45,377 bases of DNA, taken from contig NZ_JAMYDV010000021.1 of assembly GCF_024128855.1 (NCBI RefSeq), forward strand, positions 1 to 45,377. The letters are read 5' to 3'. Positions 1 through 45,377 of the stretch are shown here, piece after piece (position 1 is the stretch's first letter; every line of letters begins with the position of its first letter). Source of the stretch: Rhodovulum tesquicola. GTDB lineage: Bacteria > Pseudomonadota > Alphaproteobacteria > Rhodobacterales > Rhodobacteraceae. The position numbers and the translations under genes were made by a program. The notes beneath the pieces were generated by a model. That model ran no database searches and was not told the origin of the DNA. It saw only the letters and a program-made list of their open reading frames with translations.

Positions 1-132
1 ACGACGCCCATGCTCCCCCCAGAACCCTTCCGGATCCTCCACCGACCGGCGATACATCTGCGCATACAACGCCCCGTCAACATGCGCCGAACGCACAAAA
101 TCAGAAGACGGCGCGTAAAGCTTGTCGAGCAT
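1..132 (-). CDS. acs: Acetyl-CoA synthetase, N-terminal 44 codons (partial)
   Basis: This is the start of an acetyl-CoA synthetase (AMP-forming), which activates acetate to acetyl-CoA through acetyl-AMP in the cytoplasm. Only the first 44 residues are visible, beginning MLDKLYAPSSDF and containing the DPEGFWGEHGRR segment that typifies the Acs N-terminal lid (PF16177-like). The ATG at 132 is preceded by a GGGAGG ribosome binding site 6-8 bases upstream. The gene runs off the left edge of the window. It is divergent from a ScfR-type regulator at 553, and a symporter-kinase of the acetate-switch type lies further along, which supports the identification. A propionyl-CoA synthetase is the main alternative. 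Confidence 0.85.
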   Translation of the reverse strand, partial: MLDKLYAPSSDFVRSAHVDGALYAQMYRRSVEDPEGFWGEHGRR

Positions 133-552
133 CTCTGTTCCTCCCTGCGGAGCCATGCCGGGACGGATGCCTTGCCCGCCCGGGGACCCCGGATCCTGAG
201 TCAGTTTTTCCCCCGAGGTCAGGCCCCGGGGCCAATCGCGCAACGGCATCCGCGCAGGACAATGCCGACCGCTGCGGGCGCCATGACGGCAATTTGCGCC
301 TCTGACCGGCCTTGCGCAACAGCGCGATACGACCTTCGGCGCGGGGCGGCCCGGCTTGGCGGAGCGCCGCGGCACGAGACGGTCCTCCGATGGGGCGGGT
401 TCGCCGGGGGTGGGTCTTCCCGCAGGTTGCGCCTGTGGGGCGCGTCGTTGAAAAGGCGGTGGCAAGCGCTTTCCAAGAATGAATTTTCTGGTAAATCTGG
501 GGGATGGCTGACCTGCAATCATGTAAAGCGTTCAGGTCGCTGGAGGGGGAGC
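133..552. promoter_or_regulatory. Divergent acs / scfR control region
   Basis: This 420-base stretch has no convincing gene and separates two divergent starts. It contains several TTGC/GCAA palindromes: GCAA-T-TTGC at 289-297, TTGCGCAA at 312-319 and AAGCGCTT at 464-471. The two TTGCG cores are 18 bases apart, on the same face of the helix. ScfR/RamB-family regulators of acetate and propionate genes are known to bind TTGCAAA-like palindromes, so these are plausible operators, but that link is inferred. No near-consensus sigma-70 promoter stands out on either strand. Confidence 0.45.
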
Positions 553-1863
553 ATGCCACGCAGCGCGCTGACCGGCACACGCATTCGCGAACGGCGCACC
601 GTTCTGGGTCTGCGCCAGGCCGATCTGGCGCGGCGGGCGGGCATTTCGCCCTCCTATCTGAACCTGATCGAGCATAATCGCCGCAGAATCGGCGGCCGGC
701 TGCTGGTCGAACTGGCCCGCCATCTGGGCGTGGAGGCGAGCGTTCTGACCGAGGGCGCGGGCGCGGCGCTGATCGAGACGCTGCGCGAGGCCGCCGCGGT
801 GCAGGAGGGGGGCGAGGCGGAAATCGAGCGGATCGAGGAATTCGCGGGCCGCTTTCCGGGCTGGGCCGCATTGCTGGCCGCGCGGCACCGCCGGGTGCGC
901 GAACTGGAGCGCACCGTCGAGATGCTGACCGACCGGATGACGCATGATCCGTTCCTGTCGGCCTCGCTGCACGAGGTGATCTCGACGGTGACGGCGATCC
1001 GCTCGACCGCGGCGATCCTGGCCGAGACCGAGGATATCGACCCCGACTGGCAGCGCCGGTTTCATCGCAATCTTTCGGATGACAGCCGTCGCCTGGCCGA
1101 GGGTGCGCAATCGCTGGTGGCCTATCTGGACGAGGGGGCCGAGGATCCGGGCACCCAGTCCTCGCCGCAGGAGGAGGTCGAGGCGTTCCTGAAGGCGCGC
1201 GACTACCACCTGCCCGAGCTGGAGGCCGCCCGTCCGGCCGATCCGGCCGATCTGGTGGCGGCGGCAGGCGAACTGACCTCGGCGCCTGCGCGGGAATTGT
1301 TGCTGGGCTTGCTGGCCCGCTATCGACGCGATGCCGAGCGGATGCCGCTGGAGCCGTTCGCCGAGGCCGCGCGGGCCGAAGGGTTCGATCCCGGCAGGCT
1401 GGCGGCGCGGTTCGGCGTCGATCCGGCCGCCGCCTTTCGACGGCTGGCCGCCTTGCCGGGCGGGCTTGCCGGCGGGCCGGTGGGGCTGGTGATCTGCGAT
1501 GGATCGGGCACGCTGACCTTTCGCAAGCCGGTCGAGGGGTTCGCGCTGCCGCGCTTCGGGGCGGCCTGCCCGCTCTGGCCGCTTTACCAGGCATTGGCGC
1601 GTCCGATGGCGCCGCTGCGCGCGGTGGTCGAGCCGGGTGGCCCGATGCGCCTTCGGTTCCTGACCTATGCGCTTTGCCAGCCCGCGCTGGCGGGCGGGTT
1701 CGATGGCCCGCAGGTGCTGGAGGCGGCGATGCTGATTCTGCCCGCCGACACGATCGCCATTCCCGACGGACAGGCCCAGCCGATCGGCACATCCTGCCGG
1801 ATCTGCCCGCGGCGGACCTGCGTGGCCCGGCGCGAGCCCTCGATCCTGGCGGACGGATTCTGA
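553..1863 (+). CDS. XRE-family short-chain acyl-CoA responsive regulator (ScfR/RamB type)
   Basis: A 436-residue transcription factor. An XRE helix-turn-helix occupies roughly residues 8-62 (RQADLARRAGISPSYLNLIE), followed by a long helical region and a C-terminal domain ending in a cysteine cluster (CRICPRRTC) that matches the ScfR/DUF2083 family of short-chain fatty acyl-CoA regulators. Family members (RamB, PrpR-like) control acetate, propionate or glyoxylate-cycle genes and usually sense an acyl-CoA. The reading frame is open much further upstream, but the ATG at 553 has a GGAGGGGGA site and starts exactly before the HTH, so I chose it. It is divergent from acs, its likely target. Unlike many relatives it has no visible ImmA/IrrE HExxH motif. 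Confidence 0.85.
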   Translation: MPRSALTGTRIRERRTVLGLRQADLARRAGISPSYLNLIEHNRRRIGGRLLVELARHLGVEASVLTEGAGAALIETLREAAAVQEGGEAEIERIEEFAGRFPGWAALLAARHRRVRELERTVEMLTDRMTHDPFLSASLHEVISTVTAIRSTAAILAETEDIDPDWQRRFHRNLSDDSRRLAEGAQSLVAYLDEGAEDPGTQSSPQEEVEAFLKARDYHLPELEAARPADPADLVAAAGELTSAPARELLLGLLARYRRDAERMPLEPFAEAARAEGFDPGRLAARFGVDPAAAFRRLAALPGGLAGGPVGLVICDGSGTLTFRKPVEGFALPRFGAACPLWPLYQALARPMAPLRAVVEPGGPMRLRFLTYALCQPALAGGFDGPQVLEAAMLILPADTIAIPDGQAQPIGTSCRICPRRTCVARREPSILADGF

Positions 1864-1948
1864 CGGGTTTTGACAGCGCCGCGCTTTGCGCGGATATTCC
1901 GGGGGAGAGGGTAGGCGAAAAACTGCCTGCGGGGAGGAATGACGGACC

Positions 1949-2317
1949 ATGGGCAAGCATGTCCTGCTCATCGAGGACGAGCCGAACATCATAGAGGCGA
2001 TCCGCTTCATCCTCTCGCGCGATGGATGGCGGGTGGACACGCATGCCGACGGGTCCACCGCCTATGACCGGGTGAGCGCGATCCGGCCGGATATCGTGAT
2101 CCTGGACGTGATGCTGCCCGGCCGGTCGGGCTTTGACATCCTGCGCGACATCCGCGCCGATACCGGGCTGAACGGGCTGCCCGTGCTGATGCTGACCGCC
2201 AAGGGCCAGGTCAAGGATCGCGAGATGGCCGAGCGCATCGGCGCAAGCCGGTTCATGGCCAAGCCGTTCTCGAATACCGAGGTGCTGGCCTCGGTGCGGG
2301 AACTGACGGGGACCTGA
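1949..2317 (+). CDS. Single-domain response regulator (CheY-like receiver)
   Basis: A 122-residue stand-alone receiver domain. The acidic pocket (E9, D10), phosphoacceptor D53 in the VILDVMLPG motif, T83 and the conserved K105 in the AKPF motif are all present, so it should be phosphorylatable. There is no output domain, so it must act through a partner protein. The start has a GGGGAGG site 12-18 bases upstream. It lies 4 bases before the small membrane gene and 264 bases before the symporter-histidine kinase, its probable kinase partner. This differs from the CrbS/CrbR acetate switch of gammaproteobacteria, where the regulator carries a LuxR DNA-binding domain. Confidence 0.9.
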   Translation: MGKHVLLIEDEPNIIEAIRFILSRDGWRVDTHADGSTAYDRVSAIRPDIVILDVMLPGRSGFDILRDIRADTGLNGLPVLMLTAKGQVKDREMAERIGASRFMAKPFSNTEVLASVRELTGT

Positions 2318-2321
2318 GCCC

Positions 2322-2585
2322 ATGGGCCGCGCGCCGCTGTTCCTTGCCCGCGAGGGCTATCGGCGGCGTCGGCTGGCGGACATGGCGCGGCTGTTGCCGC
2401 TGCTGGGGTTGGCGCTGTTCCTGGTGCCGGTGCTCGATGCCGAGGACGGGCTGTCGGCGGCGATGCTGATCTATCTGTTTTCCGCCTGGGCCGGGCTGAT
2501 CGTCCTGTCGGCGGTCGTGGCGCGGCTGTTGTGCCGCTCGGGGGCGATGGACGAGGAGGCCGAGGCGCCCGAGGAGTCGCAATGA
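2322..2585 (+). CDS. Small two-helix membrane protein upstream of the symporter kinase
   Basis: An 87-residue protein with a basic N-terminus (REGYRRRRLAD), two predicted membrane helices at about 21-39 and 46-68, and an acidic C-terminal tail (DEEAEAPEES). Its stop overlaps the next start as ATGA at 2582-2585, so it is translationally coupled to the symporter-histidine kinase. Similar small membrane proteins often precede SLC5 transporters (for example DUF485-type proteins beside ActP), but I cannot assign it firmly to that family. An accessory or assembly role for the kinase is the simplest inference. Confidence 0.75.
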   Translation: MGRAPLFLAREGYRRRRLADMARLLPLLGLALFLVPVLDAEDGLSAAMLIYLFSAWAGLIVLSAVVARLLCRSGAMDEEAEAPEESQ

Positions 2586-5266
2586 TCGGCTTCGACCTTC
2601 TGGTCGCGATCTGCCTGCTTTATGTGGCGCTGCTGTTCGGCGTGGCCTTCATGGCGGATCGGCGGGCGGCGGCGGGCCGGGGCGGCTGGTTGCGCTCGCC
2701 GATGATCTACACGCTGTCGCTGTCGGTCTATTGCACGGCCTGGACGTTTTACGGGGCGGTCGGCTATGCGGCGCGGTCGGGGCTGGAATTCGTCACCATC
2801 TATCTGGGGCCGACACTGATCTTCATCGGCTGGTGGTTCACGCTGCGCAAGCTGGTGCGGATCGGGCGGACCCAGCGGATCACCTCGATCGCCGATCTGA
2901 TCTCGTCGCGTTATGGCAAGTCGAACGCGCTTGGGGTGATCGTCACGCTGATCGCGGTGGTGGCCGCAACGCCCTATATCGCGCTGCAACTGCAATCGGT
3001 GACGCTGTCCTTCGCCGTCTTTGCGCCCAGCGGCGCCGGGCCCTGGGCGCTGACCGACCTGAACGCGACGGCGCTGACCGTGGCGGGGGGGCTGGCGCTG
3101 TTCACCATCCTGTTCGGCACCCGCAACCTGGATGCCAACGAGCGCCATCACGGGGTGGTCATGGCCATCGCGGTCGAGGCGGTGGTCAAGCTGATCGCGC
3201 TGCTGGCGGTGGGCGTTTTCGTGGTCTGGGGCATCGGCGGCGGCGTGTCGGCGATGATCGAGCGGATCGAGACCTCGCCGCTGGCGGGGATGCCGATCCA
3301 GCCCGGGCGCTGGATCGGGCTGACCTTTTTGGCCGCCGCGGCGATCCTGACGCTGCCGCGGATGTTCCAGGTTCTTGTGGTCGAGAACGAGGACGAGCGC
3401 CATCTCGCCACTGCGTCCTGGGCCTTTCCCGCCTATCTGTGCCTGATGAGCCTGTTCGTCGTGCCCATCGCCGTCGTGGGGCTGGCCGAGATGCCCGCGG
3501 GCGCGAACCCGGACCTGTTCGTGCTGACCCTGCCGCTGGCCCATGGTCAGGACGGGTTGGCCACGCTGGCCTTTCTGGGGGGCTTTTCCTCGGCCACCTC
3601 GATGGTGATCGTGGCCTCCATCGCGCTGTCGACGATGGTGTCGAACCATATCGTCATGCCGCTTTTCCTCAAGATGACCCGGACCGGTGCCGCCATGTCG
3701 GGGGATGTGCGGACCCTTGTGCTGCGCGCGCGGCGGGCCTCGATCGGGGGGGTGCTGCTGCTGGGTTATCTCTATTACCGGCTGTCGGGCGGGTCCGAGG
3801 CGCTGGCCGCGATCGGGCTGATCTCGTTTGCGGGAGCCGCACAGGTTCTGCCCGCGCTGGTGGGCGGCATCATGTGGCGCGGCGCGACGCGGCTGGGCGC
3901 GATGGTGGGGCTGGCGCTGGGCTTCGCGGTCTGGGCCTATACGCTGTTCCTGCCCAGCTTTGGCGAGGGTGCCGTGATGGGCGCGGCGCTGCTGGCCGAG
4001 GGGCCGTGGGGCCTGTCCTGGCTGCGGCCGCAGGGTCTGTTCGGGATGGACGGGCTGGATCCGCTGGTTCATGCCATGGTGTTCTCGATGGCGGCGAACG
4101 TGCTGGGCTTCGTCCTGGTTTCGCTGATGAGCTTTCCCAATCCGATTGAGCGGGTCCAGGCGGCGCAATTCGTCAATGTCTTCGATCACTCGCCCTCCGG
4201 TCAGGGGTGGAGCCAGGGGCGTGCCGAGGCCGAGGACCTGATGCTGATGGCCCAGCGCATCATGGGGCCGGACGAGGCGCAGCTGCTGTTCCGGCGCAGC
4301 GCCGCCGAACAGGGCAAGGAGGGTTTCCTGCCCGACATCACCCCCGATTTCCTGCAACGGCTGGAACGCGCGCTGGCCGGTTCGGTGGGGGCGGCGACGG
4401 CGCATGCGATGGTCGGCCAGATCGTCGGCCGCTCGGCGGTGTCGGTCGAGGATCTGATGCGGGTGGCCGACGAGACGGCGCAGATGATGGAATATTCCAG
4501 CCAGCTCGAGGCCAAGTCCGAGGAACTGGCCCGCACCGCGCGGCAATTGCGCGAGGCCAACGAGAAGCTGACCGAACTGAGCGTGCAGAAGGATGCCTTT
4601 CTCAGCCAGATCAGTCACGAATTGCGCACGCCGATGACCTCGATCCGGGCATTTTCCGAGATCCTCATGGGCGCGGACGGCATGCAGCCCGAGGATATGT
4701 GCAAGTATTCCCGTATCATCCACGAGGAGAGCCTGCGGCTGACCCGGCTGCTGGACGATCTGCTGGATCTGTCGGTGCTGGAGAACGGGCAGGTCTCGCT
4801 GAACCTGCAGGAAGTGACGCTGGCCGATCTGATCGACCGGGCGGTGGCGGCGACGGGTAGCCTTCAGGGTGGGCTGACGATCCGGCGCGATGCGGCGGCG
4901 GAGCGGGTGCGGCTGATGACCGATGGCGACCGGCTGAGCCAAGTCTTCATCAACCTGATCTCGAACGCGCATAAATATTGCGATGCCGATATGCCCGAAC
5001 TGACGATAAGGGTGCGTGCCTCGCGCGGTGCGGTGGCGGTGGATTTCGTCGATAACGGCTCGGGCATTCCCGAGCGCAGCCAGGCGATCATCTTCGAGAA
5101 ATTCTCGCGCCTGACCGATCCGCGACGGGCGGGCGGCGCGGGGCTGGGCCTTGCGATCTGCCGCGAGATCATGGGGCGGCTTGGCGGGTCGATCATGTAT
5201 CTGCCGGGGCAGGGCGGCGCGGCGTTCCGCGTCAGCGTTCCGCGCCTGCGTGCAGAAGCCGCCTGA
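2582..5266 (+). CDS. Sodium:solute symporter-histidine kinase fusion (SLC5-STAC-HK, CrbS-like)
   Basis: An 894-residue inner-membrane sensor kinase. Residues 1 to about 510 form an SLC5/SSS transporter-like domain with about 13 membrane helices. A STAC-type linker follows (around 590-625), then a coiled coil. A HisKA domain has phosphoacceptor H679 in the SHELRTP motif, and the HATPase domain shows an N-box (NLISNAHKY), G1 (DNGSGIPE) and G2 (GAGLGLAIC). Related proteins (CrbS, MxtR) control acetate use and acs expression, and here acs lies in the same locus. The ATG overlaps the upstream stop. The likely partner is the receiver protein at 1949. Whether the SLC5 part transports or only senses cannot be told from sequence. 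Confidence 0.9.
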   Translation: MIGFDLLVAICLLYVALLFGVAFMADRRAAAGRGGWLRSPMIYTLSLSVYCTAWTFYGAVGYAARSGLEFVTIYLGPTLIFIGWWFTLRKLVRIGRTQRITSIADLISSRYGKSNALGVIVTLIAVVAATPYIALQLQSVTLSFAVFAPSGAGPWALTDLNATALTVAGGLALFTILFGTRNLDANERHHGVVMAIAVEAVVKLIALLAVGVFVVWGIGGGVSAMIERIETSPLAGMPIQPGRWIGLTFLAAAAILTLPRMFQVLVVENEDERHLATASWAFPAYLCLMSLFVVPIAVVGLAEMPAGANPDLFVLTLPLAHGQDGLATLAFLGGFSSATSMVIVASIALSTMVSNHIVMPLFLKMTRTGAAMSGDVRTLVLRARRASIGGVLLLGYLYYRLSGGSEALAAIGLISFAGAAQVLPALVGGIMWRGATRLGAMVGLALGFAVWAYTLFLPSFGEGAVMGAALLAEGPWGLSWLRPQGLFGMDGLDPLVHAMVFSMAANVLGFVLVSLMSFPNPIERVQAAQFVNVFDHSPSGQGWSQGRAEAEDLMLMAQRIMGPDEAQLLFRRSAAEQGKEGFLPDITPDFLQRLERALAGSVGAATAHAMVGQIVGRSAVSVEDLMRVADETAQMMEYSSQLEAKSEELARTARQLREANEKLTELSVQKDAFLSQISHELRTPMTSIRAFSEILMGADGMQPEDMCKYSRIIHEESLRLTRLLDDLLDLSVLENGQVSLNLQEVTLADLIDRAVAATGSLQGGLTIRRDAAAERVRLMTDGDRLSQVFINLISNAHKYCDADMPELTIRVRASRGAVAVDFVDNGSGIPERSQAIIFEKFSRLTDPRRAGGAGLGLAICREIMGRLGGSIMYLPGQGGAAFRVSVPRLRAEAA

Positions 5267-5335
5267 GGGCAACGAAACGGTTTGTAAACCGGGATCGTGC
5301 GACATCTCCTGGAAAGGTTGACGGATGGGCGGCAG

Positions 5336-6463
5336 ATGACGGACGACGCGCATCGCGCGATATTGCGCCAGATACTCGGCGATGCCCGGGTCGCGATGCC
5401 TTCGGGCGGGACGGCCGAAACGGGCGGCGACGGCCGTTTTGCGCTGCGCCTGGAGACCGCGCGCGCGATGCGTGACGATTTCGGCATGACCGGCGTGGTC
5501 GAGGATTGCGCGGCACTGCGCCTGCGGCTGGATGATCTCGGGGAACAGGTCACGCCCGAGCGGTTGTCGGTGGTGCTGCGGGGCAGTTCCGGGCGGCTGG
5601 GGCTTGCGGTCTATTCACCTGACCTGGCGATGGCGCTGCTGGAATGGCGTCTGCTCGGGATGCTGGCATCCGAGGCACCCGAGACCCGGCAGCTGACCGC
5701 GACCGATGCCGCGATCCTGGCCGACCTGACCGACCCGTTGCTGTCCCGCTTCGGCGGGGCGATGGCGGCGTTGCCGGGCGGGGACTGGGCGGCGGGTTAC
5801 GCGCAGGGCAACGTGATCGAGGATGCGCGCCATCTGCCGCTGATCCTGGCGCAGGGCGGCTATCACGGGTTCCGCCTGACGCTGCGGCTGGGCGAGGGGC
5901 TGCGCGGGGGGGATCTGTTCCTTGCCCTGCCCGAATCGCCTGCACCCGCCCCGGCCAAGACGGCCGAGGAGGACGGCACGCCCTGGCCCGACGCGTTGCG
6001 TTCGGGCGTGCTCGGGGCCGAGCTTGTGCTGAACGCGGTGCTCTGGCGGATGCGCCTGTCCGCGGCCGAGATCGGGCGGCTTCGACCCGGGGATCTGGTG
6101 CCCATCCCGGCGGCGGCGCTGACGGCTGTCCGGCTGGAAGGGCAGGGGCGGGTGGCGATCGCCGAGGGACGGTTGGGCCAGTCCAACGGCGAGCGTGCGA
6201 TCAAGATCGCCGGGGCCGAGGATGAGGCCCCGGGCCTTGTCGGGCTGTCGACCATGCCGGGGCTTGCCGCGCCGCCGCCCGCCTTCGCGTCCGATGCCGC
6301 GGAGGATGCCGCCGATTTTCCGGTCGCGGCAGATTTCCCCGCGATGGCGGATCTTGCCGACGAGGCGGATTTCCCGGCCATGGGGGATTTCCCCGCCCTG
6401 GGCGAGTTCGACCCCGAGGCCGCCGATTTCGACGCAGATTTCCCGGCATTCGCGCAGAACTGA
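5336..6463 (+). CDS. FliM/FliN (SpoA)-like protein with acidic DFP-repeat tail
   Basis: A 375-residue protein resembling the FliM/FliN flagellar switch C-terminal family. The SpoA-like domain lies at about residues 200-285 (LRPGDLVPIPAAALTAVRLEGQGRVAIAEG split by context). The last 55 residues are strongly acidic and contain five DFP motifs spaced 7-20 residues apart, which looks like a disordered tail with repeated short motifs. No other flagellar genes are in the window. It follows the kinase by 69 bases, so it may be co-transcribed. I prefer the ATG at 5336; an in-frame GTG at 5297 would add 13 residues, and neither has a strong ribosome binding site. Its role beside an acetate-sensing kinase is unknown. 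Confidence 0.75.
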   Translation: MTDDAHRAILRQILGDARVAMPSGGTAETGGDGRFALRLETARAMRDDFGMTGVVEDCAALRLRLDDLGEQVTPERLSVVLRGSSGRLGLAVYSPDLAMALLEWRLLGMLASEAPETRQLTATDAAILADLTDPLLSRFGGAMAALPGGDWAAGYAQGNVIEDARHLPLILAQGGYHGFRLTLRLGEGLRGGDLFLALPESPAPAPAKTAEEDGTPWPDALRSGVLGAELVLNAVLWRMRLSAAEIGRLRPGDLVPIPAAALTAVRLEGQGRVAIAEGRLGQSNGERAIKIAGAEDEAPGLVGLSTMPGLAAPPPAFASDAAEDAADFPVAADFPAMADLADEADFPAMGDFPALGEFDPEAADFDADFPAFAQN

Positions 6464-6480
6464 CGCGCCGAGGCCCGCGC

Positions 6481-6921
6481 TCAGCGCGTTGCGGCGAGCG
6501 CCTCGATCTGGCGTTCGAGCCCCGGCATCGCAAAGCCCGCGCGGCGCAGCGCCGCCATGATTTCGTCGGTGGGCCGGTCTCCGGCCATGGCCAGCGCCCA
6601 GACCACAGATGAACGGAACCCGGCGCGGCAATAGCCGAAATGCGGCCCCGGCAACGCGCTCAGCGCGAGGCGTTGCGCCTCGATGGTCTCGGGCTTGATC
6701 CCGTCATGGGTCACCTCGACCACCGCGAATTCCATGCCTGCGGCGCGTGCGGCCGCTTCCATCTCGGCCGCCCGTTCGCCGGGGGCGACTTCGGAATCGG
6801 GCCGGTTGCAGATCACCGTGCGGTAACCGGCCGCCGCCAGCGCCGCCAGCGTCTCGATCGGAGGATGCGGGGCGGCGGAAAACTCGTCGGTCAGGTGCAC
6901 CATCGGCGGAAGCTCGCTCAT
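6481..6921 (-). CDS. TIGR01244/DUF442 family phosphatase-like sulfurtransferase
   Basis: A 146-residue cytoplasmic protein of the Blh/DUF442 family (TIGR01244), which has a dual-specificity phosphatase fold and is often annotated as a sulfur transferase. The active-site loop C98-RAGF-R103-S is present (C followed by R five positions later), near the GYC and VVWAL signature. The N-terminus has the family pattern M-V-x-L-T-D-E-F and a C-N-R-P-D-S-E segment. Some relatives are fused to a metallo-beta-lactamase persulfide dioxygenase; this one stands alone. It converges on the FliM-like gene, 17 bases apart. The substrate is unknown. Confidence 0.8.
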   Translation of the reverse strand: MSELPPMVHLTDEFSAAPHPPIETLAALAAAGYRTVICNRPDSEVAPGERAAEMEAAARAAGMEFAVVEVTHDGIKPETIEAQRLALSALPGPHFGYCRAGFRSSVVWALAMAGDRPTDEIMAALRRAGFAMPGLERQIEALAATR

Positions 6922-7070
6922 GCCGCAGTCCTTTCGGGGCGTGAACGGGAAAGAACCGATGTCGGATCGGAAAAATTGCGCATTTTCAGACGTCTCCCTG
7001 GAAGCGTTCCAGACCTACCCGGCTTTACATGCGGGAATCAATGCCCCCTGCGCAGGAACCGGGCAGGGAT

Positions 7071-7084
7071 TTGACGTGGGTCAA
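7071..7084. promoter_or_regulatory. FNR/FnrL-type operator
   Basis: TTGACGTGGGTCAA is a perfect inverted repeat (TTGAC-N4-GTCAA) close to the FNR consensus TTGAT-N4-ATCAA. It is centred 63 bases before the DksA-like start at 7141. An activator at -41.5 would place transcription near 7119, leaving a short leader. Binding by FnrL/Dnr-type regulators is inferred from the motif only. Confidence 0.6.
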
Positions 7085-7140
7085 AGCCGGGAGCGTCCGG
7101 GCAGTGCAAACCTCGTCCCCAGAGCGAACAGGGGACGTCC

Positions 7141-7458
7141 ATGGCAACGCTTGGCGAAAGAAAGCGACAGCTTTTGAACCGTTTGGCGGAGCTTGATGGT
7201 CGTCTGCACGATATCGAGGCCGAGCTCGACACGCATCAGTCCAAGGATTGGGGCGAACTCGCGGTGGAGCGCGAGGAAGACGAGGTGCTGGAAGGCATGG
7301 GCGTCTCGGGTCTGGCCGAAGTGAAACAGATAAATGCAGCTCTCGCGCGAATCGAGGATGGCAGTTACGGTTATTGCGTGCGTTGTGGGGAAGAAATCTC
7401 CGAGGAACGACTGGACGTCGTGCCGGCTACGCCGTTTTGCCGCATCTGTGCCCGGTGA
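7141..7458 (+). CDS. Short DksA/TraR-family zinc-finger protein
   Basis: A 105-residue TraR/DksA family protein, expected to bind the RNA polymerase secondary channel and alter initiation, often with ppGpp. It has an N-terminal coiled coil (about 5-30) and a C4 zinc finger with C79, C82, C100 and C103. At the expected tip it carries D36-W-G-E39-L-A41, close to the DxxDxA motif of true DksA but with Glu for the second Asp. It is shorter than DksA (about 150 residues) and resembles the small paralogues. An FNR-like box upstream suggests control by oxygen. The ATG follows a GGGGACG ribosome-binding-like stretch. Confidence 0.88.
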   Translation: MATLGERKRQLLNRLAELDGRLHDIEAELDTHQSKDWGELAVEREEDEVLEGMGVSGLAEVKQINAALARIEDGSYGYCVRCGEEISEERLDVVPATPFCRICAR

Positions 7459-7485
7459 CTGCAGGTGTAAGGGAACGACCGAAAA

Positions 7486-7761
7486 ATGAGCAACGCGAGC
7501 CATGTCAGCCGTATGCCAGCCTATTCCAACAGCACGATGCATGATGAGACGCGGGCGATGATCCGCTCGAGGATCGAGTCGCTTCTCACCTCCGGCGCGG
7601 TGGCCAGTCAGGTCAGCAGCCGTCTGGTCACCAAGGGCTGCCACAGCCCCTGGGCCGAGATGCCCGGCGCGGCGAAGATGTCCGGTGACCGCCCTGCGGA
7701 ACGCAAGAGCGACGGGAGGTGCGGATGGCGTTCGAACAGCTCAAGGCCGGAATCGCTCTGA
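7486..7761 (+). CDS. Hypothetical small protein
   Basis: A 91-residue open frame starting at an ATG 28 bases after the dksA-like stop. I do not recognise it. The first two thirds show the strong G/C preference at third codon positions typical of the neighbouring real genes, which argues for coding. The composition is Ser/Met/Arg-rich with one likely helix (TRAMIRSRIESLLTSGAV). The last 37 bases overlap the next gene in another frame, so the C-terminus looks less gene-like. It could be a genuine small protein or a chance open frame. Confidence 0.4.
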   Translation: MSNASHVSRMPAYSNSTMHDETRAMIRSRIESLLTSGAVASQVSSRLVTKGCHSPWAEMPGAAKMSGDRPAERKSDGRCGWRSNSSRPESL

Positions 7762-7937
7762 TCCTCGAAGAGATCGAGAAGCGACCGGACGACCGCCACA
7801 TCCTGCAGGAACAGTTGCGCGAGAAGATCGCGGAGTTCCGCGCGATGGGTCTGCCCGTTCCCGAGGACATCCTGCGGCTCGAAGAACAGTTGGGCGACGA
7901 CGACGCGGACGACATCTACGACAACATGCCGGTCTGA
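7725..7937 (+). CDS. Conserved-looking small acidic helical protein, unknown function
   Basis: A 70-residue protein with no family I can name. It is mostly charged helix (QLREKIAEFRAMG, EDILRLEEQLG) and ends in a very acidic tail (GDDDADDIYDNMPV). No signal peptide or membrane helix is visible. I chose the ATG at 7725 because a GGGAGG site ends 8 bases upstream; a GTG at 7719 is in frame. It is on the same strand as the DksA-like gene and could be a cytoplasmic adaptor, but no function can be assigned. Confidence 0.75.
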   Translation: MAFEQLKAGIALILEEIEKRPDDRHILQEQLREKIAEFRAMGLPVPEDILRLEEQLGDDDADDIYDNMPV

Positions 7938-8084
7938 CGCCGACCGCCGTCTTTCGATTGTCGCGAATCCCTTCCAGATGTTGCGTTTCCCGCGCGACTG
8001 GCCCCTAATGGTGGCGAATGGCGAAGCAGCCCTGCCTGGCACGGGTGCTTTGCCGCGCCGCCTTTCGCCTGGGGGTCGGGACAG

Positions 8085-10199
8085 ATGAGCGATCTTGTTG
8101 CGGTCGAGGAACCCGCGCCGGGCATTCGGCGGCTCGTCTTCGGCAACGGGCCGGCGAACACGATGACGCCCGCGTTGCTGGCGGCGTTGGACACCGGGCT
8201 TGCCGGGGCGCTGGTGGCGCATGGCACCCGTGCGGTGCTGATCTCGGCACGCGGCGGCCGGGTCTTCTCGATGGGGCTGAGCCCGACGGGTGCGGGCGGC
8301 GCCGAGGATGCGGCGTTGCTGCGCGCGATCTGTGCGCGGATCGACGGGGCGCGCGTGCCTGTGGTCGCGCAGGTCGGCGGCATGGCGCTGGGAGGGGGCT
8401 GCGAACTTGCGCTGGCCGCCCATTACCGGGTGGCGCTTTTCACCGCCGAGTTCGGCCTGCCCGACATCGCCATCGGCTTGCCGCCCGCCGCCGGGACCAC
8501 CCAGCGCCTGCCGCGGCTGATCCAACCAGATGCGGCGCTGGATCTCCTGCTGTCCGGGCGGCCTGCGGGGGCGGCGTTGGCGAAACGTCTTGGCCTGGTC
8601 GATGCGGTGGTCGACGGCGATCTCGACGCCGCCGGGCTGCGCTTTGCGCTGGGCCTGATCGAGTTGCGCGCCGGGCCGCGGCCCGCGCCGGCCCGTCCCT
8701 TGCCGCGGTTCGAGGGGGTGCATGCCGCGGTGGCGGCCCGGCGTGCGGCGCTGCCGACGGCGGGACCGGTCGAGGCGCCCGCGCGCGTTCTGGACTGCGT
8801 CGAGGCCGCCGCGATGCTGCCCTACGCGGCCGCGCTGGACTATGAGGCGGCCGCTTTCGAGGATTGCCGCGACAGCGCCGCGGTCCGCGCGCTGCGCCAT
8901 GTCGCGCTGGGCGAGGCCGCGGCGCGGCGGCGTGCGGCGGGCTGGTCACAGGCGGCCCGCCCGGCAGAGACCGTCGGGGTCTGGGGGTGGGGCGCGACGG
9001 CGGCGGGGCTGGCGGCAAGCTTGCTGACCGTGGGCCGGGCGGTGCGACTGGCGGCGCCGGACGAGGGCGCCCTGGCCGAGGCCGTGGCCCGTGTCGAGGC
9101 GATGCTGAGCGCCGCCGGCGCGACGGGTCGCGATGCCTGCTGGTCGCGCCTTTCGGGATCGACCGGCACTGCGGGATTGGCGTCCTGCGGGGTCTTGATC
9201 GAGGCGGGGGCCGGTCCCTGGTCAGAGCGCGAGGCCGGGTTTGCGGCGCTTGCCGGGATCGCGGCGCCCGATGCGGTCCTCGCGGGAACCGGCGCGCTGG
9301 TCACCCCCGCCGGGCTGAGCGCGTGCGGGCACCGACCCGAAGGGACGATCTGGCTGAACCTGCCCGATCTTGTGCCCGAGGCGCGGCTTGCCGAACTGGT
9401 CTGCACGCCCGGGACATCCGAAGCCACGGTTGCGACGCTGGGCAGCCTTGTGCAGTCGATCCAGCGCGTCGCCCTGGTCGCGACCTGCGAAAGCCCGATC
9501 CTGACCGTCCTGATCGGGGCGCTCGAGGCGGCGGATGCGCTGGTCGAGGAGGGCGCCTCGCCCTATGCGGTGGACCGTGTCTTGCGGGACTGGGGGCTTG
9601 GTCACGGACCCTACGAGATCGCCGACCGGCTGGGCCTTCAGACCCTTCTGGCGTTGCGCGCGGGTCTGCCGGGCGGCGCCGATCCCGAGGCGCGGCCGAT
9701 CCTCGTGGCGGGGCAACTGGTCGCGGAGGGCAGGGGCGGGCAGGCGGCTGGGCGGGGCTATTACGCCTATGACGCGCCGGGCGCTGGCGGCCGACCCGAT
9801 CCGGCGCTCGATGCGTTGCTGGCCGAGGGGCGGTCGGTTCTGGGCCGTGTGCCGCGCGCGGTCGCCGACGAGGAGATCCGCGCGCAGGTGCTGGCGGGCA
9901 TGGCGCAGGCCGGGGCGGGGCTGTTGCGGCGGGGCGTGGTGCGCCGGGCGGTCGAGATCGACCTGGCGCTGGTGCATGGGGCGGGGCTTGCGCGCTGGCG
10001 TGGGGGTCCGATGCGCGCGGCGGACGAACGCGGGCTGCTGTGGCTGCGGCGCACGCTGCGGACCATGGCCGACCGGCCGGGCGGCGCCGCGATCTGGACG
10101 CCCGACGCGCTGATCTGCGATCTGATCAAGACCGGCCGACAATTCTGCGATTTCGACGGCAGGGTGGCGGACGCCCCGGTGGCCGTCAGCCCAGAGTGA
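8085..10199 (+). CDS. Divergent enoyl-CoA hydratase / 3-hydroxyacyl-CoA dehydrogenase fusion, probably partly inactive
   Basis: A 704-residue FadB/FadJ-like fusion. The crotonase domain (about 1-190) keeps the GGGCE motif with E107, but the second catalytic glutamate is Asp (D127 in GLPDI) and the oxyanion loop reads PAAGTTQ instead of PGAGGTQ. The dehydrogenase part begins near 297 with G-W-G-ATAA-G in place of GxGxMGxG. The acidic residue that binds NAD ribose is replaced (LAAPDEG), the catalytic His of HFFxP is absent (GTIWLNLPDLV around 420-430), and the GFxxNR Asn is missing. The C-terminal helical domain is recognisable (GRGYYAY). A role in beta-oxidation is therefore doubtful. The end overlaps the convergent gene at 10186. 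Confidence 0.8.
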   Translation: MSDLVAVEEPAPGIRRLVFGNGPANTMTPALLAALDTGLAGALVAHGTRAVLISARGGRVFSMGLSPTGAGGAEDAALLRAICARIDGARVPVVAQVGGMALGGGCELALAAHYRVALFTAEFGLPDIAIGLPPAAGTTQRLPRLIQPDAALDLLLSGRPAGAALAKRLGLVDAVVDGDLDAAGLRFALGLIELRAGPRPAPARPLPRFEGVHAAVAARRAALPTAGPVEAPARVLDCVEAAAMLPYAAALDYEAAAFEDCRDSAAVRALRHVALGEAAARRRAAGWSQAARPAETVGVWGWGATAAGLAASLLTVGRAVRLAAPDEGALAEAVARVEAMLSAAGATGRDACWSRLSGSTGTAGLASCGVLIEAGAGPWSEREAGFAALAGIAAPDAVLAGTGALVTPAGLSACGHRPEGTIWLNLPDLVPEARLAELVCTPGTSEATVATLGSLVQSIQRVALVATCESPILTVLIGALEAADALVEEGASPYAVDRVLRDWGLGHGPYEIADRLGLQTLLALRAGLPGGADPEARPILVAGQLVAEGRGGQAAGRGYYAYDAPGAGGRPDPALDALLAEGRSVLGRVPRAVADEEIRAQVLAGMAQAGAGLLRRGVVRRAVEIDLALVHGAGLARWRGGPMRAADERGLLWLRRTLRTMADRPGGAAIWTPDALICDLIKTGRQFCDFDGRVADAPVAVSPE

Positions 10200-10401
10200 T
10201 CCCGATCACCACCATCATCAGCCCCAGCGCAGACATGCCCAGCGCCGCCATGTTCAGCGCCACGGCCTTTTGCAGGCGGCTACGCAGCTCGTCTTCGGGC
10301 AGGTTCGCGGTGCGCGCGGCCCGCACCTGCAGGATCACCCGAACGATGCCCGCAAGGCCGGCCAGCGAGATCGCCGCCCCGATCCAGATCAGTATCCCCA
10401 T
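10186..10401 (-). CDS. Small two-helix inner-membrane protein
   Basis: A 71-residue hydrophobic protein with two predicted membrane helices (about 3-25 and 45-69) joined by a charged loop (RAARTANLPEDELRSRLQKA). It has no cleavable signal peptide. It is convergent with the FadB-like gene and overlaps its last 14 bases, and it is divergent from gapR across 130 bases. The function is unknown; the balanced hydrophobic pattern and clear codon bias make it a credible gene. Confidence 0.75.
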   Translation of the reverse strand: MGILIWIGAAISLAGLAGIVRVILQVRAARTANLPEDELRSRLQKAVALNMAALGMSALGLMMVVIGITLG

Positions 10402-10531
10402 TGCGCCCTCCGCCTTCGGTCGCCCTTGCGCCTAGTGGATGGGGCGCGGTGGCGCAAGGGGGCAGGGGCTTGCGAAGGCGTGGGCGCGGCGCTAGGTCAG
10501 GCCTCCGACCCGCTTGAGAGGAGCCGCGCCC

Positions 10532-10792
10532 GTGAACGACATGCCCCCCGATACCAGCTATCACGTCACCGCCGACGAACTGCGCCAGTTCATCGAACGC
10601 TATGAGCGGCTGGAGGCCGAGAAGAAGGACATCGCCGACCAGCAGAAGGAGGTGATGGCCGAGGCCAAGGGGCGCGGCTACGACACCAAGGTGATGCGCA
10701 AGATCGTCGCCCTGCGCAAGCGTGACCGCGACGAGATCGCCGAGGAAGAGGCCATGCTGGAACTCTACAAGCAGGCGCTGGGGATGCCGTGA
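10532..10792 (+). CDS. gapR: Nucleoid-associated protein GapR (DUF2312)
   Basis: An 86-residue DUF2312/UPF0335 protein. In Caulobacter, GapR is an essential nucleoid protein that encircles overtwisted DNA and helps replication and transcription. The hallmark segment ERLEAEKKDIADQQKEV, followed by the AKGxGYDTKVMRKIVALRKRD region and the LELYKQALG ending, is present, and the protein is almost entirely helical. The GTG at 10532 has a GAGAGGAG site 9 bases upstream; an ATG at 10541 is the alternative start. Its 3' end lies 36 bases from the convergent sulfotransferase-like gene. Confidence 0.92.
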   Translation: MNDMPPDTSYHVTADELRQFIERYERLEAEKKDIADQQKEVMAEAKGRGYDTKVMRKIVALRKRDRDEIAEEEAMLELYKQALGMP

Positions 10793-10828
10793 CGTCCCGG
10801 CCGGCGATGCCGGGGCGTGTTGGGCGTC

Positions 10829-11704
10829 TCAGGCGGTGACGATCTCGACGCCCTCGATGGAGCCGATCGCATGAAGGTCTTCCTCGTAGCGTTCGGTCAA
10901 CTCGTGGATCAGGTCGTCTGTCCAGCCCGGTGCATGGATTTCCTCGTCCATGGTGTCGGGTAATGCGTATTTGTCGAGAAATGCCGTGACGATGCGGCGG
11001 CGCTGGGCCTCGTTGACGGGCGGGTTCTCGTCGAGATAGGCGCGCAGCCGTTGCATCCCCGCAGGCTGCATGATCGCGTGCAGCAGGTCGTCCGATCCGC
11101 GCAGCGCCGTGTCCTCGGGCAGGCCCGCCATTCGGGTCAGAAGCGCGGGCAGGATCAGCGGCGTATCCTCGTCGCACCAGACCGTCAGCCGCGCCTGCGG
11201 GACGGCGTTGCGGATCCGGCGCACCACGTCCGACCACGCCACCGCGAGCGGGTCGATCCCCGCGACGAAGGCCCGGAAATCCGCTTCGCGCGACTTCGCG
11301 AACAGCGCGGGGATGAAGGTTGCGGGATTGCGGATGCCGAGGAAGAACGCGCAAGGCCGGTCGGGGAAAAGCTGCGAGAGCCAGTGCGCCTTTTCGCCCG
11401 CCATCGGATAGAGCATCCGTTCGCCCAGCACCTTCTGGGGCATGCACAGGAAGGACTGGTTCACGAGGATCAACCGTCTCGGTTCTTCGCCATCCGTCGC
11501 GGCCTCGAGGATCATCTGCTGCATCTCGGGCGTTGCGGGGCGTCCGCGCAGCGAGACCAGCGTCTCGCGCAGGATCGGGCGGTAGCGGCTGGGCCCCGGC
11601 ACGACGATGCCCTGCGCCGAAAGGGTGCCGCGGTTCTTGAGCAGGCATTTCAGAAGCCGGTCGTCATCCGTACAATGGGCGCCGATGTGGTAGACCAGTT
11701 CCAT
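10829..11704 (-). CDS. Sulfotransferase-like protein lacking the PAPS loop
   Basis: A 291-residue cytoplasmic protein. Its start, VYHIGAHCTDDDRLLKCLLK, aligns with the HIGAHKTGTTxLQ opening of bacterial P-loop sulfotransferase-like proteins, but the phosphosulfate-binding K-T-G-T-T is replaced by C-T-D-D-D. The middle region (FFLGIRNPATFIPALF) matches the strand-helix element with the 3'-phosphate-binding Arg (RNP). It is therefore either a non-PAPS relative or a degenerate enzyme. It is divergent from the iron permease across 91 bases. No role is assigned. Confidence 0.65.
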   Translation of the reverse strand: MELVYHIGAHCTDDDRLLKCLLKNRGTLSAQGIVVPGPSRYRPILRETLVSLRGRPATPEMQQMILEAATDGEEPRRLILVNQSFLCMPQKVLGERMLYPMAGEKAHWLSQLFPDRPCAFFLGIRNPATFIPALFAKSREADFRAFVAGIDPLAVAWSDVVRRIRNAVPQARLTVWCDEDTPLILPALLTRMAGLPEDTALRGSDDLLHAIMQPAGMQRLRAYLDENPPVNEAQRRRIVTAFLDKYALPDTMDEEIHAPGWTDDLIHELTERYEEDLHAIGSIEGVEIVTA

Positions 11705-11763
11705 GCTGCCTGTTCCTTGTTATTCTTCATTCTGCTCGGCCGCGATTATACGGCGCGTTCTGG

Positions 11764-11784
11764 ACAGGAAAACGCCTTTCCTGT
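11764..11784. promoter_or_regulatory. Inverted repeat just before the iron permease start
   Basis: ACAGGAAA-N5-TTTCCTGT is a perfect 8+8 inverted repeat ending 11 bases before the ATG at 11796. A TATACG -10-like element lies at about 11748-11753, which would put the repeat in the extreme 5' leader. It could be a repressor operator or an mRNA hairpin that covers the initiation region, since no separate Shine-Dalgarno sequence is visible. The binding factor is unknown. Confidence 0.5.
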
Positions 11785-11795
11785 AACCGCGTTCC

Positions 11796-13475
11796 ATGGC
11801 CGAGCAAATCGCTCAAGATAACCTTTCTCTGGCTGGGCGCTGGCTGCACGCGGTCCTGCGTCTGCGGCCTGATCCCTGGTCGGTGGGTGCCGTGCTGATC
11901 GCGGCGCTGGTGCTGATGCCGATCCTGTCGGTCATGTGGATCGCGGTGACGCCCAAGCAGAATATCTGGCCGCATCTCGTGTCGACGACATTGCCGCGAT
12001 ACATGTGGAATACCGGCGTTCTGATGATCGGAGTGGCGGCACTGGCTTCGGCGGTCGGGGCCGGGGCGGCCTGGTTGATTTCGGTCTATCGTTTTCCGCT
12101 GTCACGCTGGCTGGAATGGCTGTTGCTGCTGCCGCTGGCGATCCCGGCCTATGTGGGCGCCTATGCGCTGGTCGATCTTCTTGAATATGCAGGCCCCGTG
12201 CAGACCGGGCTGCGCCAGGTCTTCGGCTGGCAGAGCGCACCGGACTACTGGTTCCCCGAGGTGCGGTCGCGCGAGGCGGCGGTGCTCGTGCTGGCGGCCG
12301 CGCTTTACCCCTATGTCTACCTGCTGTCCCGCGCGGCCTTTCGCGAGCAGTCGGGCGGTGCCTATGAGGTGGCCCGCGCGCTGGGGGCAGGACCCTTCGC
12401 ACTGTTTCGCCGGGTGGGCCTGCCGCTGGCCCGGCCCGCCATCGCGGCGGGTGCTGCCATCGTGATGATGGAGACGGTGAACGATTTCGGCACGGTCGAG
12501 TATTTCTCGGTCCAGACGCTGACCACGGGGATCTTCTCGGTCTGGTTGCAGGGCGGCAATGCGGGCGGGGCGGCGCAGATCGCGATGGTGATCCTGGTGC
12601 TGATCCTCGTGCTGGTCGCGCTGGAGAAGATCAGCCGGCGCAACCTGCGGTTTCACAACCTGGGCCGGGCGCATCGGCCGCTGGTGCCGGTCCGGCTGAC
12701 CGGGCCTGCGGCCTGGGGCGCTACGTTGGCCTGCGCGCTGCCGGTGGCGGTGGGCTTCGTGTTGCCCGTGGGCGTGATGGCGTCGCACGCGCTTGCCAAT
12801 ACCGGGGCCTGGGTCGATCCCGGGCTGCTGCGGGCGCTGGTCAACACGTTGACCGTCGGCGGGATTGCGGCGGTGGGCACGGTCGCGGCGGGGCTGTTCC
12901 TGGTCTACGCGGTGCGTCTGACCGGGCGGACGCTGCCCAAGCTGCTGCTGCCTGTCACGACGATCGGGTACGCGGCGCCCGGAGCGGTGCTGGGGGTGGG
13001 GCTTCTGATCCCGATGGCGGCGGCCGACAACGCGCTGGCCGATGCGATCGAAGGCGCTTTCGGCGTCGATATCGGCCTTGTGATGACCGGCTCGGCCTTC
13101 GCGATCATCTATGCCTATTGTGTGCGGTTCTTCGCCATCGCGCAGGGCGCGGCGGATGCGGCGATGGGGCGGATCGCGCCCAGCCTGCCGATGGCGGCCC
13201 GCTCGCTGGGCCGGTCGGCGCGCGGCACGCTGACCGCGGTTCACCTGCCGCTGATCCGCACCTCGGTCGGCACCGCGCTGCTGCTGGTTTTCGTCGATTG
13301 CGTCAAGGAACTGCCGGCGACCCTGTTGCTGCGGCCGTTCAACTACAACACGCTGGCCACACGTGTCTATGAAAAGGCCAGCCTGGAGAACCTGGGCGAT
13401 GCGGCGCCCGCGGCGCTTCTGGTCAGCGCGGTGGGCCTGGTGGCGGTGGGCCTGCTGGCGCGGGCGAATCGCTAG
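11796..13475 (+). CDS. Iron(III)-type ABC transporter permease (FbpB/AfuB family)
   Basis: A 559-residue inner-membrane protein with two fused permease halves, about 12 helices in total. Each half carries an EAA loop that contacts the ATPase: ARALGAGPFALFRRVGLPLA in the first and AARSLGRSARGTLTAVHLPL in the second. This is the architecture of the FbpB/SfuB/AfuB ferric-iron permeases. The usual binding protein and ATPase genes are absent on both sides, so it is an orphan here and must pair with components encoded elsewhere. The start at 11796 follows an inverted repeat that may control it. Thiamine or phosphonate permeases share the fold, but the sequence looks like the iron subgroup. Confidence 0.85.
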   Translation: MAEQIAQDNLSLAGRWLHAVLRLRPDPWSVGAVLIAALVLMPILSVMWIAVTPKQNIWPHLVSTTLPRYMWNTGVLMIGVAALASAVGAGAAWLISVYRFPLSRWLEWLLLLPLAIPAYVGAYALVDLLEYAGPVQTGLRQVFGWQSAPDYWFPEVRSREAAVLVLAAALYPYVYLLSRAAFREQSGGAYEVARALGAGPFALFRRVGLPLARPAIAAGAAIVMMETVNDFGTVEYFSVQTLTTGIFSVWLQGGNAGGAAQIAMVILVLILVLVALEKISRRNLRFHNLGRAHRPLVPVRLTGPAAWGATLACALPVAVGFVLPVGVMASHALANTGAWVDPGLLRALVNTLTVGGIAAVGTVAAGLFLVYAVRLTGRTLPKLLLPVTTIGYAAPGAVLGVGLLIPMAAADNALADAIEGAFGVDIGLVMTGSAFAIIYAYCVRFFAIAQGAADAAMGRIAPSLPMAARSLGRSARGTLTAVHLPLIRTSVGTALLLVFVDCVKELPATLLLRPFNYNTLATRVYEKASLENLGDAAPAALLVSAVGLVAVGLLARANR

Positions 13476-13646
13476 GCCCGGCCGCAGGGCGCGATGCCGA
13501 TCCTTGGCAGGCGGCTGGCATAAACCTTACGCAAACCACTTGTGGTCAGGATGGGGGCGCGGGACCGGCGGGCGTCGGCCCGGTCGCGGTCTGGTGGTAT
13601 CGCCGGGCTCCGCGATGGCGCAGCAATCGGGCGAGACGGAATTTCG

Positions 13647-14225
13647 ATGGGAGGGGGGATCGCCAGGCTCGTTCTGACCGCTTTCTTCCTGGGCGTGGGC
13701 GTCGCCCATCCGGCGACAGCCTTCGACTTCCTCGAAGACACCTTTCTCCTCGATGTGCGGGTCGGATCGAACAGATCCTCGGCGGCGCAGGGCCTTCGGA
13801 ATGGTGCGTATGAACTGGCCGACGGGACGCAGGTGGCGTTCTGGAACTGGTATTCGCCCAATATTCCCGAGCTGTCGATGATCGTCCTGACGCAGGTTTC
13901 GGCGGATTTCGGGATTATCTGGGGGCTGAGCACGGGCGAGAAGGCGCCGAAATACCGGATCGATCCGGCCCTTCATATGGGCTTTGTCTACCAGACCCAC
14001 CCGTTCGATGGCGCGACCTTGTCGGTGAAGGTGACCTATCCGGTCGGCGGTCGCCTGAGAGAGTCCGCTTGTGTGGCGGATTACGGCGACATCATGGGCG
14101 TGGTTCCGGTCAATTGCAGGCTGGCGGCAGGCCTGCTGCCGCCAGAGGAGACGCTGAAACACCTGCTGCGCCTGGACGGGCGGCACGATGCCCGGATCAG
14201 CGTGGATTTCGTGATCCGGTTCTGA
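13647..14225 (+). CDS. Secreted protein of unknown function
   Basis: A 192-residue protein with a clear Sec signal peptide (MGGGIARLVLTAFFLGVG, cleavage probably after HPATA). The mature part is rich in aromatic residues and predicted strands (VAFWNWYSPN, FGIIWGLSTGEK, HMGFVYQTHPFDG) and holds two cysteines (SACVAD and VNCRL) that could form a disulfide. The pattern is compatible with a periplasmic or outer-membrane-associated beta protein. I do not recognise the family. The frame is open upstream to a GTG at 13542, but the signal peptide fixes 13647. Its stop codon abuts that of the convergent subtilase. Confidence 0.7.
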   Translation: MGGGIARLVLTAFFLGVGVAHPATAFDFLEDTFLLDVRVGSNRSSAAQGLRNGAYELADGTQVAFWNWYSPNIPELSMIVLTQVSADFGIIWGLSTGEKAPKYRIDPALHMGFVYQTHPFDGATLSVKVTYPVGGRLRESACVADYGDIMGVVPVNCRLAAGLLPPEETLKHLLRLDGRHDARISVDFVIRF

Positions 14226-15113
14226 TCAGCGGATCGAAACCGGGGCGAGCGCCCGGCTGATGCTGGCCTCGCCCCGGCCGTGGAGATCCGCGGAATAGCC
14301 CCGGATCGTGTCCGTGCGCGCCGTGTTCAGGAGCTGGTTGGTGATCTGCGTCGGGTTCGCCTTGGTGAACTTGCTGCCCAGCACCGCCGCGTATCCCGAA
14401 ACGATCGGCGCGGCGAAGGATGTTCCGTAAAGCCCGGTGGTGTTGCCGGTCACGCCCACGACCAGGAACTGGTTCTGCACGGTCGGATTGCTGCCCGCGG
14501 TGTTCGAATACCATGCCAGCGAGGCCGGCCGGTCCACCGAGCCATGCGCGTTCAGAGCGCCGACGAAGATCGCCGATTTCTTGCCGACCAGATCGCGGTT
14601 CAGGTAATCGACCATCCCCGAGGCATTGGCGGCACCCACGGCGATCCCGTCATTTCCGGCGGCCTTGACGATGACGGCCTTCCCGTCCCTTGCGTATTTG
14701 ATGATCGACGTCTCGCGTGCGCTCCAGTTGATTGCCGAATAGCCGTCCTTGGCGATCATGCCGTAGCTCAGATTGAGGGTATTCAGCCCCTTCCGCAACT
14801 TGACCGCCTTGGTATTCGAGAAGTCATGCGTCAGCACGGTTGCCTTCGGCGCCATCATCCCGGCCTCGAGCGCGGTCCATTCCCCGTGGCGAAGCAGTTC
14901 CGTGCGGCCGCGAAGATCGCCATAGATGCCGTAATTGCTGCGGAAATCGTCGATCACGGTGATCGTGGTCTTCTGCCCCTTGTAGCCGAGATTCCAGGCC
15001 TGTCCGATGTCGGAGGGCATCCAGGGACGGACTTCCTGCGCGGAGGCGACCGAGGCGGTCAGCACCAGTGCCGCGGCCTTGAACGCCACCGAAAGAGAGC
15101 GTGGAATTGCCAT
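14226..15113 (-). CDS. Secreted subtilisin-like (S8) serine protease
   Basis: A 295-residue exported protease. A signal peptide (about 1-25, ending SVASA) is followed almost directly by the catalytic domain with no inhibitor-type propeptide. The triad is D55 (ITVIDD), H76 (RHGEWTA, then the APKA strand) and S232 (YGTSFAAP), with oxyanion N154 in AAGNDG. All are present, so it should be active. I chose the ATG at 15113, preceded by GGGGAAAA; a further in-frame ATG at 15170 would put 19 extra residues before the signal peptide. Its stop codon touches that of the convergent secreted protein, a possible substrate or inhibitor. tRNA-Thr lies upstream. Confidence 0.88.
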   Translation of the reverse strand: MAIPRSLSVAFKAAALVLTASVASAQEVRPWMPSDIGQAWNLGYKGQKTTITVIDDFRSNYGIYGDLRGRTELLRHGEWTALEAGMMAPKATVLTHDFSNTKAVKLRKGLNTLNLSYGMIAKDGYSAINWSARETSIIKYARDGKAVIVKAAGNDGIAVGAANASGMVDYLNRDLVGKKSAIFVGALNAHGSVDRPASLAWYSNTAGSNPTVQNQFLVVGVTGNTTGLYGTSFAAPIVSGYAAVLGSKFTKANPTQITNQLLNTARTDTIRGYSADLHGRGEASISRALAPVSIR

Positions 15114-15314
15114 GTCGTTTTTCCCCGTCCTGAACACTCGACCCGTCGTGACCGGGAAGCTTGTTTTCAATGTGGCTCTGCAAGGTCGCTTTCTTGACAG
15201 CGGGCACGCACTGCGCCGGACCGGTTCGTCCGCTTTCCACCCGTCGCGGAACGGTCCGGCGTCATGCGGCGCGATCGCCGGGGGCGGGGGTGTGCCATGT
15301 GCGATGTCGGGAAG

Positions 15315-15389
15315 TGGTGCCGGTGGAGGGATTTGAACCCCCGACCTTCGCTTTACAAGAGCGCTGCACTACCACTGTGCTACACCGGC
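15315..15389 (-). tRNA. tRNA-Thr (anticodon TGT)
   Basis: A standard cloverleaf on the minus strand. The 7-bp acceptor stem GCCGGTG/CACCGGC is perfect, the anticodon loop is CTTGTAA giving UGU (threonine), and the T-arm has GGTTCAAATCC. The discriminator is A and CCA is encoded (15315-15317). The anticodon stem has one terminal mismatch. Confidence 0.96.
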
Positions 15390-15591
15390 CACCTCTGCGA
15401 ATTACTCGCTCGGCCCCGCTGCGGCAAGTCCGTTCTCTGCCGTGGGCGGGTGCTGGGGTGCATGGCGGCGAGGTTGACCGCTGGCAGCCAGGCATCGAGA
15501 GCACCGGGGTGAACCGGCAACCGGGAGGGCTGGGACCGGGGCGGCCGGGATGTCATCCCTGGACGAGGCACGGCTCTGGGTCACGGGCGTG

Positions 15592-15614
15592 AAAGGGGCG
15601 CCCGAAGGCGCCCC
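15592..15614 (-). terminator. Intrinsic terminator of glnBA
   Basis: On the minus strand GGGGCGCC-TTCG-GGCGCCCC is followed by TTT. It is an 8-bp perfect stem with a stable UUCG loop, 30 bases after the glnA stop. The T-run is short. Confidence 0.8.
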
Positions 15615-15643
15615 TCGCTTTCTGCAGCGCCGTCGCGCGCAGG

Positions 15644-17050
15644 TCAGCAGCTGTAATACATCTTGAACTCGACCGGGTGCGGGGTGTGCTCGAAGGCATA
15701 GACCTCTTCCCATTTGAGTTCCATGTAGCCGGCGATCTGGTCCTTGGTGAACACGTCGCCCGCGAGCAGGAAGTCGTGATCCTTGGCAAGGCTGTCCAGC
15801 GCCTCGCGCAGCGATGCGCAGACGGTGGGGATGCCTTCCAGTTCCTCGGGCGGCAGGTCGTAGAGGTTCTTGTCCATCGCCTCGCCCGGGTCGATCTTGT
15901 TCTTGATGCCGTCGAGACCGGCCATCAGGAGTGCCGAGAAGCACAGATAGGGGTTGGCCGACGGGTCGGGGAAACGGGCCTCGACGCGCTTGGCCTTGGG
16001 CGATTCCGTCCACGGGATCCGGATGCAGCCCGAACGGTTGCGGGCCGAATAGGCGCGCAACACGGGGGCCTCGAAGCCGGGGATCAGGCGCTTGTAGGAG
16101 TTGGTGGAGGGGTTGGTGAAGGCGTTCAGCGTCTTGGCGTGCTTCAGCAGGCCGCCGATATACCACAGCGCCTCCTGCGACAGGTCGGCATATTTGTCGC
16201 CCGCGAAGAGCGGCTTGCCGTCCTTCCAGATCGACATGTTGCAGTGCATCCCCGAGCCGTTGTCGCCCGCCATGGGCTTCGGCATGAAGGTCGCGGTCTT
16301 GCCATAGGCCAGCGCCACATTGTGGATGACATACTTGTATTTCTGAAGGTTGTCGGCCTGTTTCTTGAGGCTGTCGAAGATCATGCCCAGCTCGTGCTGG
16401 CAGGTCGCCACCTCGTGGTGGTGCTTGTCGACCTTCATGCCGATCCGCTTCATCGTGGAGAGCATCTCCGAGCGGATGTCCTGTCCCTCGTCCGAGGGGT
16501 TCACCGGGAAATAGCCGCCCTTGTAGGTCGGGCGGTGGGCGAGGTTGCCGCTTTCATATTCGGTGTCGGTGTTCCAGGCGCCATGCTCGACATCCAGCGC
16601 ATAGGCCACCTTGTTCGGGGTGACAGCGTAGCGCACGTCGTCGAAGATGAAGAACTCTGCTTCGGGGCCGAAATAGGCCACATCGCCGATGCCGGAGGAT
16701 TTCAGGTAGGCCTCGGCCTTTTCGGCGGTGCCGCGGGGGTCGCGGTCATAGGGTTCGCCGGTGTCGGGCTCGACCACCGAGCAATGAACGCAAAGCGTCT
16801 TTTCGGCATAGAACGGGTCGAGATAGGCGCTTTCGGTGTCGGGCATGAGTTTCATGTCCGAGGCCTCGATCGACTTCCACCCGGCAATCGACGAGCCGTC
16901 GAACATGAAGCCCTCGTCGAGGAAGTCCTCATCCACCTGGTCGGCCATGACGGTGACATGCTGAAGCTTGCCGCGCGGGTCGGTGAAGCGGATGTCGACA
17001 TATTCGACATCTTCGTCCTTGATGGTCTTGAGAACCTGTTCCTTGCTCAT
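15644..17050 (-). CDS. glnA: Glutamine synthetase type I
   Basis: A 468-residue GSI-beta enzyme that makes glutamine from glutamate, ammonia and ATP as a dodecamer. Visible signatures are the N-terminal latch region with DGSSI (51-55), the metal/ATP segment beginning at [12 protein letters not shown] (128-139), the NGSGMH motif (264-269) and the adenylylation site Y397 in [10 protein letters not shown]397 means the enzyme is switched by GlnE in response to P-II. It lies 74 bases downstream of glnB on the same strand, the classical alphaproteobacterial glnBA operon, and ends at a hairpin terminator. Confidence 0.98.
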
Positions 17051-17124
17051 TGGACCGTATTTCCCTTCTTGCTGGGTTGATCGTTACGCGCCGGGAAGCG
17101 ACCCCGGCGGGTCAGTCGGTATGC

Positions 17125-17604
<480 letters not shown>

Positions 17605-17638
17605 CTAGGGCGGTTTGGGAACGGCGGTGCCGCTTTCG

Positions 17639-19237
17639 ATGATGGAACTTCTCACATCCGCCCAAATGCGCGGCATCGAGGACAGGGCGATCGCCTCCGG
17701 AATGATCGCCAGCCTGGAACTGATGGAGCGCGCCGGTCGCGGCGTGGTCGAGGCGATCTTCGAGGAATGGCCCGAATTGCGGACGGCGCCGCGGCGCGCG
17801 GTGATCCTGTGCGGGCCGGGCAACAATGGCGGCGACGGGTTCGTCGTCGCGCGGGTCCTGAAGGATTGGGGCTGGGAGGTGGAGACGTTCCTTCTCGGCG
17901 ATCCCGGGCGGTTGCCGCCCGATGCGCGCGTCAATTGCGAGCGTTGGTCCGCGATGGGGCCGGTCAGGGATTTCCTGGGGGAGAGTCCGGCCCGCCTGTT
18001 CGGCTCGGGTTCTGCCGGGGACGGGGTCGTGGTCGATGCGCTGTTCGGCACGGGCCTGCGGCGGCCGCTGGACGCGCGGGTCCGCGCCCGGCTGGCCGAG
18101 TTCCGGGAACGCCATCCGTTGTCATCGCTGCGCAGCGTTGCGGTCGACATGCCCAGCGGCATCGACAGCGACAGCGGGCGTTTTCTTGCGGACGAGGATG
18201 GGCTGTCGGCCCCGCATGTCGATCTTTGCGTGACATTCCATCGGCCGCGTGTCGGGCATTTCGTCGGGGAGCCTGCGATCGGGCGGCTGGTCGTGAAGGA
18301 TATCGGGCTCGATGCTCTCGAGGAGAGGACAAGCCGGGTCACGCCGCCTGAGACGCGCAGCGACCGGATCGGTGCCGTGGAACTCGTCTCGGGTTTTCCC
18401 GATGCATTGGGAAAGACCGCCGGCCACAAATACAGCCATGGCCATGCCCTGATCCTGTCAGGACCACCGGGCCGGGGCGGGGCGGCACGGCTGGCCGCGC
18501 GGGGTGCGCTGCGGATCGGGGCGGGGCTGGTGACGCTGGGCTGCCCGCCGGATGCCGTGCCGGAAAATGCCGGGCGGCTGGATGCGGTGATGTTGCGGCC
18601 GGTTGCAGATGGCGAGGCGCTCGCGGCGATTATGAAGGATGGCCGGATCGGCGCGGTCTGTCTGGGGCCGGGACTGGGGACGGGTGCGCGCGAGGTGGAA
18701 CTGGTTGCGGCGGCGCTGGGGGACGCGCAGAGGCGGGCGGTTGTTCTGGATGCCGATGCGCTGACGCTGTTGGCGCGGCAGCCCGAGCTTTTCGCCTTGC
18801 TGCATGCAGGGTGTGTTCTGACCCCGCATGCGGGCGAGTTCGCGCGGCTTTTTCCGGATGTCGCCGGGACGCTGGCGGCGCCCGCCCTCCGGGGCCCGGC
18901 CTTCTCGAAGGTGAGCGCGGCCCGCGAGGCGGCGCTGCGGGCAGGTTGCGTGGTGCTGTTCAAGGGGCCCGACACGGTGATCGCCGACAAGACGGGGCGT
19001 TGTGCGGTGAGCGCGGCGCTGCGCGAGCGGGCAGCGCCCTGGCTGGCCACGGCGGGATCGGGCGATGTGCTGGCGGGTTTCATCGCGGGGCTACTGGCGC
19101 GGGGGGGCGCGCCCTTCGAGGCGGCCTGCACGGGCGCCTGGCTGCATGTGGAGGCTGCGCGCCGCTTCGGGCCCGGGCTGATCGCCGAGGATCTGCCCGA
19201 GGCGCTGCCGGCCGTGTTCCGTGATCTTGGCCTGTGA
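17639..19237 (+). CDS. nnr: Bifunctional NAD(P)H-hydrate epimerase / ADP-dependent NAD(P)H-hydrate dehydratase
   Basis: A 532-residue metabolite-repair enzyme. The N-terminal YjeF_N domain (about 1-215) with GPGNNGGDG epimerises damaged NAD(P)HX. The C-terminal ribokinase-like domain (about 235-525) with LTPHAGEFARLF and GSGDVLAGFIAG dehydrates S-NAD(P)HX using ADP. Both halves look complete. The ATG at 17639 (MMELLTSAQMR) matches the usual family start; a TTG at 17615 is in frame. It is divergent from glnB. Genes for P-II and Nnr are often neighbours, but I see no functional link in sequence. Confidence 0.95.
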   Translation: MMELLTSAQMRGIEDRAIASGMIASLELMERAGRGVVEAIFEEWPELRTAPRRAVILCGPGNNGGDGFVVARVLKDWGWEVETFLLGDPGRLPPDARVNCERWSAMGPVRDFLGESPARLFGSGSAGDGVVVDALFGTGLRRPLDARVRARLAEFRERHPLSSLRSVAVDMPSGIDSDSGRFLADEDGLSAPHVDLCVTFHRPRVGHFVGEPAIGRLVVKDIGLDALEERTSRVTPPETRSDRIGAVELVSGFPDALGKTAGHKYSHGHALILSGPPGRGGAARLAARGALRIGAGLVTLGCPPDAVPENAGRLDAVMLRPVADGEALAAIMKDGRIGAVCLGPGLGTGAREVELVAAALGDAQRRAVVLDADALTLLARQPELFALLHAGCVLTPHAGEFARLFPDVAGTLAAPALRGPAFSKVSAAREAALRAGCVVLFKGPDTVIADKTGRCAVSAALRERAAPWLATAGSGDVLAGFIAGLLARGGAPFEAACTGAWLHVEAARRFGPGLIAEDLPEALPAVFRDLGL

Positions 19238-19274
19238 CGGCGCCCCGTTTCGGCGGTTTCGCCCGTTGTTGGCC

Positions 19275-19302
19275 GGGGATGGGTATTTGGGCCAAGAAGA
19301 AG
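19275..19302. repeat. Candidate dispersed intergenic motif of Rhodobacterales
   Basis: The segment contains GGGTATTTGGGCCAAGAAG. From memory, motifs of the form GAGTATTTxxGCCAAGATGAAG occur many times near gene 3' ends in Rhodobacterales genomes. It is found once here, 37 bases after the nnr stop, so its repetitive nature cannot be shown from the window. Confidence 0.35.
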
Positions 19303-19421
19303 TCGGGGGCGGGCGGGGGTTTCGGCCCGCTTTTTCCGCTCGCATACCGTGCGGCGCTTTGCTAGAAGGACGCGGATTTGAGGGGCGGCCCTTTGCGTCA
19401 CGGGCTGCCCTTGCGCTTTTT

Positions 19422-19506
19422 GCGGGTGTGGCGGAACTGGCAGACGCACCAGATTTAGGTTCTGGCGCCGCGAGGCGTGGGGGTTCAAGTCCCTCCACCC
19501 GCACCA
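19422..19506 (+). tRNA. tRNA-Leu (anticodon TAG)
   Basis: A class II tRNA with perfect acceptor GCGGGTG/CACCCGC, anticodon stem CCAGA/TCTGG with loop TTTAGGT giving UAG (leucine), a long variable arm (CGCCGCGAGGCG), T-arm GGTTCAAGTCC, discriminator A and encoded CCA (19504-19506). It lies 24 bases before trigger factor and is probably co-transcribed with it. Confidence 0.97.
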
Positions 19507-19530
19507 GGATGGGATGAAAAGGACAACGAG

Positions 19531-20862
19531 ATGCAGGTCACCGAGACCCTGAACGACGGCCTGAAACGCGGCTACACGATCACCGTGACCGCCGCCGAGC
19601 TTGACGAGAAGGTCAACGCGAAGCTCGAGGAATTCCGGCCCCAGGTCGAGATCAAGGGCTTTCGCAAGGGCAAGGTGCCGATGCCGCTGCTGAAGAAGCA
19701 GTTCGGTCCGCGCGTCATGGGCGAGGTCATGCAGGAGACGATCGACGGCGCGATGAGCGCGCATTTCGAGCAGACCGGCGACCGCCCCGCGCTGCAGCCC
19801 GATGTCAAGATGACCAACGAGGGCTGGAAGGAGGGCGACGATATCGTGGTCGAGATGACCTACGAGGCGCTGCCCGAGATTCCCGAGCCCGACATGAAGG
19901 CGATCAAGCTGGAAAAGCTGGTGGTCAAGGCCGGCGAGGACGAGATCGGCGAGGCGCTTGGCAAGCTGGCCGAGACCGCGCAGGTTTTCGAGGACCGGCG
20001 CAAGGGGTCCAAGGCGAAGGAGGGCGACCAGGTCGTGATCGACTTCGTCGGCAAGCTGGGCGACGAGCCGTTCGAGGGCGGCGCGGCGGAGGATTACCCG
20101 CTGGTGCTGGGTTCGCAGAGCTTCATCCCCGGTTTCGAGGATCAACTGATCGGTGCCAAGGCGGGTGACGAGGTGACCGTCACCGTGACCTTCCCCGAGA
20201 ATTACGGCGCCGAGAAGCTGAAGGGTCAGGAAGCGACCTTTGACGTCACCGTGAAGGCCGTGAAGGCCCCGAAGGCGGCCGAGATCGACGATGAACTGGC
20301 CAAGCAGTTCGGGGCCGAAAGCCTGGATGCCCTGAAGAGCCAGGTTGCCGAGCGGCTGGAGGCGGAATTCGGCGGCGCGGCGCGTGCGGTGATGAAGCGT
20401 GCGCTGCTGGATGTGCTGGACGAGACGATCAGCTTCGACCTGCCGCCGTCGCTGGTCGAGGCAGAGGCCAAGCAGATCGCGCATCAGCTCTGGCACGAGG
20501 AGCATCCCGAGGTTCAGGGCCATGACCATGCCGAGATCGTCCCGACCGACGAGCATCAGAAGCTGGCCGCGCGGCGCGTGAAGCTGGGTCTTCTGCTGGC
20601 CGAGATCGGGCGCAAGGCCGAGATCAGCATTTCGGACAACGAGATGACGCAGGCTGTGATGGCGCAGGCGCGCCAGTTCCCGGGCCAGGAGCGGCAGTTC
20701 TTCGAGTTCGTGCGCCAGAACCAGGCGCTGCAGCAGCAGATCCGCGCGCCGATCTTCGAGGACAAGGTGGTCGACTACATCTTCGAACTGGCCGATCTGG
20801 CCGAGAAGGAAGTGTCAAAGGCCGACCTCGAGAAGGCGGTCGAGAAACTCGACGAGGAATGA
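19531..20862 (+). CDS. tig: Trigger factor (ribosome-associated chaperone)
   Basis: A 443-residue chaperone and peptidyl-prolyl isomerase that binds nascent chains at the ribosomal exit. The ribosome-docking motif GFRKGK is at 43-48. An FKBP-type domain spans about 155-245 ([15 protein letters not shown] through [15 protein letters not shown]), and a long helical C-terminal chaperone domain follows. The ATG at 19531 has an AAAGGA site 8-13 bases upstream. It follows tRNA-Leu closely and ends at a strong intrinsic terminator. Length and domain order are normal. Confidence 0.97.
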
Positions 20863-20889
20863 GCGCAATCCCGACGCGCGTAATGGAAA

Positions 20890-20915
20890 GGGTCGCCTGC
20901 GGGCGGCCCTTTTTT
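20890..20915 (+). terminator. Intrinsic terminator of tig
   Basis: GGGTCGCC-TGCG-GGCGGCCC is an 8-bp stem (one G-T pair) followed by six T residues, 27 bases after the tig stop. Confidence 0.9.
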
Positions 20916-20950
20916 CTTGCCGGGTATGGGGCAGGCCATGGGTGGGGATG

Positions 20951-20984
20951 AAAGGAAAAGGGCCGCACCGGTCCGGCGCGGCCC
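20951..20984 (-). terminator. Intrinsic terminator of the rpsF-rpsR-rplI operon
   Basis: On the minus strand GGGCCGC and GCGGCCC enclose a further self-complementary GCCGG-A-CCGGT core, followed by TTTTCCTTT. It lies 39 bases after the rplI stop. The tig and rplI terminators are separate hairpins facing each other. Confidence 0.8.
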
Positions 20985-21022
20985 CTTTCGGAGAGCCTTG
21001 AAAGGATGAAGGCGACCCTTGC

Positions 21023-21643
21023 CTAGCGCGGCTGTTCCTCGCCCGAGCCCTGGGTCTCGGCCACATCGGCGAGGAAATCGTCCTCGGCGGCGGATCCGAT
21101 GTCGTCGAAGAGTTCGGAAATCTCGAACTCTGCGGCGGCCTCTTCCTCGGCGGCTAGTTGCTGGATCGACTTGCCCGATGCCTGAAGCTCGGCTTCTTCG
21201 GCCGAACGGGCGACGTTGACCTGAACGGTCACCTCGACCTCGGGGTGCAACGTCACGGTCACGTCATGCAGGCCCAGATCCTTGATCGGGCCGGTCAGGA
21301 CGACCTGCTTGCGGTCGACGCTGAAGCCATCGGCAGTGGCGGCGTCGGCCACGTCACGGGTGGTCACCGAGCCGTAGAGCGCCCCGGAATCGGAGGCCGA
21401 ACGAATCACGACGAATTGCTGGCCGTCGAGCTTGGCGGCCAGCGCCTCGGCCTCTTTCTTCGTCTCGAGGTTGCGCGCCTCGAGCTGGGCCTTGTCGGCC
21501 TCGAAGCGGGCGATATTGGCCGCGCTGGCGCGCAGCGCCTTGCCCTGGGGCAGCAGGAAGTTGCGGGCGTAGCCGTCCTTGACGTTCACGACCTCGCCCA
21601 TCTGGCCGAGCTTGGCCACGCGTTCCAGAAGGATCACTTGCAT
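21023..21643 (-). CDS. rplI: Ribosomal protein bL9 with acidic C-terminal extension
   Basis: A 206-residue bL9. The N-terminal rRNA-binding domain is canonical ([19 protein letters not shown], then [14 protein letters not shown]), followed by the connecting helix (about 40-75) and the C-terminal domain to about 148. About 55 extra residues follow, rich in Glu, Asp and Ala ([20 protein letters not shown]), so the protein is much longer than the usual 150. Similar acidic tails occur in related genera as far as I recall. It is the last gene of the rpsF operon, 12 bases after rpsR. Confidence 0.97.
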
Positions 21644-21655
21644 GGATCTCGTTCC

Positions 21656-21883
21656 TTATTTCACGGCGTAGGGCAGCAAGGCGAGGAAGCGGGCGCGCTT
21701 GATCGCGCGCGACAGCTCGCGCTGCTTCTTGGCCGAGACGGCGGTGATGCGCGAGGGCACGATCTTGCCCCGCTCGGAGATGTAGCGCTGCAGCAGGCGC
21801 ACGTCCTTGTAGTCGATCTTGGGCGCGTTCTCGCCCGAGAACGGACAGACCTTGCGGCGGCGGAAAAACGGTTTTGCGGCCAT
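21656..21883 (-). CDS. rpsR: Ribosomal protein bS18
   Basis: A 75-residue bS18, which binds the 30S platform next to bS6. The family signature is intact ([53 protein letters not shown] split by position). It lies between rpsF (29 bases) and rplI (12 bases) in the standard operon order. Size and composition are normal. Confidence 0.98.
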
Positions 21884-21912
21884 GGGTTAGGTTCCTCCTG
21901 GCAGGCTTTGGA

Positions 21913-22275
21913 TCAGCGACGCTCGCGGCGGTCGCCGCGTTCACCACGCTCTTCGCGCTTCTGCATCTGCGCCGAGGGACCTTCTTCATGGGCCTCGACC
22001 TTGACGGTCAGCACGCGCATCACGTCGTCATGCAGCCGCATCAGGCGTTCCATCTCCTGGACGGCGGGCGCGGGTGCGTCGGTGCGCAGGAAGGCGTAAT
22101 GCCCCTTGCGGTTCTTGTTGATCTTGAAGGCCATCGTCTTGACGCCCCAATACTCGTGCTCGACGATCTTGCCGCCGTTATCCGCGAGAATGGCACCGAA
22201 ATGTTCGATAAGGCCCTCGGCCTGCGTGTTGGACAAGTCCTGACGCGCGATGAACACATGCTCGTAAAGCGGCAT
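21913..22275 (-). CDS. rpsF: Ribosomal protein bS6
   Basis: A 120-residue bS6, partner of bS18 in the 30S subunit. The core (MPLYEHVFIARQDLS, WGVKTMAFKINKNRKGHY, then AFLRTD) is canonical. The C-terminus is a charged Arg/Glu-rich tail (REERGERGDRRERR), common in alphaproteobacterial bS6. The start at 22275 is fixed by homology although the frame is open far upstream. It is the first gene of the operon, with a promoter at 22385-22412 and a leader of about 100 bases where bS6:bS18 autoregulation could act; I did not identify the specific stem. Confidence 0.97.
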   Translation of the reverse strand: MPLYEHVFIARQDLSNTQAEGLIEHFGAILADNGGKIVEHEYWGVKTMAFKINKNRKGHYAFLRTDAPAPAVQEMERLMRLHDDVMRVLTVKVEAHEEGPSAQMQKREERGERGDRRERR

Positions 22276-22384
22276 GCTGTCTCCAGTCCTGTTACGGGTG
22301 CGCTTCAAAGGGCGGGTCCGAAGGTCTTCCGCCTCCCGCCCACGAGAGGCCGCACCGATCACGTTCGTTGCGGAAGACCTGCGC

Positions 22385-22412
22385 CTTATACAGATGGAAC
22401 CGCGCGATGCAA
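22385..22412 (-). promoter_or_regulatory. Sigma-70 promoter of rpsF-rpsR-rplI
   Basis: On the minus strand TTGCAT (22412-22407) and TATAAG (22390-22385) are separated by 16 bases. It lies 110 bases upstream of the rpsF start and is the best promoter match in the gap. Confidence 0.6.
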
Positions 22413-22536
22413 GCCCGCCGCCGCCGATCATGGGCCTGCCGCGGGACCGCCCGCAAATCTGCTCCTGTCCGGCCCATTGCTGCCGTTTTCCCGCGAGAGG
22501 GTCGTGGCATCCGTTGCAAGGGAGCATGCGACCGAC

Positions 22537-23175
22537 ATGAGGGCCGGCCTTGAAAACCGGGAGGAGCGCGTTTCCGCACGCGCGGAGATCGCGTTGCCGG
22601 GGGTGACCGAGACGCGGTGGGGCTATGTGGTCATCGCCGGCGGAGCGGTCTCCCGCAATGCCGGCGCGTTCGAGCGCGCGGCATGGATCGGCGGTCTGGC
22701 ACTTCTGTCGGCGGTCGGCGCGCTTTGGATTGTGCTGCCCTTGCTGGGGTTTTTCGACCTGGGGGCGCTGGTGGCACCGAGCGGTGGGTTGGCCGTGGCG
22801 GGACTGGCGCTGTGCTGGCTGGCCGAGCGCGGATTTCTCGAAGAGGTGCAGGTCGACCTTGAGGCACGATCCTTGCGCTGCACCCTGAGCAATGCGCGCG
22901 GCGGGTTGCGCATCCGGCGGGAGGTGGCCTTCGACGAGGTCGGCTCGGTCTTCGTGCAGCGCGCCGAACGGCCGGGGCAGCCCTCCAAGCTGTTCGTGCG
23001 GGTGGGGACGGGCGACGACCTGATCGAGGTCGCGCGCGGGCGCGAGGCCGTTCTGACGGTTCTTCAGACCCGAATGGCGCGCGATCTTCAGGGATCGAGC
23101 CTGCGAAAGGCGAATCCGGGACGCCGGACGCGGCGTCGCCGCGGCCTTGCCCGGCCCTTGACCCACGCGGCCTGA
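22537..23175 (+). CDS. Membrane protein of unknown function
   Basis: A 212-residue protein with two membrane helices (about 45-75 and 83-100) between a short hydrophilic N-terminus and a soluble C-terminal region. The C-terminal part (VQVDLEARSLRCTLSNARGGLRI) looks like a small beta domain, similar in pattern to PH-like membrane proteins, but that is a guess. The last 25 residues are very basic (GRRTRRRRGLARP). The ATG at 22537 is my choice; an AGGGAG lies 13 bases upstream, and a GTG at 22504 is in frame. It is divergent from the rpsF operon. Confidence 0.6.
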   Translation: MRAGLENREERVSARAEIALPGVTETRWGYVVIAGGAVSRNAGAFERAAWIGGLALLSAVGALWIVLPLLGFFDLGALVAPSGGLAVAGLALCWLAERGFLEEVQVDLEARSLRCTLSNARGGLRIRREVAFDEVGSVFVQRAERPGQPSKLFVRVGTGDDLIEVARGREAVLTVLQTRMARDLQGSSLRKANPGRRTRRRRGLARPLTHAA

Positions 23176-23238
23176 GCGGTCTGGTCTGTCCGCGACGAGG
23201 GAACTAGGCTTGCGGCGACCGAAAATCAGGGGCCGTGC

Positions 23239-24162
23239 ATGCTGCGAGTGTTCTCCGGGCGTCCGATCACCAAGCTGGGCCTGACGCCGCCTGCCCCCTG
23301 CGCGGGGCGATCGGGACTTGCGCTGGTGCTGATCGTCCGGAACGAGGAGCGCCATATCGGCGAATGGGCGAAATTTCATGCACAGGCCGGCGCGGCCCAT
23401 GTCTTTGTCTATGACAACGGCTCGACCGACGCGACGATTTCGCGTCTGGCCGAGGTCCTGGGCGCGCGTCTGACGGTGATCCCCTGGGACCAGAAGCTGT
23501 GGGATGCCGGGACCGGCCGCGAGATCCACAACCAGGTTCTGGCCTATGCCCATGCGCTGCGCAATTTCGGCGGGCGGTTCCGCTGGATGGCCTGCATTGA
23601 TGCCGACGAGTTTCTGGTGCCCCGGCGCGCGGAGAGCCTGGAGGGCGCGCTGGCGCATCTGGGAGATATTCCCAGTGTGTCGCTGCCCTGGCACAACTTC
23701 GGACGGAACGGGCATGCGACGCCGCCCGAAGGTGGGGTTGTGGCGAACTACACGCGCCGCGCGGCCGATCCGCTGAGCGGGGTCCGCGGGGTGACGAATT
23801 TCAAGACGATCGTGGATGCGACCCGGGTGACGGCGCTGAAGGTGCATAGTGTCGAGATCGACGGGCAGGACGTGACCTGGAACGACCGGGGCGAGCGGGC
23901 GAGCCTGAAGGGGCGTTTCGCGCGCGGCTTCTATTCGGCGGATCATCTGCAGTTGAACCACTATTACGCACGCTCCGAGGCGGAGCTGGCGGCCAAGATC
24001 GCGCGGGGATCGAACCAGAGCGTGGCGGCCGCGCGCCACGCCGCGCGGGTGCGGCGCAATGTGGCCAATATCGAGGCCAGCGAGATCGAGGACCGCTGTG
24101 CCATCGACTTCCTGGACCGGCTCCGCGGCGCGAGGTCGCCTGACTTTTCCGCCGACTTGTGA
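23239..24162 (+). CDS. GT92-type (DUF23) glycosyltransferase
   Basis: A 307-residue cytoplasmic glycosyltransferase of the GT-A fold. After a short N-terminus it shows LVLIVRNEERHIGEWAKFH (29-47), YDNGSTDAT (58-66), the metal-binding DADEF (121-125) and the C-terminal QLNHYYARSEAEL pattern with a following K-I-A-R-G, all typical of the GT92/DUF23 group found in Rhodobacterales. No membrane segment is visible. It probably modifies a polysaccharide or glycolipid; donor and acceptor are unknown. It stands alone between a membrane protein and fabD. Confidence 0.85.
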   Translation: MLRVFSGRPITKLGLTPPAPCAGRSGLALVLIVRNEERHIGEWAKFHAQAGAAHVFVYDNGSTDATISRLAEVLGARLTVIPWDQKLWDAGTGREIHNQVLAYAHALRNFGGRFRWMACIDADEFLVPRRAESLEGALAHLGDIPSVSLPWHNFGRNGHATPPEGGVVANYTRRAADPLSGVRGVTNFKTIVDATRVTALKVHSVEIDGQDVTWNDRGERASLKGRFARGFYSADHLQLNHYYARSEAELAAKIARGSNQSVAAARHAARVRRNVANIEASEIEDRCAIDFLDRLRGARSPDFSADL

Positions 24163-24216
24163 AGCCCCCGCTTAGCCGATAGACCACGCCGAAATCGGCG
24201 AGCGAGGGGACAAAAC

Positions 24217-25152
24217 ATGCGCGCATTCGTGTTTCCGGGTCAGGGAGCGCAGACCATCGGGATGGGCAGGGCGCTGGCCGATGCCTATCCTCTCGCGCGC
24301 GAAGTGTTCGAGGAGGTGGACGAGGCGCTGGGCGAGAAGCTCTCGGCGCTGATCTGGGAGGGCGATCAGGACGAATTGACGCTGACCCGGAACGCGCAGC
24401 CGGCGCTGATGGCGACCTCGATGGCGACGATGGCGGCGCTGGGTGCCGAGGGCGTCACGGTCAATGCGGCGGCTTTCGTGGCGGGCCATTCGCTGGGCGA
24501 ATATTCGGCGCTGTGCGCGGCGGGGGCGATCAGCCTGGCCGATACCGCGCGGCTGTTGCGGCTGCGCGGCGAGGCGATGCAGGCGGCGGTTGCGGTGGGC
24601 GAGGGCGCCATGGCGGCGATCCTGGGGCTTGATCTGGAGGCGGTGCAGGCGGTGGCCGCGGCCGCGGCCGAGGGGCAGGTCGTGCAGGCCGCCAATGACA
24701 ACGATCCGGCGCAGGTCGTGATCTCGGGCCACAAGGCGGGCGTAGAGCGGGCGGTCGCGCTGGCGCAGGAGCGGGGTGCCAAGCGGGCGGTGATGCTGCC
24801 CGTATCCGCGCCCTTCCATTGCGCGCTGATGGAGCCTGCGGCCCGGGTCATGGCCGAGCGTCTGGCCGAGGTAACGATCGAGGAGCCGCTGGTGCCGGTG
24901 GTGGCCAATGTGCGCGCCCATGGTGTCAGCGATCCCGACGAGATCCGCGCGCTGCTGATCGAGCAGGTGACGGGCGCGGTGCGCTGGCGGGAATCGGTCG
25001 CGTGGATGGCGGCGCAAGGTGTCACCGAGATCTGGGAGATCGGCGCGGGCAAGGCGCTGTCGGGCATGATCCGCCGGATCGCGCGCGACGTCGCGACGCG
25101 GCAGGTCGGACTGCCCGACGAGGTGACGGCAGCCGTGGACAGCATGAACTGA
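24217..25152 (+). CDS. fabD: Malonyl-CoA:ACP transacylase
   Basis: A 311-residue enzyme that loads malonate onto acyl carrier protein for fatty acid synthesis. The nucleophile S92 lies in GHSLGEY, the oxyanion motif FPGQGAQ opens the protein, the Arg that binds the malonyl carboxylate is in LLRLRGEAM, and the catalytic His is in APFHCALM. All are present. A GCGAGGGGACAA ribosome binding region precedes the ATG. It is 10 bases upstream of fabG, in the standard fab cluster. Confidence 0.97.
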   Translation: MRAFVFPGQGAQTIGMGRALADAYPLAREVFEEVDEALGEKLSALIWEGDQDELTLTRNAQPALMATSMATMAALGAEGVTVNAAAFVAGHSLGEYSALCAAGAISLADTARLLRLRGEAMQAAVAVGEGAMAAILGLDLEAVQAVAAAAAEGQVVQAANDNDPAQVVISGHKAGVERAVALAQERGAKRAVMLPVSAPFHCALMEPAARVMAERLAEVTIEEPLVPVVANVRAHGVSDPDEIRALLIEQVTGAVRWRESVAWMAAQGVTEIWEIGAGKALSGMIRRIARDVATRQVGLPDEVTAAVDSMN

Positions 25153-25162
25153 GGAGGGGGAC

Positions 25163-25900
25163 ATGTTCGATCTGAGCGGAAAATGCGCGCTGGTGACCGG
25201 CGCGTCGGGTGGCATAGGGGCCGAGATCGCGCGGGCGCTGCATGCGCGGGGTGCGGTTGTGGGCCTGTCGGGGACGCGCGAGGCGCCGCTGCGCGAGTTG
25301 GCGGCCGAACTGGGCGAGCGCGCCCATGTGCTGCCCTGCGACCTGTCTGATCCGGAGGCGGTCGAGGCGCTGCCTAAGGCGGCCATCGAGGCGATGGGGG
25401 CGCTGGACATTCTGGTGAACAATGCCGGGATCACGCGCGACACGCTGTTCATGCGGCTGAAGGACGAGGACTGGCAGGCAGTGATCGACGTGAACCTGAC
25501 CGCGGCGATGCGGCTGTGCCGCGGCGCGGTGCGGGGCATGATCAAGGCGCGCTGGGGCCGGATCGTCAACATCACGTCGGTCGTGGGGACCACGGGCAAC
25601 CCGGGACAGGCGAATTACTGTGCGGCCAAGGCCGGGCTGGTGGGCCTGTCGAAATCGCTGGCCCAGGAGGTCGCGGCGCGGGGGATCACGGTGAACTGTG
25701 TCGCGCCGGGCTTCATCGCGACGGCGATGACCGACAAGCTGACCGATGAGCAGAAGGCCGGGATCCTGGGTGCGGTGCCGGTGGGCGCCATGGGCACGCC
25801 CGCCGACATTGCCGCGGCGGTGGTCTATCTGGCCAGTTCCGAGGCCGGTTACGTCACCGGCGCCACGCTGCATGTCAATGGCGGGATGGCCATGGTCTGA
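25163..25900 (+). CDS. fabG: 3-oxoacyl-ACP reductase
   Basis: A 245-residue short-chain dehydrogenase that reduces 3-oxoacyl-ACP with NADPH. The TGASGGIG nucleotide motif is at 12-19, NNAG at 86-89, and the catalytic S139, Y152, K156 with N111 are all in place. The C-terminal GGMAMV ending is typical of FabG. It follows fabD by 10 bases with a GGAGGGGG site, so the two are certainly co-transcribed. acpP follows after a 207-base gap with its own promoter. Confidence 0.97.
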   Translation: MFDLSGKCALVTGASGGIGAEIARALHARGAVVGLSGTREAPLRELAAELGERAHVLPCDLSDPEAVEALPKAAIEAMGALDILVNNAGITRDTLFMRLKDEDWQAVIDVNLTAAMRLCRGAVRGMIKARWGRIVNITSVVGTTGNPGQANYCAAKAGLVGLSKSLAQEVAARGITVNCVAPGFIATAMTDKLTDEQKAGILGAVPVGAMGTPADIAAAVVYLASSEAGYVTGATLHVNGGMAMV

Positions 25901-25952
25901 GGGCGCTTGGACCGGCCCCGGATCCGGGTTTCGGTCTGCGACGGGAAAGCGT

Positions 25953-25980
25953 TTGCCAAGAACATGCGATGTGTTATAGG
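25953..25980 (+). promoter_or_regulatory. Sigma-70 promoter of acpP
   Basis: TTGCCA (25953-25958) and TATAGG (25975-25980) are separated by 16 bases. The start would leave a leader of about 120 bases that contains a TCCCGC-TTT-GCGGGA hairpin at 26023-26037. A separate promoter fits the high expression needed for acyl carrier protein. Confidence 0.6.
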
Positions 25981-26107
25981 CGGCGCGAGTTCGTCGGGGG
26001 GCGTTCCCCGCGCTTGCGAGAGTCCCGCTTTGCGGGATCGGTGGTGGCCCCTCGTGGCCGACAGAACAAAGACGGGCAAATCGCCTGAACAAATGTGAGG
26101 AACAGAC

Positions 26108-26341
26108 ATGAGCGACATCGCGGATCGCGTTAAGAAGATTGTCGTGGAGCACCTGGGTGTCGAAGAGGACAAGGTGATCGAGAGCGCCTCGTTCATCGAC
26201 GATCTGGGCGCGGACTCCCTGGACACGGTCGAACTGGTCATGGCCTTCGAGGAGGAGTTCGGCATCGAGATCCCGGATGATGCTGCCGAAACCATCCAGA
26301 CCTTCGGCGATGCGGTGAAGTTCATCCAGGAAGCCGCCTGA
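26108..26341 (+). CDS. acpP: Acyl carrier protein
   Basis: A 77-residue acidic carrier protein for fatty acid synthesis. The phosphopantetheine attachment Ser is S37 in [10 protein letters not shown]. Helix II and the acidic [14 protein letters not shown] segment are canonical. A GAGGAA ribosome binding site lies 7-12 bases upstream of the ATG. It lies between fabG and fabF, with its own promoter and an intrinsic terminator 25 bases downstream, so it can be expressed as a single-gene transcript. Confidence 0.98.
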
Positions 26342-26365
26342 GGCTTTCGAGCGAACCTGTTGCGG

Positions 26366-26396
26366 AGCGGCGCCCCCTGGGGCGCCGCTTTCGTTT
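26366..26396 (+). terminator. Intrinsic terminator of acpP
   Basis: AGCGGCGCCCC-CT-GGGGCGCCGCT is an 11-bp perfect stem followed by TTCGTTT, 25 bases after the acpP stop. Confidence 0.85.
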
Positions 26397-26438
26397 CGGG
26401 AGGTCGGGTGCCCGTTCGGCGGCGTTGTTGCGCCCGGC

Positions 26439-26468
26439 TTGCCGAGCGCGGAAAAAACGCGGTATCAG
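26439..26468 (+). promoter_or_regulatory. Possible fabF promoter
   Basis: TTGCCG (26439-26444) and TATCAG (26463-26468) are separated by 18 bases, between the acpP terminator and the fabF start. The match is moderate, but the terminator upstream implies that fabF needs a promoter. Confidence 0.4.
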
Positions 26469-26508
26469 GAGCGCCGGATAGGCCGTGGGCGAGAGCGAGG
26501 AGAGGCGG

Positions 26509-27771
26509 ATGCGTCGAGTGGTAGTCACGGGGCTGGGGATGGTCACGCCCCTGGCCTGCGGGGTCGAGGAAAGCTGGTCGCGGCTGATCGCCGGGCAGTC
26601 TGGCGTGGGTCCGATCACGCGGTTCGACGCGTCGCGCGTGGCGACCACCTATGCCGCCGAGATCCCGTTCGGCGACGGGACGGACGGCACGTTCAACCCC
26701 GATGACTGGATGGATCCCAAGGAGCGGCGCAAGGTCGACGATTTCATCCTGTACGGCATGGCCGCGGCCACCCAGGCGGTGAAGGATTCGGGTTGGGAGC
26801 CGAAGACCGACGAGGACCGCGAGCGCACCGGCGTGATGATCGGCTCGGGGATCGGCGGGCTGTCGGCGATTGCCGATACGGCGGTTCTGTTGCAGGAGAA
26901 GGGACCCCGGCGGGTATCGCCCTTCTTCATCCCGTCCGCGCTGATCAACCTTGTCTCGGGGCAGGTCTCGATCCGGTTCGGGTTCAAGGGTCCGAACCAT
27001 GCGGTCGTCACGGCCTGTTCGACCGGGGCGCATGCCATCGGCGATGCAGCCCGTCTGATCCAGTGGGGCGATGCCGACGTGATGGTGGCGGGGGGCGCGG
27101 AAAGCCCGATCTCCGAGATCGGGATCGCCGGGTTCAATGCCTGCAAGGCGCTGTCCACGAAGCGCGGAAACGATCCGCAATCGGCCTCGCGGCCCTGGGA
27201 TGCGGACCGGGACGGCTTCGTGATGGGCGAGGGTGCGGGGATCGTGATCCTTGAGGAATACGAGCATGCCAGGGCGCGCGGTGCGAAGATCTATGCCGAG
27301 GTGCTGGGGTATGGCATGTCGGGCGACGCCTATCACATCACCGCGCCGTCCGAGGATGGCGAGGGCGGGTATCGGTCGATGGCTGCGGCGCTGAAGCGCG
27401 CGGGTCTGTCGCCTGCGGACGTGGATTACATCAACGCGCATGGCACGTCGACCATGGCCGACACGATCGAGCTGGGCGCTGTCGAGCGTCTGCTGGGCGC
27501 TGCGGCTGCCGCCACCACCATGTCGTCCACCAAGTCCTCCATCGGGCATCTGCTGGGCGCGGCAGGCGCGGTGGAAGCGATCTTCTGCGTTCTGTCGCTG
27601 CGCGATCAGGTGGCGCCGCCCACGCTGAACCTGGACACGCCACCCGAGGGAGTGCGCATCGACCTGGCGCCCAAGGCGGCGCGCCAGCGAGAGATCGCGG
27701 TCGCGCTGTCAAACTCGTTCGGGTTCGGTGGCACCAATGCGACGCTGGTCATGGGGCGCGGTGATCGGTGA
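26509..27771 (+). CDS. fabF: 3-oxoacyl-ACP synthase II
   Basis: A 420-residue condensing enzyme that elongates acyl-ACP with malonyl-ACP. The nucleophile C170 (VVTACSTGAH), H311 (NAHGTSTMADT) and H347 (SSIGHLLGAAG) form the Cys-His-His triad. The ATG at 26509 has a GAGGAGAGG site and starts at the usual MRRVVVTGLG; an in-frame GTG at 26485 is less likely. The gene is coupled to mltG by an ATGA overlap. It belongs to the fab cluster but is separated from acpP by a terminator. Confidence 0.97.
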   Translation: MRRVVVTGLGMVTPLACGVEESWSRLIAGQSGVGPITRFDASRVATTYAAEIPFGDGTDGTFNPDDWMDPKERRKVDDFILYGMAAATQAVKDSGWEPKTDEDRERTGVMIGSGIGGLSAIADTAVLLQEKGPRRVSPFFIPSALINLVSGQVSIRFGFKGPNHAVVTACSTGAHAIGDAARLIQWGDADVMVAGGAESPISEIGIAGFNACKALSTKRGNDPQSASRPWDADRDGFVMGEGAGIVILEEYEHARARGAKIYAEVLGYGMSGDAYHITAPSEDGEGGYRSMAAALKRAGLSPADVDYINAHGTSTMADTIELGAVERLLGAAAAATTMSSTKSSIGHLLGAAGAVEAIFCVLSLRDQVAPPTLNLDTPPEGVRIDLAPKAARQREIAVALSNSFGFGGTNATLVMGRGDR

Positions 27772-28919
27772 TGTGGCGGTCGGTCGCCTCGAATGCGCTG
27801 ACGCTGTTCATCGCGCTGTTTCTGTTGGCGGGCGGCCTGTTGCTTTGGGGCAAGCGGCAATACGAGGGCACCGGGCCTCTGGCCGATGCGATCTGCCTTC
27901 GGGTCGAGTCCGGCGCGACGATGGCTGGGCTTTCGCGCCAGCTTGAGGGGCAGGGGGCGGTCTCGAATGCCGCGATCTTCCGGCTGGGGGCGAAATACAC
28001 GGAGAAAGCCGATCTGTTGAAGGCCGGCAGCTTTCTGATTCCGCCCGGCTCCTCGATGAAGGAGATCGTCGACATCGTGACGCGCGGCGGGCGGTCCACA
28101 TGCGGCAGCGAGTTGAATTTCAGGATCGGGGTAGTCAGCGCACAATTGCAGCTGCGCGAGGTCGATCCCGGCACGGGGCGCTATGTGGAAGTGCTTGCCT
28201 TCGATCCGGCGGCGGGCGAGATCCCCGAGGACTATGCCGAATTGCGCAATGCAACCGACCTGCGGTTCCGGGTGACGCTGGCCGAAGGGGTCACGAGCTG
28301 GCAGGTCGTCGAGGAACTGAAATCGGCGGATTTTCTCGATGGCGAGGTGGCTGACCTGCCTGCCGAGGGCAGTCTGGCACCTGACAGCTACGAAGTGCAG
28401 CCGGGCATGGCGCGAAGCGATCTGATCGCCGAGATGCAGCGACGGCAGGCGGCGATTCTGGACGATCTCTGGGCGCGGCGGGCCGATGACTTGCCGATCA
28501 CGACGCCGGAGGAGGCGCTGATCCTGGCCTCGATCGTCGAGAAGGAGACCGGCGTGCCGGAAGAACGCGGCCAGGTGGCCAGTGTCTTCGTGAACCGGCT
28601 GCGGCAGGGGATGCGGTTGCAGACCGATCCTACTGTGATCTACGGGGTGACACAGGGCAGGGAACCGCTGGGCCGCGGCATCCGGCAAAGCGAGTTGCGC
28701 CGCGAGACGCCCTGGAACACCTATGTCATCGACGGGTTGCCGCCGACGCCGATCGCCAATCCGGGACGGGCCTCGATCGAGGCGGCGCTGAACCCGGAAG
28801 ATACGGATTTCCTGTTCTTTGTCGCCGACGGGACGGGGGGGCATGCCTTTGCCCGGACGCTGGCCGAGCATAACCAGAACGTGGCGCGCTGGCGCCAGAT
28901 CGAGGCCGGGCGTCAGTAG
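27768..28919 (+). CDS. mltG: Endolytic murein transglycosylase MltG
   Basis: A 383-residue inner-membrane protein with one N-terminal helix (about 9-27) and a periplasmic YceG-like domain. The catalytic Glu lies in SIVEKETG near residue 257, followed by the family segments VFVNRLRQGMRLQTDPT and the NPGRASIEAALNP region. MltG cuts nascent glycan strands and sets their length. It overlaps fabF by 4 bases. Between about residues 105 and 165 it carries an insertion (CGSELNFRIGVVSAQLQLRE) also seen, as far as I recall, in other Rhodobacterales copies. The GTA promoter begins just after its stop. Confidence 0.95.
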   Translation: MMWRSVASNALTLFIALFLLAGGLLLWGKRQYEGTGPLADAICLRVESGATMAGLSRQLEGQGAVSNAAIFRLGAKYTEKADLLKAGSFLIPPGSSMKEIVDIVTRGGRSTCGSELNFRIGVVSAQLQLREVDPGTGRYVEVLAFDPAAGEIPEDYAELRNATDLRFRVTLAEGVTSWQVVEELKSADFLDGEVADLPAEGSLAPDSYEVQPGMARSDLIAEMQRRQAAILDDLWARRADDLPITTPEEALILASIVEKETGVPEERGQVASVFVNRLRQGMRLQTDPTVIYGVTQGREPLGRGIRQSELRRETPWNTYVIDGLPPTPIANPGRASIEAALNPEDTDFLFFVADGTGGHAFARTLAEHNQNVARWRQIEAGRQ

Positions 28920-28926
28920 TCTTCTG

Positions 28927-28941
28927 TTAACCCTTTGTTAA
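28927..28941. promoter_or_regulatory. CtrA binding site upstream of the GTA promoter
   Basis: TTAACCCTTTGTTAA is a perfect TTAA-N7-TTAA CtrA box. It ends 11 bases before the -35 element at 28953, so a bound activator would cover about -61 to -47. CtrA is required for GTA expression in Rhodobacter capsulatus. Binding here is inferred from the motif. Confidence 0.7.
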
Positions 28942-28952
28942 AGATAAACTTC

Positions 28953-28981
28953 TTGACTCTGCGCGCGCTCTGATCTATACT
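28953..28981 (+). promoter_or_regulatory. Near-consensus sigma-70 promoter before the GTA cluster
   Basis: TTGACT (28953-28958) and TATACT (28976-28981) are separated by exactly 17 bases. It is the strongest promoter match noticed in the window. The predicted start is near 28988, about 105 bases before g1, and a terminator lies in between. Confidence 0.75.
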
Positions 28982-29009
28982 TTCAGGCAAGCTGGAAGAC
29001 GTGGGTTAG

Positions 29010-29041
29010 CGGCCCGGGGGTATCCCCCGAGGCCGTTTTTT
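29010..29041 (+). terminator. Intrinsic terminator between the GTA promoter and g1
   Basis: CGGCC plus CGGGGG pairs with CCCCCG and GGCCG around a TAT loop, giving 11 pairs with one bulged A, followed by six T residues (29036-29041). It could end the fabF-mltG transcript. However, it also lies only about 25-55 bases after the start of the promoter at 28953, so that promoter should yield a short RNA unless termination is overridden. Confidence 0.88.
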
Positions 29042-29092
29042 CGTGTCTTCTCCTGCGACGGGGGGCCGGCAGGACAGGCAGGCAAGGACAGC

Positions 29093-29446
29093 ATGGGAAC
29101 GATATCTGCCCCGCAAGTGGGCGAAACGGCTGCCCGGGCGGTGCTTGAGGAAGCCGAAGAGCATTACAGGCGCACGATACGCGCCTTGAATGGGATCATC
29201 GAAGAAGTCGAGGCCGGCAAGACAGAGCGTGCCCGCGCGTTACGGGGCGCGTTGACCGACCTCGGCAAGGCGGTACAGACCGCTTTCGACGAAAGGTTAC
29301 GAGTTGGAAAGCTTCTCCGAGACGAAGCGGGCGGCGCCTGCGACTATGCCCTTGACCTCGATGAGGCGCGTGTTGAGGTCGGGCGCCGACTGGATCGCCT
29401 GCGCGTCACGCGACGAGCAGACGGCCTTTCTGAACAGCCTGGATGA
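29093..29446 (+). CDS. GTA g1, small terminase subunit
   Basis: A 117-residue mostly helical protein matching RcGTA g1 (rcc01682), the small terminase. In GTAs this subunit has lost the specific DNA recognition of phage TerS, so host DNA is packaged at random. Two long helices are predicted (TAARAVLEEAEEHYRRTIRA and the LTDLGKAVQTAFDERLR segment). The ATG follows CAAGGACAGC. Its 3' 143 bases overlap the 5' end of the large terminase frame, depending on the g2 start chosen. It is the first gene of the cluster, 51 bases after the leader terminator. Confidence 0.85.
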   Translation: MGTISAPQVGETAARAVLEEAEEHYRRTIRALNGIIEEVEAGKTERARALRGALTDLGKAVQTAFDERLRVGKLLRDEAGGACDYALDLDEARVEVGRRLDRLRVTRRADGLSEQPG

Positions 29447-30716
29447 CGGCACACTGATGGCGCTGCCGTTCCTGTTCGAGTTCTGGGCGTTGCCGCATCA
29501 ATTGCCGCCCGAGGGGGACTGGCGCGCCTGGGTGGTGCTGGGCGGGCGCGGTGCGGGCAAGACGCGGGCGGGCGCCGAGTGGGTCCGGGCGGAGGTCGAG
29601 GGGCCGCGCCCGCTGGATCCGGGCCGGTCGCGCCGGGTGGCGCTGGTGGGCGAGACGGTCGACCAGGTCCGCGAGGTGATGGTGTTCGGCGATAGCGGGC
29701 TGATGGCATGTTCGCCACCTGACCGTCGCCCGCGTTGGGAAGCAACCCGACGGCGGCTGGTGTGGCCAAACGGAGCGATCGCCCAGGTGTTTTCGGCGCA
29801 TGACCCCGAATCCCTGCGTGGGCCGCAATTCGACGCGGCCTGGGCGGACGAACTGGCGAAGTGGAAAAAGGCTGAAGAGACCTGGGACATGCTGCAGTTC
29901 GGGCTGCGGCTGGGGATGTCGCCCCGGCAGTGTATCACCACCACGCCGCGCAACGTGGGTGTATTGCGGTCGATCCTGGCGCTTCCGACGACTGTCGTCA
30001 CCCACGCGCCGACCGAGGCGAACCGGGCCAACCTTGCGGCCTCGTTTCTCGACGCGGTCCGCACGCGATATGCTGGAACACGGCTGGGACGGCAGGAACT
30101 GGACGGGGTGCTGCTCGATGAATCCGAGGGTGCGCTTTGGTCGCTGGCGGCGATCGAAGCGGCCCGGATCGACAGGGCGCCGGAACTCGACCGGGTTGTG
30201 GTCGCGGTCGATCCGCCGGTCACGGGGCATGGCGGTTCGGACGAATGCGGGATCATGGTCGTGGGGGTGCAGAGCAAGGGGCCGCCGCAGGAATGGCGCG
30301 CGGTGGTGCTGGCGGATGCCAGCCTTGCGGGTGTGGCGCCGACGGTCTGGGCGCAGGCAGCGATCGAGGCAATGGAACGCTTCGGCGCCGACCGGCTGGT
30401 CGCCGAGGTCAACCAGGGTGGCGATCTGGTCGAGACCGTGATCCGGCAACTCGACCCGCTGGTGCCGTTCCGCGCGGTGCGTGCTTCGCGCGGCAAGGCC
30501 GCCCGGGCCGAGCCGGTGGCCGCCCTTTACGAACAGGGGCGGATCAAGCATCTGCCCGGCCTGGCCATACTGGAGGACCAGATGTGTCGCATGACCTCGC
30601 GCGGGTATGAGGGGCGTGGCAGCCCCGACCGTGTGGATGCCCTGGTCTGGGCGATCCATGAACTGATGATTACCCCCGCCGCCCATTGGCGGCGTCCGAG
30701 GGTGCGCAGTCTCTAG
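29304..30716 (+). CDS. GTA g2, large terminase (DNA packaging motor)
   Basis: Up to 470 residues. The ATPase domain has Walker A GGRGAGKT (near 80-87) and Walker B with the catalytic Glu in FDAAWADELAKW. The RNase H-like nuclease domain has its Asp residues in VVAVDPPVTG and GSPDRVDALVWA. It drives headful packaging into the procapsid. The start is uncertain: a TTG at 29304 has an AAAGG site 9 bases upstream, while ATGs at 29346 and 29361 lack clear sites and give a shorter protein closer to family length. It overlaps g1. Two hairpins follow the stop. Confidence 0.93.
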   Translation: MESFSETKRAAPATMPLTSMRRVLRSGADWIACASRDEQTAFLNSLDDGTLMALPFLFEFWALPHQLPPEGDWRAWVVLGGRGAGKTRAGAEWVRAEVEGPRPLDPGRSRRVALVGETVDQVREVMVFGDSGLMACSPPDRRPRWEATRRRLVWPNGAIAQVFSAHDPESLRGPQFDAAWADELAKWKKAEETWDMLQFGLRLGMSPRQCITTTPRNVGVLRSILALPTTVVTHAPTEANRANLAASFLDAVRTRYAGTRLGRQELDGVLLDESEGALWSLAAIEAARIDRAPELDRVVVAVDPPVTGHGGSDECGIMVVGVQSKGPPQEWRAVVLADASLAGVAPTVWAQAAIEAMERFGADRLVAEVNQGGDLVETVIRQLDPLVPFRAVRASRGKAARAEPVAALYEQGRIKHLPGLAILEDQMCRMTSRGYEGRGSPDRVDALVWAIHELMITPAAHWRRPRVRSL

Positions 30717-30724
30717 AGAATCAC

Positions 30725-30794
30725 GGCCGCGACGACGCGGCCCTTGCGGAATGGCGAGGCCCGGTCCCGGAAAACCCCGGGGCGCGGGCCTTTT
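30725..30794 (+). repeat. Tandem hairpins between g2 and g3, the second terminator-like
   Basis: The first is GGCCGCG-ACGA-CGCGGCC (30725-30742), a perfect 7-bp stem 8 bases after the g2 stop. The second pairs AGGCCCG (30757-30763) with CGGGCCT (30785-30791) and CCCGG with CCGGG inside, then TTTT to 30794. They could attenuate transcription or protect the downstream mRNA. Confidence 0.6.
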
Positions 30795-30843
30795 CCTTGG
30801 GCCCTTGACGGGCAGCGACAGCGAAACCGGAGGAGCTTTGCCC

Positions 30844-32019
30844 ATGAAACTGAATATCTTCCGCCGTGCCGAAACGCGGGCGCCGGAGGCGAAAGCGTCT
30901 GCCACCGGCCCGGTGATCGCCTGGGCGGGGTCAGGGCGCGTGGCCTGGAGTCCGCGCGATACCGTCTCGCTGACCCGCAACGGCTTTGTCGGCAACCCGG
31001 TGGGGTTTCGCGCGGTCAAGCTGATCGCCGAGGCGGCGGCGGCGCTGCCGCTGGTCTGCCAGGACACCGAACGGCGCTACGAGACCCACCCGATGCTCGA
31101 TCTGATCGCGCGGCCAAATCCGGCACAGGGACGGGCCGAGCTGTTCGAGACGCTTTACGGCCAGTTGCTGCTGTCCGGGAACGCCTATCTCGAAGCGGTC
31201 GGCGATGAGGGCGGGATGCCATTCGAACTGCATGTGTTGCGATCGGACCGGATGCACCTGGTTCCCGGGCGCGATGGCTGGCCGGTCGCCTATGATTACA
31301 CCGTCGGCGCGCGCAAGCATCGGTTCGACATGACGGTCGACCTGCCGCCGGTCTGCCATATCAAGAGCTTCCATCCCCAGGACGATCATTACGGGCTGTC
31401 GCCGATGCAGGCGGCGGCGACCGCGATCGACGTTCACAATTCGGCCTCGCGCTGGTCCAAGGCGCTTCTGGACAACGCGGCGCGGCCCTCCGGCGCGATC
31501 GTCTATCGCGGGACGGATGGCAATTCGACCCTGAGCGAAGACCAGTATGCGCGGCTTCAGGACGAGATGCTCAGCTATCATCAGGGGGCGGCGAATGCCG
31601 GGCGCCCGATGCTTCTGGAGGGCGGGCTGGACTGGAAGCCGATGGGCTTTTCTCCCTCGGACATGGAGTTCCACCGCACCAAGGAGGCCGCGGCGCGGGA
31701 AATCGCGACGGCCTTCGGCGTGCCCCCGATGATGCTGGGGATCCCGGGGGATGCGACCTACGCGAACTATCAGGAGGCCAACCGCGCCTTCTATCGGCTG
31801 ACGATCCTGCCGATGGTGGCCAAGGTCGCCGGTGCCGTGGCCGAGTTCCTGTCGCGCTTTGCAGGAGAGACAGTGAGCCTCAAGCCCGATCTCGATCAGG
31901 TGCCGGCGCTGGCGGCCGAACGCGATGCGCAATGGCTGCGTATCGCCGGCGCGGATTTCCTGACCGAGGTCGAGAAACGTGCCCTTCTGGGTCTGCCCGC
32001 CCGGCCGGAGGGTGAATGA
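30844..32019 (+). CDS. GTA g3, portal protein
   Basis: A 391-residue HK97-family portal that forms the dodecameric DNA gate at one capsid vertex. The typical segments are visible: GNPVGFRAVKLIAEAAAALP, DLIARPNP, LSGNAYLE, then GLSPMQAAATAI and FGVPPMMLGIPGDATYANY split along the chain. I chose the ATG at 30844 because of the GGAGGAG site 9 bases upstream; the frame is open 31 codons further. It follows tandem hairpins and is coupled to g3.5 by an ATGA overlap. Confidence 0.95.
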   Translation: MKLNIFRRAETRAPEAKASATGPVIAWAGSGRVAWSPRDTVSLTRNGFVGNPVGFRAVKLIAEAAAALPLVCQDTERRYETHPMLDLIARPNPAQGRAELFETLYGQLLLSGNAYLEAVGDEGGMPFELHVLRSDRMHLVPGRDGWPVAYDYTVGARKHRFDMTVDLPPVCHIKSFHPQDDHYGLSPMQAAATAIDVHNSASRWSKALLDNAARPSGAIVYRGTDGNSTLSEDQYARLQDEMLSYHQGAANAGRPMLLEGGLDWKPMGFSPSDMEFHRTKEAAAREIATAFGVPPMMLGIPGDATYANYQEANRAFYRLTILPMVAKVAGAVAEFLSRFAGETVSLKPDLDQVPALAAERDAQWLRIAGADFLTEVEKRALLGLPARPEGE

Positions 32020-32258
32020 AACCCCCGGCCGAGAGGTCGGGCTCCAGGTTTCTCTATGCGCCCTTCGAAGTGGCGAATGCGCGGATCGACGCCAATGAAC
32101 GCGTCTGGGAGGAGCGCTGGACGGCGCTCGAATTCCGGCTCGTGCGGATCGAGACGGCGCTCGAGCGGCTGGAACGACGAATGTGGCTGACCGTCTACGG
32201 CGTGGTGGCGGTGATCTTGACGGAAGGCGTGGCATCGCTGCTGGCGGCCTCGCCGTGA
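32016..32258 (+). CDS. GTA g3.5, head formation protein (rcc01685 family)
   Basis: An 80-residue protein with a helical N-terminal part (NARIDANERVWEERWTALE, RLVRIETALERLERR) likely to form a coiled coil, and one C-terminal membrane helix (about 57-78). It matches the position and pattern of RcGTA g3.5, annotated as a GTA head formation protein of the rcc01685 family. The ATG overlaps the g3 stop, so expression is coupled to the portal. The membrane helix is unusual for a head protein and suggests membrane-associated assembly. Confidence 0.85.
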   Translation: MKPPAERSGSRFLYAPFEVANARIDANERVWEERWTALEFRLVRIETALERLERRMWLTVYGVVAVILTEGVASLLAASP

Positions 32259-32272
32259 AAAGGGGAGTTCGG

Positions 32273-32836
32273 ATGATCGGATATGACAGGGATACCGGGC
32301 TGGAGCGCAAGTTCTGCCCGCCGGACGCGCCGCTGGCGCTGGCCGAGGGCGCGGTGATCGAGGGCTATGCCTCGTTGTTCGGCGCGACCGACCAGGGCGG
32401 CGACGTCGTGCAGGCGGGGGCCTATGGTGCCTGCCTGAAGCGGATGGCCACCGAAGGGCGTCGGGTGAAGATGCTGTGGCAGCATGATCCCGCCCAGCCC
32501 ATCGGCATCTGGGACGAGGTCCGGGAGGATGGCCGCGGGCTTTACGTCAAGGGGCGGTTGTTGCCCGAGGTCGTGCGCGCCCGCGAGGCGGCCGCCCTTG
32601 TTTCGGCGGGCGCCATCGACGGCTTGTCGATCGGCTATCGTACCAAGCGGGCCGAACGGGATGCAAGCGGGCGCCGGCTTCTTGCGGAGCTGGAGCTTTG
32701 GGAGGTGTCGCTCGTGACCTTCCCGATGCTTGCCGAAGCGCGGGTTGGCGCCAAGGGGGGGGACCCCGCCGAGGTGCTCTTGCGCGAACTGGCGGAGGCC
32801 TTTTCAGGCGCCCGCCGCATGTTGGCCGAGGGCTGA
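32273..32836 (+). CDS. GTA g4, prohead protease
   Basis: A 187-residue HK97-type (U35, PF04586) maturation protease that removes the N-terminal scaffold part of the capsid protein. The catalytic His H71 (MLWQHDPAQPIG) and Ser S119 (GAIDGLSIGYR) are present, with the ELWEVSLVTFPM strand near the C-terminus. The ATG at 32273 has an AGGGGAG site. It lies directly upstream of its substrate gene g5 (43-base gap), the usual phage order. Confidence 0.94.
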   Translation: MIGYDRDTGLERKFCPPDAPLALAEGAVIEGYASLFGATDQGGDVVQAGAYGACLKRMATEGRRVKMLWQHDPAQPIGIWDEVREDGRGLYVKGRLLPEVVRAREAAALVSAGAIDGLSIGYRTKRAERDASGRRLLAELELWEVSLVTFPMLAEARVGAKGGDPAEVLLRELAEAFSGARRMLAEG

Positions 32837-32879
32837 TCGCCAAAGGCCGCGAGGACCGATCTCAACAAGGACAAGCGAG

Positions 32880-34070
32880 ATGACCGAGACCGAGACCAAG
32901 TCCGGCGGGAGCCAAGCCCCGGCGGTGGAAGTGAAGCAGGCGTTGAACTCTTTCCTGAGCGATTTCAGAGAGTTTCAGGCCGATGTGAAATTCCGACTTC
33001 AACAACAGGAAGAGCGACTGACCATGCTGGACCGGAAATCCCAAATGACCTCCGCCGGGCGCCCCGCCCTGTCGCGTGCCGCCGATCTCGAAGCGCCGCA
33101 CAAGAAGGCCCTTGCCGCCTATCTGCGCAACGGCGACGATGACGGGCTGCGCAGCCTGGAAATCGAGGGCAAGGCGCTGGGTACCTCGGTCGCGGCCGAG
33201 GGTGGCTATCTCGTCGATCCCGAGACCTCGGATACGATCAAGTCGGTGCTGCGCTCGACGGCCTCGATCCGCTCGATCGCGCAGGTGGTCACCGTCGAGG
33301 CGACCTCGTTCGATGTGCTGGTGGACCATTCGGACATCGGTTCGGGCTGGTCGACCGAGACCGCCAACCAGATCGAGACCGGCACGCCGCAGATCGAGCG
33401 CGTGTCGATCCCGCTGCACGAGCTTTCGGCCATGCCCAAGGCCAGCCAGCGGCTGCTGGACGATTCCGCGTTCGACATCGAGGGCTGGTTGGCCGCGCGC
33501 ATCGCCGACAGGTTCGCCCGCGCCGAGGCGGCGGCGTTCATCAATGGCGACGGGGTCGACAAGCCCACGGGGTTCCTGTCGCATCCGCACGTTCCCGAAG
33601 GTGCCTGGAACTGGGGCAGCCTTGGCTATGTCGCAACGGGGTCGGATGGCGATTTCGACGCGGTGTCGCCGGCCGATGCAATCCTCGACCTCGTCTACTC
33701 GCTGGGTGCGGAATACCGCGCGGGTGCCACTTTCTTGATGAATTCGCGCACGGCGGGCGCGGTGCGCAAGATGAAGGATGCCGATGGCCGCTTCCTGTGG
33801 TCGGACGGGCTGTCGGCGGGCGAGCCTGCGCGGCTTCTGGGCTATCCGGTCTTGATCGCCGAGGACATGCCCGATATCGCCTCGGGCACGGTGGCGATCG
33901 CCTTCGGCGATTTCCAGGCGGGTTATACCGTTGCCGAGCGCCCCGACCTGCGGGTGCTGCGCGACCCGTTCTCGGCCAAGCCGCATGTGCTGTTCTATGC
34001 GACCAAGCGCGTCGGCGGAGATGTCAGCGACTATGCCGCGATCAAGCTTCTGAGATTCGCCACCGCCTGA
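32880..34070 (+). CDS. GTA g5, major capsid protein
   Basis: A 396-residue HK97-fold capsid protein. Residues 1 to about 98 form a charged helical scaffold region (QADVKFRLQQQEERLTMLD) expected to be cut by g4; the likely site is K98/A99 before LGTSVAAEGG, comparable to the RcGTA cleavage. The mature part has the typical GYLVDPETSDTI, SAMPKASQRLLDD and FLMNSRTAGAVRK segments. An AAGGA site precedes the ATG at 32880. A long inverted repeat follows the stop and may raise the yield of this most abundant protein. Confidence 0.96.
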   Translation: MTETETKSGGSQAPAVEVKQALNSFLSDFREFQADVKFRLQQQEERLTMLDRKSQMTSAGRPALSRAADLEAPHKKALAAYLRNGDDDGLRSLEIEGKALGTSVAAEGGYLVDPETSDTIKSVLRSTASIRSIAQVVTVEATSFDVLVDHSDIGSGWSTETANQIETGTPQIERVSIPLHELSAMPKASQRLLDDSAFDIEGWLAARIADRFARAEAAAFINGDGVDKPTGFLSHPHVPEGAWNWGSLGYVATGSDGDFDAVSPADAILDLVYSLGAEYRAGATFLMNSRTAGAVRKMKDADGRFLWSDGLSAGEPARLLGYPVLIAEDMPDIASGTVAIAFGDFQAGYTVAERPDLRVLRDPFSAKPHVLFYATKRVGGDVSDYAAIKLLRFATA

Positions 34071-34115
34071 TGGCCTGACCGAGACGTTGCCTCCGGCTGA
34101 CCCCGGGGACGACCA

Positions 34116-34185
34116 GGCGCGCGCCGGACCTATCCGGTCTGTCCAGCTGTTCCCTCCGTCGGGACAGGCCGGGTCGGCGCGCGCC
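34116..34185. repeat. Long imperfect inverted repeat between capsid gene and g6
   Basis: The left arm begins GGCGCGCGCCGGACC and ends GGTCTGTCC (34116-34144); the right arm begins GGGACAGGCC and ends GGCGCGCGCC (34161-34185). About 25 base pairs form with small bulges around a 16-base loop. There is no T-run, so it is more like an mRNA-stabilising or processing hairpin than a terminator. Confidence 0.75.
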
Positions 34186-34221
34186 GACATTCAGCGGGGG
34201 GCCTAGCGGAGAAATGACGAG

Positions 34222-34821
34222 ATGATGCTGATCGAGCAGACGACGCTGCCCGCCGCCGCGCTGCCTCTGGAGCGGTTCAAGGCGCATCTGCGCCTTGGCA
34301 CCGGGTTTTCCGATGATGGGGCAGAGGACGCGTTGCTGGAGGCATTCCTGCGGGCCTCCATGGCGGCGATCGAGGAACGGACCGCCAAGGTGCTTCTGGC
34401 GCGCAGCTTTACCTGGGGGGTGAACGGTTGGCGCGATGGAGCGCGTGAACCGCTGCCGGTGGCGCCCGTGACCCGCATCGCGGAGCTTCGGGTCTTCGAC
34501 CGCAACGGCACCGTCTGCGTCTGCGATCCGGCCACCTATCGGCTGGAGCGGGACGGAACCTATCCCAGGCTGGCCGCGGTTCGGACCTGCCTGCCGACGA
34601 TCCCGCAGGGGGGCGGCGCCGAGGTCGATTTCGATGCCGGTTTCGGTGCGGAGTGGGACAGCGTTCCTGCCGATCTGGGGCAGGCGGTCTTCCTGCTGGC
34701 GGCGCATTACCACGAGCATCGGCACGAGGCGTCTACGGGCGAAGGCCACATGCCGTTCGGCGTTGCGGCGTTGACCGAACGCTGGCGACGGCTGCGTGTG
34801 ACGGCCGGAGGGGTGGCATGA
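34222..34821 (+). CDS. GTA g6, head-tail connector (adaptor)
   Basis: A 199-residue connector of the phiE125 gp8 / HK97 gp6 type, which attaches below the portal ring. The helical N-terminal part (ALPLERFKAHLRLG, EDALLEAFLRASMAAIEE) and the C-terminal helix (ADLGQAVFLLAAHYHEHR) are typical. The start is one of two adjacent ATGs (34222, 34225). It begins 151 bases after g5, past the inverted repeat, and overlaps g7 by ATGA. Confidence 0.9.
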   Translation: MMLIEQTTLPAAALPLERFKAHLRLGTGFSDDGAEDALLEAFLRASMAAIEERTAKVLLARSFTWGVNGWRDGAREPLPVAPVTRIAELRVFDRNGTVCVCDPATYRLERDGTYPRLAAVRTCLPTIPQGGGAEVDFDAGFGAEWDSVPADLGQAVFLLAAHYHEHRHEASTGEGHMPFGVAALTERWRRLRVTAGGVA

Positions 34822-35159
34822 AACGCCCGCCAGTTCTGAACCGTCGCCTTGTCCTTGAGGCGGCCCAACGGCTGCCCGACGGGGCCGGCGGGTTTTCCGA
34901 GACATGGGTCGAGCTTGGAGTGATCTGGGCCGAGATCATGCCGCGCACGGGCGGCGAGCGTGCGGGGCAGGAACTGACCCTGACGCGGGTGCCCTATCAC
35001 GTCGTCGTGCGCGCCGCACCGCCGGGTTCGGCCCGGCGGCCCGAGCCCGACGAGCGGTTTCGCGAAGGCGCGCGGATCTTTCACATCCGGGCGGTGACCG
35101 AAGCGGATCGGAGCGGGCACTACCTGCTCTGCTTTGCAGAAGAGGAGAAACCGGCATGA
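34818..35159 (+). CDS. GTA g7, head closure protein
   Basis: A 113-residue small beta-barrel protein like SPP1 gp16, which closes the connector after DNA packaging. It has the expected pattern: an N-terminal RRLVLEAAQRLPDGAGGF strand-turn, the WAEIMP core and the FREGARIFHIRAVTE C-terminal part. The ATG at 34818 overlaps the g6 stop and its own stop overlaps the g8 start, so the three are translationally coupled in a fixed ratio. Confidence 0.88.
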   Translation: MKRPPVLNRRLVLEAAQRLPDGAGGFSETWVELGVIWAEIMPRTGGERAGQELTLTRVPYHVVVRAAPPGSARRPEPDERFREGARIFHIRAVTEADRSGHYLLCFAEEEKPA

Positions 35160-35566
35160 GTTACGGCGCGGCGGCCGCTCTGCAGGCGGCGATTTTCCAG
35201 CGACTGGCGGGTGATCCCGCCCTGGCCGCGCAGGTGGGCGAGGCGATCTATGACGTGGTGCCGGCGGGCGATCTGCCGCTGACCTATGTCAGCCTGGGCC
35301 CCGAGGAGGTGCGCGACGCCTCGGACAAGACCGGGGACGGGGCGCTGCATCTGTTCACGATCACCATCGTCAGCCGACAGGCCGGGTTCGCCCAGGCCAA
35401 GGCGGCGGCCGCGGCGGTTTCCGACGCCCTGGTGGACGCGCCGCTGGCGATGTCTCGCGGGCGGATCGTGGGCCTGTGGTTCGACCGGGCCCGCGCCCGG
35501 CGGGTGGGCACCCAGGGCGAGCGCCGCATCGACCTGCGCTTCGCAGCCCGGGTCGAGGACGACTGA
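35156..35566 (+). CDS. GTA g8, tail terminator (DUF3168)
   Basis: A 136-residue DUF3168 protein that caps the tail tube and joins it to the head. It starts with the typical AAAALQAAIFQRLAGDPALA helix and a strand set ending YVSLGPEEVRDASDKT, followed by LHLFTITIVSR. The ATG overlaps the g7 stop, and g9 follows after 20 bases with its own ribosome binding site. Length is normal for the family. Confidence 0.9.
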   Translation: MSYGAAAALQAAIFQRLAGDPALAAQVGEAIYDVVPAGDLPLTYVSLGPEEVRDASDKTGDGALHLFTITIVSRQAGFAQAKAAAAAVSDALVDAPLAMSRGRIVGLWFDRARARRVGTQGERRIDLRFAARVEDD

Positions 35567-35586
35567 ACACCTTATCTGGAGTAAGC

Positions 35587-36003
35587 ATGATGACGGCGCA
35601 ATACGGCAAGGATCTTCTCATCAAGCTCGACCTGACCGGAGCCGGTCAGTTCGAGACCATTGCGGGGTTGCGAGCCACCCGCATCAGTTTCAACGCCGAA
35701 CAGGTGGATGTGACCAGCCTGGAAAGCGAGGGCGGTTGGCGCGAGCTCCTGGCAGGCGCGGGGGTGAAATCGGCCGGAATCTCCGGCGGTGGCGTGTTCA
35801 AGGATGCCGAGACCGACGCGCGCGCGCGGCAGGTGTTCTTCGATTCCGAGACGCCGGCTTTCCAGGTCGTGATCCCGGGCTTCGGCGTGGTCGAGGGGCC
35901 GTTTCAGGTCACCTCGCTGGAGTATTCCGGCAGCCATAACGGCGAGGCCACTTACGAGCTGACGCTGGCCTCGGCCGGGGCGCTGGCCTTTACGGCGTTC
36001 TGA
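35587..36003 (+). CDS. GTA g9, major tail tube protein
   Basis: A 138-residue tail tube protein that stacks as hexamers around the tape measure. The pattern GLRATRISFNAEQVDVTSLE, then GVKSAGISGGGVFKD and the C-terminal YELTLASAGALAF, is that of the TIGR02126/RcGTA g9 family. A TCTGGAG site precedes the first of two adjacent ATGs (35587 and 35590). g10 follows after 2 bases. Confidence 0.93.
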   Translation: MMTAQYGKDLLIKLDLTGAGQFETIAGLRATRISFNAEQVDVTSLESEGGWRELLAGAGVKSAGISGGGVFKDAETDARARQVFFDSETPAFQVVIPGFGVVEGPFQVTSLEYSGSHNGEATYELTLASAGALAFTAF

Positions 36004-36005
36004 TC

Positions 36006-36338
36006 ATGGCCAATCCCCATGCAGGCGAGGTGGCATTGATAGTCGATGGTGAACGCCGTGTGCTGAAGCTGACGCTTGGGGCGCTGGCGGAGCTGGAGGC
36101 GGCGCTGGGTGCGGACACCCTTGTGGCGTTGATCGAGCGCTATGAGGAAGGCGCGTTCTCGACGCGCGATGTGCTGGGGCTGTTGCTCGCGGGGCTTCGG
36201 GGCGGGGGCTGGCACGGCTCGGCCGCCGATCTTGCGCGGGCCGATATCGGCGGCGGCCCGATTGCCGCGGCTCAGGCCGCCGCGCAGCTTCTGGCGCGCG
36301 CCTTCACCCTTCCGGAGGCGCAATGCGATGGGCTTTGA
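36006..36338 (+). CDS. GTA g10, tail assembly chaperone
   Basis: A 110-residue GTA-gp10 (PF11836) protein. The N-terminal beta segment (EVALIVDGERRVLKLTLGALAE split) is followed by helices (ELEAALGADTLVALIERYE). By analogy with lambda gpG it coats the tape measure during tail assembly. It ends 11 bases inside g10.1. In lambda the second chaperone is made by a frameshift; here it is a separate overlapping gene. Confidence 0.9.
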   Translation: MANPHAGEVALIVDGERRVLKLTLGALAELEAALGADTLVALIERYEEGAFSTRDVLGLLLAGLRGGGWHGSAADLARADIGGGPIAAAQAAAQLLARAFTLPEAQCDGL

Positions 36339-36522
36339 CTGGGGCGCCCTGATGCAGGCCGGGATCAGGGGATTGGGCCTGAAGCCGGCCGAGTTCTGGG
36401 CGCTGACCCCGGCCGAGCTGATGCTGATGCTGGGCGCGGCCGGTGGCCCTGCGCCGATGAGCCGCGCGCGGCTGGAAGAGCTTGCGCGTGCCTATCCCGA
36501 CAACAGGTTGGATCAAGGATAA
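36328..36522 (+). CDS. GTA g10.1, tail assembly chaperone (rcc01693 family)
   Basis: A 64-residue protein beginning MGFDWGALMQAGIRGLGLKP and containing the family pattern PAEFWALTPAELMLMLG. It matches the RcGTA rcc01693 tail chaperone by position and sequence. The ATG at 36328 overlaps the end of g10 and has a GGAGG site 10 bases upstream; an earlier ATG at 36323 is in another frame. It lies 3 bases before the tape measure gene, as expected for a GT-like chaperone. Confidence 0.9.
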   Translation: MGFDWGALMQAGIRGLGLKPAEFWALTPAELMLMLGAAGGPAPMSRARLEELARAYPDNRLDQG

Positions 36523-36525
36523 CCA

Positions 36526-37191
36526 ATGGCCCAGGCAGAGGATTTCGACGCCTTCGATGCGCAGATCGAGGCGCTGGAGAAGACGTTGGGCGGCGCGCGG
36601 GGAACCGCGGCGGCCTTCGAGGTGGAACTGTTCCGGATGCGCGAGAGCCTGACACTGACCAATCGCGAGGTTGGCAGCCTGTCGCGTTCGATCGGCAGCG
36701 GATTGAGGCGGGCCTTCGACGGGCTCGTCTTCGACGGGATGAAGCTGTCGGATGCGCTGAAGACCGTCGCCAATTCGATCGTGAACGCCACCTATTCGGC
36801 GGCGATCAAGCCGGTTCAGAACCAACTGGGCGGGCTTGTCGCGGGTGGCATCGAGGGGCTGGTCAGTGCCGCGGTGCCCTTCGCAAAGGGCGGAGCCTTT
36901 ACCCAGGGCCGCGTCATTCCCTTTGCCACTGGCGGTGTGATCGACCGGGCCACCCATTTCCCGATGCGCGGAGGGACGGGCCTGATGGGCGAGGCTGGCC
37001 CCGAGGCGATCCTGCCGCTGGCGCGCGGTGCGGATGGTCGGCTGGGCATCAGAAGCGAAGGCGGCGGCCGACGGCCGGTGCAGGTCGTCATGAACATCAC
37101 CACGCCCGATGTGCAGGGCTTTGCCCGCAGCCAGAGCCAGATCGCCGCGGATATGGGGCGGCTGATCGCGCGCGGCCAGCGCAACAGATAA
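36526..37191 (+). CDS. GTA g11, tail tape measure protein
   Basis: A 221-residue tape measure, very short as in RcGTA, which matches a short tail. The N-terminal half is helical (AQIEALEKTLGGARGTAAAF, MRESLTLTNREVGSL). The middle has the small hydrophobic/Gly-rich segment (GLVAGGIEGLVSAAVPFAKGG), and the GEAGPEAILPLARG motif common to lambda-type tape measures is present. It starts 3 bases after g10.1 with a CAAGGA site and ends 9 bases before g12. Confidence 0.93.
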   Translation: MAQAEDFDAFDAQIEALEKTLGGARGTAAAFEVELFRMRESLTLTNREVGSLSRSIGSGLRRAFDGLVFDGMKLSDALKTVANSIVNATYSAAIKPVQNQLGGLVAGGIEGLVSAAVPFAKGGAFTQGRVIPFATGGVIDRATHFPMRGGTGLMGEAGPEAILPLARGADGRLGIRSEGGGRRPVQVVMNITTPDVQGFARSQSQIAADMGRLIARGQRNR

Positions 37192-37200
37192 CGCGGAGGA

Positions 37201-37839
37201 ATGGACATGGCATTTCACGAGGTCCGGTTCCCGGCCAACCTGAGCTTCGGCTCGGTCGGCGGACCCGAGCGGCGCACCGAGATCGTGACGCTCGCCAACG
37301 GGTTCGAGGAACGCAACACGCCCTGGGAACATGGCCGGCGGCGCTACGACGCCGGCGTTGCCATGCGCTCGCTCGACGATGTCGAGGCGATGATCGCCTT
37401 TTTCGAGGCGCGGCGCGGACAGCTTTACGGGTTCCGCTGGAAGGATTGGTCGGACTTCAAGTCCTGCCTTCCCTCGCGCGATCCTGCCTTCGACGACCAG
37501 AGGATCGGTTTTGGCGACGGGTCGAAGACGCTGTTCCAATTGACCAAGACCTATTCCTCGGGCGGGCATTCCTATGTGCGCCCGATCACGAAACCGGTCG
37601 CGGACAGCGTTCGACTTGGGATCGATGGGGTGGAACTGGCGGAGGGCCTGGATTTCACGGTCGATACCGCGACGGGGCTGGTGATGCTGGCAGAGGCACC
37701 CGAATTCGGCGCGGCGGTGACAGCCGGTTTCGAGTTCGACGTGCCGGTACGTTTCGACACCGACCGTATCCAGACATCGGTTGCGAGCTTCAAGGTGGGC
37801 GATGTCCCCTCGGTGCCGGTTGTGGAGGTTCGGGTCTGA
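37201..37839 (+). CDS. GTA g12, distal tail protein (DUF2460)
   Basis: A 212-residue DUF2460/TIGR02217 protein that forms the ring between tail tube and hub. It opens with FHEVRFPANLSFGSVGGPER and has the RRRYDAGVAMRSLDDVEAM and FRWKDWSDFKS segments typical of the family. There are two ATGs (37201, 37207); a GGAGGA site fits the first. The stop overlaps the g13 start (TGATG). Confidence 0.94.
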   Translation: MDMAFHEVRFPANLSFGSVGGPERRTEIVTLANGFEERNTPWEHGRRRYDAGVAMRSLDDVEAMIAFFEARRGQLYGFRWKDWSDFKSCLPSRDPAFDDQRIGFGDGSKTLFQLTKTYSSGGHSYVRPITKPVADSVRLGIDGVELAEGLDFTVDTATGLVMLAEAPEFGAAVTAGFEFDVPVRFDTDRIQTSVASFKVGDVPSVPVVEVRV

Positions 37840-38726
37840 TGGCGATCTCCGAGGCATTGCAGGCGCATCTGGCGAGCGGCGCGACGACGCTTGCGCGGGC
37901 CTGGGCGATCACGCGGCACGACGGGGTGGTTCTGGGGTTCACAGACCATGATCGGGATCTTTCCTTTGATGGTGTGACGTTCCGCGCCGAAACCGGAATG
38001 AGCGCGCGGGCGCTGTCCCAGTCGACGGGTCTCTCGGTGGACAACTCGGCTGCGCTTGGCGCGCTCAGTTCCGAGGCGATCACCGAGGATGATGTCGCGG
38101 CGGGCCGTTATGACGCCGCATCGCTGTGTATCTGGTTGGTGAATTGGGCCGATGTCAGGCAGCGGCTGATCCTTTTCGTCGGTTCGCTGGGCGAGTTCGC
38201 GCGCACGGGCGGCGGGTTCGAGGTCGAGATCCGTGGTCAGGCCGAAGCGTTGAACCAACCGCTGGGGCGGGTTTACCAGAGCCCCTGCCAAGCGGTTCTG
38301 GGAGATGCCGCCTGCGGGTTCGACGCGACCCGTCCTGGCTTTTCGACGCTGGTGACGGCAGGTTTGATCGAAGCCCGGCGTATCTTCCGCTTCGAGGCGA
38401 TGAACGAGTTTCAACCGCGCTGGTTCGAGCATGGTCGGCTCGAGGTCCTGTCCGGCCCGGCTGCGGGATTGTTCGGGGTGATCAAGGCCGACCGCCACGA
38501 GGCCGGGGTGCGCGTCGTGGAACTGTGGTCCGAAATCCGCGGTGCGGTCGGTCCCGGGGATTCGTTGCGGCTGATTGCCGGCTGCGACCGCTCGGCCGAT
38601 ACCTGCCGCTGGAAGTTTAACAACTTCGCGAACTTCCGTGGCTTCCCGCACGTTCCGGGGGAGGACTGGCTGATGGCCTATCCGTCCCAATCGGGTGTCA
38701 ATGACGGGGGGAGCCTGAACCGATGA
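37839..38726 (+). CDS. GTA g13, baseplate hub protein with Fe-S cysteines (DUF2163)
   Basis: A 295-residue DUF2163/TIGR02218 hub protein. It has two related beta domains and, near the C-terminus, C150, C159, C249 and C256 (QSPCQAV, DAACGFD, AGCDRS, DTCRWKF), the four cysteines that coordinate an iron-sulfur cluster in the RcGTA hub structure. All four are kept, so the cluster is probably present. C97 is an additional cysteine. Both ends overlap neighbouring genes (g12 TGATG, g14 ATGA), giving tight coupling. Confidence 0.94.
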   Translation: MAISEALQAHLASGATTLARAWAITRHDGVVLGFTDHDRDLSFDGVTFRAETGMSARALSQSTGLSVDNSAALGALSSEAITEDDVAAGRYDAASLCIWLVNWADVRQRLILFVGSLGEFARTGGGFEVEIRGQAEALNQPLGRVYQSPCQAVLGDAACGFDATRPGFSTLVTAGLIEARRIFRFEAMNEFQPRWFEHGRLEVLSGPAAGLFGVIKADRHEAGVRVVELWSEIRGAVGPGDSLRLIAGCDRSADTCRWKFNNFANFRGFPHVPGEDWLMAYPSQSGVNDGGSLNR

Positions 38727-39166
38727 GCCAGATCGCAGAGCGTGCCGCGGTCGAGGCCCGGCGCTGGATCGGCACGCCCTATCACCATCAGGGCTCGATG
38801 CCGGGGGCGGGGGCGGACTGCCTGGGCCTGCTGCGCGGAGTGTGGCGGGCGATTTACGGCACCGAGCCCGAGGCGGTGCCGCCCTATACGCCCGACTGGT
38901 CCGAACCTCAGGGCGAGGAAACGCTTTGGGCGGCCGCTCGGCGGCATCTTCTCGAGAAGCCTGTAGCGGACGCGGCCGTTGGAGACGTCATCTTGTTCCG
39001 TCTGCGCGAGGCGGGTGTTGCCAAGCATCTGGGCATTCAGGGCGCGATCGGCGCGCGGGCGAGTTTCATCCACGCCTATCATGGCCACGGGGTGGTCGAG
39101 AGCCCGCTCTCGACGCCATGGGCACGCCGCATCGTGGCTCGGTTCGCGTTTCCCGAAAGGACTTAG
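38723..39166 (+). CDS. GTA g14, NlpC/P60 cell-wall peptidase
   Basis: A 147-residue NlpC/P60 cysteine peptidase mounted on the baseplate, which cuts peptidoglycan so that DNA can enter the recipient. The catalytic C33 is in GADCLGLLRG and H102 in AKHLGIQG, and a further polar His (117 or 120) is in IHAYHGHG. The domain is complete and of normal length (TIGR02219 family). It overlaps g13 by ATGA and is 3 bases from g15. Confidence 0.94.
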   Translation: MSQIAERAAVEARRWIGTPYHHQGSMPGAGADCLGLLRGVWRAIYGTEPEAVPPYTPDWSEPQGEETLWAAARRHLLEKPVADAAVGDVILFRLREAGVAKHLGIQGAIGARASFIHAYHGHGVVESPLSTPWARRIVARFAFPERT

Positions 39167-39169
39167 ACC

Positions 39170-42100
39170 ATGGCAACAATCGTTCTGTCCGCGGCCGGTG
39201 CGGCGGCGGGCTCCGCTTTGGGGGGCTCGGTGCTGGGGCTGTCGAGCGCGGTGATCGGCCGGGCCGTCGGCGCCACTATCGGCCGGGCGATCGACCAGCA
39301 ATTGCTCGGAACGGGCTCGCAGGCGATCGAGACCGGCCGCGTCGAGCGGTTTCACCTGACCGGCGCCAGCGAGGGGGCGCCGGTGACCCGGCTCTGGGGG
39401 CGATCGCGGCTGTCGGGACAGGTGATCTGGGCCTCGCGCTTCAAGGAGCGGGTTAAGAAGTCGGGTGGCGGAAAGGGTGCGCCGTCGCAGCCCAAGGTCC
39501 GCGAATACAGCTATACCGTCAGCCTGGCGATTGCGCTTTGCGAGGGCGAGATCGCGCGGGTGGGCCGGATCTGGGCCGATGGGGCCGAGATCGCCCCCGA
39601 CGAGATCAACATGCGGGTCTATTCGGGCAGCGAGGACCAGTTGCCAGACCCGCTGATCGAGGCGGTCGAAGGCATGGGCCAGGCGCCGGCCTATCGCGGC
39701 ATTGCCTATCTGGTGATCGAGGATCTCGATCTGGTCCGGTTCGGCAACCGTGTGCCGCAATTCTCGTTCGAGGCGGTGCGCGCGGCGGCGGGCGAGGTCG
39801 AGGACCTTGCCCATCTCGTTCAGGGGGTCGCGCTGATCCCGGGCACGGGGGAATATGCGCTGGCCACCACGCCCGTCCATTTCGAGGATGCACCGGGCGT
39901 AGTACGTTCGGCCAATGTGAACACGCCGGGCGGCAAATCCGACATCGCGGTGTCGCTGGACACGCTGCGGGGCGAGTTGCCGCGCGTGGGGTCGGTGGTG
40001 CTGGTGGTGAGCTGGTTCTCGGGCGATCTGCGGGCGGGTATGGCGCGCATCGCGCCCGGCGTCGAACAGGACGATATCGACGGCAAGCCGATGCGTTGGC
40101 GTGTGGCGGGGCTGTCGCGGGACGAGGCCAATGTGATCCCGCGCATCGAGGGTCGGGCGATCTATGGTGGCACGCCGTCCGACCAAAGCGTCATCGAGGC
40201 AATCAAGGCGCTCGCCGAGGGCGGGCAGGAAGCGGTGTTCTACCCCTTCATCCTGATGGATCAGCTTCAGGGCAATACCTTGACCGATCCCTATTCCGGG
40301 GAAGAGGGCCAGCCCCATCTGCCCTGGCGGGGGCGGATCACGCTGTCCTTTGCGCCGGGCCATCCGTTCTCGCCCGATGGCACTCATGAAGCCGCTGCGG
40401 AGGTTGCCGATTTCTTCGGCTCGGCCCGGCCGGAAGACTTTGCCTTCGATGGCCAGACGGTCCGCTACACTGGAAACGACGGTTGGAGCTATCGCCGATT
40501 CATCCTGCATTACGCTCATCTCTGTGCTGCTGCGGGCGGGGTGGGGGCGTTCTGCATCGGGTCCGAAATGCGGGGGCTGACCACGATCCGCGGCCCGGCC
40601 AACAGCTTTCCCGCGGTCGAGGCGCTGCGCGCGCTGGCAGCAGATGTCCGCGCGGTGCTGCCGGGTGCGAAGATCGGATATGCTGCCGACTGGAGCGAAT
40701 ATTCGGGGTATCAACCCGCCCATCAGCCGGGCGACCGGTTCTTCCACCTCGACCCGCTCTGGGCCGACCCGAACATCGATTTCATCGGCATTGACAATTA
40801 CATGCCGCTCTCGGATTGGCGCGAGGGTGAGGAGCATCTGGATGCCGATTGGGGTGCGATCCATGCGCTCGATTATCTGAAGGCCAATATCGAGGGCGGC
40901 GAGGGCTACGACTGGTATTATCCCAGCGTCGAGGCCCGCAATGCGCAGATCCGCGTTCCGGTCACCGACGGAGCGTATGGCGAGGCCTGGGTCTGGCGCT
41001 ACAAGGATATCCGCAGCTGGTGGGAGAACCCTCATCATGACCGCGTCGGTGGCGTTTGGCAGGCCGTGCCGACGCCTTGGTTGCCGCGCTCGAAACCGGT
41101 CTGGTTCACCGAATTCGGCTGTGCCGCTGTGGACAAGGGCACCAACGCGCCGAACCTGTTTGTCGACCCGAAATCCTCCGAGAACGCGCTGCCGCCCTAT
41201 TCGACGGGCGCGCGCGACGACCTGATCCAGCACCAGTATCTTCGGGCGGTTCTGACCTATTGGGCCGACCCTGCGAAGAACCCGGTGTCGGACGTCTATG
41301 GTGGACGGATGATCGACCTCTCCCGCGCTCATGTCTGGGCCTGGGACGCCCGGCCTTTCCCGCATTTCCCGGGCAACCGAGAGCTTTGGGCGGATGGTGA
41401 CAACTACGCTCGCGGTCATTGGCTGAACGGACGGAGCTCGGCGCAGGCCCTTGATGCCGTGGTCGCCGAGATCTGCGCGGCAACGGGATTGGAGACCCCG
41501 GATGTCGAGCAGCTGTACGGGCTTGTGCGCGGTTACGCGGTGACGGGCAACGACGGTGCGCGCAGCGCGCTTCAGCCCCTGATGCTAGCCCATGGCGCCG
41601 AGGCGGCCGAGCGCGAGGGGAAGCTTGTCTTCTTCAACCGCAACGGGCAGCCCAGACGGGTCATCGATGCGGGGCGTCTTGTGACAACCGAGCGGTCGTC
41701 GTCTGAGATCGAACATATCCGGACCCCCGAGGCCGAGACCGCCGGGCGGGTCCGTCTTTCCTTCATCGAATCCGACGGTGCCTACGAGACCCGCGCCGCA
41801 GAGGCGATCCTGCCCGATGAAAGAAGCCGCACGGTCGCCTCCAGCGAACTGGCCCTGGTGCTGACTGGCGGCGAGGGGCAGGCGGTGGTCGAGCGATGGC
41901 TGGCGGAATCCCGCGTCGCGCGCGACCGGGCCCGCTTTGCATTGCCGCCCTCGATGATGGAGGTCGGGCCGGGTGACGTCCTGCGCTTGCCCGGCGGCGA
42001 TTTCCGCGTCGACCGGGTCGATCTGTCCGGCGCGCGCGAAATCGAGGCGGTCCGGGTCGAACGTGGCCTCTACCCGCCGCCGAACCGCGACGAGGCGCCG

Positions 42101-43066
42101 GTGCGGCAAGCGCCCTTCGTGCCCCCCATGCCCGTCCATCCCGTGTTCCTGGACCTGCCGCTGCTGACCGGTGAGGAAGTGCCGCACGCGCCCCATCTTG
42201 CGGTGGCCGCGATGCCATGGCCCGGCACGGTCGCTCTCTATGGCGCCGTCAGCGATTCGGGCTACGAACTCAACACCCTGATCGGCCAACCCGCGATCAT
42301 CGGCGTGACCGAAAGTCCGCTTGCCGCCGCCGCGCCCGCGCGCTGGGATCGCGGGCCGGCGCTTCGCGTCAGACTCTCGTCGGGGGCGCTGTCCTCCGTG
42401 GGGCTGGCCGAATTGCTGGCGGGGGCGAATGCGGCTGCGATCGGCGATGGCAGTTCCGGCAACTGGGAAATCTTCCAGTTTGCCCGCGCGGATCTTGTGG
42501 CGCCCCTGACTTACGATCTGCGCCTCAGGCTTCGCGGTCAGGCAGGGACCGACGGGTTGATGCCCGCGCTCTGGCCGGAGGGCAGCCGAGTGGTGCTGCT
42601 CGATGGAGGGCCGACGCAGATCGGCCTGCCGCTATCGGCTCGCGGGCTGGACCGCAATTACCGGGTCGGTCCCGGCTCTCGTCCCTATGACGATGCCTCT
42701 TTCACGCATGTCGTTCAGGCGTTCGACGGGATCGGCCTCAGACCTTTTGCGCCCTGCCACCTGATCGCACGGCCCGACGGGCAGGGTGGCCTTGTCATTG
42801 GCTGGATCCGTCGGACCCGGATCGACGGGGACAGCTGGGCCTCGGTCGAGGTGCCGCTGGGTGAAGCGCATGAGGCCTATCACCTGCGCGTGGTCGGCTT
42901 GGGCGGCAAGGTGCTGCGTGAGACCACAACCCAGGCGCCAGGCTGGAACTACACCGCGCAGATGCGGGCGGCGGATGCCGGGGCGCAGCCCGTCGCCGTC
43001 GAGGTGGCGCAATTGTCCGACCAGTTCGGACCCGGACCCTATCGGAGGATCGTGATCGATGACTGA
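39170..43066 (+). CDS. GTA g15, megatron (TIM-barrel tail tip protein)
   Basis: A 1298-residue tail-tip protein, the largest gene here. The N-terminal part has hydrophobic Gly/Ala-rich stretches (AGAAAGSALGGSVLGL) thought to be able to insert in the membrane for DNA ejection. The central GTA TIM-barrel-like domain (about 430-760) contains IGYAADWSEYSGY, FIGIDNYMPLSDW and WFTEFGCAAVDKGTN. Phage-tail_3 and C-terminal receptor-proximal domains follow. The frame is open throughout, with length matching RcGTA rcc01698. Its stop overlaps the tail fibre gene by 8 bases. Confidence 0.96.
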   Translation: MATIVLSAAGAAAGSALGGSVLGLSSAVIGRAVGATIGRAIDQQLLGTGSQAIETGRVERFHLTGASEGAPVTRLWGRSRLSGQVIWASRFKERVKKSGGGKGAPSQPKVREYSYTVSLAIALCEGEIARVGRIWADGAEIAPDEINMRVYSGSEDQLPDPLIEAVEGMGQAPAYRGIAYLVIEDLDLVRFGNRVPQFSFEAVRAAAGEVEDLAHLVQGVALIPGTGEYALATTPVHFEDAPGVVRSANVNTPGGKSDIAVSLDTLRGELPRVGSVVLVVSWFSGDLRAGMARIAPGVEQDDIDGKPMRWRVAGLSRDEANVIPRIEGRAIYGGTPSDQSVIEAIKALAEGGQEAVFYPFILMDQLQGNTLTDPYSGEEGQPHLPWRGRITLSFAPGHPFSPDGTHEAAAEVADFFGSARPEDFAFDGQTVRYTGNDGWSYRRFILHYAHLCAAAGGVGAFCIGSEMRGLTTIRGPANSFPAVEALRALAADVRAVLPGAKIGYAADWSEYSGYQPAHQPGDRFFHLDPLWADPNIDFIGIDNYMPLSDWREGEEHLDADWGAIHALDYLKANIEGGEGYDWYYPSVEARNAQIRVPVTDGAYGEAWVWRYKDIRSWWENPHHDRVGGVWQAVPTPWLPRSKPVWFTEFGCAAVDKGTNAPNLFVDPKSSENALPPYSTGARDDLIQHQYLRAVLTYWADPAKNPVSDVYGGRMIDLSRAHVWAWDARPFPHFPGNRELWADGDNYARGHWLNGRSSAQALDAVVAEICAATGLETPDVEQLYGLVRGYAVTGNDGARSALQPLMLAHGAEAAEREGKLVFFNRNGQPRRVIDAGRLVTTERSSSEIEHIRTPEAETAGRVRLSFIESDGAYETRAAEAILPDERSRTVASSELALVLTGGEGQAVVERWLAESRVARDRARFALPPSMMEVGPGDVLRLPGGDFRVDRVDLSGAREIEAVRVERGLYPPPNRDEAPVRQAPFVPPMPVHPVFLDLPLLTGEEVPHAPHLAVAAMPWPGTVALYGAVSDSGYELNTLIGQPAIIGVTESPLAAAAPARWDRGPALRVRLSSGALSSVGLAELLAGANAAAIGDGSSGNWEIFQFARADLVAPLTYDLRLRLRGQAGTDGLMPALWPEGSRVVLLDGGPTQIGLPLSARGLDRNYRVGPGSRPYDDASFTHVVQAFDGIGLRPFAPCHLIARPDGQGGLVIGWIRRTRIDGDSWASVEVPLGEAHEAYHLRVVGLGGKVLRETTTQAPGWNYTAQMRAADAGAQPVAVEVAQLSDQFGPGPYRRIVIDD

Positions 43067-43778
43067 AACCGCCAACCTTTCCCTGCCGCTGTTGCAGGCT
43101 GCACAGGCCCAGAAGCATGTGACCGTGAACGAGGCGCTGGTGAAGCTTGACGCGCTGGTGCAACTGCGACTGCAAAGCCTCGGCCTTGCCGCGCCGCCCG
43201 CCGACGCCCATGACGGCCAGGCGTGGGGTGTCGCGGCTGGCGCCTCCGGAGACTGGGCCGGGCAGGCGGGCAGCATCGCGATCGCCGACAATGGTGGCTG
43301 GATCTTCGCCGAACCTCTCGCGGGCTGGCGCGCCTGGATCGTCGATACGGATAGCGAGATGCGCCATGACGGGACCCGATGGGTGCCGGTTGCGACCTCC
43401 GGGGCGGTCACGCCGACGGGGGCGGCCTTCGCGACCCGGGTCGTGGAATTCGACCATCCGATCTCGGCAGGGGGCGCCCAGCCGACGACGCAGATGATCC
43501 CCTCGCACGCGATGGTCTTCGCGGTTACCGCACGGGTGATCGACCCGATCACCGGAACGGTCCAGGCCTGGAGCCTCGGGAGCGAGGGGGCGCCCGACCG
43601 TTTCGGGAGCGGGCTGGGGACCGGGCTGAACTCCTATGCCTTGGGCGTTCTGGGCCAGCCGATGACCTATTACGGGCCCGAACCCCTTGTGCTGACCCCT
43701 CTGGACGGAACCTTCGCAGGCGGCAAGGTGCGGTTTGCAGTTCATTATGCCGAGTTCGCTCCGCCGGGGGTGGTCTAG
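43059..43778 (+). CDS. GTA tail fibre (DUF2793)
   Basis: A 239-residue DUF2793 protein. The N-terminal part (LSLPLLQAAQAQKHVTVNEALVKLD, split) and the GQAWGVAAGASGDWAG and GGWIFAEPLAGWRAWI segments are the family hallmarks. The C-terminal part is a beta-rich tip. In R. capsulatus the comparable tail fibre (rcc00171) is at a separate locus; here it is joined to the cluster by an 8-base overlap with g15, so it is made with the particle. It probably sets attachment to the recipient capsule or envelope. Confidence 0.88.
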   Translation: MTETANLSLPLLQAAQAQKHVTVNEALVKLDALVQLRLQSLGLAAPPADAHDGQAWGVAAGASGDWAGQAGSIAIADNGGWIFAEPLAGWRAWIVDTDSEMRHDGTRWVPVATSGAVTPTGAAFATRVVEFDHPISAGGAQPTTQMIPSHAMVFAVTARVIDPITGTVQAWSLGSEGAPDRFGSGLGTGLNSYALGVLGQPMTYYGPEPLVLTPLDGTFAGGKVRFAVHYAEFAPPGVV

Positions 43779-43782
43779 GCCG

Positions 43783-44091
43783 ATGCGCCCGGTTCTTCCT
43801 GGCGACGCGGTGGCCGCCGCGCGGGCGCTTTTCGCCTGTCCTCCCGGTGAACGCACCGCATCCATGGCGCTGATGCTCGAGCGTGCCGAAGCGGCGGACG
43901 CATATCGCAAGCGATTTGGCCGCGCGCATCCGGCCTGGGGCAACGGTTCTCTCATGGCGCTTGCCCAGCAGGAGTCCCTTCCGCCTGAACCACTGCTCGA
44001 CGATCCCGACTATTGCCGCTGCCTGGCGCTGGTCTTCGCCACACTCGCGGATCGCCGAGCTGCCACGGCGACGCCGCGTGGCCTTGCCTGA
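43783..44091 (+). CDS. Small conserved protein downstream of the GTA tail fibre
   Basis: A 102-residue protein with no assigned function, similar in pattern to small helical proteins annotated beside GTA clusters in Rhodobacterales (DUF7742-like, from memory). Segments include DAVAAARALFACPPGERTAS, MLERAEAADAYRKRFGRAHP and WGNGSLMALA. It starts 4 bases after the tail fibre stop, so it is probably part of the same transcript. No signal peptide or membrane segment is visible. It could be an assembly or regulatory factor, or an unrelated host gene. Confidence 0.7.
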   Translation: MRPVLPGDAVAAARALFACPPGERTASMALMLERAEAADAYRKRFGRAHPAWGNGSLMALAQQESLPPEPLLDDPDYCRCLALVFATLADRRAATATPRGLA

Positions 44092-44143
44092 CCACGGGTC
44101 GGGTGCGGTCTGGTCCTGCGGATCCCATTCCTGCCCCATGACG

Positions 44144-44171
44144 CCCGGGCCCCGTTCCTTGCGGGGCCGGG
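44144..44171 (+). repeat. Hairpin downstream of the GTA cluster
   Basis: GGCCCCG-TTCCTTG-CGGGGCC (44148-44168) is a perfect 7-bp stem extended by CCC/GGG after a bulge. It is 57 bases beyond the last cluster gene. There is no T-run, so a rho-independent terminator is doubtful; it may protect the 3' end of the GTA mRNA. Confidence 0.45.
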
Positions 44172-44230
44172 GGATCCCGCGTGGCTTCTCCCCGGCCTGA
44201 AGATCTTGCGCGCTGCGCCATGTCCGGGCT

Positions 44231-44259
44231 TTGTCTTCGCCGACGCGCTGGTGTAGCCT
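44231..44259 (+). promoter_or_regulatory. Probable cysE promoter
   Basis: TTGTCT (44231-44236) and TAGCCT (44254-44259) are separated by 17 bases. The predicted start near 44266 leaves a leader of about 19 bases containing the GGAAGGGG ribosome binding site. Confidence 0.5.
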
Positions 44260-44284
44260 GTCGCGCAAAAGGAAGGGGACGCCT

Positions 44285-45097
44285 ATGGGCAAGACGAAAC
44301 CGCACCTGACCAAACTTGATCCGGTCTGGGAACGCATCTGCCACGAGGCGGCCGCGGCCGTCACGGACGAGCCCCTGCTGGGCGGGCTGATGCATTCCAG
44401 CCTTCTGCACCATGGCGGTCTTGACGACGCACTGGCCTACCGCTTCGCGCAGAAGCTCTCGTCCGGCGAGATGTCCGAGCAATTGCTGCGCGAGATCGCC
44501 GATGCCGCCTATGCGGCCGACCCCGGGCTGGGCAAGGCGGCCCGGGCGGACCTTATGGCGGTCTACGACCGTGATCCGGCCTGCCACCGCTATATCCAGC
44601 CGATCCTGTTCTTCAAGGGATTCCAGGCATTGCAGGCCTATCGCGTGGGTCACTGGCTCTGGCAGAGCGGACGGCGCGACATGGCCTATCTTGTACAGAT
44701 GCGCGTGTCCGAGGCCTTCGGGGTCGATATCCACCCGGCGGCACGGCTGGGGCAGGGGATCATGATCGACCACGCCCATTCCATCGTGATCGGCGAGACG
44801 GCCGTGGTCGGCGACAACGTCTCTATGCTGCATTCGGTGACGCTGGGTGGCACCGGCAAGGAAGAGGGCGACCGCCACCCCAAGATCGGCCATGGCGTGC
44901 TGATCGGGGCGGGCGCGAAAGTCCTGGGAAACATAAAGGTCGGCTGCTGCTCTCGGATCGCGGCCGGCTCGGTGGTCTTGCAGGATGTGCCGCCGAAATC
45001 GACTGTTGCGGGGGTGCCTGCCCGGATCGTCGGCGAGGCCGGTTGCGAGCAGCCCTCGGTGACGATGGATCACCGACTCGGGGGCGATGGCGAGTGA
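44285..45097 (+). CDS. cysE: Serine O-acetyltransferase
   Basis: A 270-residue enzyme that makes O-acetylserine for cysteine synthesis. The N-terminal helical SATase domain (about 12-115) is followed by left-handed beta-helix hexapeptide repeats (IGETAVVGDNVSMLHSV, then IGHGVLIGAGAKVLGNI). The catalytic Asp/His pair is in MIDHAHSIVIGE and the acetyl-CoA loop in GGTGKEEGDRHPKI. A GGAAGGGG site precedes the ATG at 44285. cysE next to the GTA cluster is a common arrangement in Rhodobacterales. Confidence 0.95.
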   Translation: MGKTKPHLTKLDPVWERICHEAAAAVTDEPLLGGLMHSSLLHHGGLDDALAYRFAQKLSSGEMSEQLLREIADAAYAADPGLGKAARADLMAVYDRDPACHRYIQPILFFKGFQALQAYRVGHWLWQSGRRDMAYLVQMRVSEAFGVDIHPAARLGQGIMIDHAHSIVIGETAVVGDNVSMLHSVTLGGTGKEEGDRHPKIGHGVLIGAGAKVLGNIKVGCCSRIAAGSVVLQDVPPKSTVAGVPARIVGEAGCEQPSVTMDHRLGGDGE

Positions 45098-45251
45098 CTG
45101 AAGGTCCGATCGGTGCGTTGCTCGGGCCGAGGCGTGCGGAGGGACGGTCGATGGTCAGCCGCAGGCCCCCCGGCGCGAGGGGGGGGGCGCGTGCGGTGGT
45201 GCCGTCGCGGGGCGCCGTGACGGGGGCCACAGGCGGCTGATCTGAATTTGA

Positions 45252-45263
45252 ACCGTAAACGGT
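45252..45263. promoter_or_regulatory. Palindrome upstream of the last gene
   Basis: ACCGT-AA-ACGGT is a 5+5 palindrome, 76 bases before the ATG at 45340. The gap from 45098 to 45339 (242 bases) otherwise shows only a poly-G tract near 45180 and AT-richer DNA near 45285. It is a possible operator; no factor is identified. Confidence 0.3.
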
Positions 45264-45339
45264 GTTTTGCCCCCACCTTCCTGTGATTTTTCCGTTCTGC
45301 GAGTCCGTCTCTGTTGGCTAACAGGGGTGGAGTTTCTCC

Positions 45340-45377
45340 ATGGAGACTATGACGGAGTTTCTCAGTTCACTTGGCGT
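45340..45377 (+). CDS. Start of a further gene (partial), possibly an AGCS-type symporter
   Basis: The last 38 bases encode METMTEFLSSLG from an ATG at 45340, with GGGGTGGAG upstream. The short sequence resembles the N-terminus of some alanine/glycine:cation symporters, but twelve residues are too few to be sure. A start at the second ATG (45349) is also possible. The gene runs off the right edge. Confidence 0.4.
   Translation, partial: METMTEFLSSLG

Follow-up and report, generated by a model that had tools for sequence, protein, structure and literature searches.

Among gene transfer agents, RcGTA is the archetype, and the mechanism of its activation by GafA is not yet settled. GafA has been published as an RNA polymerase recruiter acting through omega (PMC9638019), and it bound one of five R. 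capsulatus probes, covering 76-125 bp 5' of g1 (PMC6363796). GafZ of Caulobacter, a homologue of the C-terminal portion of GafA, is a shown anti-terminator that has a single target promoter and lets some polymerase through both terGTA and rrnB T1; according to the same source, GafA may have such antitermination activity (PMC11150451). That paper describes transcription terminators in a GTA cluster, a finding repeated in PMC13236601, which also cites work on antitermination in the GTA of Bartonella. The word 'terminator' is absent from the main text of PMC6363796 and PMC9638019, and a search limited to a subset of open papers met no prior report of the RcGTA leader terminator described below. 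In phage lambda, the late promoter carries a sigma pause element at +1 to +6, of which A+2G/T+6G is the broken form (PMC4604602), and Q needs a -10-like element plus a site between -35 and -10 (PMC6606751).

Architecture of the promoter and leader in the window

The window is a stretch of 45,377 nt from Rhodovulum tesquicola (contig NZ_JAMYDV010000021.1), in which the GTA cluster is located downstream of fabF and mltG (Table 1). The terminase gene is followed by a portal gene and further ORFs, ending with a 1298-aa protein that bears a GTA TIM-barrel domain. The promoter and the hairpin sit between the mltG stop and g1, whose ATG stands where the preliminary description had placed it. Tandem repeats, such as those of Caulobacter terGTA, were not found in 28900-34500.

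Table 1. Features of the GTA main promoter, its leader and the adjoining genes (window coordinates)
Feature	Position	Strand	Basis or remark
mltG (YceG family), upstream neighbour	27768..28919	+	Pfam match; reads towards the promoter
TTAA-N7-TTAA CtrA-type box, TTAACCCTTTGTTAA	28927..28941	+	perfect; just 5' of the promoter
-35 element, TTGACT	28953..28958	+	sequence and promoter scan
Spacer, CTGCGCGCGCTCTGATC, 17 nt; candidate GafA (GafZ-like) binding element	28959..28975	+	family consensus approximately tttgCGnaCGgTc
-10 element, TATACT	28976..28981	+	sequence and promoter scan
Predicted +1 to +6, CAAGCT, -10-like; candidate sigma-dependent pause element	28988..28993	+	A+2, T+6
Rest of conserved initial transcribed region	28994..29007	+	family consensus GGAAGAAGTGGGCA
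Outer helix P1, enclosing the terminator	28995..29050	+	28995-29005 pairs with 29040-29050; compensatory changes
Intrinsic terminator	29008..29041	+	stem 29008-29020/29024-29037, A29030 bulged; T-run 29036-29041
Hairpin P3, between terminator and g1	29051..29074	+	6/7 pairs changed on both sides; 83.5% of cells paired
g1	29093..29446	+	ATG at 29093; no Pfam family matched
g2, terminase large subunit	29421..30716	+	Pfam Terminase_6N, Terminase_6C

The promoter that the preliminary description had read as TTGACT-N17-TATACT, with a predicted start at 28988, is reproduced at 28953-28981; across 20000-39000, with both strands counted, no second site has that score. The same scan returns no promoter of equal score between 29041 and 29093, in keeping with the earlier statement that no other good promoter separates the terminator from g1. 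Shuffled versions of 20000-39000 yield a mean of 1.2 promoters of that score, so that the single site is not significant. The hairpin and its six Ts also stand as first described, the fold having 13 pairs beside the 11 first given, the last two of the 13 using the first Ts of the T-run. The hairpin is G+C-rich with a loop at 29021-29023, and the fold of 28984-29045 has an energy of -29.3 kcal/mol (z -2.83). A simple terminator scan of 20000-39000 gives 10 sites, versus 11.0 in shuffles, and omits the hairpin within 28953-29041, probably because of its bulged A29030. Since both promoter and terminator scans are at chance level in the window, the conclusions depend on cross-genome comparison.

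The box just 5' of the promoter fits the CtrA consensus and is a putative CtrA-type site. Such a box occurs within 75 nt 5' of the promoter in 18 of 90 loci, seven of which share one distance to the promoter, give or take one base; across all upstream regions (up to 800 nt each), 18 of the 23 boxes fall in those 75 nt. According to a section title in PMC6363796, CtrA does not bind the RcGTA promoter.

Placement of the terminator across the family

The family was surveyed with one genome per genus, and the terminase was found at 1e-60 in 263 of 296 genomes. Ninety loci were examined, 30 from the first terminase search, the window's included, and 60 added later (one of the ninety, L019, has only 339 upstream bases). 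With a 26-nt consensus anchor, which favours loci resembling the consensus, a terminator is called 43-53 nt past the leader start in 80 of these 90 loci, which are related and hence not independent; the other 10 have no call in that interval. The same placement is seen in 78 of the 82 loci having a recognisable leader and -35. By comparison, a terminator falls at 43-53 nt in 71 of 1640 dinucleotide shuffles, and other windows of the same loci give 132 of 4393. Additionally, among 80 loci from titled genome records, a set that shares a few genomes with the 90 and was searched with the same anchor, 67 carry the terminator at that placement and 13 have no call. Because the anchor is biased, the test was run again with no anchor, on L002-L031 and L093-L172 (110 loci out of 170 from the family); 90 were found, 20 were not, and five identical copies were removed. 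Comparison across loci confirms, at the level of sequence, that the promoter-terminator arrangement is beyond chance.

The distances of the T-run to the GTA start and to mltG differ greatly in their spread. Across the 64 loci with mltG upstream, 44-57 nt separate the T-run from the leader hexamer (sd 3.7), and 100-2010 nt separate it from the end of mltG (median 169.5, with an sd of 442 that distant cases drive), the T-run in these analyses being the one with the lowest hairpin energy and sometimes a second U stretch. Judged from these distances, the position of the terminator follows the GTA start and not mltG. This bears on the simplest alternative, namely that the hairpin is a plain insulator that only ends fabF-mltG transcripts and guards against leaky GTA expression, with a strong GTA start leaking through it and GafA only recruiting polymerase. 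The window itself is consistent with such a role, as no other terminator is seen there between the mltG stop and the promoter, and the hairpin therefore probably also ends fabF-mltG transcripts and blocks their read-through; the leader is also retained behind mltG in two loci with no terminase match (L331 and L332). The preliminary description, which had offered this as the simpler reading, is thus partly right for the window, but the reading leaves the placement in other genomes unexplained. Of the 90 promoter-terminator loci, 26 gave no match to mltG in the upstream DNA examined (at 10 of these, upstream ORFs match other Pfam families in seven cases, such as M20 peptidase, EamA and SufE, and none in three), and 39 of the 64 loci with mltG have another terminator call before the promoter, a count without shuffle control. 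An insulator, moreover, would better sit 5' of the promoter. We therefore regard insulation as an unlikely explanation of the family-wide arrangement.

In genera G180 and G128, the leader is kept with no terminase match at 1e-10, and a role apart from the GTA is accordingly possible. It stands behind mltG at 6156-6250 (minus strand) of L331 and at 570-673 of L332, and in L331 a short g1-like start follows it.

The covariance model of the leader, R1, matches 198 of 296 genera under strict filters and, by overlap of the two lists, 192 of the 263 terminase-bearing genera. Three genomes have two matches and every other positive genome has one, as does that of Rhodovulum tesquicola. The R1 leader can serve as a sequence tag for locating GTA main promoters in this family. 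The leader pattern was also met in 83 IMG/VR stretches. Among the 80 tested (L243-L322), 60 match GTA or mltG proteins, 59 of them terminase, and hence seem to be bacterial GTA clusters that were catalogued as viral; the other 20, with the exception of L262, were judged by eye to resemble chance matches within coding sequence.

Leader start and RNA structure

The first six predicted transcribed bases form a -10-like hexamer. In 85 unique loci, chosen by the -35, the TA of the -10 and the terminator and not by the hexamer, NANNNT occurs 34 or 35 nt after the -35 start in 85/85, versus a mean of 1.3% at the other offsets tested; A+2 and T+6 are accordingly present in every locus, in a register that presumes the standard -10-to-start distance, plus or minus one, from a predicted start. 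The types are CANNNT (78), TANNNT (6) and GAGGCT (1), with [CT]ANNNT in 84/85 and [CT]ANGCT in 82/85. In line with this, TTGA begins 34 or 35 nt 5' of the hexamer in 70/70 loci selected for a good leader. The register is that of the lambda pR' sigma pause element, and we infer that polymerase may pause here likewise. G+4 and C+5 are nearly fixed, which is beyond the demands of a -10-like element and is unexplained by pausing alone. A short leader peptide starting within CATGCT was considered and dropped, because of the variation at +3, where 58% of 78 loci have T and 32% have A.

A terminated RNA of about 54 nt, one of the two outcomes that the preliminary description had raised, would be the expected product of the predicted start and terminator. 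Strong 5' conservation together with a 3' terminator is what a small regulatory RNA would display, and all 16 genera whose TerL match ends near residue 146 have a leader match (adjoining that TerL in at least 13). Nevertheless, it is quite improbable, more so than insulation, that this RNA of about 50 nt is the product that matters: pausing and factor loading would account just as well for the conserved first 20 bases, and in the loci examined the leader lies nearly always just before the GTA genes.

The leader RNA has a covarying structure. In alignment A1, which holds 70 of the 90 loci (20 were omitted because the anchor was weak or no terminator was called), the terminator stem, P1 and P3 together are paired in 87.0% of cells, with changes on both sides at 18 of 24 pairs. 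None of 500 shuffles reaches the observed covariation on any of five measures, the rows being related and similarity-selected and the shuffles not correcting for relatedness; slid controls also score lower on every measure. In P1, for example, an A-U pair is replaced by C-G at alignment columns 14/69, and P3 has the family consensus CTCGTGC...GCATGAG. P1 would be able to form only once polymerase reads through the terminator. The P1/P2 and P3 hairpins are adjacent in the leader and both covary. The HK022 put-type antitermination RNA consists of two adjacent leader stem-loops that act on polymerase in cis, which the hairpins here may resemble in layout.

The same alignment makes a leader attenuator, in which the 5' sequence GAAGAAGUGGGC would sequester the 3' arm of the terminator together with its U-run and a ligand, protein or RNA would do the switching, the least credible alternative, since its 11-bp pairing is possible in 87.0% of cells but covaries no more than shuffles (392/500 as high; double-change cells 434/500), the terminator and outer helix covary strongly instead, and Rfam returned no match to the leader region. 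This pairing, the one alternative antiterminator fold tested, is accordingly rejected.

Outside the family, 65 loci were inspected, 64 of them from other families. A similar promoter spacer and leader start are present in some (for example L183, L187, L196, L198, L179 and L236). A terminator of -15 kcal/mol or below soon after a promoter-like site is called in 3/4 loci of family f11, 1/1 of f81, 1/1 of f153 and 1/3 of f4, and weaker calls are made in f58 (1/3), f108 (1/2), f148 and f150, the last two judged to be chance; these counts carry no shuffle control, and a missed promoter also gives no call. In f116 (3/3), a terminator was read by eye beside its call. None is called in f9 (0/5) or f103 (0/2), and none was seen by eye in f34 (0/5), to which the script's promoter rule did not apply. 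As f9, f103 and f34 have a GTA TerL and a similar leader start with no terminator called or seen soon after the promoter, the arrangement is not universal, and the pause-like start may predate the placement of the terminator. R1, searched against 26 loci whose motifs were read by eye and by script (25 from other families and L199 of this family), gave no convincing match (best E 0.18).

A separate observation concerns the terminase gene. In 14 of the 16 genera whose TerL match stops near 146 (L326, L327, L328, L329, L334, L336, L338, L339, L340 and L342-L346), terminase residues 1 to about 143 join a g15-like tail protein from residue 639 onward, in frame and at the same place each time; L337 and L341 differ, and some fused frames break later, as in L327. 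The g15-like protein of the window is at 39170-43066. In a tree built from the N-terminal part of the terminase, which is poorly resolved, the 16 are scattered, with 13 changes, at least 7 of them forced, and a shuffled mean of 15.3. Within one genus, the terminase match is cut at 146 in 7 of 41 species and is full length in 30, the tail side having been viewed in G038. The junction is possibly an artefact of the collection. A scan of viral contigs for the junction pattern gave 0 matches and is uninformative, as such contigs are chosen by genes that may be missing from deleted clusters.

GafA and comparison with known systems

The Rhodovulum tesquicola genome encodes one DUF6456 protein (4e-61) of about 364 aa. 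The domain spans residues 219-354, and an N-terminal HTH matches weakly, under its cut-off, a predicted layout that is the one described for GafA. Its Pfam matches are confined to DUF6456 and the weak HTH, with none to a Q protein family; GafA may work like Q but is, by Pfam, no member of a Q family. As a control, the DUF6456 search matches 1 of 14 control genomes, that of Caulobacter vibrioides. By list comparison, the leader is present in 195 of 275 genera with DUF6456 versus 3 of 21 without, a contrast confounded by absent GTAs and incomplete genomes, the 3 exceptions being fragmented genomes.

The candidate GafA element, the promoter spacer, is conserved in sequence across family loci, and its position matches that of the Caulobacter ZBE. 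It is a weak palindrome, perfect over the 8 bp GCGCGCGC only, with a 16-bp stretch 75% palindromic. The spacer consensus CGnACGgTC, together with GTA of the -10, is also similar in layout to the motif bound by AlpA, GGGACG-N5-GGTA, perhaps by coincidence. According to PMC11150451, GafZ resembles AlpA neither in sequence nor in structure.

Rhodobacter capsulatus SP108 (L159) carries TTGACT, TAGAGA and CATGCT, followed by a hairpin with T6; its predicted start is 95 bp and its T6 start 51 bp 5' of the presumed g1 ATG. On this sequence, the published GafA-bound span of 76-125 bp would take in the greater part of the promoter plus roughly 20 bases from the predicted start, and would stop short of the T-run, the published work having used strain SB1003.

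Taken together, we propose, with a probability of roughly 0.7, that the GTA main promoter is a lambda pR'/tR'-like (Q-type) antitermination switch run by GafA. RNA polymerase would start near 28988, and sigma retained on CAAGCT at +1 to +6 would briefly hold it near +16. Through its C-terminal GafZ-like part, GafA would bind the promoter spacer and load onto the paused polymerase. When GafA is absent, transcription would stop about 50 nt downstream, at the hairpin with its T-run, so that a short RNA is made and the particle genes stay silent; when it is present, polymerase would pass the hairpin and later stops and transcribe the whole cluster. Antitermination, as the preliminary description had suggested it, gains strong comparative support from features observed directly, namely the architecture and its conservation, the fixed terminator distance, the covarying stems, the hexamer, the R. 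capsulatus counterpart and the GafA-type gene in the genome, while the start site, the pausing, the termination and the action of GafA as antiterminator are those we infer. GafA recruiting polymerase through omega could suffice.

A stricter form of the antitermination model is that the promoter fires in all cells even where GafA is lacking and is held at the proximal terminator, GafA acting mainly by antitermination and not initiation and loading at a sigma-dependent pause on CANGCT. We hold this tentatively and think it somewhat improbable. A Caulobacter GTA promoter given a near-consensus -35 is active with or without GafYZ, at about sixfold weaker strength (PMC11150451), and the near-consensus -35 here therefore fits GafA-free firing. 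If the stricter form holds, the short RNA would be made in every cell poised to make GTA. If the switch is as proposed, a domesticated phage has kept phage late-gene control logic.

Native lambda tR' lies about 190 nt from the start, so that the terminator here is nearer, and the locus here is a host chromosomal, domesticated element, unlike a lambdoid phage. Shared with lambdoid pR'/tR' and Q are the -10-like element at +1 to +6, the intrinsic terminator ahead of the late genes and, as a candidate, the factor site in the spacer (PMC6606751, PMC4604602). The alpB promoter of P. aeruginosa with AlpA belongs to a host lysis locus that has no GTA genes; there too, promoter and then intrinsic terminator precede the first gene, and the factor site is in the spacer, as is the candidate site here (PMC7969949).

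Caulobacter PgtaT with GafY and GafZ shares with this locus the GTA main promoter, an activator of the DUF6456 family, an element between -35 and -10 (a candidate here) and terminators that the factor must pass (PMC11150451). As described in that source, the Caulobacter terminator consists of three 150-bp repeats after the first gene, whereas here it is a single hairpin about 50 nt from the start and before the first gene; the PgtaT -35 is AATCAT, whereas here it is near consensus; GafY and GafZ are two proteins, whereas here there is one GafA; and the ZBE is a near-perfect palindrome, whereas the spacer here is weakly palindromic. The RcGTA promoter with GafA (PMC6363796, PMC9638019) is the same locus by descent, SP108 having the promoter, the hexamer and the terminator. 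The conserved terminator and pause-like element turn the suggestion of GafA antitermination made in PMC11150451 into a specific, directly testable model, and what is new is, in our best reading, a variant of GTA antitermination with the terminator ahead of the first gene.
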